Source: Hysterangium stoloniferum (taxonomy: Eukaryota > Basidiomycota > Agaricomycetes > Hysterangiales > Hysterangiaceae). Taken from it: 64,000 nucleotides of DNA. The notes beneath the pieces are model-generated. The model worked only from the letters and a program-made list of their open reading frames with translations, had not been told where the DNA came from and made no database searches. The stretch spans positions 558,001-622,000 of the forward strand of contig WHVD01000007.1 in NCBI GenBank assembly GCA_015178975.1, written 5' to 3'. The translations under genes and the position numbers were made by a program. Position 1 is the stretch's first letter. Each line of letters begins with the position of its first letter. This document shows positions 1 through 64,000 of the stretch, piece by piece.

Positions 1-1665
1 TACTGCACAATTTATCGTCAACTGAGCGGCGCATTATGTTACAATGTGGAAGGAAATGAGCGAGAAATGGAGATAATATTGAGTATGTGGACTGTGCGCC
101 CTTTCCAGACTGGTAGGATAGTTTCATGGGTGGATGTGAGACGATGCTGGAAGGTAAAATATTGTACACATACTGTAGAAGGGGTCAACGCAACGAAGAC
201 ACTATGCAGCTGGTCTATATGATCCGTGCGAAGCGTGCTGTCCTCGAAGAAGGTTTTAGGGCCCAGATATTACGCCACAGTGAATGTGACTTCCCCTCAT
301 CGATATGAAGAGTGAATGTGACCTGCCCTCATCGATATTAAGTGTCAATGACGCTATATGGATATTTTTGCCGACCATATAGCCTTTAATAAATCACCAG
401 GTATATTTCGAAGCCACGCCTCTTGGTACATGTAACGCACGAAACGCTGTATAAGGTACACATCAAAGCGTCCTCCCTGGCAATTTTGTCTGTTATTATT
501 TTCGTGAAGATGGTGCTAATATGTGATCGTGCGACGCACGGTTGTAACCGGAATTCAAAGCAATCTCCGATTGCGGTGAGCTCTCTTGTACAGACAGCTG
601 ACGCACATGGCAGATATTTTCCACGATATTGCTAAGGCCGGCAACGAGTAGGGTTTGGTGATCGGATAAGAAACATCGTGCAATCTGTGTGATAAATTTT
701 GATGCAACCTCATCCAAGTTGGCGCGTAGCTGTGCTTTGATCAAAGCGATGACATATTTGCAGTCGATGTCCGATCACTATCTGCCCATTGAGCGCGGGG
801 ACACCAAATGAAAGCCAAAGCCAAATATGTCATAAGCTGACCTTGGGTCGTCCACTGCATATCACTCTAATTCCAGAATCCCCCTAATACCACCAAGGCC
901 TGGTGTCGAAATCGAGGCGGGCAAGTGGGTCTAGAAGACATGAGTATTGTGAGTGTATTCACTCATTGACACTGTGTTATCCCTGCCTCATTAGATCAAC
1001 GCTCTCTTGAATGATTATTCCCAGTCGTGGCTGCGTGACAGACCTTAGTAGAAACTTGTCAACGCCGTTCTGGCCTTCCCGTAGTCCATACGTCATTCGT
1101 TCGTATATCATCAACTTTGTCATTAGCGAAGCTCTCTTTGCGCGGTAAAGCACTTTCATCGCACCCCTTTCCAAACCGACTCCACAGGAATACCTAGGGC
1201 TAATTTCCACACTGGACGATGAGCTATCCGGCCAGGAGACGATTCCCCAGGCCATGTCATACGTGCGAGATGGACTGAGTATGCATGTGGCGTTGGCGGT
1301 TCTCCCCCGTCTCTTGATATTATTCGGTGGTTCGTGGTAATTTCTCTTTCCTTGGCACTGAAAACATCCTGTCTGTGAACAGTCTACATCAAAAGGACAT
1401 TTCGTTTTACGCACCCATTCCTCCGCACACACTTCGACGTCTTGTTTGGAAAGTGGTATGTGCTGGTCGTCATTGGCTACTCGGTAACATAAACAGTGCC
1501 GATGTTCGAGACACCTAGATCACTCCCGAATCTTCATCCTGGATCTTTCCCTCATTCCCCTCTCATTTATTTATCTGCTGCCGTTCCATGCTCAATACGG
1601 CTGGGGAAACCGAGGGTTGTAGCCACTCAACCTCTTGTAGAAGGGATAGGATATCCTGTCTCCTC
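1..1665 (-). pseudogene. Family A copy 1, decayed, 3' end cut by the window
   Basis: Minus-strand member of family A (see 50713-52653). Last-exon sequence lies at 1-90, exon 4 at about 175-380, exon 3 at about 500-860, exon 2 is open at 977-1376, and exon 1 runs from about 1430 to 1665. The start region is missing: the sequence upstream of the LLQEVEWLQP-like segment passes straight into promoter-type sequence, and exon 1 has an in-frame TGA. Exon 2 keeps the family motif VEISP and the LGI(I/V)IQE segment. No function is recognised. Confidence 0.6.
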
Positions 1666-1970
1666 GAAGCTATATTGTGGCCGTGCTCCTACCCGTTCCA
1701 TCCATTCCTTTTAACCAACTTGATGGCCCACTAATCCTTCGTCTATAATACAGGCAGGACACTCTCACGTTCCATTACCATTTTTACACTTATTCCTTAG
1801 ACTTCATGAGATAATCTACCGCAGAAAAGACACATGGCAGCTGAGAATAAATTTAGAGGCGGTCACCGCATAATGGGCTAAATTCCGAGTTCTTGAGCGG
1901 TAGATTTCATGGGAATCGAGTTTTCCGTCAGAAGTGACATCTCCATGTATAGAATATGTAAGTGTAGTGG
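1666..1970. promoter_or_regulatory. Degenerate family A upstream region
   Basis: No coding sequence seen. The segment matches the upstream regions of other A copies (CACCGCATAATG, CTTGAGCG, GTAGATTTC blocks) and ends inside the CACTACACTT junction, after which B-tail sequence begins. It is called regulatory only because it is conserved upstream of A starts. Confidence 0.35.
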
Positions 1971-2420
1971 AAGCTATCTATGGCACTCGTTTAACCTTTT
2001 GTGCAATATTCGTGATTGTCGTTTTCCTTTTAAGCTGGATCCTGTGGGAATGAGGCGCTCAGGCGTTGGGATAAGGGTTCGAATAGAGAGAGCGAGATCA
2101 ATGTCGGCATGCAGTAGTAAATGTTTGTTACGGGTGTCTTTGCTACTCTTCAATGACTTGCTTCATCTATCCAAACTACCTGACATGCCGCTTGAGACCT
2201 CTCAGTGGTAGTATATTTGAAGTGATTCTTGTTGATAAATAGGACGTGATTCTAGCCACTGCTAGCGCCCACCAGTTTGGAAAATGTGTCTCGCATCAAC
2301 GAGAAGCTGCCAAGCACACAGGGGGTACAAAGTCACCAAATGCGGTCTTAATTGGCTCAAAATATGTAGAATTACAGAAATTAGATATATTGTCAAAAGG
2401 CGAGTTAAGTAAAGAGTCAC
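1971..2420 (+). pseudogene. Family B tail, 5'-truncated
   Basis: Homologous to the 3' third of family B (compare 40311-41435). It holds the SDPMGARRS-type segment (here as LDPVGMRRS), the poly-leucine stretch before the LP..P..TSQ segment, and the INEKL..TQ-like end. The 5' two thirds are absent. Its 3' end converges on, and overlaps antisense with, the last exon of the A copy at 2417-4365. Confidence 0.5.
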
Positions 2421-4365
2421 AGTACTATCCCTCCTCCTCCTGGTTCGGATTGTGTATTGGTGTTATCCAAGAAGAATTGTACGTCGGCACGCCAATCATG
2501 GTCCTCCAACACTGATCTGGAGTTTGAATTAGATGTTACGCACACACCGGTGAAAGGTGTGGCGATGACACAAAGGAAGGAATGGGCCGCGACAGTGACT
2601 CGTTTAAGGCAGTCATCGAGGAATTGATCGTTGATTGAGCCCCGTATTGTGTCACAATGTGGAAGAAGACGAGACATAATGGGGATTATATTGAGGCTGC
2701 GCACTATGGTACACGCGGATTCGATGTCGGAAGATGCAGCTATCAGCTTCAGAGTAACCTCGATTATTTGCCGGCCTGACAAAAGGAGCCCAGGGTTTTC
2801 ACTCGTGTGTGTCAGAATCAGACTGGTTTCATGGGCGGATATGAGATGATGCTGGAAGGTAAAGCATCGTCAACATACCTTAGGAGGGGTTTAATGTGGG
2901 AAGAAACCACATTCAGCTGATACATATGATCCGTGAGAAGCGTGCTGTCGTTGAAGAAGACTTCTAGGGAACGTCTTTCCATCGATATAAAGTGTCAAAG
3001 ACGCTATATGAAGGTTTGTATCGTCCAATATGATCTTTAATGCATCTCCAGCAATATTTAGAAACCAGGAATCTTGGTGCATGCAACACACTAGAAGCGG
3101 TATAGGAGTGGCATACAAGGAAAGTCGGTGTGAGTAATTGTGTCTGTTGTGGTTTTGGTGGGCAGGATGAAATGATGTGATGTAGCGACGCACGGTTGTA
3201 ACCAGAATTCAATGCAACCTCTGATTGCAGTCAGCTCCTCTACAGATAGTTGACGCAATTCGTAGATGTTTTGCACGATATACACAAGTTCGTCAGCGAG
3301 GAGGGGATATTGATGGCATGACAAGTATCGTGCGATGTGTAGAATGAATGTCGACGCAACCTCATCCACGTTGGTGTGTAACGGTGATTTTATGACAGCA
3401 TTGTAAAGCGATGACGTAATTACAGTTGGTGACCGATCTATACCGTACCATCGAGCACCCGGACACCAGTAGAAGGCCAAACCCAAGGATGCCATAATAT
3501 TGGCAGTGTGTCCTCCGTTCATCCGCTGTATAACACTAGAAAAACGGGAGCTGGTGTAAGACCTCCGACGCCTGTTTTCGAATTCGACGCGGGTAAGTGT
3601 CTACAAAGACGTGAGTATTTCGACTGTATTCAATGATTGTGGCTGAAATATCCCCACCTCATTGCGTCAATGGTCTCCTGAATTACTATTCCGAGTTTAG
3701 GCAGAGTGACACGCTTGCGTATAAACTTATTGAAGGCCCTGTCCTCTCCATCTGCCATTGGCCTGAATATCATCAACTTGCCATCAGTGAAGCTTTCCTT
3801 GTGTTGAAAAGCACACTCATCCCAACCCTTTCCAAAATAAGTCCACAGTAATACCCGGGGATAATTTCAACATTTAGAGATGTCAATGAGCCCCCATACA
3901 TTGAGTCCACTTCCCCGTCCACGTCATGATTATAATCTGGATTGAGGCTGGATGCAGCCTTGGTGGATCTACATCGCCTTTTAATAATAGTCGGTGGATC
4001 ATCACAATGTGTCTCTCCTAGGCACTGAAAGCGTCCATTTTATTAACAGTGTACATGAAAGGCTGTCTAATTTTGCGTACCCATTGCTCAACCCAAACTT
4101 CCACTTCTTCTGCAGACAATGGTATATGCTGGTCGTCTTCGGGAACTCGAAAACACAAACGATGCCGATGTTCGATACAGCTCCATCGTTCTCGAAGCTT
4201 CACACGGAATAGTTCCCTCATTCCCGCGTCAATGATCTCCTCCCGTTCTTCTGGTCGCAATGCAGCTGGCGAAACCAAGGGTTGTAGCCACTCAACCTCT
4301 TGTAGGAAGGTTGCAGCCGGTATGATATCGTCTCTGCTCAGAGTCGTCTCGTTTGAAGTTGACAT
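2417..4365 (-). pseudogene. Family A copy 2, near full length with frameshift
   Basis: Full exon order on the minus strand. Start ATG at 4365; exon 1 has the family opening MSTSNET and ends at a GTACGC donor; intron 1 ends GCTTTCAG. Exon 2 loses one base at the MAKLMIY block (about 3780), a frameshift. Exons 3 and 4 cover about 2891-3600 and the last exon 2417-2780, including the conserved CVIATPFTGVCV stretch. About 97% alike to the copy at 10123-12006 over the head and upstream region, in inverted orientation. Unknown function, no signal peptide or membrane segment seen. Confidence 0.65.
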
Positions 4366-4979
4366 TAGTGTGTAACAGGTTGTTGTGACACCAGAAGGGG
4401 ATGCTGCGCTTTTAAGGTGCGGTTATCAGGTGAATTAATGTTCAGTTATAGCATTGTGGCGGTGATGTATATAGGATACCCAGCGTTTCATCCCTTCCTT
4501 TTACACAACTTGAAGCCCTCGACCTCCAGGATACTCTTAAGTTCAATCACTATGCGATACACTAATTCCTTACTCTTCAACAGATCGTCTAGGTCAGAGA
4601 TCACATGGCGGATACGAATAGTCTGATGAGCCTTCACCGCATAATATGCCAACTTCCGACTTCTTGAGCGCTAGAATTCTGGGCAAATCAGCTTTTACGT
4701 TAGTTTAGAAGTGACATCTCGATTGATTGAATATGTAAATGCAGTGGATGCTATCCACGACAGTGCTTCTCAGGTACAGCCTCTGGCGCTTTCCACTCGG
4801 GCTATGTCTAACAGACATATGGGCTTCGTGTTCAATTCTTTCAGAATTCCAATTCCGATAATTCTGTACTTAGGCTAATTGGCCTCGACCGTGACTATAC
4901 CTGTTTGTGGGGAGTCTGTCAGGTTTTTATTAACAAATTGTGCATGTATTATATATTCCGTCATCACTAATTACACGCT
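4366..4979. promoter_or_regulatory. Shared upstream region of divergent A and B
   Basis: No credible gene. The region is conserved (inverted) at 9619-10122 and, more distantly, upstream of every complete A start. It carries a TATATA run in the block CCTATATAC (here inverted) about 100 bases before the A start, and ends against the B leader module. A bidirectional promoter is inferred, not shown. Confidence 0.4.
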
Positions 4980-5284
4980 ACTATTATCACACGGACCTGC
5001 GGAGTGAAGTAATTTGCTTCAGCTAACAAGGGAAAAGCCCGTCGCAAAACATAAGGCGCCCAGGGGCGAAGTGTGGAAAAAAAGTCTGCGGCATGAGATA
5101 TGATGTCACAAAACCAGCACCCAGAGCGACAGTGGCAGAAAACCTTCACGCTATGAACCTTATGCCTCCCGTAATGATAACTTGAGAATGGTCAATTGAA
5201 TCCGACCTGATGACGCCTAAACCCTTTAGAGAGATAATGCCGAGAACTCTTAATCGCCAAGATTCGTGCAATGGTCTGTGAGAG
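4980..5284 (+). other. Leader module Y upstream of family B
   Basis: A conserved block found upstream of B starts here and near 27045, 28262 and 49735 (inverted). It includes the CGAAGTGTGGAAA, ACTTCACGCTATGAACCTTATG and CCTTAGAGA..ATAATG blocks. Short open frames exist on both strands but none is consistently open across copies. It could be a 5' exon or UTR of B. Confidence 0.35.
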
Positions 5285-6830
5285 ATGGCAAAAGGAGTTC
5301 GGAAGCCGAGGAACGTATTCTCCTGGAAAATGGCGACAACATGTCTCACACTGGTCCTTGTTTGCCGTACTCGGAACACGAATGCCGGCAGGTGCTCAAA
5401 AATTTTCCGTTTAAAGAAAGTGTTTAAAGAAAATCAATGAGTTGGTCAAATTGAAAACTTCACGAGTAAAATGGTTTTAAGCGCTGTGAGGAAGTCCGGC
5501 TATCTGGGATGTTCCAGTCCCGGCCCATTCTGGACCTCACTGCTTGAACCGTCCGGATCGAATACCAATTTACAGATGCTTCGTCTTCTTCAAAATATCC
5601 CGTGTCCGTGGTGCTTCTTTCGCTTCATTTCCATCCCTCACGAAATTTCGGACAACCAATCAACTACATTTGTGATCAAAGATATTGAAGCCGCGCTCAT
5701 AGGATATTGGACATATAACGGTGTGTCATCCGGCAGGCTTTGTTATATCTGATGAAGAACCGTTTTCGACCTGTGCTCATGGCAGCTAGATTTATCGCAC
5801 TTCTCCTGTATCCCGGGCATCAGTTATACATTACACCAGTCTCAAAGTGACTCGCGGTGCTCGTTTGACCTTCTCTGCAATATTTACGACTATCGTTTGT
5901 TCCAAGTCGGATCCCATGGGAACGAGGCGCTCCCACGTCGGGTCCAGGTTTCCAATGGAGAGAAATACTTTATGGAATCCGCCTAACACGGTGCCTGTAT
6001 GGTCTAAAGACCCGAGTTTTGTGCCTCGTGATAGCCGATCCGGAGATTGAATATGGCCTTTGAAGTTAGATGAGTCTGACCGAGATACACGTGGCCATGG
6101 ATTAGTGAGTTATTGTTGCAGGTGTTCTTATTAAAAATAGTATGAGTTGACTCTATTGCAATACACAATATACAAGGGTTTAATAGGCTTGTAATAAAAG
6201 TACTTGTGTCTCAATATCTTGTGTCAGTTAGTGTAGCACCTCCTGACAATATAGGTTGGATGCTCTGGGAGGTGTATATTGGTTCTGACACACATTAACC
6301 TTCAAATGCATGGTCCACAATTAGCATCTTCATATGAAAAGTTGCAATAATTGGTGGACTCCCCCTATAAAAAGGTGTGTTTCATCATCAAATTTAACAG
6401 TTCTTTGGTTCCCTTCAATGGCCTTATTCTATGTGGACTCATTGTCTTTCATAAATCCTGGGCGATTCTACCCACGGCTAAGCCTCGCGAATATTATTTT
6501 ACATGTGTTTGGAATGAACGAGAAGCTACGAAAAACCTGACGATGCTAAAAGGTGAATGTATGCGCCATCAATTACCCACACTATGTAGCGTTATACAAC
6601 TTGTAAATCCGGTTACAAAAAGATTCGAGTAGGGAGTAAGGGCACTGTCTATCCTCCTGGTTTTGATAAGATGTATTGCCATTATCCAAGAAATAATTAT
6701 ATGTCGTGCCTGTATCATGGATCAAGGCCTTCGACACGCCAGCCATTATTCTTCAACACTGATGTGGCGTGCGGATTAGACGTTACCGACACACCCGTCA
6801 AAGGTGTCATAAAATGCCGGTAAGGCACGT
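5285..6830 (+). pseudogene. Family B copy, full length but broken by an LTR
   Basis: Begins ATGGCAAAAGG at 5285, the start shared by most B copies (MAKG.R.PRNVF). Next come the CSK.FRL segment, the conserved SGSNTNLQ block, an intron-like block with a GTGAAC-type donor and a TTCAA(A/G) acceptor, the DPMGTRRS block near 5910, and the tail with the NEKLRKT-like end near 6520. A 271-bp solo LTR (6129-6399) interrupts the tail. Frames change several times, so I treat it as decayed. No family or fold is recognised. Confidence 0.5.
6129..6399. mobile_element. Solo LTR, 271 bp, TSD GTTCT
   Basis: Flanked by identical 5-bp copies of GTTCT at 6124-6128 and 6400-6404. Removing one copy plus the insert restores the B-tail sequence seen in paralogues (GGTGTTCTTTGG..CTTCAATG). 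Ends are TATTAAA and TTTAACA: a perfect 7-bp inverted repeat if the second base was originally G. A TATA-like CTATAAAAAG lies near 6365. No internal coding sequence. Confidence 0.75.
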
Positions 6831-7089
6831 CAAGTGAGATACCCAGCTGTCAACTTCTGAACTTGCATATAACAATGAATGCAATGATGGACTAATCCAC
6901 ACACACCAGCAAGCTTCAAAGCATTAAAATATATACACTTTACACAATATATTAACACACTAGGGTGATAGACAAATGAAAATACAATGATAACACGTGG
7001 CAAGATATTACATATTCAGTTCGCATCATGAACCTTCAATGTCCAGGGAGGGAAACGAGAAGCATAATCATGACAAGGTACGATCATAC
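6831..7089. repeat. Module X (inter-unit repeat)
   Basis: AT-rich block also present at about 33150, 39831, 44085 and 62476. Landmarks are AGATACCCAGCTGTCAA, GCATTAAAATATAT and CATGAACCTT..GTCCAGG. No consistent reading frame; it lies between B and neighbouring A or B pieces. Confidence 0.5.
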
Positions 7090-7990
7090 CAAGGTGCCCG
7101 CGTCGAATTCGACAGGTGTGCGTGGTCTTAAAGGGTTCCATTCAAATTGTATATGGCGGAGGAACGAAGGTCACACTGCAATGCGTATGGCACATTTGGC
7201 TTCGGCCTTCTACCGGTGTCCCGGCGCTCGATGGGGAGACTGAGATCGGCCATCAACTGGAATTATGTCATCGCTTTACAATGGTCTCATCAAATCACCG
7301 TTACACACCAACCTGGATGAGGTTGCGTCGACATTTATTCTACAAATCGTCGGATATTTATCATCCCCCATGCAATTCTCCCTTGTACCTCGACCACTTT
7401 GGGTACCTTGTGGTAAATATCTGCTAGGTCTGTCAACTGTCTGTAGAGGGGGAGCTCAGAGGTTGCATTGAATTATGGGTACAACCGTGCGTAACGACAT
7501 CACATTATTTCATCCTGCCCACCAAAACCACAACAGACCACATTACTCACACCAACTTTGCTAGTACGTTGCATGCACCAAGATGCGTGATTTCGAGATA
7601 TTTCTGGTGATGTATTAAATGCTATAGTGGACGACATAAACATCCATATAGCGTCATTGACACGTCATCTCGACGAGGACACGTCACTTTCACTGTGGCA
7701 TGATATCTGGGACCTAGACACCTTAGCTGACAGCACGCTTGGCACGGATCATCTAAACCAGATTAATATGGTTTCTTGTCAGGCGAGAGACTAATTGATG
7801 TCACTCTGGACCTGATGGCTGGATCTTCAAATCCGCGTGTACCACAGTGCGCAACGTCGATATAGTCGCCATGCTCGCTCGTCTTCTTCCACAATGTGCC
7901 GTTCAATCAACGATCAAATTTTCAGTAGCTGCCTAAATTTGGTAAATGAAATTGTACATTCCTTCCTTTCCGTGATCGCCTCTATATCTG
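7090..7990 (+). pseudogene. Family A copy 3, 5'- and 3'-truncated
   Basis: Starts at the exon 3 boundary (CCCGCGTCGAATTCG), without exons 1 and 2, and carries exon 3 with the CPGARW motif, exon 4 and part of the last exon. It breaks off near 7990 within the last exon, where B-leader sequence follows. The intron before the last exon is largely deleted. Several frameshifts. Confidence 0.6.
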
Positions 7991-8122
7991 TGTCAATTAG
8001 AGTGGCTGGTGGCCCAACTTGGAGTATAGTTACTTGAACCCCACGTGAGGAGGCCTACTAACCTTAGATACATAATGATGTCATCTATGAATCCCCAGGA
8101 ATCGTGTAATTGTCGGTGCGAG

Positions 8123-8910
8123 ATGGCAAAAGGTACTCGGACGCGGACGAACGCACTCACCCGGATAATGGCGACAGGATGTCTCACTCTGTTGCTTGTG
8201 TGTGGAAATAGGAGCATAACGCCATCCAGGTGCTCAAAGAGGTTCCGTTTTAATAGAAGAAATGACTTATACCAATTGAAGACTCATTACTACAATGGTT
8301 CAAGCGCTGGGAGGAAGAACGGCTCTCTGGGATGCTTCAGGCTGTTCCAGACGCTACACAATATCCTGGGGTACATTCTAGAATACGAAGACTTCCTTCC
8401 TTGAGCCACCCGGATCAAATACCAAGTTACTGATGCTTCGTCTTCTTCAAGACATCCCGTTTCTTTGCTGCTTCTTCCTTTTCAGTTTCCTCCCTCAAGC
8501 CGCGGTCACAAAGTCTCACTCTGTTGCTTGTGTGTGGAAATAGGACAATCACGCCATCCAGGTTCTCAAAGAGATTCCGTTTAAATATAAGAAACGACTT
8601 ATACCAATTGAAGACTCATCACTACAATGGTTTAAGCGCTGGGAGGAAGAGCGGCTCTCTGGCATGCTCCAGGCTATTCCAGACGCTACACAATGTCCTG
8701 AGGCACATTCTAGATTACGGGGACCTCCTTCTGTGAGCCACCCGGATCAAATACCAACTTACTGATGCTTCGTCTTCTTCAAGACATCCCGTGTCTTTGC
8801 TGCTTCTTCCTATTCAGTGTCCTCAAGCCGCGGTCACAAATTCTCGGTCATATACAGGCGTGTCGCCCGGTCAGCTGTGTCATCTTTAATTTAGACCCAT
8901 TTGCTTTAAG
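8123..8910 (+). pseudogene. Family B copy with internal tandem duplication
   Basis: Start ATGGCAAAAGG at 8123, preceded by the conserved CCTTAGATACATAATGA block. The body is duplicated in tandem (8181-8512 and 8513-8840). In the second repeat a clear frame reads VLKEVPFKYKKRL then WFKRWEEERLSGML, followed by a plausible intron (donor GTGAGC, branch CTGATGC, acceptor TTCAAG). This is the best view of the B reading frame. The 3' end is lost at the inverted-repeat element starting 8911. Confidence 0.5.
8181..8840 (+). repeat. Tandem duplication, ~332 bp x 2, inside family B
   Basis: The stretch from GTCTCACTCTGTTGC to CGCGGTCACAAA occurs twice head to tail with few differences. The junction is at 8512/8513. 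Both copies include the RWEEER-like segment and the putative intron. Confidence 0.85.
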
Positions 8911-9618
8911 TGGATGACTCTCCGTAGCCCTAGAATCCTAAATTCTCAGTTCTAAGTGATACTGCCGGTATGCCGATGGTTAAGCGATGACAGGGAAGCT
9001 GTCACGTTACCTTTCGAAGGTGGATGATTCGTCCTAAACAAAAAATTATGAACGAGGGGTTCATAATTTTTGTGAGTACTTAATTCTCAGTGTGTCATAT
9101 ATTAATCTACATATCCTTTTCAGTCATTTGCTTCCCCCCTGCCACCTGGCCCTCTGTATCCGGTTTGCAGCTGCGACTCCTGCTTTGTTCATTGCTCTAC
9201 CCTTTTTGTCTGGAAAATCCTTTAAGGTTTACTGGTAAGCAAATACATTATTTAAAGTTCAGTAAAATGTGTCAAACAATTTACACAAATAGATACAAAG
9301 GTTACAAACATATAGGGGGCTGTAGATTGAAATATGAGTGAGGCTTTCAACTTGCTGTTCATTTCGAATATCTTACAGCACCCTTTGAACCATGTCCTGC
9401 ACGTGAACACTGAGGTAAATATGGCGCTGTGACATGAGGGGTAGCATTAGAAGGTCACAACAATGGGATGGCTATGACGGTCCGGTCATATATATCTAAT
9501 CCCCATTTTATGGAAATTGGCTCTACGGTTTTAACAGCAAGTTCTACACCATGTCACCTGTCACAGCTGTCAGTTTGAATTAGAAACCTAGAGTTTTAGT
9601 GTTACGGAGAGTCAGCCA
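8911..9618. mobile_element. Non-autonomous DNA element with ~16-bp terminal inverted repeats
   Basis: TGGATGACTCTCCGTA at 8911 and its inverted match TACGGAGAGTCAGCCA ending at 9618 differ at one base. The 708-bp interior has no homology to the A/B array and no convincing protein. No target duplication: the left flank is B and the right flank is A-upstream sequence, so the site was rearranged. Superfamily not assigned. Confidence 0.55.
9041..9071. other. Perfect 13-bp hairpin in the TIR element
   Basis: AAAAATTATGAAC and its exact inverse GTTCATAATTTTT flank a 5-base loop GAGGG. It sits inside the inverted-repeat element and ends in a T run. Confidence 0.8.
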
Positions 9619-10122
9619 ATACAGAATTATCGGAATTGGAATTCTGAAAGAATTGAACACGAAGCCCATATGTCTGTTAGACATAGCCCGAGTGGAAAGT
9701 GCCAGAGGCTGTACCTGAGAAGCACTGTCGTGGATAGCATCCACTGCATTTACATATTCAATCAATCGAGATGACACTTCTCAACTAACGTAAAAGCTGA
9801 ATTTCCCAAAATTCTAGCGCTCAAGAAGTGGGAAGTTGGCACATTATGCGGTGAAGGCTCATCAGACTATTCGTATCCGCCATGTGCTCTCTACCCTAGA
9901 CGATCTGTTGAAGAGTAAGGAATTAGTGTATAGCATAGTGATTGAACTTAAGAGTATCCTGGAGGTCGAGGGCTTCAAGTTGTGTAAAAGGAAGGGATGA
10001 AACGCTGGGTATCCTATATACATCACCGCCACAATGCTATAACTGAACATTAATTCACCTGATAACCGCACCTTAAAAGCGCAGCATCCCCTTCTGGTGT
10101 CACAACAACCTGTTACACACTA
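9619..10122. promoter_or_regulatory. Family A upstream region
   Basis: Inverted counterpart of 4366-4876. No gene. It carries CTATATAC about 105 bases and TTAAAA about 48 bases before the ATG at 10123, the best TATA-like candidates for the intact A copy that follows. Confidence 0.45.
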
Positions 10123-12006
10123 ATGTCAACTTCAAACGAGACGACTCTGAGCAGAGACGATATCATACCGGCTGCAACCCTCCTACAAGAGGTTGAGTGG
10201 CTACAACCCTTGGTTTCGCCAGCTGCATTGCGACCAGAAGAACGGGAGGGGATCATTGACGCGGGAATGAGGGAACGATTCCGTGTGAAGCTGCGAGAAC
10301 GATGGAGCTGTATCGAACATAGGCATTGCTTGTGTTATCGAGTTCCTGAAGACGACCAGCATATACCATTGTCTGCAGAAGAAGTGGAAGTTTGGGTGGG
10401 AGCAATGGGTGCGCAAAATGAAATAGCCGTGGATGTACATTGTTCATAAACTGGAGGCTTTCAGTGCCTAGGAGAGACAATTTGTCATTATCCACCAACT
10501 ATTGTTACAAGGCGATGTAGATCCACCGAGGCCGCATCCAGCCTCAATCCATATTATAGTCATGACGTCGACTGGGAAATGGACTCACTGTTTGGGGCCT
10601 CATCGACATCTCCAAATGTTGGAATTAGCCCCGGGTATTACTGTGGAGTTTTTTTGGAAAGGGTTGGGATGAGTGTGCTTTTCAACGCAAGGAAAGCTTC
10701 ACTGATGGCAAAGTTGATGATATATAAGCGAATGGCATATGAAGACGACAGGGCCTTTAATAGGTTCATGCGTAAGCATCTCACTCTGCCAAGATTCGGA
10801 ATAGTGATTCAGGAGACCATGGACGCAATGAGGTGGGGATACTTCAGCCCCAATCGTGAAAATACTCAGGTCTTTCTAGACCCACTTACCCGCGTCGAAT
10901 TCGAGAACAGGCGCGGGTGGTCTTAGGAACGTTATGGGATTCAAGTGTTTTACGGCGGTGGAGCAGAGGACACACTGCCAATCTCATGGCATCGTTGGGT
11001 TCGGCATTCCACTGGTGTCCCGGCGCTCGATGGGACGATAGAGATCGGCCATCCACTGGAATTACGTCATCGCTTTACAATGCTGTCATAAAATCACCAT
11101 TACACACCAACGTGGATGAGGTTGCGTCAACATTCATTTTACACATCGCACGATATTTGTCATGCCATCAATATCCCTTCCTCTTCGAAGAACTTGTGGA
11201 TATCGTGCAAAACATCTGTCAATTGTCTGTAGAGGAGCTCACTGCAATGAGAGGTTGCATTGAATTCCGGTTACAACCGTGCGTCGCAACATCACATCAT
11301 TTCGTTCTCCCCATCAAAACCACAACAGACAAAATTACTCACATCGATTTTCCTTGTATGCCACTCCTATACCGCTTCTAGTGTGCTGCATCCACCAAGG
11401 TCCCTGGTTTCGAAATATTGCTGGAGATGTATTAAAGGTCATATTTGAGGATACAAACCTCCATATAGCGTCCTTGACACTTTATATCGATCACAAGACG
11501 TTACATCCACTGTCGCGTGATACCAGGGCCCTAGGAGCCTTCTTCAAAAACAGCACGCTTCGCACAGATCATATCCATGAGCTGAATGTGGTTTCCTCGC
11601 TCATTGAACCCCTCATAAGGTATATTGACAGTGCTTTAACTTCCTGCATCATCTCATATCCGACCAGTCTGATTCTGACACACACGAGTGAACGTCATCT
11701 CCTTTGTCGGCCCCAGAAATAATCCAGGTTATTCTGAAGCTGATAGCTGCATCTTCAGACATCGAATCCGCGTGTACCACAGTGCGCAGCCTGAATATAA
11801 TCTCCATTCTCTCTCGTCTTCTCCAACATTGTGACACGATGCGGGGCTCAATCAATGATCAATTCGTCGGCGACTGCCTTGAACGAGTCACTGTCGCGGC
11901 CCATTCCTTCCTTTGTGTCATCGCCACACCTTTCACTGGTGTGTGCGTAAACTCCATATCAGTGTTGAAGTACCATTATTGGTGTGACGACGTACTTCTA
12001 GGATAA
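10123..12006 (+). CDS. Family A copy 4, probably intact five-exon gene, function unknown (545 aa)
   Basis: Model: exon 1 10123-10395, exon 2 10465-10832, exon 3 10880-11355, exon 4 11400-11630, exon 5 11717-12006, totalling 1638 nt in frame. Introns 2-4 are at the same positions as in 50713-52653, and exon 4 is 231 nt in both. The usual exon 1 donor (GTGCGC at 10409) is out of frame because of one extra G nearby; an upstream GTGGGA donor at 10396 restores the frame, so exon 1 is the weak point. Motifs: MSTSNET start, CIEHRHCLCYR Cys/His cluster near residues 64-74, CPGARW in exon 3, a deletion of HVR before QLSVEELTA, and CVIATPFTGVCV near the end. The C-terminus differs from other copies. 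No signal peptide or known domain recognised. Confidence 0.6.
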
Positions 12007-12500
12007 CCCCAATACACAATCCGAACCAGGAGGGATGGTACTATGACTCTTTACTTAACTCGCGTTTTGGAAATAGATCTAATTTATGTAATGCTACATA
12101 TTTTGAGCCAATTCAAGATCGCATGTGGTCACTTTGTACCCCCTGTGTGTTCTAGGCAGCTTCTCGTTGATGCGAGACACATTTTGCAACTGGTGGGCAC
12201 TAGCAGTGGGTAGAATCACGTCCTATATATCAACGAGAGTCACCTCAAATAGCCAACCACTGAGAAGGCTCAAGCAGCATGTCAGGTAGTTGGGATAGAT
12301 GGAGCAAGTTATTGAAGAGTAGCAAAAGACACCCGTAACAAACATTTACTAATGCATGCCGACATTAATCTCGGTAAGAGTCCATAATAATATATTTCTC
12401 TCTATTCGAACTATCCCAACGCCAGAGCGCCACGTTCCCACAGGATATAACTTAAAAACAAAACGACAATCAGCAATATTGCACAGAAGGTTAAACGAGT
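12007..12500 (-). pseudogene. Family B tail, minus strand
   Basis: Mirror of 1971-2420: the FKLYPVGTWRS segment and the poly-leucine/INEK-like end run antisense past the A copy's 3' end. The 5' part of B is missing. At 12500 the sequence switches inside CACTACACTTA directly to A exon 2. Confidence 0.5.
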
Positions 12501-13318
12501 GCCATGGATAGCGTCCACTACACTTAGAGACGAGGGAGATCCGCCAACGCCACATGCATACTTAGTCCATCTCATACGCATGACATGGCCTGGGGAGTCG
12601 CCTCATCGCCGGATAGCTCATCGTCCAGTGTGGAAATTACCACTGGGTATTCCTGTGGAGTCGGGTTGGAAAGCGTTGGGAGGAAAGTGCTTTACAGAGC
12701 AAAGAAAGCTTCGCTAATGACAAAGTTGATGATATACGAAAGAATGACGTGTTGACCACGGGATGGCCAGAACGTCGTTGACAGGTTTCTACTCAAGTCA
12801 AGCCGCCACGACTCGGAATAATCGTTCAAGAGAGCGTTGATCTAATGAGGCAGGGATCACACAGCATCAATCAGTGAATACACGTACAATCCTCACGTTT
12901 TTCTAGACCTACTGACCCCCCTCGAATTCGACAACAGGCGTCAGTGGTATTAGGGGGGATCTGGAATTCGAGTGATATGCAGTGGACGAACCAAGGTCAG
13001 TTATGACATATTTGGCTTGGGCCTTCATTTGGTGTCCCGCCACTCGATGGGTAGATAGATATCGGACATCGACTGCAAACACGTCATCGCTTTCATCAAA
13101 TCACCGCCACACGCCAAATTGGATGAGGTTGCATCAACAATTATCACACAGATCGTACAATGGTTGTCATCCGATCATCAAATCAAACCTTACTCGCTGC
13201 CGGCCTTAGCAATATCGTGGAAAATATCTGCCAGGTGCGTCAGCTGCCTTGACAGGAGCTCACCGCGATCAGATAGTACTTTGAATTCTGGGTACAACCT
13301 TGTGTCGCACGATCACAT
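12501..13318 (+). pseudogene. Family A copy 5, fragment (exons 2-4)
   Basis: Starts within exon 2 (GAGACGAGGGAGATCC), continues through the intron 2 remnant and exon 3 with WCPATRW in place of WCPGARW, and stops in the exon 3 sequence at an LTR-like insertion. Most like copy 1 (1-1665), inverted. Relative to that copy about 640 bp of upstream region plus exon 1 are deleted. Several frameshifts. Confidence 0.6.
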
Positions 13319-13546
13319 TGTAAGACTAGTATCTGCTGCAGGTGCAGACAGACACTAGAATGAGTGATGGGGAATAAACCACTACTGTATTGAAATCCAC
13401 ATGTACATAATATATACTAATGGAGAACAATAGGATGTAAGCACAATAGGATGTGGACTACAATAGGATGTGGACTACAATGGAGTGGGTAACAATGGAG
13501 ACTCAACATTACCAAATCACAGTGTAGGGAGTCTCACTCCCTTACA
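13319..13546. mobile_element. LTR-like insertion, 228 bp, no target duplication
   Basis: Ends TGTAAG and CTTACA, 6-bp inverted and TG..CA. Inside are short repeats of CAATAGGATGTGGACTA. Left flank is A exon sequence; right flank is the A/B chimeric junction CCATCAAGTGATTG also seen near 50350 without the insert. The flanks do not match, so the insertion was followed by recombination, or the call is wrong. Confidence 0.45.
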
Positions 13547-13906
13547 CCATCAAGTGATTGTAACGGGTATTTTTTCCTGTTCTTCAATGGCTTGCTTTAT
13601 GCTATCCCAACCAACTAACACATTGATTTCTTTGACACCTTAGACTGGTATTCTATTTGAGGTGATTCTCATTGATATATCGCATTTGATTACAGCCACT
13701 ACCACGGCACGAATATATGCAACATGTATATTGCATCAACGAGAAGCTGCCAAGCACACAAAGGTGGAAAGGGGTGACTATATGTGCTCTTTAATTGGCT
13801 CAAACTATGTCACTTTACATAAATTAGCAATATTTCCAAAACGTGAGAGTAATATTACTATCCCTCCTCTTGGTTCAGATAATGTGTCAGTGTTATCCGA
13901 GAGAAA
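13547..13906 (+). pseudogene. Family B tail
   Basis: Same chimeric start as 50355 (GTGATTGTAACGGGTATTTTTT), then the conserved ILIDIS/ATTTA-like tail and the INEKL equivalent near 13735. It converges on the A copy at 13907. Too short and broken to be a gene. Confidence 0.45.
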
Positions 13907-15500
13907 TTAGGACATATCGGACGGAATGGATGGAGCAAGAGCATCCGCAGACCAGCAATGGTCCTCCAACGCTGATCTGGAGTTTGAATGAGATGTTGCG
14001 CACACACCGGTGAAAGGTGTGGCGATGACACAAAGGAAGGACTGAGCCGCAAGGGTTAATGCTTCAAGCCGGGAAACGAAGTATGTATCATTGAATGAGC
14101 CACGCATTGTGTCACAATGTGGGATAAGACGAGCGAGTATCGCAATTATATCCAGGTTTCGCACTGTGCTACAAGTGGATTCGATGTCGGAAGATCCAGC
14201 GATCAGGTTCAGAGTGACCTCAATTAGTATGTCTCCTGAACAGAGGAGGTTCAAATTTGGACTTGGGTGTGTCAGAATCAGACTGGTATGATATTTTCAA
14301 GGGCGGATATTAGATGATGCTGGAAGGTAAACCACTCTCAACATACCGTAGGAGGGGCTCAATGAGTGAATAGACCACATTCAGTTGTTTGATGTGATGC
14401 GTGTGAAGCGTTCTGTTGCCGAAGAAGGGTTCCAGATCCGAGATACCATACCACAATGAAAGCGTTGTGTCGATATCCATAATAAGAGTCAAGGACGCTA
14501 TATGGTGGGTTATGTCAGCCACTATAACCTTTAATGCATCTCCAGAAATATCTCGAAACCATGAATCTTCGTGCATGCAACACACCAGAAGCTGTACAGG
14601 AGATCCAAACAATGAACGTCGATGTAAGTAATTTTGTCTATTGTGGGTTTGGTGGGCCAGATGAAATGATGTGATGTCGCGACGCATGGTTGTACCCAGA
14701 ATTCAATGCAACCTCTAATCGCAGTGAGCTCCTCTACAGACAGTTGACGCAGCGGGCAAGGTTTCTCCACGATATACCCAAAGTCGGCGAGGAGATAGGT
14801 ACGTGAATGGCATGGGCATGATAAATATGTGGCGATTTGTAGAATGAATGCCGATGCAACCTCATTCAGGTTGGTGTGTAGCGGTGATTTGATGACCGCA
14901 TTGTAAAGCAAAGACGTAATTGCAGTTGATGGCCGATCTCTATCTTCCCATCGAGCGCCGGGAAACCAGTAGAAGACATAAGCCAAATATGTCATACGCT
15001 CACCTTCATTCCTCCGCCGTAAAACAAAGGAATTCCAGCACTCCGCTAAGACAACTGACACCTGTTGTCGAATTTGACGCGGGTAAGTCGGTCTAGAAAG
15101 GTGAGTATTTTGAGTGTATTAATGATTGGCGCTGAAGTATCCCCACCCCATTAAGTCGATGGTCTCTTGAATTACTATTCCTATTCTTCTCAGAGTGAGT
15201 TGCTTCAGTGCAGCTGTCTTTGCATTGTGAAGCACAGTCCTCCCAACCCTTTCCAAACCAACTCCACAGTAATACCCGGGGCTAATTTCCAGACTCAATG
15301 ATGAGCTATCCGGCGATGAGACAACTCCCCAGTCTATGGCACGCCTACGATATGGGCTGAGTTTGGATGTGGCGTTGGTGGAGCTCCCTCGAATGTGAAT
15401 GTTATTCGGTCGGTCATGGCAATTTCTCTCTCCTTGGAACTGAAAACATCCGGTCTGCTAACAGTCACCAAAAAATGGATGTTTCGTTTGCGCACCAGTG
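13907..15500 (-). pseudogene. Family A copy 6, lacks exon 1
   Basis: Last exon open at 13907-14254, exon 4 at about 14320-14560, exon 3 at about 14600-15090 with WFPGARW, exon 2 at about 15120-15440. Exon 2 has an internal deletion removing the KLMIYKRM..MRKH block (sequence GCACTGAAGCAACTC). The sequence stops just at the intron 1 donor and joins B, so the start is missing. Closest to the intact copy at 50713. Confidence 0.6.
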
Positions 15501-15519
15501 TTGTGTCTTAACTGATGCA

Positions 15520-16005
15520 TGCCGATAAAGAAGATGTCCTAGGAATCTAGATGCCATGGCCACTTGATAAAAACGCCTCTAAATTAGATATATCAACGCC
15601 TTCCGGGTAACACACCTGTATATCACCGATATTCTGTCCCCGCAACTTGAATATATTTGATCACATGTGGAGTTGATTGGTTGTCTGAAAATTCTTCAGG
15701 GAGGAAAATGAAGAGGAGCAAGCACCAAGGACACAGGATCTGTTGAAGAAGATGAAGACTCTGTCAATTGACATTTGATCGGGACGGTTCACGGAGAGAA
15801 GTCCCGGCAGCGCCCAGACTGGAATGCCTTGGACTATCCCAGATAGCAGGCTTCCTCACAGCGTTTGAAACCATTTTACTCATGAGTTTCCAATTTGACC
15901 AACTCATTTATTTTCTTCAAACGGAACATTTTTGAGCACCTGCTGGAATTTTTGTTCGAGTACCGCAAACAAGGACCAGAGTGAGACATGTGGTTACTAT
16001 GATGT
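15520..16005 (-). pseudogene. Family B, middle part, minus strand
   Basis: From the CACATGTCTCACTCTGGTCC segment (16005 side) to the S..I.K.F..NLEP-like block at about 15530. Truncated on both sides: the B start codon region is cut at about 16006, where the unrelated 16-24.6 kb block begins. Confidence 0.5.
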
Positions 16006-16250
16006 CGGAAACATCCGAAAACCATAATCAGGCCTGAGCATGCCTTAACAGGCCGATCAGGCGCTCAGGTTCACCGAAAGGCTGATCAGGCCTGATTTGG
16101 TTAAGAGTTTAGAGCAGGCCCTGACCAGGGAACTGGATGCATGGAGCAGGCAATCAGCATGATGTACCCTGTCCAGGCTCATCAGGTGACCTGTTCAGGC
16201 TCATCATGTGACCTGTCCAGGCTTGGACAGGCCACGTCAGCTGTCCAATA
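16006..16250. repeat. CAGGCCTG-rich segment with inverted repeat
   Basis: No coding. AATCAGGCCTGA (16026-16037) and its exact inverse TCAGGCCTGATT (16086-16097) form a 12-bp inverted repeat, followed by degenerate repeats of CCTGTCCAGGCTCATCA. Not found in the A/B array; vaguely similar to the minisatellite at 19767. Confidence 0.6.
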
Positions 16251-16460
16251 AAAAAAAGAAAGCTGTGGGTCTTGGGACTCCTCATTCGAGAGACACCATC
16301 CCACTTAATACATGTAACTTAGGTGCCCAAGAGGAAAATATACTAAATAATACAACTATTTCCAACAGGAATTGAACACACGACCAAGAGAGATTACCAA
16401 ATAAAATACATAAACAAAATACAATTACTATTACACCACGGAACTGACATATGTAAAGCC
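16251..16460 (-). mobile_element. tRNA-derived SINE-like sequence
   Basis: On the minus strand, CCGTGGTGTAATAGTA (A-box-like, 16426-16438 core) is followed about 50 bases later by GTGTTCAATTCC (B-box-like, 16368-16379), then a body and a T-rich end near 16250. The arms do not fold into a proper tRNA, so it is scored as a SINE head or tRNA relic, not a tRNA gene. Confidence 0.35.
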
Positions 16461-16639
16461 TTCATTTAAGCCCCATAACCATCAATAACTGGCTCACTAT
16501 TATTTAATAATAACCAAGATATTGATATTAAACTGCCACTTGCATAGATTATTTCACCTGTGTAGGATTAGCATGACAATAGTATCGTTTATTCCACAAA
16601 AAACTTTAAAAATAAATAAAAATAAACATTCTACAATGG

Positions 16640-18240
16640 ATCTGGCAAAGTTTATTGGAATGCTTTCGTGCAATGGCGGGAGTGGCAGGTGCAATGGTGG
16701 CTCACCATCTGGCTGTGGCTAAATGTCAGCTGAATTTCCATCCTATTATCACACTGCACCTTGCTCTAAAAACTTTGCCAGGGTCGATACTGTGCTTGAT
16801 TGAATGGAACAGTCAGAGCCCTTCAAAAGTGCAACAATGTCGGGAATGCCAGGCCTAATGGCAGCTTGAAATTCGGCTGTGGTCAAATGTGAGCTGGATT
16901 CCCATCCCATTATCATACTGCACCTTGCTCTGAAACATTCCCTAGCACTGATACTACCTTTGATCAAATGTCAAATTCAGGGTGTTTCAACAGAGACGGG
17001 AAGGACAGGTACAATGGCCCCTCGAAATTCGGCTTCAGTCAAATGTCAGCTGGATTCCCATCCCATTATTACATACCGCACCTTGCTCCACAACCTTCCC
17101 AGGACCAATACTGTGTTTATTTGAACCCCCCAGATAGAGTCCTTCAACAATTCAACAATGGTGGGAATGACAGACTCAATGGCCACTCAAAATTCAGCTG
17201 TGATCAGATCTCAGCTGGATTCCCATCCCATGATCACACACCACACCTTCCTCTGAAACCTTGCCCAGGACCGATAGTGCACTTAATTGAACCCCCCAGT
17301 TAGAGTGCTTCAACAGTTCAACAATGGCAGGAATGACAGGCACAATGGCCACTCAAAATTTGGCTTTGGTCAAATGTCAGCTGAATTCCCACCCCAGTAT
17401 CACACACCGCACCTTGCTCTGAAACCTTCCCCTGGACCGATACTCGATACTGCGCTTGATCGAAAATCAGAGTCAGAGTCCTTCAACAGTTCATCAATGG
17501 CAGAAATGACAGGTGCAGTGGCCGCTCGAAATTCAGCTTTGGTCAAATGTTAGCTGGATTCCCATCCCATTATCACACACTGCACCTTGCTCTGAAACCT
17601 TCCCCAGGACCGATAGTGTGCTTCATCGAAGACCAGAGTCAGAGTCCTTCAACAGTGCAATAATGTCAGGAATGACACTGGCAATGGTGGCTCGAAATTC
17701 AGCTGTGGTCAAATGTCATCAAGATGCCCATCCTGTTATCATATACCACACCTTGCTCTGAAACCATCCCCAGGACCGATACTGCACTTGATTGAACATT
17801 AAAGTCAGAGTGCTTCAACAGTTCAACAATGGCGGGAATGAAACCCCTGATGGTCACTTGAAATCTGGCTGTGGTCAAATGTCAGCGGGATTCCCATCTC
17901 ATTATCACACACCACACCTTGCTCTGAAACCTTTCCCAGGACCAATAGTGCACTTAATTGAATGCTGCAGCTAAAGTCCTGCAACAGTTTAACAATGGCG
18001 GGAATGACAAGAGGAATGGCCGCTCGAAATTTGGCTTTGGTCAAATGTCAGCTGGATTCCAATCCCATTATCATGCACTGCACCTTGCTCTGAAACCTTC
18101 CCCAGGACTGATACTACCCTTGATCGAATGTCAAAGTCAAAGTGCTTCAATAGTTCAACAATGGTGGGAATGACACCTGCAATGGTCGCTCGAAATTCGG
18201 CTTTTGTCAGATGTCAGCGGATCGCATTATCACTGCAATG
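16640..18240 (-). pseudogene. HEAT/ARM-type repeat gene, decayed tandem exon-intron array
   Basis: About ten direct repeats with a period near 166 bp (one 154, one 172). On the minus strand each unit is one ~39-residue HEAT-like repeat (AEFRA.I.P.IP.IV.LLK.SD..I.SS.VS.LGK.SEQ) followed by a ~47-nt intron with a GTGCAG donor, a GCTGAC branch-like site and a CACAG or AAAG acceptor. Such arrays of simple HEAT repeats are known in basidiomycetes as scaffold-like proteins. Here units carry frameshifts (for example a 7-bp internal duplication in the 172-bp unit) and stops, and both gene ends are missing, so it is a fragment. It is the first element upstream of an unassigned segment at 18241. Confidence 0.65.
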
Positions 18241-18640
18241 GGCTTAGTCGGAGAGAGGTTGCCTATGACTCGGGATATTTCCTCAATGTCCCCAAGGCAA
18301 TGCCTTCAAACGAGAGTCGGGAGATGAGTGATCTCTCCGACTATGAACTCCGGCAGACAGGGAAATGATCAAAGACTATGCTTGTCATAGAGAGTGAGGT
18401 CTCCGACGTGGAGACTGAGGATGGTGAGGCCTCCCGCTATGGTCAAAAATATTACACTCAGGGAGATGGCACAGCCTCATCAGCATTTAAAGTTAAAATG
18501 TTAAAAGGGTCCAGTACTCGTTGGGAAGAGGACATTCCTGACACCTTTCTGTTTGCAGAATGTACTCCCTCCCCAGTTGTTAGAAAGGGAATTCCAAAGA
18601 AAAACGTGCAGCAGTCAAGAAAGGGTGGGTGGAGCTTGCG
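18241..18640 (+). other. Unassigned segment with open frame
   Basis: An acidic, Ser-rich frame (SDLSDYELRQ, then SEVSDVETEDGEASRYG) is open on the plus strand to about 18683, with one stop between its two parts. The last part overlaps the glucan synthase fragment in antisense, so it probably is not one gene. Could be a fragment of another captured gene or element; not recognised. Confidence 0.3.
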
Positions 18641-19669
18641 ATGGACGAACTTGTTGTTGACAACTTCGTACCCCTGGTCGTGAATGAAGTAGTATAAAGG
18701 TTTAACCACTGTGAGCAAGTAGAGATCTTCTGGCACAGAGTCAAGCTGGGTCTGACATTCAGGTGAGTGATAATAGTTATCTGCATATTTAAAAATGAAG
18801 CAAAGACACTCAGGAATGAACTGGACCTGTGAGGCCTCTCCCCAGCACAGCAGATACAGCGCAAGCTGCCTAAGCCAGTCATATTGGCTCATATTATGCA
18901 TTGCCTGTTGCCATCAATCATGGGCAATGTTCAAGGATTTTTCCAAACTCGAGCGTGGACCGGAACCACATTTTACGCTCGTTAGGTGCTGCAAACCAGG
19001 ATTTTGTGCAACGCTGACTGCATCATCGAGGTCAAGTTGAGCGGCAAAATACCATTTTCGATAATTGGCGTGTTGGCCACCAATGTAGTCTGCATGCAAA
19101 GTGAGGAGCACTTGATTGGGTGTCATTCGGGAAGCACAGCTGTCGAGTTGTTGCATAAGTCAAACTGTAGTGCTTTAGAATGTAAACATCTAGGGCAAAT
19201 GAATATCTGCACACCATGTTTCTCATTGAATCTTTTGAAATTCAAACTTCTGAGTTAAGTTGAGGAAAATATCTTTGATTTCCCTAAGTGAAAATATCAC
19301 AAAAAGAAATTATTGCATAACAGTATTCAACATACTCTTTCAACAAGGTAATTTGACAATCAGATGACATGTCGGATAAGGCTCTCTCTGTTCAAGCTTG
19401 TCCATGGATCATGAGCGATCAATGCCTCATTATAGTCAGGCTGGATTGTTGTAGATTGAGGCTGCCTCAGGACAAAAACCTCAGCCTCAGAGTCGGTGTC
19501 CATCTCTGGCTTTATGGCTGAGGAAAACAATAGTATGTTAGAAATAGGCATACTCTGCATTCAACATACCATATGGATCATGACTGTTGGCCTGTTTGCC
19601 ATAATATTGTTCTAGAGGTCCATCTCGCCATCTTTGGTTCCCAGGATCATCATAGTATTGGCGCGACAT
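18641..19669 (-). pseudogene. FKS1: 1,3-beta-glucan synthase (FKS-type), 5' fragment
   Basis: Reads from its own start ATG at 19669 (MSRQYYDDPG). Exon 1 19669-19570; exon 2 19517-19336; exon 3 19283-19215; exon 4 from 19164. Introns are 50-52 nt with GTATGT or GTGTGC donors and TCAG, TTAG or ACAG acceptors. Recognisable FKS N-terminal blocks: [71 protein letters not shown], and YYHSPECQ followed by the VVKPLY, IHDQGYEVV and KFVHRK blocks. Homology stops near 18641; transmembrane and catalytic regions are absent. Lesions: one-base shifts around the PMSKEE and KDSMRNM blocks and CGA-to-TGA between SLNIAHD and WQQAM. FKS enzymes make cell-wall glucan at the plasma membrane; this copy cannot. Confidence 0.85.
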
Positions 19670-19766
19670 AGAGACAGCCTCAAGAATTTAGTGAAACAAC
19701 AAAATTGAGAATGGAAGCATAGATGGAAGGTCGTAAGTTGTGGGCATAAGAAGTGCCTAAAGCATA

Positions 19767-20040
19767 CCTACACACAGAGTGTCTGCACAGATCTTAGTCA
19801 GAGTGCCAGGCGTCTGTGCAGGCCTTGATCAGGCTGCATGACTTTGCACCTATACACAGAGCGTCTGTGCAGATCTTAGTCAGACTGCCAGGCATCCTTG
19901 ATCAGGCTGCGTGACTTTGCACCTACACATAGAGCAACTGCACAGATCTTAGTCAGACTACCAGGCGTCTGTGCAGGCCTTGATCAGGCTGTGTGACTTT
20001 GTGGCAGGCTATGTGACCTTGTGGCAGGCTGCGTGACCCT
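19767..20040. repeat. Minisatellite, three units of ~73-82 bp plus short units
   Basis: Units begin at 19767, 19849 and 19922 (CCTACACACAGAG..GCACAGATCTTAGTCAGA..CCAGGC..CCTTGATCAGGCTG..TGACTTTG), followed by two ~20-bp units of TGGCAGGCT.TGTGACC. It abuts the gypsy LTR. Confidence 0.8.
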
Positions 20041-20041
20041 T

Positions 20042-20319
20042 TGTAAGGTTCGGCTATAAGTTAGCGTAATCCTTCGGTTTGAGCTTCTTACGAAGAGGAA
20101 CGAGTAGAGTAGGAATAGGCTCCAATTCGAAATAACTACTGTAGCTAATGGGTGGTTTCCCTATTTATGCTTGCATTCGTAGACTAAACCCCCTAGTGAC
20201 AGATAATAGAAATGAAACAGTGTTCTGATCAGAAAATTATCTACCCTCTCTTTACCCCCTGAGACAGCGGCGGTAGACCACTCTGTGCCAAGTCTGCCAC
20301 CAGGTCCGCTCCCGTTACA
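20042..20319 (-). mobile_element. 3' LTR of the Ty3/gypsy element, 278 bp
   Basis: Minus strand begins TGTAACGGGAG and ends CCTTACA (TGTAA..TTACA ends). A polypurine tract lies immediately upstream. A TATA-like GCATAAATAG occurs on the minus strand near 20161. The outer flank is the minisatellite; no target duplication can be tested because the 5' LTR is missing. Confidence 0.8.
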
Positions 20320-20331
20320 CCTGCCCTCCCA
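20320..20331 (-). other. Polypurine tract
   Basis: Minus-strand GGGAGGGCAGG directly precedes the LTR TG, the expected position of the plus-strand primer of an LTR retrotransposon. Confidence 0.7.
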
Positions 20332-20367
20332 CGCTGCAATGCAGTGTGCCATTAACAGCGGGCTGGT

Positions 20368-22425
20368 TTAGCTATGCAAATCCCTCACCCCCTGCTCCAG
20401 CTTGTCTAAGTCATCACTCACGTAACCGCCATCGAGGTCCATCTCCTCCTCGTGGCCATGACCAATCTGTTGCGTCAATGCATGTGGTCCGTCCTTCTTG
20501 ATCACCTGAGATGGTGCTGGCGCCCTTACACACTCCTCCTTGGCCTGCAGCGGACGTAAGACTGGCATGCGAGTTTCGAGGCGGTGTACTGAAGATGATG
20601 CCACTGGCCCGGAAGTACCCTGCTGCTGCCTTCTTCGCTGGTGATGGAGTGCACTTGAGGCCTGTGGTGACGGTAGGGTGCCTGGTACTTCTCGCCGTGG
20701 AGACAACCTGTCGATCAGTGACGAAGGTTGTTGTCTCTCCCTCCAGGCACGGGTCTGTTCCCTTACACGAGGGTTGACCGTAGATTTGGATTGCGGTATG
20801 TTATTCCTCTGCTGTGCTTCAAGGAGTTGACGCTGCATAGTCTCGAGCTGCTCCATAAGCAAATCCCATGCCACTTGGATGCCTCGAAGAGCACTATCGT
20901 GAATGGCAGCCATTGTAGTCGTCAAAAACTCTGTGGATACCTGTGTTGGATAATCTTGAGCATCCATAGTGGGTGATTCTTTTTCAGCGATTGGGACAGC
21001 TGAACCAACATAAATAGGAGGCAAGTCTTCAGCGCTTGATATGTAAGACATTCCCTGATGAAAGTTTGAGCTCAAAGACATCTTGGCAACTTCGATGCAA
21101 TTCGAGAGCCTCCCTTGGCCCCTGGGCAACGATTGAGCACTTGTAACACCTAGTGCCTCCAGGTAAGCCTTCAAAGGATGAACATGCTGAACAGCGTGAT
21201 ATGGCAACCAGGTAGTTTCTCCAGTGTTCCACAAAACCTCAAAGAAGGCCTTGAGGCCCTTGCCTGAATGAGCCAGGATCTTCTTCACTGCCCACTCGCA
21301 CGGCTGACTACCAAAACCCAGAATCTGCCTCAACTGCCTCCCTGGGAACAGACGATCGTCATTCGGAATGTGTATCCGAAGCAATGAGGCATGAAAACTT
21401 GGGTTAATCCCCTGTTGCTTGAGCTCCCGTGACAGTTCCAACTGGTATGTCGCTCCTGGCTCCAGTACCCGGCTGATCCTAAACAGTCCGATATATTTTG
21501 GAAGCAGTTTACATGCCCGATTTTTTGGTAAACGTAAGTTCTTCGTGGATAGATAAACTAAATCATTGACGTTAAATACAGCAGACCTCCAGTGTCGATT
21601 TGCCTGCCGCATCTGCTTAACCCTAGCGGTCAGTATCTCATTGTGTGCATTCATGATCGCCAGCTTCATCCGTTCTGCAAATTCAAGGACACCTGGATAC
21701 TTCGTATTGTTGTCCCAGAGCAGTGGCCGTGGCAGCCGGCCATAATTCAAAAAAAATGGTGAGAATCCAGTCGTTTCCGATGTGGCGTTATTCATCGCAA
21801 ACTCAATAGCTGACAGCTTCGACACCCAATCTTTCTGGTTTGGTGCTACACATTGCCTAAGCATTTGTGTCATCGTCCGATTCGCCCGATCAGTAGCGCC
21901 ATCTGTTTGGGGGTGGTATGATGAGGACATCCGCAGTTCAACTCCTATCAACCGATGAAGCTCCCTCCAAAAAATACTTGTAAATAATGAATCTCGATCA
22001 CTAACAATTCTTTTTGGCAGTCCATGCAACTTGTAAACATGGTCGAAGATCACCTCAGCCATTTGAATAGCAGTATAGTTGCTGCGCACTGGTACCAAAT
22101 GGACCATGCAAGTTAAGTGGTCAATAATAACGCAGATGCTATTGAACTCTCCAAGGCGATTCCTGGACGCTGGCAAGGGTCCTACAAAATCAATTCCAAT
22201 TGCCTCCCACGGCTGTGATGGGACTTCCATTGTGCGAAGTTGTCCCTGCGGTTTCTGTGTTTCGGATTTTGACGTGGCACACACACTGCATGACTTGCAA
22301 AATAATTCAACATCTTTGGTTAATGACGGCCACCACACATTGGTTCGCAAATATGTAGCAGTTTTCCTAGCCCCTAGATGTGCGAAGATGGAATGGGCAT
22401 GCGAAATGACAATTTCCCACACTCG
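20368..22425 (-). pseudogene. Ty3/gypsy integrase with C-terminal chromodomain
   Basis: A 684-codon open stretch ends at the TAA 20368-20370. Residue numbers count from the codon at 22422. HHCC zinc finger: H10, H15, C45, C48. Catalytic core: D78 (GIDFVGPLP), D142 (IVSDRDSLF) and position 178 in HPQTDGATDRANRT, which is Asp instead of the expected Glu at exact D-35-E spacing. A GPY/F-like region (LLPKYIGLFRI) and a chromodomain-like segment follow (EWAVKKIL..FFEVLW..GETTWLPYHAV, about residues 375-430). The ~270-residue tail is low-complexity, Gln- and Arg-rich. The frame upstream is separated by a TGA at 22426-22428 (CGA expected). The enzyme inserts element cDNA; this copy is probably dead. 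Confidence 0.88.
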
Positions 22426-23094
22426 TCAATTCCCAATGGTAATGTCAGGGGTGCAAAGTAGCTTAACGCCCTCCAGATTTAAAAACAGAAACCCATCCTG
22501 CGACGTAAAGCCCTTATATTCCTGCGGCGTTGCCCATATCCTCGAAAAGAAAATGTCCGATCCATACTGTCGTCGTAAGACTTCTGGGATGTCCAATCCA
22601 GCATGGCCCTCCAATGGGATTTCTGCTAGTAGGGAATCCGAAGGCAACTCAGGTAACGCACCCTCCATTGCCTCTCGTGAAGAAGGTCGTTCAACATAAT
22701 CTTGCTGACCAGACGTATTCGGTGTTTTTTTCCTCACCCCTTGTGACGGATGCTCCAGGGGTGATCCAGATGACTTACTATGACCAATGTGTGTCTTTTC
22801 GGTCGTCTCTCCTAATCCTTCAGTACGTCCTTTCCTCCTTGCTCTCAACCCTACGAGTGTTGCATATGATGGACGCGTTTGATTAGCCAACCTTCCTGAC
22901 CGTCTTGGTGCTTCCTCCAATGCTACCGCTGCGGACCCCGTATACAGTGGTGTCGACACGCTGTTTAAGCCAGTTACCCCTGAACCGTAGTGCACCCCCC
23001 ATGTATCCTCCTCCATCCCTGGAATGTCAGTTACGTACTCAGATTCAGCCCTAATGGTGCCCAAAGGCTCATCGCTATAGATTCTTGATAGAGC
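22426..23094 (-). pseudogene. Gypsy pol spacer between RNase H and integrase
   Basis: Open in the same frame as the integrase except for the terminal TGA. Starts with the DALSRIYSDEPLG block typical of the RNase H-integrase connection and ends GFLFLNLEGVKLLCTPDITIGN-like, which precedes the integrase zinc finger in chromodomain gypsy elements. Upstream continuity is broken by the solo LTR at 23100-23685. Confidence 0.75.
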
Positions 23095-23099
23095 ATCTG

Positions 23100-23685
23100 T
23101 GTTACGACCCGTTCCCGGATGTTTCAATATCCGACTTCCGATATCCGACTTCCGACTTCCGATCCCCGACGTCTGACTTTCAACCTCCGACTACGGAACA
23201 TCATAGTTACCGTATCATCCGCATTCTTCCCTTGTTCTGCATCTGGTAATTTGTCCGTTGACAAGTATTCACTCGTTTGTTTGTTATATTCCCGTTACGG
23301 AATATTGTCTTCCTAATATGTCTTATTGTATTTCCGTTTTAAGAACACTTCCGTTTCCGTCTTATTATGGTCTTAGTTTGTAGTACAATAACAAGCAGAC
23401 TTATATTAGTTTCAGCGAATTTGTACTTTACCTTAGATCTGATATCGACTTAGTTTCTTATTCCTTCTCCCGTCTTTCTGTACGCTCGATATTCGGAACT
23501 CTTTGGAACTCTGAATATCCGTATCTTCCATCATAAGTCTCTTCTCCGAAATTAAGGACATTGAGCGTTTGCGTAGAGGCGCAGCACATAAGCTGAAGCT
23601 GACGTCCTGACCCTATCTAGAAGTTTCCGACTTTCCAGTGACTTCCCGATAGTTCCGGAATAAGTTCCCGACACAGCACTTAACA
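23100..23685. mobile_element. Solo LTR, 586 bp, nested in gypsy pol, TSD ATCTG
   Basis: TGTTACGACCCG..CACTTAACA with inverted TGTTA/TAACA ends. ATCTG occurs at 23095-23099 and 23686-23690. Excision rejoins RNase H-side sequence to FADALSR on the minus strand, as expected of pol. Contains short tandem TCCGACTTCCGAT repeats near its left end. No internal protein. Confidence 0.85.
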
Positions 23686-24184
23686 ATCTGCAAACATATT
23701 CAACTTTCCAGGGATATAGTGAATCTCGAAGTTGGAATTCGTTTAGGAGATCCAGCCACCGTGTCTGCCTTGGAGACAGGTTTTTCTGCGTAAGTATATA
23801 TTCTATCCCTTTATGGTCAGTACATATTCGGAATTTTACCCCCAACAGTTGTGATCGGAATCGTTTCAATGATTCCACAATAGCCAACAACTCCTGTTCG
23901 TGGACAGGGTAGTTCTGTTGTGCCGAATTGAACTTTCCTGACCAGAATGACACTACTGCGGCAGTGCAGAGATCTTCACCTTGGCTGAGAATGCCACTTG
24001 CACCTGTCAAACAAGCGTCTGTCACCAAGTTAATGGTTTGATGACCTCGTGAGTAGTCCAACGCAATTCTATAACTGTCACGATGGGCCTGAACAATACA
24101 CTTGACGTCTTCAAAGGCACGCTGCTCTGTTGCACCCCAATGCCACTGCCTGTTTACTCCTGTCTGCGCTGCTAAAATAGCCAT
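23686..24184 (-). pseudogene. Gypsy RNase H domain
   Basis: Starts with the MAILAAQTG..WHWG block joining RT to RNase H. Catalytic-type residues: D in VTDACLTG, E in HEQELLAIVESL, D in CTDHKGIEY. It stops at the solo LTR. A few residues (PGTEN in relatives) are missing at VEYV/FADALSR, consistent with a deletion between two GAATATGT copies. Out of frame with the RT by a shift at the homopolymer near 24200. Confidence 0.82.
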
Positions 24185-24632
24185 TGGAATTCAAACCCCC
24201 CCCACAGTTGTTAGCGAGATATCCCACTGCCCCCAAAAATCCTGCCAGTAGTTGCTTATTCATCGGAATCTTCCAGTTGCCCACTGTATCGACTTTATGT
24301 GGGTCCATTTTTATACCTTTATCGTTAATGACATGCCCTAACACTGGTAACTCCGAAGCAAACAAGTGCATCTTATTGACCGCGAGGTATACTTTTTCCC
24401 GACGGAGCACAGTAAACACGGTGCGTAGATGCTTGACATGATCACTGATAGCGTCAGAGTATACGACAATATCATCCAAGTATACATCCATGAAGATGCC
24501 AATGTACGGTGCAAAAATGTGGTTCATCAATGTCTGGTAGGTCGACGGACCATTGCAATCCCCTATTTGTAATGTCAGGCTTTCCATAGTGCCATCAGAA
24601 GAGGTGAACAATGTCCAGCGGACACGAGGGGG
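24185..24632 (-). pseudogene. Gypsy reverse transcriptase, 5'-truncated
   Basis: Keeps the part from WTLFTSSDGTMESL to the YLDDIVVYS active-site motif and thumb (LGHVINDKGIKMDP, GFLGAVGYLANN). The fingers, protease, Gag and 5' LTR are missing. The run of eight Gs on the minus strand (24198-24205) shifts the frame before RNase H. The element ends at 24620-24632 in a microhomology with A exon 2. Confidence 0.8.
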
Positions 24633-25955
24633 CCTTTAAAAGGTTAATACGCAAGCATCTCACACCTCCAAGGCTCGGAATAGTAGTTTAAGAGACCATC
24701 GACTTAATGAGGTGGGGATACTTCAGCGCCAATCATTGAATACACTCAAAATACTCACCTTTTTAGACCCACTTACCCGCGTCAAATTCGACAACAGGCA
24801 TCACTTGTCTCAGAAATGTTCTGGAATTCAAGTGTTATACGGCAGAGGAAAGAAGGTGACACTGCCAATCTTATGGCATATTTGGCTTATGTCTTCTACT
24901 GGTGTCCCGGCGCTCCATGGGAAGATAGAGATCGGCCATCAACTGCAATTACGTCATCGCTTTACAATGCTGTCATCAAATCACCGCTCCACACCAACAT
25001 GAATGAGGTTGCATCGGCATTCATTCTACAAATCGCCACATATTTATCATGCCCATGCCATTCACGTACCTATCTCCTCGCCGACTTTGGGTATATCGTG
25101 GAGAAACCTTGCCCGCTGCGTCAACTGTCTGTAGAGGAGCTCACTGCGATTAGAGGTTGCATTGAATTCTGGGTACAACCGTGCGTCGCGACATCACATC
25201 ATTTCATCTGGCCCACCAAACCCACAATAGACAAAATTACTCACATCGACGTTCCTTGTTTGGATCTCCTGTACACCTTCTGGTGTGTTGCATGCACCAA
25301 GATGCCTGGTTTCTAGATATTGCTGCAGATGTATTGAAGGTTATAGTGGACGACGCAAACCACCATATAGCGTCCTTGACTCGTATTATGGATATGGACA
25401 AAACGTATTCGTATTCATTGTGGTATGGTATCTCGGGTCTGAAAACCTTCTTCTGCAACAGCACGCTTCACGCGCATCACATCAAACAACTTATTGTGGT
25501 CTATTCACTCATTGAGCCCCTCCTACGGTATGTTGAGAGTGGTTTACCTTCCGGCATCATCTAATATCCGCCCTTGAAAATCTCATCCCAGTCTGATTCT
25601 GACACACCCAAGTCAAAATTTGGCCCTCCTCTTGTCAGGAGACAAACTAATTGAGGTCATTCTGTCCCTGATCGCTGGATCTTCCGACATCGAATCCGCT
25701 TGTAGCACAGTGCGAAACCTGGATACAATTGCCATTCTCCCTCGCCTTCTCGCACATTGTGACGCAATGCGTGGCTCACTCGACGATCAATCCCTCGAAG
25801 CATTAACCCTCGCGGCGCAGTCCTTCCTTTGTGTGATCGCCACACCTTTCACCGGTGTGTGCGCAACATCTAATTCAAACTCCAGAGCAGTGTTGGAGGA
25901 CCATGGATGGCCTGCCAATTCTCTTCCACCATCCATTCCGTCCGATATTTCATAA
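24633..25955 (+). pseudogene. Family A copy 7, lacks exon 1 and most of exon 2
   Basis: Begins at GGCCTTTAAAAGG in exon 2. Exon 3 (about 24776-25256, WCPGAPW) and exon 4 (about 25310-25540) are open, and the last exon 25620-25955 ends IPSDIS. Stretch 24775-25200 is about 99% identical to 29010-29440. Without exon 1 it cannot be functional. Confidence 0.65.
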
Positions 25956-26340
25956 TTTCTGTTGGATAACACTGACACATTCTCCGAATCAAGAGGAGGG
26001 ATAGTAATATTACTCTCGCCTTTGGAAATATTTCTAATTTACGGAAAGCGACATAGTTTGAGACATTTAAAGAGCGCATATAGTCACCCTTTCCGCCTTT
26101 GTGTGCTTGGCAGCTTCTCGTTGATGCTATATACACGTTGCATATCTTCGTCGGCCGTGGTAGTGGCCATAATCAAATCCGATATATCAACGAGAATCAC
26201 CTCAAATAGAATACCAGTCGAAGGTGTCAAAGAAAGCAATGTGATAGTTAGTTGGGATAGCATAAAGCAAGTCTTTGAAGAACAGAAAGACAATACCCGT
26301 AACATTCACTCACTAAGCCATGTTGACAGTCAAATTGATC
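25956..26340 (-). pseudogene. Family B tail, minus strand
   Basis: Carries the LSQLT..LLSLTP, ILFEVILVDISDLI and INEKLPSTQRRKG segments, converging on A copy 7. Joined upstream (near 26366) to an A exon 3 fragment, the same chimeric junction as at 50355. Confidence 0.55.
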
Positions 26341-26365
26341 TAATATTTCAAATCTATGTTCTGGC

Positions 26366-26490
26366 CGGTCTACATCTGACCATCGAGCGCCGGGACACCA
26401 AATGAAGGCCCAACCTTCAGCTTGGCAGTGTGACCTTCGTTCCTGTGAATGCCACAAGCTCATACAAACTACGGACGCCTTTTTTCGAAT
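26366..26490 (-). pseudogene. Family A exon 3 fragment
   Basis: Only the SQERRSHCQAEGWAFIWCPGARW equivalent and the preceding intron/exon edge survive. Inverted counterpart of 50203-50354. Confidence 0.6.
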
Positions 26491-27352
26491 TCCAGGGGGA
26501 TAAGTGACATATGCCCTTTGTGTTCAATTCTTTCGGAATTCCAATTCCGATAATTCTTTACTTAGGTTAATTGGCGTCCATCGTGAATATGCCTGTTTAT
26601 GAGGAATCCCATAGCTCTTCATTAAAACGTTGTGCGCGTAATTGTAAGGCTGTGGGTATCAGCCTCACTCAGTAACAGACAGGACAAGATTATCGTGTTT
26701 TTCGTACTTCTCTATCTATTTTACAGATGTATGTAGTGCAGCTATTATATAGATTGTGAGATTATTGCGTGACCTTAACAACCGAGATAGGAACAGGAAT
26801 GAGGGGTCTGGAATTGTGTAGTCAAGACGAGAAGGCGAAATAGGATCTTGATCCGGTTCAACCAGGAGGACGACCATTAGGGGAGTGGGCCCGTGATCGA
26901 TTCCAATAGCGGGTTGGCACTCGATCGGGGGAATAGTGGAAAGGCGGCCAGGGGTCGCCAGTGGTCAGAGCTGCGGCTCTGTATGTGTGGTAAGGCGGCC
27001 AGGATTACAGTAATCTATATTCAATGGTAACTGATTACATGCTACTATTATTACACCGTCCTTCTAAGTACAGCAATTTGGATCAACTAAGACGGGTAAA
27101 GCCCGTATGGAAAGAAAAAGGCTCCGAGCGGCAAAGTGTGGAAATCAAAGTCTGCCGCACCGATGTATGAGTCCACAAAGCTAGGATCCAAAGTGAGAGT
27201 GGTGGGGACACTTCACGCTATGAGCCTTATGTCTCCCGTAATGATAGCTTGGACGATAGTCACCCGACTCTGACCTGATGACGCCTAAAAACCTTAGAGA
27301 CATAATGACAAGAACTCTTGATCTCCAGGACTCGTGAAATGGTCAGTTAGAG
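26491..27352. promoter_or_regulatory. A upstream region plus leader module Y, with LTR insertion
   Basis: Inverted match to 49733-50202. No gene. The upstream block (CTTAGGTTAATTGGCGTCCATCGTGAATATGCC) is split by the solo LTR 26643-27009; leader Y follows (27045-27340), leading into the B start at 27353. Confidence 0.45.
26643..27009. mobile_element. Solo LTR, 367 bp, TSD GTAAT
   Basis: TGTAAGGCTGTGG..GGATTACA (TGTAA/TTACA ends). GTAAT at 26638-26642 and 27010-27014. The uninterrupted paralogous site is visible near 50075 on the opposite strand. Confidence 0.88.
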
Positions 27353-27795
27353 ATGGCACAAGATGCGCAGACGCCGAGGGACATATTCTCCCGGATAATA
27401 GCGACAACATGTCTCACTCTGGTCCGTGTTTGCGGCACTCGGAGCACGAATCCAGGCAGGTGCTCTGAAACCTTCCGTGTAAAGAAAATAAACAGTTGGT
27501 CAAATTAAAAACTCATGAGTAAAATGGGTTTAAGTGTTGTGAGGAAGTCCGGCTATCTGCGATGCTCCAAAGTATTCCAGTTCGGGCACACTCTAGATTG
27601 CCGGGACTTCTCCGTGTGAACTGTCCGGATGAAATACCAATTTACAGATGCCTCATCTTATTCAAGACATCAGGTGTCTTTGGTGCGTCTTCCTCTTCAT
27701 TTCCCTCCCTCAAGAAATTTCGGACAACCAATCAACTCCACTTGTCATCAAAGATATTCAAGCCATGGGCACAGAATATCGGTCCAAATGAATTT
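27353..27795 (+). pseudogene. Family B copy, 5' two thirds
   Basis: ATGGCACAAGATGC start (MAQDAQTPRDIFSRI-like), CSETFR block, SGLLR..DEIPIY block, then KFRTTNQLHLSSKIFKPW open to 27790. Broken off before the third exon by A-upstream sequence. Inverted match to 49106-49732. Confidence 0.5.
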
Positions 27796-28261
27796 CTAGC
27801 TATAGCATTGTGGCTGTGCTTTATACAGGATACACAGCGTGTCATCCCTTCCTTTCAAATAAATTGACGCCCCTCGAGTGTTTCATTCGTATAGCCTCCA
27901 GGATACTCCCAGGTTCACTCACTATGGTATACACTAATTCCTGACTCTTCAAAAGATCGTCTACAGCAGAGAGCACATATGGCAGCCACGAAAGGTTTGA
28001 TGAGCCTTCACCGCATAATGTGGCAACTTCCGACTTCTTGAGGGGTAGATTTTTGGGAAATCCGGGTTTTCCGTTTGTTGAGAAGTGACATCATGTTTGA
28101 AAGAATATGTCAAATGCAGTGATGCTATCCATGACAGTACAGCCTCGGGCGCTTCGTGTTCAATTCTTTCCGCATTCCAATTTCGATAATTTTTCACTTA
28201 GGTGAATTGGCGTCCATCGTGAATATGCCTTTCTTCATTCCCAAATTGTGCATGTAATCTA
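27796..28261. promoter_or_regulatory. Family A upstream region, orphan
   Basis: Contains the AGCTATAGCATTGTGGC..GTGCT..ATACAGGATACACAGCG..TCATCCCTTCCTTT block normally lying 100-200 bases before an A start, but no A start is attached. No gene seen. Confidence 0.4.
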
Positions 28262-28593
28262 TATTTAGTCATAACTAATTACACGTTAATATTACTACAC
28301 CGCCCTTCTAAGTACAGTAATTTTCTACTAACACGGGTAAAGCCCGGATGGAAAGCAAAAGGCGTCGAGCGGCGAAGTGTAGAAAATAAAAGTTTGCGGC
28401 ACCGAGATATGATTCCACAAAGCCAGGACACAAAGTGACAGTGGTAGGGACACTTCACGGTATGAACACTATGCCTGCCATAACGATAACTTGGACGATA
28501 GCCACCCGACTCCGACCGATGAGGTCTAAAAACCTTAGAGACATAATGACGAGAACTCTCAATTGACAGGACTCGTGAAATGGTCGTTGAGAT
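28262..28593 (+). other. Leader module Y
   Basis: Second Y block in this area (AGTACAGTAATTTTC..GCGAAGTGTAGAAAA..ACTTCACGGTATGAACACTATG), ending at the B start. Confidence 0.35.
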
Positions 28594-29003
28594 ATGGCAC
28601 AAGGTGCTCCGACCCGGAGGAACATATTGTCCTGGATCATAGTGACCACATGTCTCACTCTGGTCCTTGTTTGCGGTACTCGGACAAAAATTCCAGCAGG
28701 TGCTCAAAAATGTTCCCTTTGAAGAAAATAAATGAGTTGATCAAATTGGAAACTCATGAGTAAAATGGTTTCAAACGCTGTGAGGAAGCCCGCTATCTGG
28801 GATAGTCCAAGGCATTCCAGTCCGGGCGCATTCTAGATTGCCGGGACTTCCCTCCGTGAACCGTCCCGATCAAATGTCAATTGACAGAGTCTTCATCTTC
28901 TTCAACAGATCCTGTGTCCTTGGTGCTTGCTCCTCTTCATTTTCCTCCCTCAAGAATTTTCAGACAACCAATCATCTCCACATGTGATCAAATATATTCA
29001 AGC
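28594..29003 (+). pseudogene. Family B copy, truncated
   Basis: ATGGCACAAGGTGC start, CSKMFPLKK block, intron-like block, DNQSSPHVIKYIQA equivalent. Ends inside the second conserved exon and joins A exon 3 at 29004. Confidence 0.5.
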
Positions 29004-30199
29004 TACCCACTTACCCGCGTCAAATTCGACAACAGGCATCACTTGTCTCAGAAATGTTCTGGAATTCAAGTGTTATACGGCGGAGGAAAGAAGGTGACAC
29101 TGCCAATCTTATGGCATATTTGGCTTATGTCTTTTACTGGTGTCCCGGCGCTCCATGGGAAGATAGAGATCGGCCATCAACTGCAATTACGTCATCGCTT
29201 TACAATGCTGTCATCAAATCACCGCTCCACACCAACCTGAATGAGGTTGCATCGGCATTCATTCTACAAATCGCCGGATATTTATCATGCCCATGCCATT
29301 CACGTACCTATCTCCTCGCCGACTTTGGGTATATCGTGGAGAAAACTTGCCCGCTGCGTCAACTGTCTGTAGAGGAGCTCACTGCGATTAGAGGTTGCAT
29401 TGAATTCTGGGTACAACTGTGCGTCGCGACATCACATTATTACATCCTGCCCACCAAAACCAGAACAGACAAAATTACTCACACCGAATTTCCTTGTTTG
29501 AAGATCCAATAAGGATTCTCGTGTGTTGCATCCACCAAGATTCCTGGTTTCGAAGTGTTGCTGGGGATGCATTGAAGCTTATTTTAGACGAAGCAAGCCT
29601 GCGTATAGCAACATTGACACTTCATATCGATGAGGACATGTCATATTCTCTTTTTCGCCGTATCTGCTACCTAGAAACCTTCTTCGACGACAGCACGCTT
29701 CGCACGGATCATATCAACCAGCTGAATGTGGTTTCTTCGCTCATTGAACCCCTGCTAAGGTATGTTGACAATGTTTGACCTTCCCGCACAATCTCATATC
29801 CGCCCATTCAAATATCCTACCAGTCTGGTTATGACACACACGAGTGCAACCTTTACTCTCCTCCTTTCAGGCAGGAAAATAATCGAGGTCGCTCTGAAGC
29901 TGATAGCTGCATCTCCCGACATCGAATCCGCGTGTACCATAGTGCGCAGCCTCAATATAATCGACATTCTCACTCGTCTTCTTCCACATTGTGACTCAAT
30001 GGATTGCTCAATTAATGGTCAATACTTCGGTGCCGACGTTGAACAATTTTACCTCGCGTCGTATTCCTTCCTTTGTGTGATCGCCACACCTTTCACCGGT
30101 GTGTGCGTAGCATCTCATTCAAGCTCCCGATCCGTGTTGGAGAATCATGGTTGGTCTTCCGATGCTCTTCTTCCATCCATTACGCACAATCTATCATAA
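29004..30199 (+). pseudogene. Family A copy 9, mosaic, lacks exons 1-2
   Basis: Exon 3 about 29008-29497, exon 4 about 29540-29770, last exon 29870-30199 (ends ITHNLS). The first ~430 bp are almost identical to copy 7; from about 29440 it instead follows the copy at 59302-61286 (CILPTKTRTDKI.H.EFP, FLDDAS/FDEASLRIA). Exon 4's usual donor position reads GACAATG instead of GACAGTG. Confidence 0.65.
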
Positions 30200-30549
30200 T
30201 TTCTCCTTGGTAACACCGACACATTATCCACCCAGGAGGAAGGATACTACTATTCGTCTTCAGTTAACTCCCCTTTGGCAATATTTCTAACTTATGTAAA
30301 GCTACATAGTTTGAGCAAATTAAAGAGCGCATGTTGTCACTTTTACTTTTTGTGCTTCGCAGTTTCTCGTTGATTCTATACATACGTTGCATATATTGGT
30401 GGGCGTTAGTGGTGGCTAGAATCACATACAATTTATCAACGAGAATCACTTCAAATAGAATACGACTTGGAGCTTTCAAATAATGCAGCGTATCAGTTAG
30501 TTGAGATAGCAGGAAGCAAGTCATTGAAGAGCAGTGATAGGGACACAAT
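30200..30549 (-). pseudogene. Family B tail, minus strand
   Basis: LSQLTDTL, SRILFEVILVDKL and YRINEKLRSTKSK blocks. Nearly the same as 61351-61611. Confidence 0.55.
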
Positions 30550-31100
30550 TGATGCATTGTGGCGTGATATCCTGGCTCTGAAACCCTTCTTCCCTGACCG
30601 AACATTCCTCACGGATCAGATCAACTAGCTGTATGTGGTTTCTTTGGTCATCGAGCCCCTCCTAATGTATGTTGACAAATCGTTGCCTTCCAGCATCATC
30701 TCAAATCCACGCGTTAAAATATCCTACTAGTCTGATTCTGACACACGAATTACAATTTATCGCTCCTCTTTTCAGGGAAGGAACTAATTAAGGTCACTCT
30801 GAAGCTGATAACTGCATCTTCTGACATCGAATCCGCGTGTACCACAGTCCGCAACCTTGAGATAATCGCCATTCTCGCTCGTATTCTTCCACATTGCCAC
30901 GCAATACTTGGCTCAATCACCGATCAACGCCTCGGTATCTACTTTGAAGGAGTAAACCTGGCGGCTCACTCCTTCCTTTGTGTCATCACCACATCTTTCA
31001 CCGGCGTGCGCGTAACATCCAATTCAAACTCCAGATCAGTGTTGGAGGACCATGACTGGCCAGCCGATACACTTGTTCCATCCATTCCGCACGATATATC
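30550..31100 (+). pseudogene. Family A copy 10, 3' half only
   Basis: Starts in exon 4 (TTGTGGCGTGATATCCTGG), has intron 4 with CTCCTCTTTTCAG, and last-exon sequence to IPHDIS-like. Carries in-frame stops (AACTAG in exon 4). A direct partial duplicate placed after copy 9. Confidence 0.6.
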
Positions 31101-32285
31101 ATTATTTCTCGTTGATAACACAAACCAAATTTATCCTACCCAGGAGAAGGGATAGTAGTAGTATTACTCTTGATATAACTCGCCTTTCGGCAATGTTGAC
31201 CAGTAATTTAAATTTGCCTAGTTTAAGTCAATTTAAGAGCACATATAGCCACTTTGTAACGTCTTTACATGCTTGGCAGCTTTGTTGATGCTATACTGAC
31301 CTTGTATATATTCGTGAGACCTAGTAGTCACAGGAATAAGATCCAATTTATCATCGAGAATCACTTCAAATATAATGCCACTGGGAGGTCTCAAAGAAAG
31401 CAGCATGTCAGTTAAGATGGCATGACACAAGTCATTGAAGAACACCAAAGCCCACCCGCAACGATCATTCACTAATTCATGCCGACGATTATCTCGCTCA
31501 TTTTCATCTAGTATGTTCAATATCCTTATTGGCCATCCATGAGGCACAAAACTCTGGAATAAAAGCAGGGGGCTGTACACTTTCGGCGTTAGGCGGATTT
31601 CATAACGCATTTCTCTCCGTTCAAACCTTTACCCGATACGGGAGTGCTCCGCTCCCATGGGATCCTACTTCAAACAGGTACATTCGGGAATATTCCAAAG
31701 AAGTCAAATGAGCACCCGAAACCACTTTTGAGAGTGGGTAGATCTATAACTGCTGCTTGGCGATACAGGAAAATTGGGAGGAATTTAGATACCATGATGA
31801 CTTGATGGCAAACGGTTCTAAATTAGATATAACAAAGCCTTCCGGGAGACACACATGTGATGACCGATATGCTGTGACCGCGGCTTGCTTATCCTTCGTC
31901 ACAAGTATCATTGCTTTTTGTCGGGTAATTATTGAGGTAGGAATATGAAGAGGAAGAAGCACCAAGGACACGTGATGTCTTGAAGAAGAGGATGGATGAG
32001 CAAATTGGTATTTGATCTGCCCGGCTCACGGAGGGAAGTCCCCATGATATAGCTTGCCCATCGATATTGTGGAGCGTCTGGAACATCGCCGTCTTCCTCC
32101 CAGCGCGCAAAACCATCGGAGTGATGAGTCTTCAATTCGACCAAGTTGTTTCTTGTATTTAAATGGACCCTCTTTGAGCACCTAGATGGCTTTTCTTTTC
32201 CATTACCGCAAGCAAGGAGTACTGAGACATGTAGTCGCCATTATCCAGGTGAATACGTTCCTCGCGTCTGACCACCGTCTCCCAT
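31101..32285 (-). pseudogene. Family B copy, near full length, minus strand
   Basis: Start codon ATGGGAGACGG at 32285. Middle blocks LKTHHSDGF, PLLQDI, SSSYSYLNNYPTKSND, NLEPFAIKSSW; tail INKAAKHVK near 31240. Frames alternate, so at least two frameshifts. It follows A copy 10 convergently. Confidence 0.5.
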
Positions 32286-33149
32286 CTTTCACCGACCATT
32301 GTACGCTTCCCGGAGATTCAGAGTTCTCGTCATTGTGGGGAACTTGCGCACCCCACAATACATATTAAACTATATAACTTGGCGTGTATCTATGAGTGAA
32401 CTCCTGGGGATTATATGTATTTACAGGGAAGAAAGTCTTGGAAGGGATGACAGAGATATTACCCAAAGCTATGTTAATTATATTCGAAGGTATTCTATAC
32501 TATTGTTAGGCATCAGGTCGGTGTCAAGTTACTGGGTATAAATAGACCCAATCTGAACCCCGTCAGGATCTGAACTATCCGCCCAACGTTTTATGACTGG
32601 AATGCTTGTCGAATACAATATGCAAGGGTGCTTATGTGGTACTTGTTTGTCCCTATGTCTATCTTAATTTCTATGACCCACTATACTCTATACAGCTTTA
32701 TTATGGCTGACGGATGGGTCTCGGCAAGGTTCTACAATCCCGTACTCCTATGGATCGTTACGAGACAATCATCGCTCGAGGGGAGTACAGCGACAATTGA
32801 AAAATAGATCGTTGAGTGTTTAATGCTTAGTCTCGTTCTTACCAGCTATAACACATTTAAACGACTGCATCAGGCTAATGGTACCGACCACTTCTTAATG
32901 AATTCAATGTCGACACTCACTCATCTCCATCCAGGTGGTGGAGACAGCCACACGCTGGCGACCAAACACCCATGTAGGAAGGTATTATTCTTCTATTTCC
33001 CGGAGTCATAGGTCGATTTAGACTCTCGTATTATCTAATGTCATCACCTGTAAAGGCACACCTGGTCAACTCGCTCCGCTACAAAACCAGGAGCCACTCT
33101 TTAATTGTCAAATATGTAAATACACACTGCGGGTCAGGCACGTCACGTT
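32286..33149. other. B leader variant with unassigned sequence
   Basis: Not a clear gene. A 7-bp hairpin TGTGGGG/CCCCACA sits at 32334-32357, where a paralogous B leader is interrupted. 32510-32530 resumes leader-like CATCAGGTCGG. 32880-33100 matches 54120-54300 (leader variant Z). The 32530-32880 part shows nothing I recognise. Confidence 0.3.
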
Positions 33150-33460
33150 AGATACCCAGCCGTCAATGTCTCGACTTGGACGTAATAATATATGTAATTA
33201 TGTACTAATCCACACATACCAGCCATCTTCAAAGCATTAAAATATATTCACTTCGCAAATATATTAAAAGAATTAGTGCGATATATGACTTTCGCATCAT
33301 GACCTGTGCCGGTCCAGCGAGGGAAAAAGGGAGCATAACCATGACAAAATCCAATCATATCAGGGCTTCCATAGCGATCGATGTGCAGGCTGCGGGTAGA
33401 AGGCAGATACCTACAACTCAACCTGGCAACCGCAGGAGCGTAGCACTAATTGTTACTTGG
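33150..33460. repeat. Module X
   Basis: AGATACCCAGCCGTCAA, GCATTAAAATATATTC and GCATCATGACCTG..GTCCAG blocks as in other X copies; ends near 33460 at unrelated sequence. Confidence 0.5.
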
Positions 33461-33489
33461 ACTGCGACGTGTTCATTGATGTGACTACT

Positions 33490-33990
33490 GCTCAACGTGG
33501 TTGAGTGAAAACGGGCGGGGAGGGCGAAGATGTGAGGTGGTGCACTTGTGTGGGGTGAGCGCCGGCCGCGGCTTCCCATCCTGCGTAGAAGTCAGGATCG
33601 TGAGGCCGGACGAATACGAGGGTTGAAGATAGCTTTGCATTGCCAATGTACTCGTCGGTTGCCACAGGACGACTAGTGAAAGTAAAAGAAGACCAAGACC
33701 AATTACAGCTTGCTGTCACTATCCTCATATGAAGAGGGGGTGGAGATCTAATGGTTGGGGGTAATAGGTGGTCTGGAAGGAGTATGCAACACTGGTGAGA
33801 CGCTGTAAAGACATAAGCCACCTTGGCTTTTGCTTACATGTTCACAACAAACCTACATTTTTATCCTGCATCGGGTAATCTGTTGCAGGGTCGACGACTT
33901 CACATGCTTTTCATTACTGAAAATGACCAACTTGCCATTTAAGCCACGATAGGTACAGAGTCCACAGGATAATCCGGATATAGTCTTCAC
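33490..33990 (-). pseudogene. Fragment of an unrelated intron-containing gene
   Basis: On the minus strand a frame from 33990 reads EVKTISGLSCGLCTY, then GLNGKLVIFSNEKHVKSSTL, followed by a good intron (donor GTAGGT, acceptor TTTACAG, 54 nt) and further open sequence with a second intron-like edge (TTTCACTAG) before VATDEYIGNAKLSSTLVFVRP. GC content is higher than the array. I do not recognise the family; both ends are missing. Confidence 0.4.
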
Positions 33991-33999
33991 CTCCACGAA

Positions 34000-34885
34000 C
34001 GTAGGCATTATCCGAACCAAGAGGAAGAATGGTACTATTACTCTTTAATTAACTTAAAGCTACATAGTTTGAGCGAATTAATGAGCGCATATAGGCACTT
34101 CTTACCTCCTTTGTGTTCTTGGCAGCTTCTCGTTGATGCTATACACATGTTACATATATTGGCAGGTTGTAGTCGTGGCTAGAATACCATTCTGAGTTTT
34201 CAAAGAAAGAAGGGTGTCAGTTAGTTGGGATAGCATGAAGTAAGCCATTAAAGAGCAGTAAACAACACCAGCAATTCACCAATCCATGCGGAAGGTTATC
34301 TCGGTCAGATTCACCTAATATTCCAAATCTATGTTCAATCTTCGGATTTGTTATCATTCGGCACAAAGTCTGGAATAAATGGAGGGGCTTTGAAAACGAA
34401 CAGCGACGGCGTTGGGCGCCATTCCATTCGGTATTTCGCTCTATTAAAAACCTTGACCCGATTCGGGAGCGCCCCACTCCCATGGGATTCGACTTCAGGA
34501 AAAATACCACCGCTAATATTGCAAGAAGGTCACACGAGCACCCAAAGGCACATTTGAGACCGATATAATACATCCCTGATGGCTAGCGATGCAAGAGAAG
34601 TGCGAGGAAGCCGGAATCCCTGACCACCTGATAGCAAACGGGTCCACGTTAGGCATAAAAAAGCTTACCCGGTGACACACCTGTATATGACCATATTCTG
34701 TGGCTGCGGCTTAAGGGATGACAATGAAGAGGAAGAAGCGTTAAGGACTTGAAGAAGACGAAGTATGAGTTAGGTGTTATTCGATCCGGGCTGCTCACGG
34801 ATGGAAGTCCCCGTAATCTAGAATGCGCGCCTGCACATACACATGGTATAGCCTCTGGAACAGCCTGGAGCATTCCAACTCAAAA
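34000..34885 (-). pseudogene. Family B copy, minus strand, 5'-truncated
   Basis: From LQAVPEAIPC (34885 side) through SYFVFFKSL, the GCSCDLLAIL/KSNPMGVGRS block to the tail near 34100. The N-terminal exon is absent. Next 230 bases (34886-35113) show nothing recognisable. Confidence 0.5.
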
Positions 34886-35113
34886 CAATATTGTGAATCG
34901 TCAAATTCTAGATCAAATCATACAATATTAATGGGTTCTCACTGATAGCCCGACCATGCATGGCATGGATGTATGCACGCACAGGAGTGGCGCTCCGTGC
35001 AAGTCGAGAGGATACGCTCGGGCCGCCCATTCAACCATGACCCTGCTATGAAGTTTTCTTTTGGCTAGTTAGCCCATATCGTGGCTATGGGCAAAGTGGC
35101 ACCGCAGATGCTT

Positions 35114-36430
35114 GGGTTGAGGAATGGGTGCGCAAAATGAGATAGCCTTTTATGTACATTGTTGACAAACTAGACGCATTCAGTGCTTAGGAGAGACAAA
35201 TTGTCATGATCCACCGACTATTATTCAAATGCGATGTAGACCCACGGAACCCACATCCAACCTCAGTCCATACTACAGTCATGACGTGGACTGGGGAGTG
35301 GTCTCACTGGATGAGAGCTCATCGCCATCTTCAATTATTGAAATCGAGCCGGGGTATTATTGTAGAGTCGGTTTGGAAAGGGTTGGGAGGAATGTACTTT
35401 ACAACGCAAAGACAGCTGCACTGATGGCAAGTTAACGGTATACAAGCGAATCGTTCATGGAGACGACAAGCCCTTTAACAAGTTCCTACACAAGCATCTC
35501 ACTCTGCCAAGACTCGGAATAGTAATTCAAGAGACCATTGATTTATTGTGGTGGGGATACAATGGCATCAATCATTAAACACACAGGACCTACTTACTCA
35601 ATGTGTATAGACCCATATACCCACACCGAATTCGACAACAGGCGTCAGTGGTCTTAGGGAGGGTCAGGATTTCAGATGATATGTGGCGGAAGGACGGTAA
35701 CAGTGCCATGCTTATGAAATATTTGGCTTGGGCCTTCTACTGGTGTCCCGGCGCTTGATGGGAAGATACAGATCGGTCATCCTGCAATTACGTCATTGCT
35801 TTATAACACTGTAATCAAATCACCGCTACATACCAACCTGAATGAGGTTGCGTCGACGTTTATTCTACAAATCACATGATATTTGCCATGTCATCAATAT
35901 CCCCTCCTCGTTGACGAACTTGTTGTTGAGTAGGAGACAAGAATTCGGAAGGGGAGAGTCTAAATTCGAAGCTCAGTGAGTGAGTGAGTAAACTTCACTA
36001 TATATTATAGTACCTAAATTCGAAGCTATAAGACGTTTTTTAAGTAATAGAATAAGAATAGATGATTGCGCATATACCTCAGTGAGTGAGTGAGTAAACT
36101 TCACTGAGGTATATGGCGAAATATTGCGACTTTTTATTTACTTTCTAATTATTTTAGGAGAGTTATTAGGGGAGTAAAAAGGGGAAATTTTTGATGCTCG
36201 AAGTTTCTAGTCAATTGCATCATTAAGGAGAAATTCGTAATTAGGAGTTACTCCCCCCTTAACGGCACTACAATATATACGCATATATGCGCATATACTC
36301 GTCATCGGATCCATATTTCAGTTACATTTTATGCGAAGACTTGATTACTAACACTTGTGTATATCGTGCAAGTGATCTCCCACGTGAGTCAACTGTCTGT
36401 AGAGGAGCTCGCTGCCATCAGAGGTTGCGG
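35114..36430 (+). pseudogene. Family A copy 11, interrupted by an LTR
   Basis: Starts in the last codons of exon 1 (TGGGTTGAGGAATGG, donor GTGCGC). Exon 2 begins at the CLGETNCHDPPT equivalent and is frameshifted at ATGGCAAGTTAA (about 35425). Exon 3 is split by the solo LTR 35924-36353 and ends at RGC near 36430, fused to A-upstream sequence. Confidence 0.6.
35924..36353. mobile_element. Solo LTR, 430 bp, AT-rich, TSD CTTGT
   Basis: TGTTGAGTAGG..TTACTAACA, flanked by CTTGT at 35919-35923 and 36354-36358 inside A exon 3. Contains two copies of a CAGTGAGTGAGTGAGTAAACTTCACT block; one is bounded by a 14-bp inverted repeat (ATATACCTCAGTGA). Confidence 0.82.
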
Positions 36431-36777
36431 GAGAGCTGGATTTCCCTGAAAGCTAGCACTGAAGAACTCGGAAGGTAGCATATTGCGCGGTGACGGCCTG
36501 TCAATTTATTCTTAGCTGCCATGTGTGTTGTCTGCGGGAGATCATCTGTTGAAATGGAAGGAATATGTGTAAAGAGGGTAAGGTAACTTGAAAATATTTT
36601 GACTTTATTATTCAAGAAGGATAAGTGGCACCTCAAGTTGTTTGCAAGGAAAGGATTGGACGCTGTGTATCCTGAGGAGCACGGCCACGATGCTATTCTT
36701 GGAAATCGACTCTCGGGCTAACTTCAGCTTAAAGGCGCAGCATTCCATCCCGGTCCGAGTACTACTGCTACCCACCA
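36431..36777. promoter_or_regulatory. Family A upstream region
   Basis: Shares the GCTGGATTTC..CTAGCAC..GAAGAACTCGGAAGGTAGCA block with 52920-52990. No gene. Precedes the A start at 36778 by the usual distance. Confidence 0.4.
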
Positions 36778-38975
36778 ATGTCAACGTCCAACGAGATAGC
36801 TCCGAGTGAGCAGGATGCCCTCTCCCTCCTCCAAGAGGTTGACTGGCTAAAATCCTTGGTTTCCCCGGTTGTATTGAGGATCGACGACAGGGGATCGACG
36901 AAACTGGAATGAGGGAAAGACCTCTGATGAAGCTTCGAGGGCGATGTAGCTGTCTCGAACATGGGTCCTGTTTATTTTGCCGAGCATATGACGACGACCA
37001 GCACATAGCACTGTCGGAAGAAGACGTGGAAGGTGGTGTGGAGGAATGGGTGCGCAAACGAAACATCCTTTTGGTGGAGACTGTTCACAGAGCGGATGTT
37101 TTCAGTGCCAAGGAAAGATAAATTGTCATGACCCACCGAATAATATTAAGACACGAGGGAGATCCACCAACGCCACATCCAAACTCAGTCCATATCGTAG
37201 GCATGACATTGACTGGGGACTCGTCTCATTGACTGGGGACTTTGGGAAGAATGTTCTTTATAACGCAAAGACAGCTGCACTGATGACAAAATTAATGATA
37301 TACAAGCGAATGGCGTATGGAGACGATAGGGCCTTTAACAATTTAATGAGAAAGCATCTCACTCTGCGAAGAATCGGAATATTAATTCAAGAGACCATTG
37401 ACTTGATGAGGTGGGGATACTTCAGCGCCAATCATTGAGTACACTCAAAATACTCACCATTCTAGACCCACTTACCCGCGGAAAATTCAACAACAGGCGT
37501 CAGTTGTCTTACAGATGTGCTGGAATTCATATGCTTTTACAGTGGAGGAACGAAGGACAACTTATGACAGAACTGGCTTCGGCCTTCCTCTGGTGTCCCG
37601 GCGCTCGATGGTCAGATGTAGATCGGCCATCAACTGGAATTACATCTTCGCTTTACAATGCTGTCATTGAATCACCGCTACACACAAATGTGAATGAGGC
37701 TGCGTCGGCATTCATTCTACAGATCGCCTGATATTTATCATCCTTGTGTAAACCTACCTCCTTCCTCGCCTTGCTTGGGTATATCGTGGAACAAACTTGC
37801 CACGTGCGTCAACTGTCTGTAGAGGAGATCACTGCGATTAGACGTTGCATTGAATTCTGGGTACAACCGTGCGTCTCGACATCACATCATTTCATCTGGC
37901 CCACCAAACCCACAATAGACAAAATTACTCACATCGACGTTCCTTGTATGTATCTCCTATGGAGCTTCTGGTGTGTTGCATGCACCAAGATGCCTTGTTT
38001 CGAGATATTGCTGGTGATGTATTGAAGGTTATAGTGGACGACGCAAACCTCCTTATAGCGTCTTTGACACTTTGTATCGATGTCAACACGTTAAATTCAC
38101 TGTCGTGTAGTACCATTGCACTAGAAACCTTCTTCCTCGACAGAACGCTTCGCAAGGATCACATACATCAGCTGAATGTGGTTTCTTCGCTCATTGAACC
38201 CCTCCTAAGGTATGTTGACAATGCTTTACCTTCCAGCATCCTCTCATATCCGCCCATGAAAATATCCGATCAGTCCGATTCTGAGACACACGGGTCCAAA
38301 TTCGTGGTTCCTCTTGTCAGAAGAGAGCATAATCGAAATCACCCTGAAGCTGAGAGCTAGATCTTCCGACATCGAATCCGGGTGTACCATAGTGCGCAGC
38401 CTCAATATCATCCCCATTCCCTCTCGTCTTCTTCCACGTTGTGAAGCAATGCGGGGTTCAATCAACGATCAATACCTCGGTCGCTGGAATCCCGTTGTCA
38501 ATGGGATCACTGGTGGTCACACGAGTTGACAGGACCACGGTGTATTGTCTAGAACTGAGACGGGATACAGGAGGTTACAGCGTACGGCAAGGAAAGAGAG
38601 AGAAAACTACCTAGGCTATATACATGTCTGCTGTGGTCACGTGCCAGAACAAAAGGAATGGAACAAGGGGAACAAGAAACAAAGAGTGAACGCATAACAA
38701 AGAGCGAACACATAACGGGAACAATGAGTGAAAGAGTAAGACTGGGGCGCCAGGCTTACAGTCGCTGCCTTAAACGCGTAACTGTCGCGGCCCATTCCTT
38801 CCTTTGTGTCATCGCCACACCTTTCACTGGTGTGTGCGTAACATTTAATTCAAACTGCAGATCAGTGTTGGAGGACCATGATTGGCGTGCCGATGCTCTT
38901 GTTTCATCCATTGCGCCAGCCCAATTTCTCTCGGATAACACCAATACACAATCCGAACCAGGAAGGAGGGATAGT
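36778..38975 (+). pseudogene. Family A copy 12, full span, frameshifts and LTR insertion
   Basis: ATG at 36778 (MSTSNEIAPSEQD). A one-base change near 36885 shifts exon 1. Intron 1 is clear (GTGCGC to TTTTCAG), then CQGKINCHDPPNN. Exon 2 lost the VSSPDSSSS..GLE block around a repeated GACTGGGGAC. Exon 3 about 37472-37945, exon 4 about 37990-38220 with donor position mutated to GACAATG. The last exon is split by the LTR 38485-38760 and is extended past the family stop. Confidence 0.65.
38485..38760. mobile_element. Solo LTR, 276 bp, TSD GTCGC
   Basis: TGGAATCCCGTTG..GGCTTACA between GTCGC at 38480-38484 and 38761-38765, within the last exon of A. Excision restores the paralogous reading. TATA-like CTATATACATG near 38618. 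Confidence 0.85.
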
Positions 38976-39395
38976 ACTACGACGTTTTACTTAACTCGCC
39001 TTTTGGCAATATATCTAATTTATGTAATGCTACATAGTTTGAGCCCATTCAAGACCGCATACGGTGACTCTGTACCGCCTGTGAGTGCTTAGCAGCTTCT
39101 CGTTGATGATAGACACCATTTTCCATACTGGTGGGCACTAGTAGTGGTTAGAATCACGTCCTATTTATGAACGAGAATCACTTCGAATATACTACCACTG
39201 AGAGATCACAAGCAGCATGTCAGGTCGCTGGGATAGATGAAGCAAGTGATTGAAGAGTAGCAAAAGACACCCGTATCAAACATCCACTAATGCATGCCGA
39301 CATTGATCTCGGTCAGATCCATCATCTTCAAAATCTGTGTTCAATTCCCGGATTGGTTATCATAAGGCACAGAACTTGGAACAAAATTAGCGGCC
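38976..39395 (-). pseudogene. Family B tail, minus strand
   Basis: Matches 12007-12440 (poly-leucine and GSQ..LLSDLP-like blocks). Ends at 39395 against an A exon 3 fragment. Confidence 0.5.
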
Positions 39396-39830
39396 TTTAA
39401 AGCGAAGACGTAATTGGAGTTGATGGCCGATCTCTATCGTCCCATCGAGCGCCGGGAGACGAGGAGCCCGAACCAAAATTTGCCAGAAGCTTGGCAGTGT
39501 TTCATCAGTTCCTCTGCGATCCACCATTTGAAACCCAGAACCCTTCTAAGACCATCCACGCCTGTTTTCGAATTCGACGGGGATAGGTGGGTCTGGAAGG
39601 ACGTGAGTGTTTTGAATGTATTAGCTGATTGACGCTGTTGTATCCCTACCTCATTAAATGAATCCTCCCTTGAATTACTATTCCCAGCCTGAGCGGAGTG
39701 AGATAGCGGAGCCGAGACCCATCAACGAGATTTTGGCCTTCCCATCGTGCACGCACATTCGGTTGTATATCATCAAATTTTTCATCAGCGAATATTTATT
39801 TGCTCTGTAAAGTACTTTGATCCCCCAGCT
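39396..39830 (-). pseudogene. Family A copy 13, fragment (exons 3-2)
   Basis: GACGTAATTGGAGTTGATGGCC.. of exon 3 with the CPGAR-like block, intron 2 remnant, and exon 2 to the VLYRAN equivalent, then module X. Outer end of the left arm of the large palindrome. Confidence 0.55.
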
Positions 39831-40310
39831 TGAGTTGGAGTCCTTTGTCTTTTCCCAGAAACTTGGATCATGACGGAAAACCGATATGGTTGAATGTTGT
39901 CATGGTTATGCTCCTCGTTTCCCTTCCTGGCCCTTCACGGTCCATTATGAAAAAGGTATATGTAATATCTTGCCCGCGTCACTTATCGTTGTATTTTCAT
40001 TTTCTTATCGCCCTAGTTTTGTTAATATATTGTGTACAGTGGATATATTTTCATGTTTTAAAGCATGCTGGTGGGTGTATTAGTACATAATTACATAGAT
40101 TATTGTATGCAAGTTCATAAGTTGACAGCTGGGTGTCTCATTGGACGTGCCAGACCCGGGTTTTTATCTATATCATTGTCATTTCTAGAGCGGCTGGTGG
40201 TCTAAATTGGATTATAGTCGCTTGTAACTGACATAAAGAGACCTACGATGCTTAGATACATAATGACGAGAACTCAGGATCCCAAGAAATCGTGCAATGG
40301 TCGGTGAAAG
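39831..40310. repeat. Module X and B leader
   Basis: CATGGTTATGCTCC, TTAATATATTGTG, GACAGCTGGGTGTCTCA blocks, then the leader GAGACCTACGATGCTTAGATACATAATGACGAG. Inverted counterpart at 62476-62955. Confidence 0.5.
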
Positions 40311-41435
40311 ATGGCAATAGATGCTCGGAAGCCGAGGAACGTGTTCACCCAGACAAGATGTCTCACTCTATTGATTGTTTTTGGTAATAGGAGTCCAAAG
40401 GCAGCCAGGTGCTCAAAGAGGTTCTGTTTAAATATAAGAAAAGACTTGATCCAATTGAAGACTCATCACTCCAATGGTTTGAAGCGCTGGGAGGAAGAAC
40501 GGCTAGCTTGCTCCAGGCTGTTCCACACGCTCGACCATGTCCACGTGCACATTCTAGATTAAGGGACTTCCCTCCGTGAGCCGCCCGGATCAAATACCAA
40601 TTGACTGATGCTTTTTCTTCTTCAAGACATCTCGTGTCCTTGTTGCTTCTTCCTCTTCATTTTTCTCCCTCAAGAATTGTCCAGCAAAAAATCAACTACA
40701 CTTGTGATCAAAGATATTCAAGTCGCTGTCACATAATATCGGTCATAACCAGGTGTGTCACCCCGAAAGCTTTGTTATCGCTAATTTAGACTGGTTTTCC
40801 ATCAAGTGGTCATGGAATATGGCTTCCTCGAACTTCTCCTGTATCGCTAAGTATCAGTTATACACTATATGGGTCTCAAACGCGCTTTGTGGTGCTCGTT
40901 TGACATTCCTTGCAATATTGGCGATGGTCGTTTTTCTTATGTCGGATCCCATGGGAGCGAGGCGCTCCATCATCGGGTCAAGGTTTCGAATGGAGAGAAA
41001 TACTTAATTGAATCCGCCCAACACCCTCTCAAAGGCCCTTCCTTTTATTCCAGATTTTGTGCCTCATGGCAGCCAATCAGGAGATTAAACATAGATTTTA
41101 AATATTAGGTGAGTCGGACCGAGATAACTGTCGGCATGGATTAGTGAGTTACGGGTGGTGGTTGCTGCTCTTCAATGACTTGCTTCCTGCTATCTCAACT
41201 AACTGATACGCTGCATTCTTTGAAAGCTCCGAGTCGTATTCTATTTGAAGTGATTCTCGTTGATAAATTGGATGTGATTCTAGCCACCACTAACGCCCAC
41301 CAATATATGCAACGTATGTATAGAATCAATGAGAAGCTGCGAAGCACACAAAGTAAAATGTGACTACATGCGCTCTTTAATTTTCTCAAACTATGTAGCT
41401 TTACATAAATTAGAAATATTGCCAAAGGGGAGTTA
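40311..41435 (+). pseudogene. Family B copy, full length
   Basis: ATGGCAATAGATGC at 40311 opens MAIDARKPRNVFTQ; RWEEERLA block; intron-like block with CTGATGC and TTCAAG; KDIQVAVT/NLDWFSIKWSW; SDPMGARRS near 40950; LSQLTDTLHS, SRILFEVILVDKLDVI and INEKLRSTQSK to 41363. A frame change is needed near 40480 (TTTGAAGCGCTGGG). About 95% alike to 61287-62475, inverted. Confidence 0.55.
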
Positions 41436-41439
41436 ACTG

Positions 41440-43405
41440 AAGACTAATAGTCAAGAGCATCTGAAGACCAATCATTATTCTCCAACACGGATCGGGAGCT
41501 TGAATGAGACGTTACGCACAAACCGGTGAAAGGTGTGGCGATGACACAAAGGAAAGAATACAACGCGAGGCAAAATCGTTCAACATCGGCACCGAGGTAT
41601 TGACGGTTGATTGAGCCATGTATTGGGTCACAATGTGGAAGAACACGAGCGAGAATGTTGATCATATTGAGGCTGCGCACTATGGTACACGTGGATTCGA
41701 TGTCGGGAGATGCAGCTATCAGCTTCAGAGTAACCCCGATTATTTTCCTGCCTGAAAAGAGGAGAAAACATGTTTCATTCGTGCGTGTCGTAATCACACT
41801 GGTAGGATATTTGAATGGGCCGATATGAGATTATGCTTGAAGGTCAAACATTGTCAACATACCTTAGGAGGGGTTCAATGAGCGAAGAAACCACATTCAG
41901 CTGGTTGATATTATCCGCGCGAAGTGTGCTGTCGTCGAAGAAGGTTTTTAGGTCGCAGATACGGTGAAAAAGTGAATATGACATGTTGTCATCGAGATGA
42001 AGTGTCAATGTTGCTATATGGAGGCTTGCGTCGTCTAAAATAACCTTCAATGCATCTCCAGCAACACTTCGAAACCAGGAATCTTGGTGGATGTAACACA
42101 TGAGAATCCTTATAGGAGATTCAACCAAGGAAATTCGGTGTGAGTAATTTTGTCTGTTCTTGTTTTGGTGGGCAGGATGCAATAATGTGATGTCGCGACG
42201 CACGGTTTTAACCAGAATTCAATGCAACCTCTGATCGCAGTGAGCTCCACTGCAGACAGTTGACGCACGTGGGAGATGTTTTCCACGATATACCCAAGGC
42301 CAGGGGGTGAGGAGACTTGGATTAGGAGAGGATGATGAATAATTATCAGCGATTTGTACAATGAATGTGGACGCAACCTCATCCACGTTGATGTGTAGCG
42401 GTAATTTGATTACAGCATTGTAAAGCGATGATGTAATTGTAGTTGATCGCTGATCTACATCTGGCCATCCAGCGCCGGGACACCAGAGGAAGGCCCAAGC
42501 CAAATGTACCATAAGCTCGGCCGTGTGAACTGCGTTTCTCCGCTTTAGAAGACTTGAAAAACAGATCCGTTGTAAGATCCCCCACTGCTCTAAGACCCTC
42601 CACGCCTGTTGTCGGATTCGAAAGGGATAGGTGGGTCTAGAATGACATGAGTATGTTGAGTGTAATCAATGATTGACGTTGTTATATCCCTACTTCATCA
42701 AATCAATGATCTCTTGAATTACTATTCCCAGTCTTGGCAAAGTGAGATACTTCTGTAGACACTTGTTAAAGCTCTTGGTCCTTCCATATCCATACGCTAT
42801 TGCCTCGTATATCGTCAACTTTGCCATCAGTGAAGCTGTCTGTGCGCTGTAAAGCACTTTCATCCCAATCCTGTCCATGCCAACTCCTAGGTAATACCCG
42901 GGGCTAATTTCAACACTTGAAGACGAGCTATCAGCCCGTGAAACCACTCCCCAGCCAAGGTTATGATGACTGCGATATAGGCTCATGTTCGATGTCGTGT
43001 TGGTGGATCTACTTCGCGCTTTAATAATATTCGGTGGGTCATGACAATGTGCTTCTCCTAGGCACTGAAAGCGTCCAATTTGTCAACAGTGTACATAAAA
43101 GACTATTGTATTGTGCGCACCCATTCCTCAACCCAAACTTCCACGTCTTCTTCAGATAGTGGTATATGCTCGTCGTCTTCGGGACCTCGATAACACACAC
43201 CATGCCCATCTTCGATACAGTTCCATCGGTCTCGAAGCTTTACCCGGAATCTTTGCCTTCTCACCGCTTCAAATCTCTCTTCCCGTTCTTCTGCGCTCCA
43301 TGCAGCTGGGGAGACCAAGGGTTGTAACCACTGAACTTCTTGTAGGAGGCTTTCAGCCCGTACGACATCGTTGCTGCTCAGAGTCCTCTCGTTTGAAGTC
43401 GACAT
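41440..43405 (-). pseudogene. Family A copy 14, full span, one frameshift seen
   Basis: ATG at 43405 (MSTSNERTLSSND), Cys/His block CIEDGHGVCYR, donor GTGCGC. Exon 2 about 43063-42690 with donor GTAGGG, exon 3 from about 42637. An extra base near 42305 (CTCCTCACCCCCTGGCC) shifts exon 3 after the NPSLLT block. Exon 4 donor region reads GACAATG. Last exon 41797-41444, with stop TAG. Inverted match to 59302-61286. Confidence 0.65.
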
Positions 43406-44084
43406 TGGTGGGTAGCAGGTGGTTGTGATACCGGAAGGGAATGCTGCGCTTTTAAGTTACAGTTATGAAGGGAATATATTTCAAGGTATCGCATTGTGGC
43501 GGTGCTTTGTACAGGATACCCAGCTATTCATCCCTTCCTTTTACACAACCTCAAACCTCAACCTCCTTCATTCATACATGCTCCAGGATTGTCTCAAGTT
43601 CTCTCACTATGGTATACACCAATTCCTTGGTCTTCAACAGATTATCTACGGCAGAGAGCAGATGTGGCAGTTATGAATAGTTCGATGAACCTTCACCGCA
43701 TATTGTGGCAACTTCCGACTTCTCGAGCGCTAGAGTTTTGGGAATTAATCTCTTACATTACTTGAGAAATGACATGTCAATTGATGGAATATTTAAATGC
43801 AGTGGATGCTATCCATGACAGAGATACAGCCCCGCCCCTCCGGCTATATTTAGCGGAAGCATCCGCTTCGTGTTCAATTCTTTCAGAATTCCAACGAGCA
43901 TCCCATTTTAATAATTCTTTAATTGGGCTAATTGGCGTAGAAAGTAAATATGCCTGTTTGTGGCGAGTCCGCCAAATTTTCATTAACAAATTGTGCATGT
44001 AATCTATATTCAGTCAGAATTAAGTACACGCTAGAATTAGTATTACCCGGTCCTTGTGAGCGGAGTAATGGGGAACCCCTCATG
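43406..44084. promoter_or_regulatory. Shared upstream region A14/B
   Basis: Conserved with 58600-59301 (inverted). No gene. Contains the AGGTATCGCATTGTGGCGGTGCTTTGTACAGG block. Confidence 0.4.
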
Positions 44085-44507
44085 ATTAAATGGTATCATG
44101 GTTTTGCTCCTCATTTCCCGTCCTGGACCGGCAAGGTTCATGATGAAAACATCATATGTAATATCCTGCCCGTGTGACTTATCGTGGCATTTTCATGTTT
44201 CTACCTATTTTTGTTAATATATTGTGTAAAGAGGACATATTTTTTAATGCTTTAAAACTTGCTTATGTATGTGTATTAGTACATGATTAACTTGATTATT
44301 ATATGCAAGTTCAGAAGCTGACAGCTGGGTATCTCACTTGACGTGCCTGGCCGGCATTTTGTACATATATCTTTGTCAATTAAAGAGTGGCTGGGAATCT
44401 AACCTGGAGTATAGTCATTTTAAACCCACGTGATGAGGCCAACGAACCTTAGATACATACTAACAGAATTCTGAATCGCCAGGAATCGTGCAAAGGTGGG
44501 TTGAGAG
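44085..44507. repeat. Module X and B leader
   Basis: CATGGTTTTGCTCC, ATATATTGTGTAAAG, GACAGCTGGGTATCTCA blocks, then AACCTTAGATACATAC leader. Confidence 0.5.
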
Positions 44508-45480
44508 ATGGAAAAACGTGCTCGGACGCTGAAAACCGTATTCACCTCGATAATGGCGACATCATGTTTCATTAAGTTGCCTGTTTGTGGTAATAGCAGC
44601 ACCAATCCAGCCAGGTGCTCAAAAGGGTTCCGTTTAAATAAAAGGAAAGACTTGTCCGAATTGAAGACTCATCACTACAATGGTTTCAGGGGCTCGGAGG
44701 AAGAACGGCTATCTGGGATGTTCTAGGCTGTTCCAGACGCTACACCATGTCCAGGGGCGCATTCTCGATTACGGGGCCTTCCTTCCGTGAATAGCCCGAA
44801 TCAAATACCAATTTACTGATGCTCCATCTTCTTCAAGACATTCCGTGTCCTTGGGGCTTCTTCCTCTTCGTTTTCCTCCTTCACGCCGCGGTCACAGAAT
44901 GTCGGGGATATACAGGTGTGTCACACGGTAAACTTCCTACACCTAATTTAGACCCGTTTGCCATCAAGTGGTCATTCAAGTGGTCACGGCCTCTGGCTTC
45001 CTCGCACGTCTTCCTGTATCGCTACGCATAAGGTATACCTTATAGCGCTCTTACAAGTGCTTTTGATGCTGGTTGACCTTTTTTGCAATATTCGCCTTGT
45101 CTTTGTCCTCAAATCTGATCCCATGGGAGCGAGGCGCTCCAGCATCGAGGGGATGTTTCGAATGGAGGGAAATACTTAATAGAATGCTCCCAACGCAGTC
45201 GCTGTACGTTTTAAAGCCTCCTCTTTGCATTCCAGAGGTTGTGCCCCACGATATCCAATCAGGAGATTGAACATAGATTTTGAAGATTACGTGAATCTGA
45301 CCCCTCGGCATGGATTAGTGAGCTGCGGGTGTTGCTTTCTGGTATTCAATGACTTTATTCATGCTATGCCAACTAACTGATACGCTGCTTTCTGTGAAAC
45401 GTCTGAGGGTGATATCAACGTGCGTATAGCATCAACGAGAAGCTTCCAGGCACACAAAGGCGGGAAAAAGTGACTATAGA
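44508..45480 (+). pseudogene. Family B copy
   Basis: MEKRARTLKTVFTSIMAT start, CSKGFRLNKRKDLSELKTHHYNGF, LLQDIPCPW, KWSRPLASSHVFLYRYA, SDPMGARRSSIEG, then a tail deleted before INEKL. Shares the N-terminal half with 58075-58497 (inverted); the palindrome arm ends near 44935. Confidence 0.5.
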
Positions 45481-47021
45481 ATCGCATGTGGGAAGTTTGT
45501 GCCACGATATGCCCAAGTTCGGCGAGGAGGTACGGTTACAAAAGGATGATACTATCCGGCGATGTGTAGAATGAATGCCGACGCAACCTCATTCAGGTTG
45601 GTGTGTAGCGGTGATTTGATTACAGCATTGTAAATCGATGACGTCATTGCAGTTGATGGCTGATCTCTATCTTCCCATCAAGCGCCGGGACACCAGTAGA
45701 CGGCCTCGCCCAAATATGCCATCAGTGTGACCTTCGTTCCTCCGCTGTGTCAGATAGATATGAACAGTCAAGGACGCTATATGGAGGTTTGTGTCCCCCA
45801 CAATCATCTTCAATGTATCTCCAGCAATAAAGAACATTTGCAACTAATATCTCGAAACTAGGTATCTTGGTGGATGCAACACACGATAAGATAATGTTGC
45901 CTGTTGTAGTTTGGTGGGGAAGGATAAAATGATGAGAGGTCACGACGTATGGTTGTATCTAGATTTCAATGCAGCCTCTGATCACAGTGAGCTCCACTAC
46001 AGATAGTTGACGCACGTGGCAGATGTTTTCTACAATACCCGCGAGGTCGCGGAGGAGGAAGGGAGGTTGAGTGAATGATGATAAATATCCCGCAATTTGT
46101 AGAATAAATGTCGATGCAACCTCATTAACGTTGCATTGAAAATTGAAGACGTAATTAAAGCTGATCGCCGATCTACATCCGACGATCGAGCGCCGGGACG
46201 CCAGAGGAAGGCCGAACCCAAAGATACTATCAGTTTGTCGGTGTGTCCGCCCTTCCTCCGCTGTATAACACTTGAATTATAGAACCCCCCCTAATACCAC
46301 TGATTCCTGTTGTCGAATTCGGAGTGGGTATATAGGTCTACAAGCATTGACTAAGTATGTCCGGTGTTTAATGATTGCCATATTGTGGCCCTACCTCATC
46401 AAATCAATGCTCTCTTTAATGACTATTCCCAGTCTTTCAGCGTAATATCCCTTCCTAGAAGCTTGCTAAAGCCCTTGTCGTCTCCGTATCCACGCCCCAT
46501 TCGCCTGTATAGCGTCAACTTTGCCATCAGCGAAACCTTCTTTGCGTTTAACAGCACTTTCATTCCAATCCTTTCCAAACCGACTCCGAAGAAATATCCT
46601 GGGCCAATTTTAATACTTGAAGATGAGCTCTCAGGAAGTGACCCCCCTCCCCAGTCGATAGTATGGCTCTGATATGCACCGAGATTTGATGTCGTGTTGG
46701 TGGACCCCCCTCGCATCTTAATAATTGTCGAGGGGTCATGGAAATTTCTCTCTCCTTGGCACTGACAGCATGAGGTTTGTCAAAGTGTATGTGAGAAGCA
46801 TATTTCATTTTGCACACCCATTATTCCACCCAAAATTCGACGTCTTCTTCAGACAGTAGTATGTGCTCGTCGTATTCAGGTGATCGGTAACATAAACCTT
46901 GCCCATGTTCCAGACAGCTCCATCGTTCTCGAAGTTTCATCTGGAATCTTTCCCTCATTCTCGTCTCATTGATATCCTGTCGTTCTACCCTCAATACAGC
47001 CGGTGAAGCCAAGGGTTGCTT
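45481..47021 (-). pseudogene. Family A copy 15, lacks last exon and start
   Basis: Exon 3/4 pieces at 45481-46230 with a duplicated and rearranged order, exon 2 at 46716-46400 open, intron 1 clear, exon 1 from about 46810 to 47021 (RMRERFQMKLRERWSCLEHGQGLCYR). The 5' end of exon 1 is cut at SPAVLRVER..LAKQ and joined head-to-head with copy 16. Confidence 0.6.
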
Positions 47022-47724
47022 ACCAAAACCACAACAGACAAAATTACTCACACCGACTTTCCTTCTATGAATCTCCTATACAGCCTCTCGTGTACTGCAT
47101 CCACCAAGATACCTGGTTTCGAAATATTGCTGATGATGTATTGAAAGTTGTAGTGGACGACATAAACCTAGATATAGCATCCTTGACATTTCACATCGAT
47201 GAGAACACGTCACATTCACTGTGGCGCGATATATTTTCCCTAGAAACCTTCTTCGATGACAGCGCACTCCGCATGGATCATATAAACCAGCTGAACGTGG
47301 TTTCTTCACTCGTTGAGCCCCTCCTAAGGTATGTTGAGATTTCTTTCCCTTCCACCATCATCTGATTCCCGCCCCATCAAAATATCCTGCCAGTCTGATT
47401 CTGACACGCATGTGTCCAAATTCGTGGTTCCTGTGGTTAGGGAAACGACTAATTGAGGTCACTCTGAAGCTGATAGCCGCGTCTTACGAGATCAAGTCCG
47501 CGTGTACCACAGTGTGCAACCTCAATATCATCCCCATTCTCGCCCGTCTTCTTCCACTTTGTGACGCAATGCGCGGCTCAAGCACCGATCAAAACCTCGG
47601 TGCTTCCCTTGAACGAGTAACTGTCGCGGCTCATTGCTTCCTTTGTGTCATCGCCACACCTTTCACCGGTTTGTGCGTGACATCCAATCCAACATCCATA
47701 TTAGTGTTGGAGGACCATTACTAG
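47022..47724 (+). pseudogene. Family A copy 16, 3' part
   Basis: Starts at TACCAAAACCACAACAGAC at the end of exon 3, then intron 3, exon 4 open, intron 4 and the last exon with CVIATPFTGLCV, ending LVLEDHY and TAG. Close to 55150-55886 (inverted). Confidence 0.6.
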
Positions 47725-48325
47725 CGCGCTCATGCCCTTGTTCCATCCATTCCGCAGCTTCACTCGCCCTGTGGCGATATTTCTCATTTATGTAAAGCTA
47801 CATCCAGTGCATATAGTCACTTTTGACCGCCTTTGTGTCCCTGGAAACTTCTCGTTGATTCTATTCGCACGTTGATATCACCCTCAGAAGATTCACAGCA
47901 AGCAGCGGATCAGTGAGTTTGGATAGGATGAATCCAGTCATTGAATAGCAGAAAACAACACCCGCAGCTCACTAATCCATGCCGAGGGGTCAGATTCACG
48001 TAATCTTCAAAATCTATGTTCAATCTCCTAATTGGCTATCGTGGGGCACAACCTCTGGAATGCAAGGAGGAGCCTTTGAAACGTACAGCGACTGCGTTGG
48101 GCGCATTCTATTAAGTATTTCCCTCCAATCGAAACCTCCCCTCGATCCTGGAGCGCCTCGCTCCCATGGGATCAGATTTGAGGACAAGGACAAGGCGAAT
48201 ATTGCAAAAAAGGTCAACCAGCATCCAAAGGCACTTGTGAGAGCGCTATAAGGTATACCTTCTGCGTAGCGATAGAGGAAGACGTGCGAGGAAGGCAGAG
48301 GCCATGACCATTTGATAGAAAACGC
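47725..48325 (-). pseudogene. Family B tail, minus strand
   Basis: LTFFAIFALSLSSNLIPWERGAP block and the tail. Almost identical to 45051-45311 and 54586-54777 copies. Fused to A last-exon sequence at 48326. Confidence 0.5.
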
Positions 48326-48575
48326 GTCTAAATTTAATATAATCTCCATTCTCGCTCGCCTTCTTCCCCATTGTGACGCAATGTGTGGCTCAATCAGCGA
48401 TCCATTCACCCGTACCCGCTTGGAGGAATTACATCTCATGGCTCATTCCTTCCTTTGCGTCATTGCCAAATGTTTCACCGGTGTGTACGTAACATCCAAT
48501 TCAAACTTAAGATCAGGACTATGACCGGCCTTCCCGATCCACTTGTTCCATCCATTCCGCATGATATGTCATGAT
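48326..48575 (+). pseudogene. Family A last-exon fragment
   Basis: From the LNIISILARLLPHCDAM equivalent to IPHDMS and stop. Joined at TCTAAATTTAATAT to B antisense sequence, apparently through a shared short AT-rich motif. Confidence 0.55.
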
Positions 48576-49732
48576 TTCTCTTTGTAACACCGACACAATT
48601 TATACCACTCTGGAGCATGTATAGCAGTATTTCTCTTGACGTAACTCGCCTTTTGTAAATATTTACAGGTAATTTAAAGTTACATATTTTGAGCCAATTT
48701 AAGAGCGCATATAGCCACTTTGTACCGCCATACGCATGTAGAATAATATTTGGAGCCTTTGGCGTGGCTAGAATCCCCTCGGATTTATGAACGACAACGA
48801 GTCCACATAGAATAGCACTGATAATTCTCAGAAGACAGCCCCATTACCGTGATTTTCGTTTCACTTAGTTGGGATCGCATGAAGAAGTTCATGAAGAAAA
48901 GCAAAGAAGACCCACAACAATCACTCACTAATCCATGGTAACGGTTATCTCGGTCAGACTCATCTAATCTTTAAAGTCTATCCTCAATCTCGGGATCAGC
49001 TATCACGAGGCACAAAAAGAGGAGCCATCAGAACGTACAGGGATGCGTTGATAGGATGCCATTAAATATTTCTCTCCAATCGAAACGTTCCCATGGGATT
49101 CAAGTTTAAAACCCGACAGTCTTGACTATTGCACTGAGAGTCAAACGAGCACCCGGCGGCGCTTTTGAGAGGGGTATAATGTATAACTTATGCTTGGCGA
49201 TACAGGAGAAGTGCGAGGAATCTAGATGCCATGACCACCTGATAGAAAACGGTTCTAAATTAGATACAACAATGCCTGTCGGATGGCACACCCGCATTTG
49301 ACCGATATTCTGTGACCATGGCTTGAATATATTTGATGACAAGTGGAGTTGATTGGTTGTCCGAAATTTCTTGAGGGAGGGAAATGAAGAGGATGACGCA
49401 CCAAGGACACCGGATGTCTTAAAGAAGGTGAAGCATCTGTAAATTGGTATTCGATCCGGACAGTTCACACGGAGAAGTCCCGGCAATCTAGAGTCTGCCC
49501 GAACTGGAATACCTTGGAGCATCCCAGATAGCCGGACTGCCTCACAGCATTTAAACCCATTTTACTCATGAGTTTTTAATTTGACCAACAGTTTTATTTT
49601 ATTTAAACGGAAGGTTTTAGAGCACCTGCCTGGATTCGTGCTCCGAGTATCGCAAAGAAGGGCCAGAGTGACACATGTTGTCGCTATTATCCGGGAAAAT
49701 ATGTCCCGCGGCGTCTGCGCACCTTGTGCCAT
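48576..49732 (-). pseudogene. Family B copy, minus strand
   Basis: Start ATGGCACAAGGTGCGC at 49732. A 139-codon open stretch 49522-49106 spans GLLRVNCPDRIPIY, GVLGASSSSFPSLKKFRTTNQLHLSS, VSNLEPFSIRWSWHLDSSHFSCIAKHKLYI. Tail damaged between 48650 and 49080. Inverted match to 27353-27795. Confidence 0.5.
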
Positions 49733-50202
49733 CTCTAACCGACCATGTCACGAGTTCTGGCGATCAAGAGTTCTTGTCATTATGTCTCTAATTCTTTTAG
49801 GCGTCATCAGGTCGGAGTCGGGTGACTATCGTCCAGGTTATCATTACGGGAGACATAAGGTTCATAGCGTGAAGTGTCCCCACCACTCTCACTTTGGATC
49901 CTACCTTTGTGGACTCATATATCGGTGCCGCAGACTTTGATTTCCACACTTTACCGCTCGGAGCCTTTTGCTTTCCATACGGGCTTTACCCGTGTTAGTT
50001 GATGCAAATTGCTGTACTTAGAAGGGCGGTGTAATAATAGTAGCATGTAATTAGTTACCACTGAATATAGATTACGCGCACAATTTTTTAATGAAGAGCT
50101 GTGGCATTCCCAATAAACAGGCATATTCACGATGGACGCCAATTAACCTAAGTAAAGAATCATCGGAATTGGAATTCGGAAAGAATTGAACACGAAGGGC
50201 AT
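49733..50202. promoter_or_regulatory. Leader Y plus A upstream region (empty LTR site)
   Basis: Uninterrupted version of 26491-27352. Both leader Y and the GTAATAATAGTAGCATG..TAGATTACGCGCAC block are present. No gene. Confidence 0.45.
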
Positions 50203-50354
50203 ATGTCACTTATCCCCCTGGAATTCGAAAAAAAGGCGTCCGTCGTTTGTATGAGCTTGTGGGATTCACAGGAACGAAGGTCACACTGCCAAGCTGATGG
50301 TTGGGCCTTCATTTGGTGTCCCGGCGCTCGATGGTCAGATGTAGATCGGCCATC
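50203..50354 (+). pseudogene. Family A exon 3 fragment
   Basis: SQERRSHCQADGWAFIWCPGARW equivalent, ending at GGCCATCAAG fused to the B tail. Confidence 0.6.
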
Positions 50355-50712
50355 AAGTGATTGTAACGGGTATTTTTTTGCTGTTCTTCAATGACTTACT
50401 TTATGCTATCCCAACTAACTAATACATTGCTTTCTTTGACACCTTCGACTGGTATTCTATTTGAGGTGATTCTCGTTGATATATCGGATTTGATTATAGC
50501 CACTACCACGGCCGACGAATATATGCAACGTGTATATAGCATCAACGAGAAGTTCCCAAGCACACAAAGGCGGAAAGGGGTGACTATATGCGCTCTTTAA
50601 ATGTCTCAAACTATGTCGCTTTACATAAATTAGAAATATTTCTAAAACGCCAGAGTAATATTACTATCCCTCCTCTTGGTTCGGATAATGTGTCAGTGTT
50701 GGCCAACAGAAA
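50355..50712 (+). pseudogene. Family B tail
   Basis: LSQLTNTLLSLTP, ILFEVILVDISDLI, YSINEKFPSTQRRKG, then LNVSNYVALHKLEIF. It continues open into sequence antisense to the last exon of the intact A gene (to about 50851). Confidence 0.5.
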
Positions 50713-52653
50713 TTATGAAATATCGGACGGAATGGATGGTGCAATAGAATTGGCAGACCAGCCATGGTCCTCCAACACTGATCTGGAGTTTGAATTAGAT
50801 GTTATGCACACATCGGTGAAAGGTGTGGCGATGACACAAAGGAAGGACTGAGCCACGAGGGTTAATGCTTCAAGCCGGGAAACGAGGTATTTATCGTTGA
50901 GCGAGCCACGCATTGTGTCACAATGTGGGATAAGACGAGGGAGAATGGTAATTATATCCACGTTGCGCACTGTGCTACACGCGGATTCGATGTCGGAAGA
51001 TCCAGCGATCAGGTTCAGAGTGACCTCAATTAGGTTTTCTCCTGACGAGAGGATGATCACATTTGGACGTGGGTGTGTCAGAATCAAACTGGTATGATAT
51101 TTTCAAGGGCGGATATTAGATGATGCTGGAAGGTAAACCACTCTCAACATACCGTAGGAGGGGCTCAATGAGTGAATGGACCACATTCAGTTGTTTGATG
51201 TGATGCGTGTGAAGCGTGCTGTTGCCGAAGAAGGTTTTCAGCTCCGAGATACCATACAACAATGAATACGTTGTGACCATATCCATAATAAGAGTCAAGG
51301 ACGCTATATGGTGGTTTGTGTCAGCCACTATAACCTTCAATACATCTCCAGCAATATCTCGAAACCATGAATCTTCGTGCATGCAACACCCCAGAAGCGG
51401 TATAGGAGATCCAAACAATGAACGTCGATGTGAGTAATTGTGTCTGTTGTGGTTTTGGTAGGCCAGATGAAATGATGTGATGTCGCGACGCACGCTTGTA
51501 CCCAGAATTCAATGCAACCTCTAATCGCAGTGAGCTCCTCTACAGACAGTTGGCGCACGTGGCAAGTTTGTTCCACGATATCCCCAAGCTCGGCGAGGAG
51601 GAAGGTACGTGAATGGCATGGGCATGATAAATATCCGGCGATTTGTAGAATGAATGCCGATGCAACCTCATTCAGGTGGGTGTGTAGCGGTGATTTGATG
51701 ACAGCATTGTAAAGCGATGACGTAATTGCAGTGGATGGCCGATCTCTATCTTCCCATCGAGCGCCGGGACACCAGTAGAAGGCATAAGCCAAATATGCCA
51801 TAAAGTTGGCAGTGTCACCTTCTTTCCTCCGCCGTATAACACTTGAACCCCAGAACAGCTCTGAGACAAGTGACGCCTGTTGTCGAATTTGACGCGGGTA
51901 AGTGGGTCTATAATGATGAGTATTTTGAGTGTATTCAATGATTGGCGCTGAAGCATCCCCACCTCATTAAGTCGATGGTCTCTTGAATTACTATTCCTAT
52001 TCTTCTCAGAGTGAGATGCTTGCGTATTAACTTTTTAAAGGCCCTGTCGTGTCCGTGCACCATTCGCTTGTATACCATCAACTTTGCCATCAGTGCAGCT
52101 GTCTTTGCGTTGTGCAGCACAGTCCTCCCAACCGTTTCCAAACCGACTCCACAGTAATACCCGGGGTTAATTTCCAGACTCGATGATGAGCTATCTGGCG
52201 ATGAGCCAACTCCCCAGTCTATGGCACGCCTACGATATGGGCTGATTTTGGATGTGGCGTTGGTAGAGCTCTCTCGAATCTGAATATTATTTGGTGCGTC
52301 ATGATAATTTTTCTCTCCTTGGAACTGAAATCATTCGCTCTGTGAACAGTCTCCTTAAAAATGATTTTTCGTTTGCGCACCCATTCCTCCACACCAACTT
52401 CCACGTCTTCTTCCGACAGTTCTATGTGCTGGTCGTCATCATGTTCTCGGTAACATAAACAGTGTCCATGTCCGAGACAGCTACATCGCTTTCGAAGCTT
52501 CATCCGGGATATTTCCCTCTTTCCCGTGTCATCAATCTCCTGTCGCTCCATCCTCAATACAGCCGGGGAAACCAAGGGTTGTAGCCAGTCAACCTCTTGA
52601 AGGAGGGATAGGACATCCTGCCCACTCGGAGCTATCTCGTTGGAAGTTGACAT
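50713..52653 (-). CDS. Family A copy 19, intact five-exon gene, function unknown (561 aa)
   Basis: Model: exon 1 52653-52381, exon 2 52324-51963, exon 3 51907-51417, exon 4 51372-51142, exon 5 51041-50713. Coding total 1686 nt, in frame, no stops. Introns are 56, 55, 44 and 100 nt, all GT-AG (GTGCGC..TCAG, GTGGGG..ATAG, GTTTGG..GAAG, GTGGTT..TCAG), phases 0, 2, 1, 1. Features by order: start MSTSNEIAPSGQD, helical LLQEVDWLQPLVSP, Cys/His cluster CSCLGHGHCLCYR, acidic DDDQHIELSEEDVE, Ser-rich SPDSSSSS, WCPGARWEDRDRP, SVEELTAIRGCIEF, WFRDIAGDVLKVI, CVIATPFTDVCI near the end. No signal peptide, membrane helix or known catalytic motif. Soluble protein inferred. Overlaps the converging B tail. Intron 4 is the least certain. 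Confidence 0.65.
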
Positions 52654-53344
52654 TGGTGGGTAGCAGCCGTACTCGTACCGAGAGGCAATGCTGCGCTTTT
52701 GAAGCTGAAGTTAGCCCGAGAGTCGGTTTCCAGGCATAGCATCGTGGCCGTGCTCCACAGGATACACACCGTTTAATCCTTTCTTTGTAACCAACTTGAA
52801 GTCCTACTTATCCTTCTTGAATAATGCAGCCAGAATATTCTCAAGTTACCTTACCATCTTTGTACATATTCTTTCTACTTCATCAGATCATCTCCCGCAG
52901 AAAACACACATGGCAGCTGAGAATAAATTGACGGGCCGTCACCGCGCATTGTGCTACCTTCCGAGTTCTTGAGCGCTAGATTTCAGGGCAATCCAGCTTT
53001 CCCGCCAGAAGTGACATCCACGGATAGAATATGTCAGTGCGGTGGATGCTATCCATGGCAGTGCTTATTAGGTACAGCCCCAGGCGCTTTCGACTCCGGC
53101 TATATCTAACGGAAATCTGCGCTTCGTGTTCAATTCTTTCATAATGGCAACGAGCAATCCATTACAACAATTCACTACTGATGCTAATGGGCGTCAACCC
53201 TGAATATCCTTCTTTGTGGCGACTCCGTCAGGTTTTTATCAACACCTTGTGCGCGTAATCAATATTCAGTGACTATTACTTACCCGCTAGTCTTATTATT
53301 ATCCTGACCTTCTCAGTGAACTAATTCGCCCCAGGATCACCTTA
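52654..53344. promoter_or_regulatory. Upstream region of the intact A gene
   Basis: No gene. Conserved blocks shared with 1666-1970, 36431-36777 and 57054-57590 (GGCAGCTGAGAATAAATTGACGGGC, CTTGAGCGCTAG). No B start is attached: an A fragment follows. Confidence 0.45.
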
Positions 53345-53650
53345 TTTATCAACCACTTTGAGAGGTCGCGACGCATGGTTGTATCTAGATTTCAATGCAG
53401 CCTCTGATCACAGTGAGCTCCACTGCAAATAGTTGACGCACGTGGTAGATGTTTTCTACAATACCCAGAAGGTCACGGAGGAGGAAGGGAGGCTGAGTAC
53501 ATGATGATGATAAATATCTCGCAATTTGTAGATTCAATGTCGACGCAACCTCATCCACGTTGGTGTGTAGCGGTGATTTTATGACAGCATTGTAAAGCGG
53601 TGACCTAATTGCAGTTGATGCCCGATCTGTATCTTCCCATTGAGCGCATC
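53345..53650 (-). pseudogene. Family A exon 3 fragment
   Basis: From the WEDTDRASTAIRS equivalent to VELTVIRGCIEI and the CVATS edge; cut at both ends. Similar to 45960-46170. Confidence 0.55.
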
Positions 53651-53869
53651 TGTCAAGGGTTATAGGGAGGAGTCTGACGACACACATTGCCATCACCGAT
53701 GTTGTGGCATCACCCTTAATGTATAAACAATGGCTTTCGTTCTACAACTGAAAATGTTGCTAAGATGTGGATTTCGAGCCGAAATGGATGCATAGGATAT
53801 ATATCACGCATCTGAATTGTGTGAGAGAGAGCGGCATGAATTTACTCGATCATAAATGTAGTCGATTTC
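53651..53869. other. Unassigned sequence
   Basis: No family match and no credible frame. Confidence 0.3.
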
Positions 53870-54319
53870 TTATCGGATGATGATCCTGACAACGCTGGTG
53901 GTTCTCCAGCGAGGAATCCCAAGAACGACCCCAAAGATACAGAATATCGAATATCTTGAACGAGGCGACGTTTCCATTGACCAAGTCTCCCCTTTATCCA
54001 AAATGACACTCTTTGACCACCTGGCTAGCGCAAAGTAGGAGAAGTTCTTCCATTGTCCTAATAAATAGGTTCCTTGGCGTCCGCGCCTCTTTCGACATCT
54101 CTCACCGACCATTGCACGATCTCCATGTTGGCACTCACTATATCCGCCTTTGTAATGGAAAACAGTTACACGCCGGCGGATAAACGTAGGAAGACTTTCT
54201 TCCTCCATTGCGTGGTGATCGGTCGATTTATCCCTTTCGTATATCCTTCCAGATATAATAATATCAGGTGAAGGCACACAAGGTCGACTCACTCGGCTAC
54301 AAGACCACCAGCCACTCAT
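53870..54319 (-). pseudogene. Divergent family B 5' region with leader Z, open 149 codons
   Basis: The part below 54115 matches the B start region (RAMVGERCRKRRGRQGTY aligns with the second frame of other B copies), but the ATGGCAAAA start is ATGTCGAAA here. The frame stays open through leader Z to 54319, unlike any other copy. The lower half to 53870 is too diverged to align. Could be an older B lineage or a chance frame. Confidence 0.35.
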
Positions 54320-54489
54320 TAATGTTTATAGAAGTACATCAAAAATCCGAGTCAAGCACATCAAGTCAGATCCCGAGATGTCAAGTTCTCAACTCACAAA
54401 TACGACTCTATCGCCGTGAAGCTATTAGCCAGCTTTTAGATAGGCTGGAATATCTGCTGGATAAATAATATCACCTTGTGACATTGGAC

Positions 54490-55149
54490 TAGATTTATAC
54501 CTAATTTAGACCCGTTTGCTATCAAGTGGTCATGGCCTCTGGCTTCCTCGCACGGCTTCCTGTATCGCTACCCATAAGGTATACCTTATAGCGCTCTCAT
54601 AAGTGCTTTTGGATGCTGGTTGACCCTTTTTGCAATATTCGCCTTGTCTTTGTCCTCAAATCTGATCCCATGGGAGCGAGGCGCTCCAGCATCGAGGGGA
54701 GATTTCGAATGGAGGGAAATACTTAATAGAATGCGCCCAGCCGAGTCGCTGTACGTTTTCAAGGTTCCTCCTTGCATTCCAGCAGTTGTGCCCCATGATA
54801 GCCAATCAGGAGATTGAACATAGAGTTTTAAGATTAGGTGAATCTGACCGAGATAACCGTCGACATGGATTAGTGAGTTGCGCTGCGTTCTGTGAAACCT
54901 TTGAGGGTGATATCACCGTGCGTATAGCATCAACGAGAAGCTTCCAGGCACACAAAGGCGGTCAAAAGTGACTATATGCACTGTGGAATTGGTTCATACT
55001 ATGTAGTTTTACATAAATGAGAAATATCGCCACAAGGCGAGTGAAGGAAAGAGTAATAGTACTATCCTTCCTCCTCGTTCGGAGAGTGTATCAGTGCTAT
55101 CCAAGAGACATAATGCGTGCGGAATGGATGGAACAATAGCATCAGCACG
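54490..55149 (+). pseudogene. Family B tail
   Basis: NLDPFAIKWSWPLASSH block, SDPMGARRSSIEGRF..EGNT, then a deletion joining to the GDITVRIASTR/INEK region. Same deletion as in 44508-45480. Converges on A copy 21. Confidence 0.5.
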
Positions 55150-57053
55150 CTATTCATGGTCCTCCAACACTAATCTGGATGTTGAATTAGATGGTACGCA
55201 CAGACCGGTGAAAGGTGTGGCGATGACACAAAGGAAGGAATGAGCCGCGACAGTTACTCGTTCAAGGGAAGCACCGAGATTTTCATCGGTGATTGAGCCA
55301 CGCATTGCGTCACAAAGTGGAAGAAGACGGGCGAGAATGGGGATGTTATTGAGGTTGCACACTGTGGTACACGCGGAATTGATGTCATAAGATGCAGCTA
55401 TCAGCTTCAGAGTGACCTCGATTAGTCGTTTGCCTAACCACAGAAACGACGAATTTGGACACATGTGTGTCAGAATCAGACTGGTAGGATATTGTGATGG
55501 GGAGGATATGAGATGATGCTGGAAGGTAAAACAATATCAACACACCTTAGGAGGGGCTCATTGAGCGAGGAAACCACATTCAGCTGGTTGATATGATCTA
55601 GGAAGAGTGTGCTGTCATCGAAAAAGGTTTCTAGGGAAAATATATCGCGCCACAGTGAATGTGACGTGTTCTCATCGATGTGAAATGTCAAGGACGCTAT
55701 AACTAGGTTTATGTCGTCCACTACAACTTTCAGTACATCACCAGCAATATTTCGAAACCAGGTATCTTGGTGGATGCAGCACACGAGAAGCTGTATAGGA
55801 GATTCATAGAAGGAAAGTCGGTGTGAGTAATTTTGTTTGTTGTGGTTTTGGTGAGCAGGACAAAAGGATGTGATGTTGGGACGCACGGTTGTACCCAGAA
55901 TTCAATGAAGCCTCTGATCGCAGTGAGCTCCACTACAGACAGTTGACGCACGTGAGAAGTCATGTCCACGATAACCGCAAGGTGCTTAAGGAGGAAGGGA
56001 GGTGGATTGCAGGGGGATGACAAATATCGGGCGATTTGAAGAATAAATGTCGATTAAATCTCATTAACGTTCGTGTGTAGCGGTGATTTTATGACAGCAT
56101 TGTAAGGTGAAGACGTAATTGAAGCTGATCGCCGATCTACATCCGACGATCGAGCGCCGGGACGCCAGAGGAAGGCCGAACCCAAAGGTACTATCAGTTT
56201 GTCAGTGTCTCCTCCCTTCCTCCGCTGTATAAGACTTGAACTATAGAACCCCCCTAATACCACCGATGCCTGTTGTCGAATTCGGAGTGGGTATATAGGT
56301 CTACAAGCATTGACTAAGTATGTTCGGTGTTTAATGATTGCCATGTTGTAGTCCTACCTCATCAAATCAATGCTCTCTTGAATGACTATTACTAGTATTT
56401 TCAGCATAATATACCTTTGTAGAAGCTTGTTAAAGCCCTTGTCGTCTCCGTATCCACGCGCCATTCGCTTGTATAGCGTCAACTTTGTCGTCAGCGAAAC
56501 CTTCTTTGCGTTGAACAGCACTTTCATTCCAATCCTTTCCAAACCGACTCCTAAGAAATATCCTGGGGCAATTTTAATACTTGAATATGAGCTATCAGGA
56601 AGTGAGCCCCCTCCCCAGCCGATATTACGGCTCTGATATGCACCGAGATATGATGTCGTGTTGGTGGACCCCCTCGCATCTTAATAATTGTCGGGGGGTC
56701 ATGACAATTTCTCTCTCCTTGGCACTGAAAGCATGAGGTTTATCAAGTGTGTATGTGAGGAGCATATTTTATTTTGCACACCCATTCTTCCACCCAAACT
56801 TCCACGTCTTCTTTAGACAGTAGTATGTGCTCGTCGTCTTCAGGTGCTCGGTAACATAAACCTTGCCCATGCTCCAGACAGGCCCATCGTTCTCGAAGTT
56901 TCATCTCGAATCTTTCCCTCATTCTCGTTTCATTGATATCTGTCGTTCTACCCTCAATATAGCCGGTGAAACCAAGGGTTGTAGCCACTCAACCCCTTGT
57001 AGGAGTGGTATTATATGTTGCCTGTTCAGAGTTATCTCGTTGAAAGTTGACAT
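55150..57053 (-). pseudogene. Family A copy 21, full span, frameshifted
   Basis: ATG at 57053 (MSTFNEITLNRQ). Exon 1 frameshifts after SPAI (near 56955) and recovers as MRERFEMKLRERWACLEHGQGLCYR. Exon 2 56700-56360 includes MERIGMKVLFNAKKVSL. Exon 3 starts near 56300 with WRPGARS in place of WCPGARW; exon 4 and last exon 55464-55150 open. Stop TAG-like after VLEDHE. Confidence 0.62.
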
Positions 57054-57590
57054 TGATGATAGGAGTCATGCTCATCCCGGAAGGGAATGCTGCCCTTTTG
57101 AGGTGCAGTTAGCCGGAGAGTCAATGTTCAGCCATAGCTTTGAGGCTGTGCTCCTACAGGATACCCACTGTTCCATCGTTTCCTATTAAATGACTTGAAG
57201 GCCCACTCGTCCTTTTCCAAAAATACACCCAGGATACTCTCAAGTTACTTTAAGACTTTTTACCGATATTCCTGAACTTCATTAGATTGCATACTGAAGA
57301 CAACACATGTGGCAGCTGGGAATTCATTGACAAGCTGTCAACGCATAATGTGGTAACTTCTCAGTTCTTGAGCGCTGGATTTCAGGCCAATCCAGCTTTC
57401 CCATGATTTCAGACGTGACATATCGATGGATAGAATGTGTAAATAGAGGAGATGCCATCCATGGGCAGTGCTTATCAGGTACAGCCTCAGGCGCTTCGTT
57501 TCAGCATTCCAACGAGGAACCCATTTTAATAATTCCTTAATTATACTAATTGCGGTCACACCTGAATATCACGTTGTGTTTTTCCTTTTC
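57054..57590. promoter_or_regulatory. Family A upstream region
   Basis: Same landmark blocks as other A upstream regions (GCAGCTGGGAATTCATTGACAAGC, CTTGAGCGCTGG); no gene. Confidence 0.4.
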
Positions 57591-58074
57591 AGTTTCTTGG
57601 GTTAGGAATTAATGAGTACTCTCAGTCGGAATGAACTTCTAAGGGGACATCTGCTGGTGACTCCTGGGCTAGAACCACCATTTGGGCTCACGTTCCAACA
57701 GCATACTTGATGGGAGGGTCTGAAGCCTCATGGCCATGTTCCCAGAGTTTCTTTTCAAAGTTATATCATGCTTCTCGCTGCAGTATTTTCATCCCCACTA
57801 TCCTTTTTCGATCCGTCCATGCAATACTTAGAGTTCACCTGCGCATTCGTTTTGGCTACTTCATAGAAAGACACGGCACCCATGCCGGCTTGCCCGTATT
57901 ATCTCGACTGGAATTGAGCACCACCCCCCGTGTGTGAAAACGTTTGTGCCATTGATGATCCGTCTATTAGTGGAGGCTTGTATGCGTTGATCCAGAGTTT
58001 GACATGCACAAGAGTTTCGTTGGTAAGTGCAAGCCCTAAGTCTTGCAGCTCACAATTTTTTAATTCTCTTAAGC
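57591..58074 (-). pseudogene. Second fragment of an unrelated gene
   Basis: No similarity to A or B. Minus-strand frames read LRELKNCELQDLGLALTNET, then VHVKLWINAYKPPLIDGS (58074-57900) and, in another frame, KKLWEHGHEASDPPIKYAV then GTWAQMVVLAQESPADV (about 57760-57620). Protein-like composition but broken between the pieces, perhaps by an intron. Not recognised. Confidence 0.35.
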
Positions 58075-58497
58075 CTACCCGGTGACACACCTGTATATCC
58101 CCGATATTCTGTGACTGCTACTTGAAGGAGAAAAATGAAGAGGAAGAAGCCCCAAGGACACGGGATGTCTTGAAGAAGACGAAGCATCGGAAATTGGTAT
58201 TTTATTCGGGCCGCTCACGGAAGGAAGGCCTCGTAATCTAGAATGCGCGCCTGGACATGGTGTAGCGTCTGGAACAACCTGGAGCATCCCAGATAGCCGT
58301 TCTTCCTCCGAGCGCCTAAAACTATTGTAGTGATGAGTCTTCCATTCGAACAAGTCTTTTATTTTATTTGAAGGGAACCCTTTTGAGTACCTGGCTGGAT
58401 TGGTGCTGCTATTACCACAAACAGGCCACTGAATGAAACATGATGTCGCCATTATCGAGGTGAATACGGTTTTCGGCGTCCGAGCACGTTTTGCCAT
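58075..58497 (-). pseudogene. Family B copy, 5' two thirds, open 140 codons
   Basis: MAKRARTPKTVFTSI start; CSKGFPSNKIKDLFEWKTHHYN; RRSEEERLSGMLQVVPDATPCPGAHSRLRGLPS; ends at the GTGTGTCACCGGGT donor-like site. It is one continuous frame, but the expected intron (GTGAGCGGCCC..TTCAAG) lies inside, so the frame past RLRGLPS is probably not coding. The cut marks the inner end of the right palindrome arm. Confidence 0.5.
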
Positions 58498-59301
58498 CTC
58501 TCACCGACCTTTGTACGATTCCTGGCGATTCAGAATTCTGTTAGTATGTATCTCAGATTCGTTGGCCTCATCACGTGGGTTTGAAATAACTATACTCCAG
58601 GTTAGATACCCGTCAATCATGAGGGGTTCCCCATTACTCCGCTCACAAGGACCGGGTAATACTAATTCTAGCGTGTACTTAATTATGACTGAATATAGAT
58701 TACATGCACAATTTGTTAATGAAAACCTGACGGACTCGCGACAAACAGGCATATTTACTTTCTATGCCAATTATTCCAAGTAAAGAATTATTAAATTGTG
58801 ATGCTCGTTGGAATTCTGAAAGAATTGAACACGCGGATGCTTCCGCTAAATATAGCCGGAGTGGCGGGGCTGTACCTGAGAAGCGCTGTCATGGATAGCA
58901 TCCACTGCATTTAAATATTCTATCAATTGACATGTCACTTCTCAAGTAACGTAAGAGATTAATTCCCAAAACTCTAACGCTCGAGAAGTCGGAAGTTCCC
59001 ACATTATGCGGTGAAGGTTCATCGAACTATTCATGACTGCCATAACTGCTCTCTGCCTTAGACAATCTGTTGAAGACCAAGGAATTGGTGTATGCCATAG
59101 TGAGAGAACTTGAGACAATCCTGGAGCATGTATGAATGAAAAAGGTTGAGGTGTGAGGTTGTGTAAAAGGAAGGGATGAATAGCTGGGTATCCTGTACAA
59201 AGCACCGCCACAATGCGATACCTTGAAATTTATTCCGTTGATAACTGTAACTTAAAAGCGCAGCATGCCCTTCCGGTATCACAACCACCTGCTACCCACC
59301 A
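58498..59301. promoter_or_regulatory. B leader and shared upstream region
   Basis: Inverted match to 43406-44507 with module X deleted except a short GTTCCCCATTAC block. No gene. Confidence 0.4.
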
Positions 59302-61286
59302 ATGTCGACTTCAAACGAGAGGACTCTGAGCAGCAACGATGTCGTACGGGCTGAAAGCCTCCTACAAGAAGTTGAGTGGCTACAACCCTTGGTCTCCCCA
59401 GCTGCATTGAGCGCAGAAGAACGGGAGGAGATATTTGAAGCGGTGAGAAGGGAAAGATTCCGGGAAACGCTTCGAGACCGATGGAGCTGTATCGAACATG
59501 GGCACGGTCTGTGTTATCGAGGTCCCGAAGACGACGAGCATATACCACTGTCTTAAGAAGACGTGGAAGTTTGGGTTGAGGAATGGGTGCGCAAAATAAA
59601 ATAGCCTTTCATGTACACTGTTGACAAACTGGACGCTTTTAGTGCCTAAGAGAGGCACATTGTCAAGACCCACCGACTATTATTAGAATGCGAGGTAGAT
59701 CCACTAACACGACATCGAACATGAGTCCATGTCGCAGTCATAATAACATCGACTGGGGAGTGGTTTCACTGGCCGATAGCTCGTCTTCAAGTGTTAAAAT
59801 TAGCCCCGGGTAATACCTAGGAGTTGGCATGGACAGGATTGGGATGGGCGTGCTTCACAGCGCACAGAGAGCTTCGCTGATGGCAAAGTTGATGATATAC
59901 GAGGGAATAGCCCGTGGATATGGAAGCAACAAGGCCTTTAACAAGTGTCTACAGAAGTATCTCACTCTGCCAAGACTGGGAATGGTAATTCAAGAGACCA
60001 TCGATTTGATGAAGTAGGGATACAACCGCGTCAACCATTGATTACTCAACATACTCACGTCTTTCTAGCCCCACCTATCCCCTTCGAATTAGACAACAGG
60101 CGTGGGTGGTCTTACTGGAGTGGTCGTCCTTATACTGGATATGGTATTCAAGTGGTATGCAGGGGACAAACGGAGATCACACTGCCAAACTTATGACATT
60201 TTTGGCTTGGGCCTTCCTCTGCTGTCCCGGCGCTCGATGGTCAGATGTAGATCGGCGATCAACTTCAATTACGTCTTCCCTTTACAAGGCTGTCATCAGA
60301 TCACCACTACACACCAACGTGCGTGGATGAGGCTGCGTCCACATTCATTGTACAAATCGCCAAATATCTTTCATCATCTTTTCCTTCCCCAATTTTCCTC
60401 ACCAGTGGCCTTTGGAAAATCGTGGAACACATCTCCCACGTGCGTCAACTGTCTGCAGTGGAGCTCGCTGCGATCAGAGTTTACATTGAATTCTGGTTAA
60501 AACCGTGCGTCGCGATATCACATCATTGCATCCTGCCCACCAAAACCAGAACAGACAAAATTACTCACCCCGAATTTCCTTGTTTGAATCTCCTATAAGG
60601 ATTCTCGTGTGTTCCATCCACCAAGATTCCTGGTTTCGAAATATTGCTGGAGATGCATTGAAGGTTATTTTAGACGACGCAAGCCTCCATATAGCAACAT
60701 TGACACTTCATATCGATTGGGAAACGTCATGTTCACTTTCGAAACGTATCAGAGACCTAGAAACCTTCTTTGACGATGGCACGCTTCGCACGGATCATAT
60801 CAACCAGCTGAATGTGGTTTCTTCGCTCATTGAACCCCTCCTAAGGTATGTTGACAATGTTTGACCTTCAAGCATAATCTCATATCCGCCCATTCAAATA
60901 TCTTACCAGTCTGATTATGACACACACGAGTGAAACATTTCTTCTCCTCTTTTCAGGGAAGAAAAATAATCGAGGTTACTCTGAAGCTGATAGCTGCGTC
61001 TCCCGACATCGAATCTGCGTGTACCATAGTGCGCAGCCTCAATATAATCGACATTCTCGCTCGTCTTCTTCCACATTGTGACCCAATGCATGGCTCAATC
61101 AACGGTCGATACTTCGTTGCCGACGTTGAACAATTTTACCTCGTGTCGCATTCCTTCCTTTGTGTCATCGCCACACCTTTCACCGGTGTGTGCGTAGCGT
61201 ATCATTCAAGCTCCCGATCCGTGTTGGAGAATCATGGTTGGTCTTCCGATGCTCTTGTTCCATCCAATACGCACAACATATCATAA
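59302..61286 (+). pseudogene. Family A copy 22, full span, two nonsense codons
   Basis: ATG 59302 (MSTSNERTLSSND). TAA replaces a Glu codon after EHIPLS (59554-59556), and GGGTAATAC replaces GGGTATTAC in exon 2 (59811-59819). Exon 3 about 60070-60590 has CCPGARW, a small CGTG duplication near 60322 and a frame change; exon 4 60640-60870; last exon 60958-61286. Exon 4 donor reads GACAATG. Closest relative: 41440-43405. Confidence 0.65.
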
Positions 61287-62475
61287 TTTCTCCTTGGTAA
61301 CACCGACACATTATCCACCCAGGAGGAAGGATACTACTATTAGTCTTCAGTTAACTCCCCTTTGGCAATATTTCTAACTTATGTAAAGCTACATAGTTTG
61401 AGCAAGTTAAAGAGCGCATGTTGTCACTTTTACTTTTTGTGCTTCGCAGTTTCTCTTTGATTCTATACATACGCTGCATATATTGGTGGGCGTTAGTGGT
61501 GGCTAGAATCACATACAATTTATCAACGAGAATCACTTCAAATAGAATACGACTCGGAGCTTTCAAAGAAAGCAGCATATCAGTTAGTTGAGATAGCATG
61601 TAGCAAGTCATCGAAGAGCGGTAACCAACACCCGCAACTCACCAATCCATGCCGACAGTTATCTCGGTCCGATTCACCTACTATTCAAAATCTATGTTCA
61701 ATCTCCTGATTGGCTACCATGAGGCACAAAATCTGGAATAAAAGGAAGGACCTTTGAAAGGGAGTTGGGAGGATTCAATTAAGTACTTTGCTCCATTCGA
61801 AACCTTGACCCAATGATGGAGCGCCTCGCTCCCATGGGATCCGACTTGAGAAAGACGACCATCGCGAATATTGCAAGGAAGGTAAAAGGAGCACCACAAA
61901 GCACGTTTGAGACCCATATAGTGTATAACTGATACTTAGCGATACAGGAGAAGTTCGAGAAAGCCAGATTCCATGACCACTTGATGGCAACCGGTCTAAG
62001 TTAGCAATAACAAAGCTTTCAGGGTGATACATCTGGTTATGACCGATATTATGTGACAGCGACTTGAATATCTTTCATCACAAGTGTAGTTCATTTTTTT
62101 CTGGACAATTCGTGAGGGAGAAAAATGAACAGGAAGAAGCACCAAAGACACGAGATATCTTGGAGAAGACAAACCATCAGTCAATTGGTATTTGATCCGG
62201 GTGGCTCATGGAGGGAAGTCCCCTTAATCTAGAATACGCACGTGGACATGGTCCAGCGTGTGGAACAGCCTGGAGCAAGATAGCCGTTCTTCCTCCCAGC
62301 GCTTCAAACCATTGGAGTGATGAGTCTTCAATTGGATCAAGTCTTTTCTTATATTTCTACGGAACCTCTTTGAGCACCTGGCTGCCTTTGGACTCCTATT
62401 ACCACAAACAATCAAGAGAGAGAGACATCTTGTCTGGGTGAACACGTTCCTCGGCTTCCGCGCATCTATTGCCAT
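61287..62475 (-). pseudogene. Family B copy, full length, minus strand
   Basis: ATGGCAATAGATGC at 62475 (MAIDARKPRNVFTQTRCLSLL). Same blocks and order as 40311-41435; tail YRIKEKLRSTKSK near 61430. Frames interrupted near 62290 and 61900. Confidence 0.55.
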
Positions 62476-62955
62476 TTTTCACCGACCATTACACGATTTC
62501 TGGGGATTCTGAGTCCCCGTCATTATGTATCTAAGCATCGTAGGTCTCATCAGGTCAGTTACAAGCGACTATAATCCAATTTAGACCACCAGCCGCTCTT
62601 TAAATGGCAATGATATAGATAAAAATCCGGGTCTGGTACGTCCAATGAGATACCCAGCTGTCAACTTATGAACTTGGATATAATAATTTATGTAATTATG
62701 TACTAATACAAACACCAGCATGCTTCAAAGCATTAAAATATATCCACTGTTCACAATATATTAACAAAACAGGGCGATAAGAAAATGAAAATACACCGAT
62801 AAGTGACGCGGGCAGGATATTACATATACCTTTTGCATCATGAACCTTGAAGGTCCAGGAAGGGAGCCGAGGAGCATAACCATGACAACATTCAGCCATA
62901 TCGGGGTTTCCGTCACCATCCATGTTGCTGGGAAAAGACAAAGGACTCCAACTCA
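62476..62955. repeat. B leader and module X
   Basis: Inverted copy of 39831-40310. Confidence 0.5.
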
Positions 62956-63383
62956 AGCTGGGGGATAAAATTACTTTACATCGCAAAGAAATATTCGCTG
63001 ATGACAAAGTTGATGATATACAACCGAATGGCGCTTGGACGATGGGAAGGCCAGAATCTCGTTGATGGGTTTCAGCTCAGCTATCTTACTGCGCTCAGGC
63101 TGGGAATAGTAATTCAAGGGAGCATTGATTTATTGAGGTAGGGATACAGCAGCGTCAATCAGCGAATACATTCAAAAAACTCACGTCCTTTTAGACCCAC
63201 CTATCCCCGTCGAATTCGAAAACAGGCGTGGATGGTCTTAGAAGGGTTCTGGGTTTAAAATGATGGATAGCAGAGGAACGGATGACATACTGCCAAGCTT
63301 CTGTTAAATTTTGGTTCAGCCTTCTCCTCGTCTCCCGGCGCTCGATGGGACGATAGAGATCGGCCATCAACCCCAGTAAGAAG
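62956..63383 (+). pseudogene. Family A copy 23, fragment (exons 2-3)
   Basis: Inverted copy of 39396-39830: VLYIAKKYS.. MTKLMIYNRMALG equivalent, intron 2 remnant, exon 3 to the RDRPST equivalent at GGCCATCAACC. Last recognisable piece of the array. Confidence 0.55.
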
Positions 63384-64000
63384 TTGCTGTTGCCAAATCG
63401 AATTATATAGAATCACATCATGGACTTTCTATCGCGTTCGACGTTCTGGTCTGGGCAGCTCGTGGTTATATGAAAATTTAAACCACCTATATATATATAG
63501 AATCATATTGATCTATTGCGTATGGGCATAGTGAGACACATTTATCATCACATAACCGTTCCTATCGATTGGCATACAACCTCATCCAGCCTCTCTGCAT
63601 GCCGACCATATAACCACATCCAACCAGACTCACACCTATATGGTAATTGCAACCGTCTGTCAACACACACACCGCCTCAAGTCAAAGCCACACCGGTCTC
63701 TGGAGCATGAAGACATTGAGATGACAAAGAGAAGCAGAAAGTGGCATGAGGAAACGCACCGGACCAGTCTAACGACACAACGCAAAGGCCACACGAGCAC
63801 GTGAAAAGAGCACCCATTGATCAAACTGTATATATAGCAATGCAGGCAGGATAAAAAGTGACCGAAGTGACACTATGAGAGAACGTGGCAGGTAAGAGAT
63901 GCAGCCCGCCAAAAGTAGAAGAAGATAGGTGGGAAACTTGAAGAGGTGAGCGTGGGATAAAGCGGGAGACAAGGTGAAAGACACAGCTGACAAGTGCATT
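63384..64000. other. Sequence beyond the array, nothing recognised
   Basis: No A or B similarity, no credible gene. A (TA)n run at about 63488-63500 and purine-rich sequence after 63700. Might be the 5' flank of a neighbouring gene. Confidence 0.3.

Follow-up and report, generated by a model that had tools for sequence, protein, structure and literature searches.

Multigene families that evolve by birth and death form clusters of open and broken members whose proteins change fast. Gene-bearing macrosatellites are best known from human chromosomes. RS447 (4.7 kb, with a deubiquitinase ORF) and D4Z4 (3.3 kb, with the DUX4 ORF) are described in PMC3018141 as tandem arrays of several-kb monomers with one protein-coding ORF each. 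Transposon-amplified housekeeping genes occur in fungi as well; for Pseudocercospora fijiensis, PMC6710886 describes a histone H3 gene captured by a hAT element and present in hundreds of mostly inactivated copies. A literature search joining 'basidiomycete' and 'macrosatellite' found no paper, and the titles among the matches listed for 'macrosatellite' and 'fungi' were human or general, except for Candida glabrata.

The window, meaning the whole stretch of 64,000 nucleotides analysed here, comprises bases 558001-622000 of contig C522 (1,614,086 bp) in the Hysterangium stoloniferum assembly (111.1 Mb, 554 contigs). A preliminary description had pointed to one intact five-exon gene amid about 20 dead paralogues, a count that is roughly right, as 29 chains were found in the window, seven of them full length including the focal copy. 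It did not recognise the copies as monomers of a broken tandem array, nor the clusters of related genes elsewhere in the genome. The open focal frame is real but expected; the array is the finding. We interpret the focal gene as a surviving open monomer of a decayed gene-bearing fungal macrosatellite (probability about 0.7), and the array is best read, by analogy, as a fungal counterpart of D4Z4 and RS447.

The array shares with the two human examples its tandem monomers of several kilobases (here 4.17 kb) with one gene each. Unlike in those examples, the gene contains four introns. The array itself is old and rearranged and exceeds theirs in length (the matches listed extend over about 1.2 Mb); the clusters of related genes on other contigs have different flanks, and the protein matches no modelled family. 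The likeness to the P. fijiensis histone H3 gene lies in hundreds of mostly inactivated gene copies in a fungal genome, but here no transposase and no strong inverted ends were found, tandem junctions are present, and there is a modest CpG transition excess rather than mass C-to-T change. Clusters of open and broken members with fast protein change are seen here as in birth-and-death families, although here some 2 kb of further sequence within the monomer was copied along with the gene, and dead copies dominate (28 of 33).

Monomer and array anatomy

Self-comparison revealed a repeat across most of the window. The monomer, about 4.17 kb long with one five-exon gene in each, spans the 3' side of the gene, the gene itself and about 1 kb past its 5' side, and the end of one unit is followed by the start of the next. 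Tiles based on the 4174-bp reference (U41, Table 1) and three companion references account for 74.6% of the window and, in the 21 fetched loci, for 44.6-92.6%. Over the window and these loci, 140 near-adjacent tile junctions were scored, comprising 20 end-to-start wraps, 33 collinear junctions, 62 same-strand jumps and 25 inversions. The wraps pass from the unit end (about 4174) to the unit start with gaps of 0-51 nt, and the wrap lies inside another fifteen tiles, two of which are reference pieces. Several wraps are flanked by long tiles reaching into the gene (e.g. at loci L017 and L024) and therefore represent a tandem repeat, not a short terminal repeat. Wraps were found in more than one subfamily; because of segmental duplication, they do not count as 20 independent events.

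The units thus once stood in head-to-tail order, which inversions and jumps later scrambled, the array having been broken by inversions, deletions and transposons. A long intact tandem order is a reconstruction, with most junctions now rearranged. In this one genome we found three features of a macrosatellite, namely a monomer of several kilobases, head-to-tail order (the 20 wraps and 15 wrap-crossing tiles) and a protein-coding ORF, with the same five-exon gene in all 33 full-length copies. The transition rate is 0.157 at CpG sites against 0.096 at C sites and 0.118 at G sites. Positions 50016-50207 and 53112-53317 were considered as terminal inverted repeats and rejected, as they belong to a neighbouring monomer in opposite orientation. 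An isolated 1,3-beta-glucan synthase fragment (FKS1_dom1, 6.7e-20) lies on the minus strand at 18458-18913 of the window; this fragment and the pol of the Ty3-type element look fungal, of an Agaricomycete kind.

Table 1. Focal gene, array elements and other full-length copies in the window (frame-shifting indels and stops are relative to the focal copy).
Feature	Positions	Strand	Remarks
Exon 1	52381-52653	-	273 nt; carries C-x4-H-x2-C-x8-H
Exon 2	51963-52324	-	362 nt
Exon 3	51494-51907	-	414 nt; WCPGARW block inside
Exon 4	51153-51443	-	291 nt; between conserved GTGCGT..AACAG and GTATGT..ACCAG introns
Exon 5 including stop	50713-51088	-	376 nt; CVIATPF block inside
Focal gene-bearing part of monomer	50356-53358	-	unit coordinates about 80-3043
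Adjoining monomer piece, opposite orientation	48727-50207	-	unit 2796-4440; crosses wrap
Fragment of another copy adjoining the focal one	53359-53647	-	exon 3 and first part of intron 3
Reference monomer U41	41060-45233	+	4174 bp; holds full-length copy 41162-44069
Next head-to-tail monomer start after wrap	45242-45407	+	unit 1-174
Full-length copy	2119-5017	-	4 frame-shifting indels
Full-length copy (second open copy of the preliminary description)	9641-12347	+	3 frame-shifting indels
Full-length copy, focal subfamily	36427-39282	+	3 frame-shifting indels, 1 stop
Full-length copy within U41	41162-44069	gene on minus strand	2 frame-shifting indels
Full-length copy	54910-57496	-	2 frame-shifting indels, 2 stops, intron-3 acceptor AA
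Full-length copy	58633-61617	+	2 frame-shifting indels, 2 stops; wrap at 61726
Ty3/Gypsy-type element inserted in array	20368-24635	-	RVT_1, RNase H and integrase frames

The junctions also bear on an origin of the family by transposition, in which a DNA transposon or Helitron would have scattered the gene, either as cargo or as its own coding part, and the arrays would be nested insertions, as for the hAT-captured histone H3 gene. We consider this origin unlikely, although a high copy number, a single place on 21 of 50 contigs among the matches listed, and the retained introns, which point to DNA-level copying, all agree with it, and such a class is described in fungi (PMC6710886). One copy (L032) is moreover joined to a Pif1-helicase-like frame below the curated cut-off, and the gene at L034 lies between the arms of one weak inverted pair (23 nt, 74%, 4 kb apart). 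However, monomers repeatedly join end to start, and the inverted-repeat search, covering three loci, gave no strong repeats at monomer ends, the best pair being 28 nt at 71% with one arm inside. Neither the gene nor the five ORFs of the unit on contig C162 contain a transposase domain; no transposase or Rep/helicase was found in the unit, the helicase-like frame adjoining only the L032 copy. Homology between the distant loci and the monomer is also largely limited to the gene.

Gene structure and protein

The preliminary description had reported an open spliced five-exon frame across 50713-52653, and this is confirmed on the minus strand from the ATG at 52653 to the TAA at 50713. Its 1686-nt model stands for introns 1 and 2, which use the conserved junctions, whereas introns 3 and 4 were misplaced. 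To find the conserved junctions, we aligned 33 full-length copies and compared distant relatives. The full-length copies are all those of 158 chains that span 52560-50850; seven lie in the window and 26 in 20 of the 21 fetched loci. Intron 3 occupies 51493-51444 (GTGCGT..CAACAG) and intron 4 occupies 51152-51089 (GTATGT..ACCAG) in the aligned copies and distant relatives. As the junctions of the distant members settle intron placement, the focal gene is modelled as a frame of 1716 nt and 571 aa in five exons, which is still open. Enumeration of GT-AG introns of 40-130 nt gave two open 1686-nt, five-exon models with a 231-nt exon 4, and the earlier model evidently had introns 52380-52325, 51962-51908, 51416-51373 and 51141-51042. 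Exon 4 was accordingly given as 231 nt where the conserved junctions give 291 nt, and the supposed lesion of other copies, GACAATG in place of a GT donor, arose because the intron-4 donor was read 11 nt too far downstream, inside the conserved intron. Our own first gene model (565 aa, intron-1 donor at 52398) was rejected as well, since that donor is not conserved in the aligned copies or distant members.

All eight splice dinucleotides are present in 28 of the 33 full-length copies, including the focal one, and the retention of four introns is not what a processed retrocopy would display. The intron-1 donor is GTGCGC in the focal copy and in 26 of 33 array copies. Seven of eight distant members have GTGAGT (GTGACT in L036), and L033, looked at separately, has GTGCGC. 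L031, L034 and L035 share the GTGAGT intron 1, the same intron 2, a GTGCGT..AACAG intron 3 and a GTATGT or GTACGT..AG intron 4; by eye, CTGAC precedes the intron-3 acceptor in L031 and L034.

The protein had been placed in no known family, and this agrees with our searches. The 565-aa model, its exon pieces and relatives gave no Pfam-A or NCBIfam match above cut-off, and a search of PDB sequences with the 571-aa protein at E up to 10 yielded no match. Two weak Pfam matches (0.078 and 0.32), both below their cut-offs, came from pieces of L034. The Cys/His cluster, reported as conserved across most copies, is better given as C-x4-H-x2-C-x8-H, and it occurs in 20 of 32 array copies (one too-short copy excluded) and in 10 of 10 distant loci. 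It may be a metal site, although the 565-aa model and the motif-bearing exon pieces had no Pfam match of the kind expected for a classical zinc finger. From sequence features, we tentatively infer that the protein is intracellular and mostly helical and has a small Cys/His site towards the N-terminus; it might act by binding rather than as an enzyme. By the look of the sequence, it may be an ARM/HEAT-like helical repeat (alpha-solenoid) protein.

Neutral decay and older constraint

The close subfamily comprises 21 copies; loci L009-L028 were chosen by similarity to the focal exon 3, a choice that favours its subfamily. Changes confined to single copies number 230 replacement, 93 silent and 10 nonsense, which gives a dN/dS equivalent of 0.94 under the observed transition bias and nonsense changes at 0.72 of expectation. 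The density of such changes is 0.194 in coding and 0.203 in noncoding sequence. Copy-specific indels show no sign of frame protection, as 26 of 36 coding and 10 of 18 noncoding ones are not multiples of three (Fisher P 0.24). The close copies have thus changed neutrally since amplification.

Lesions, that is frame-shifting indels and stops scored against the focal frame, total 45 in the 21 copies (mean 2.14). Four copies are lesion-free, the focal one by construction of the score, against 2.5 expected (Poisson P of 4 or more = 0.23). When each copy is spliced in its own frame, five of the 33 full-length copies are strictly open, only one of the seven in the window. Besides the focal copy these are the close copies L012, L019 and L024 and the diverged copy L015. 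Codon 540 or beyond is reached in six of the 33, the sixth (L021) ending 15 codons early. The six pairs among the four open close copies have omega values of 0.897-1.041, none different from 1.

Given the near-neutral changes and how many copies are free of lesions, the focal copy has probably survived decay by chance and is probably not a working gene. That selection has kept it open as a working gene among dead copies is improbable, although its frame is fully open with all splice dinucleotides and, among the 21 close copies, it shows the fewest coding changes of its own (4 N, 3 S). These few private changes fit a young copy; its intron-1 donor is weak, four other copies are open as well, and both the omega values of the open close pairs and the Poisson fit point the other way. 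The presence of a repeat family is beyond chance, and an unusually intact copy within it is not. The preliminary description had regarded the focal copy as intact and as one of two open copies, and had taken a dN/dS near 1 between them as evidence against its view. In the six pairs of open close copies the ratio is indeed near 1, though its second copy (10123-12006) is not open, having a stop at codon 114 as well as three frame-shifting indels.

Older divergence was partly constrained. Compared with the focal copy, five diverged full-length copies show differences at 368-413 coding sites, for which about 15-17 stops over both branches are predicted from the 4% nonsense share of the close subfamily. 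The stops in the focal frame number two in each of the copies starting at 58633 and 54910, and none in those starting at 2119 and 9641 or in the one at L028 (L028_5929). These five copies carry 2-4 frame-shifting indels each. So few stops are far below neutral divergence; the family therefore diverged while its members were still coding, and decay of the C522 copies came afterwards, in support of the multicopy gene of coding ancestry that had been proposed. In comparisons across subfamilies and with distant members, omega ranges over 0.61-1.18 (highest for L034-L038, 1.18). Values below 1 with 2dlnL >3.84 were obtained for 8 of 14 pairs and for 2 of 3 deep ones, these pairs not being independent.

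Spliced at the aligned junctions, two of eight distant members are open (L031 and L041, both on C162). L038 extends to codon 574 but lacks an ATG, and stops are met in L034 (codon 21), L035 (243), L036 (292), L039 (176) and L040 (372). Broken copies thus also occur in clusters outside C522 (C257 and C524). L031 and L041 differ by 126 coding substitutions with no stop against 6.7 expected, an outcome seen in 0 of 5000 simulations of their divergence. Divergence is 7.4% at coding and 7.6% at flank sites; the two coding indels are 9 nt each, whereas 16 of the 18 indels in the flanks have lengths not divisible by three. Their omega is 0.92, which is not below 1. On C162 the frames are guarded and the amino acids are not, as judged from these two copies, one of which was chosen from a list favouring open exon 1-2 frames. 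Such copies, with frames kept and amino acids free to change, offer a testable entry to the role of the protein.

Distribution across the genome

A conserved 28-mer was found at 404 genome places with up to three mismatches (reversed control, 0). With up to one mismatch, a variant of it was found at 92 places and a different 26-mer at 130. The exon 1-2 protein of L034 gave 2145 first-look candidates, and all 150 that were scored were matches. Pooling 100 places of the 28-mer, the new ones of its variant, the 150 protein matches and 10 of 100 places of the 26-mer gave at least 280 places on at least 50 contigs, 21 of them with one place among the matches listed. The pooled counts are lower bounds, and the figures for C522, C8, C106 and C149 are too low. 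Most places among the matches listed lie on C522, C388, C8, C524, C367, C257 and C157. On C522 the matches listed extend from 15 kb to 1.21 Mb, and one broad cluster of about 0.27-1.2 Mb each was seen among them on C522, C157, C257, C388 and C524.

Neighbouring places on C162, C528, C362, C174 and C237 are 9.4-11.5 kb apart, and the exon 1-2 frame is free of stops in 16 of 17 matches there. These regularly spaced copies are possibly younger tandem arrays of the same family. The related genes cluster on several other contigs, and the examined loci share the gene and little of the monomer flanks. As the C162 unit has little in common with the C522 monomer beyond the gene, amplification probably happened more than once. 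If the macrosatellite reading is right, arrays would arise repeatedly by unequal exchange around working copies and then fall silent and decay, and working copies would sit in younger arrays such as that on C162, where the two examined copies keep their frames while their amino acids change fast. With clusters seemingly differing in age in one genome, the amplification, silencing and decay of one gene become traceable. A bolder version, to which we give a small chance, is that several macrosatellite arrays, differing in their flanks and spread over many chromosomes, were each seeded independently by one fungal gene family; working copies that keep their frames while amino acids change at the neutral rate would then fit the pattern of a selfish or arms-race gene (e.g. 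in nuclear competition or spore killing), and dead arrays would form chromosome-scale heterochromatic blocks.

That the clusters are centromeric or pericentromeric DNA with a gene-derived monomer as structural satellite is doubtful: the single broad clusters and the transposon inside the window's array agree with it, but the C522 and C257 clusters reach a contig start, C528 carries two groups about 335 kb apart and 21 contigs carry one place (both among the matches listed), GC content in the window is even (0.43-0.50), and predicted Ganoderma centromeres span 30-210 kb (PMC10817607).

Three further links were considered and rejected. A linkage of the spacing of about 10 kb to rDNA found no Rfam match in 12 sources (C162 represented only by L031). 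A viral or prokaryotic origin found no relative of the exon-3 query among 23 viral and 46 prokaryotic pattern-matched stretches. A telomere link met one interstitial TTAGGG run only, and this sole run of six units in the assembly (C112:544633-544668) is internal to its contig.

At L032 2763-3593, the gene copy runs in frame into other sequence and then into the Pif1-helicase-like frame (3436-3897), which is suggestive of a Helitron fragment. Finally, the starts of C522 and C106 show a like order and like variants of repeat places, which suggests allelic or duplicated blocks.
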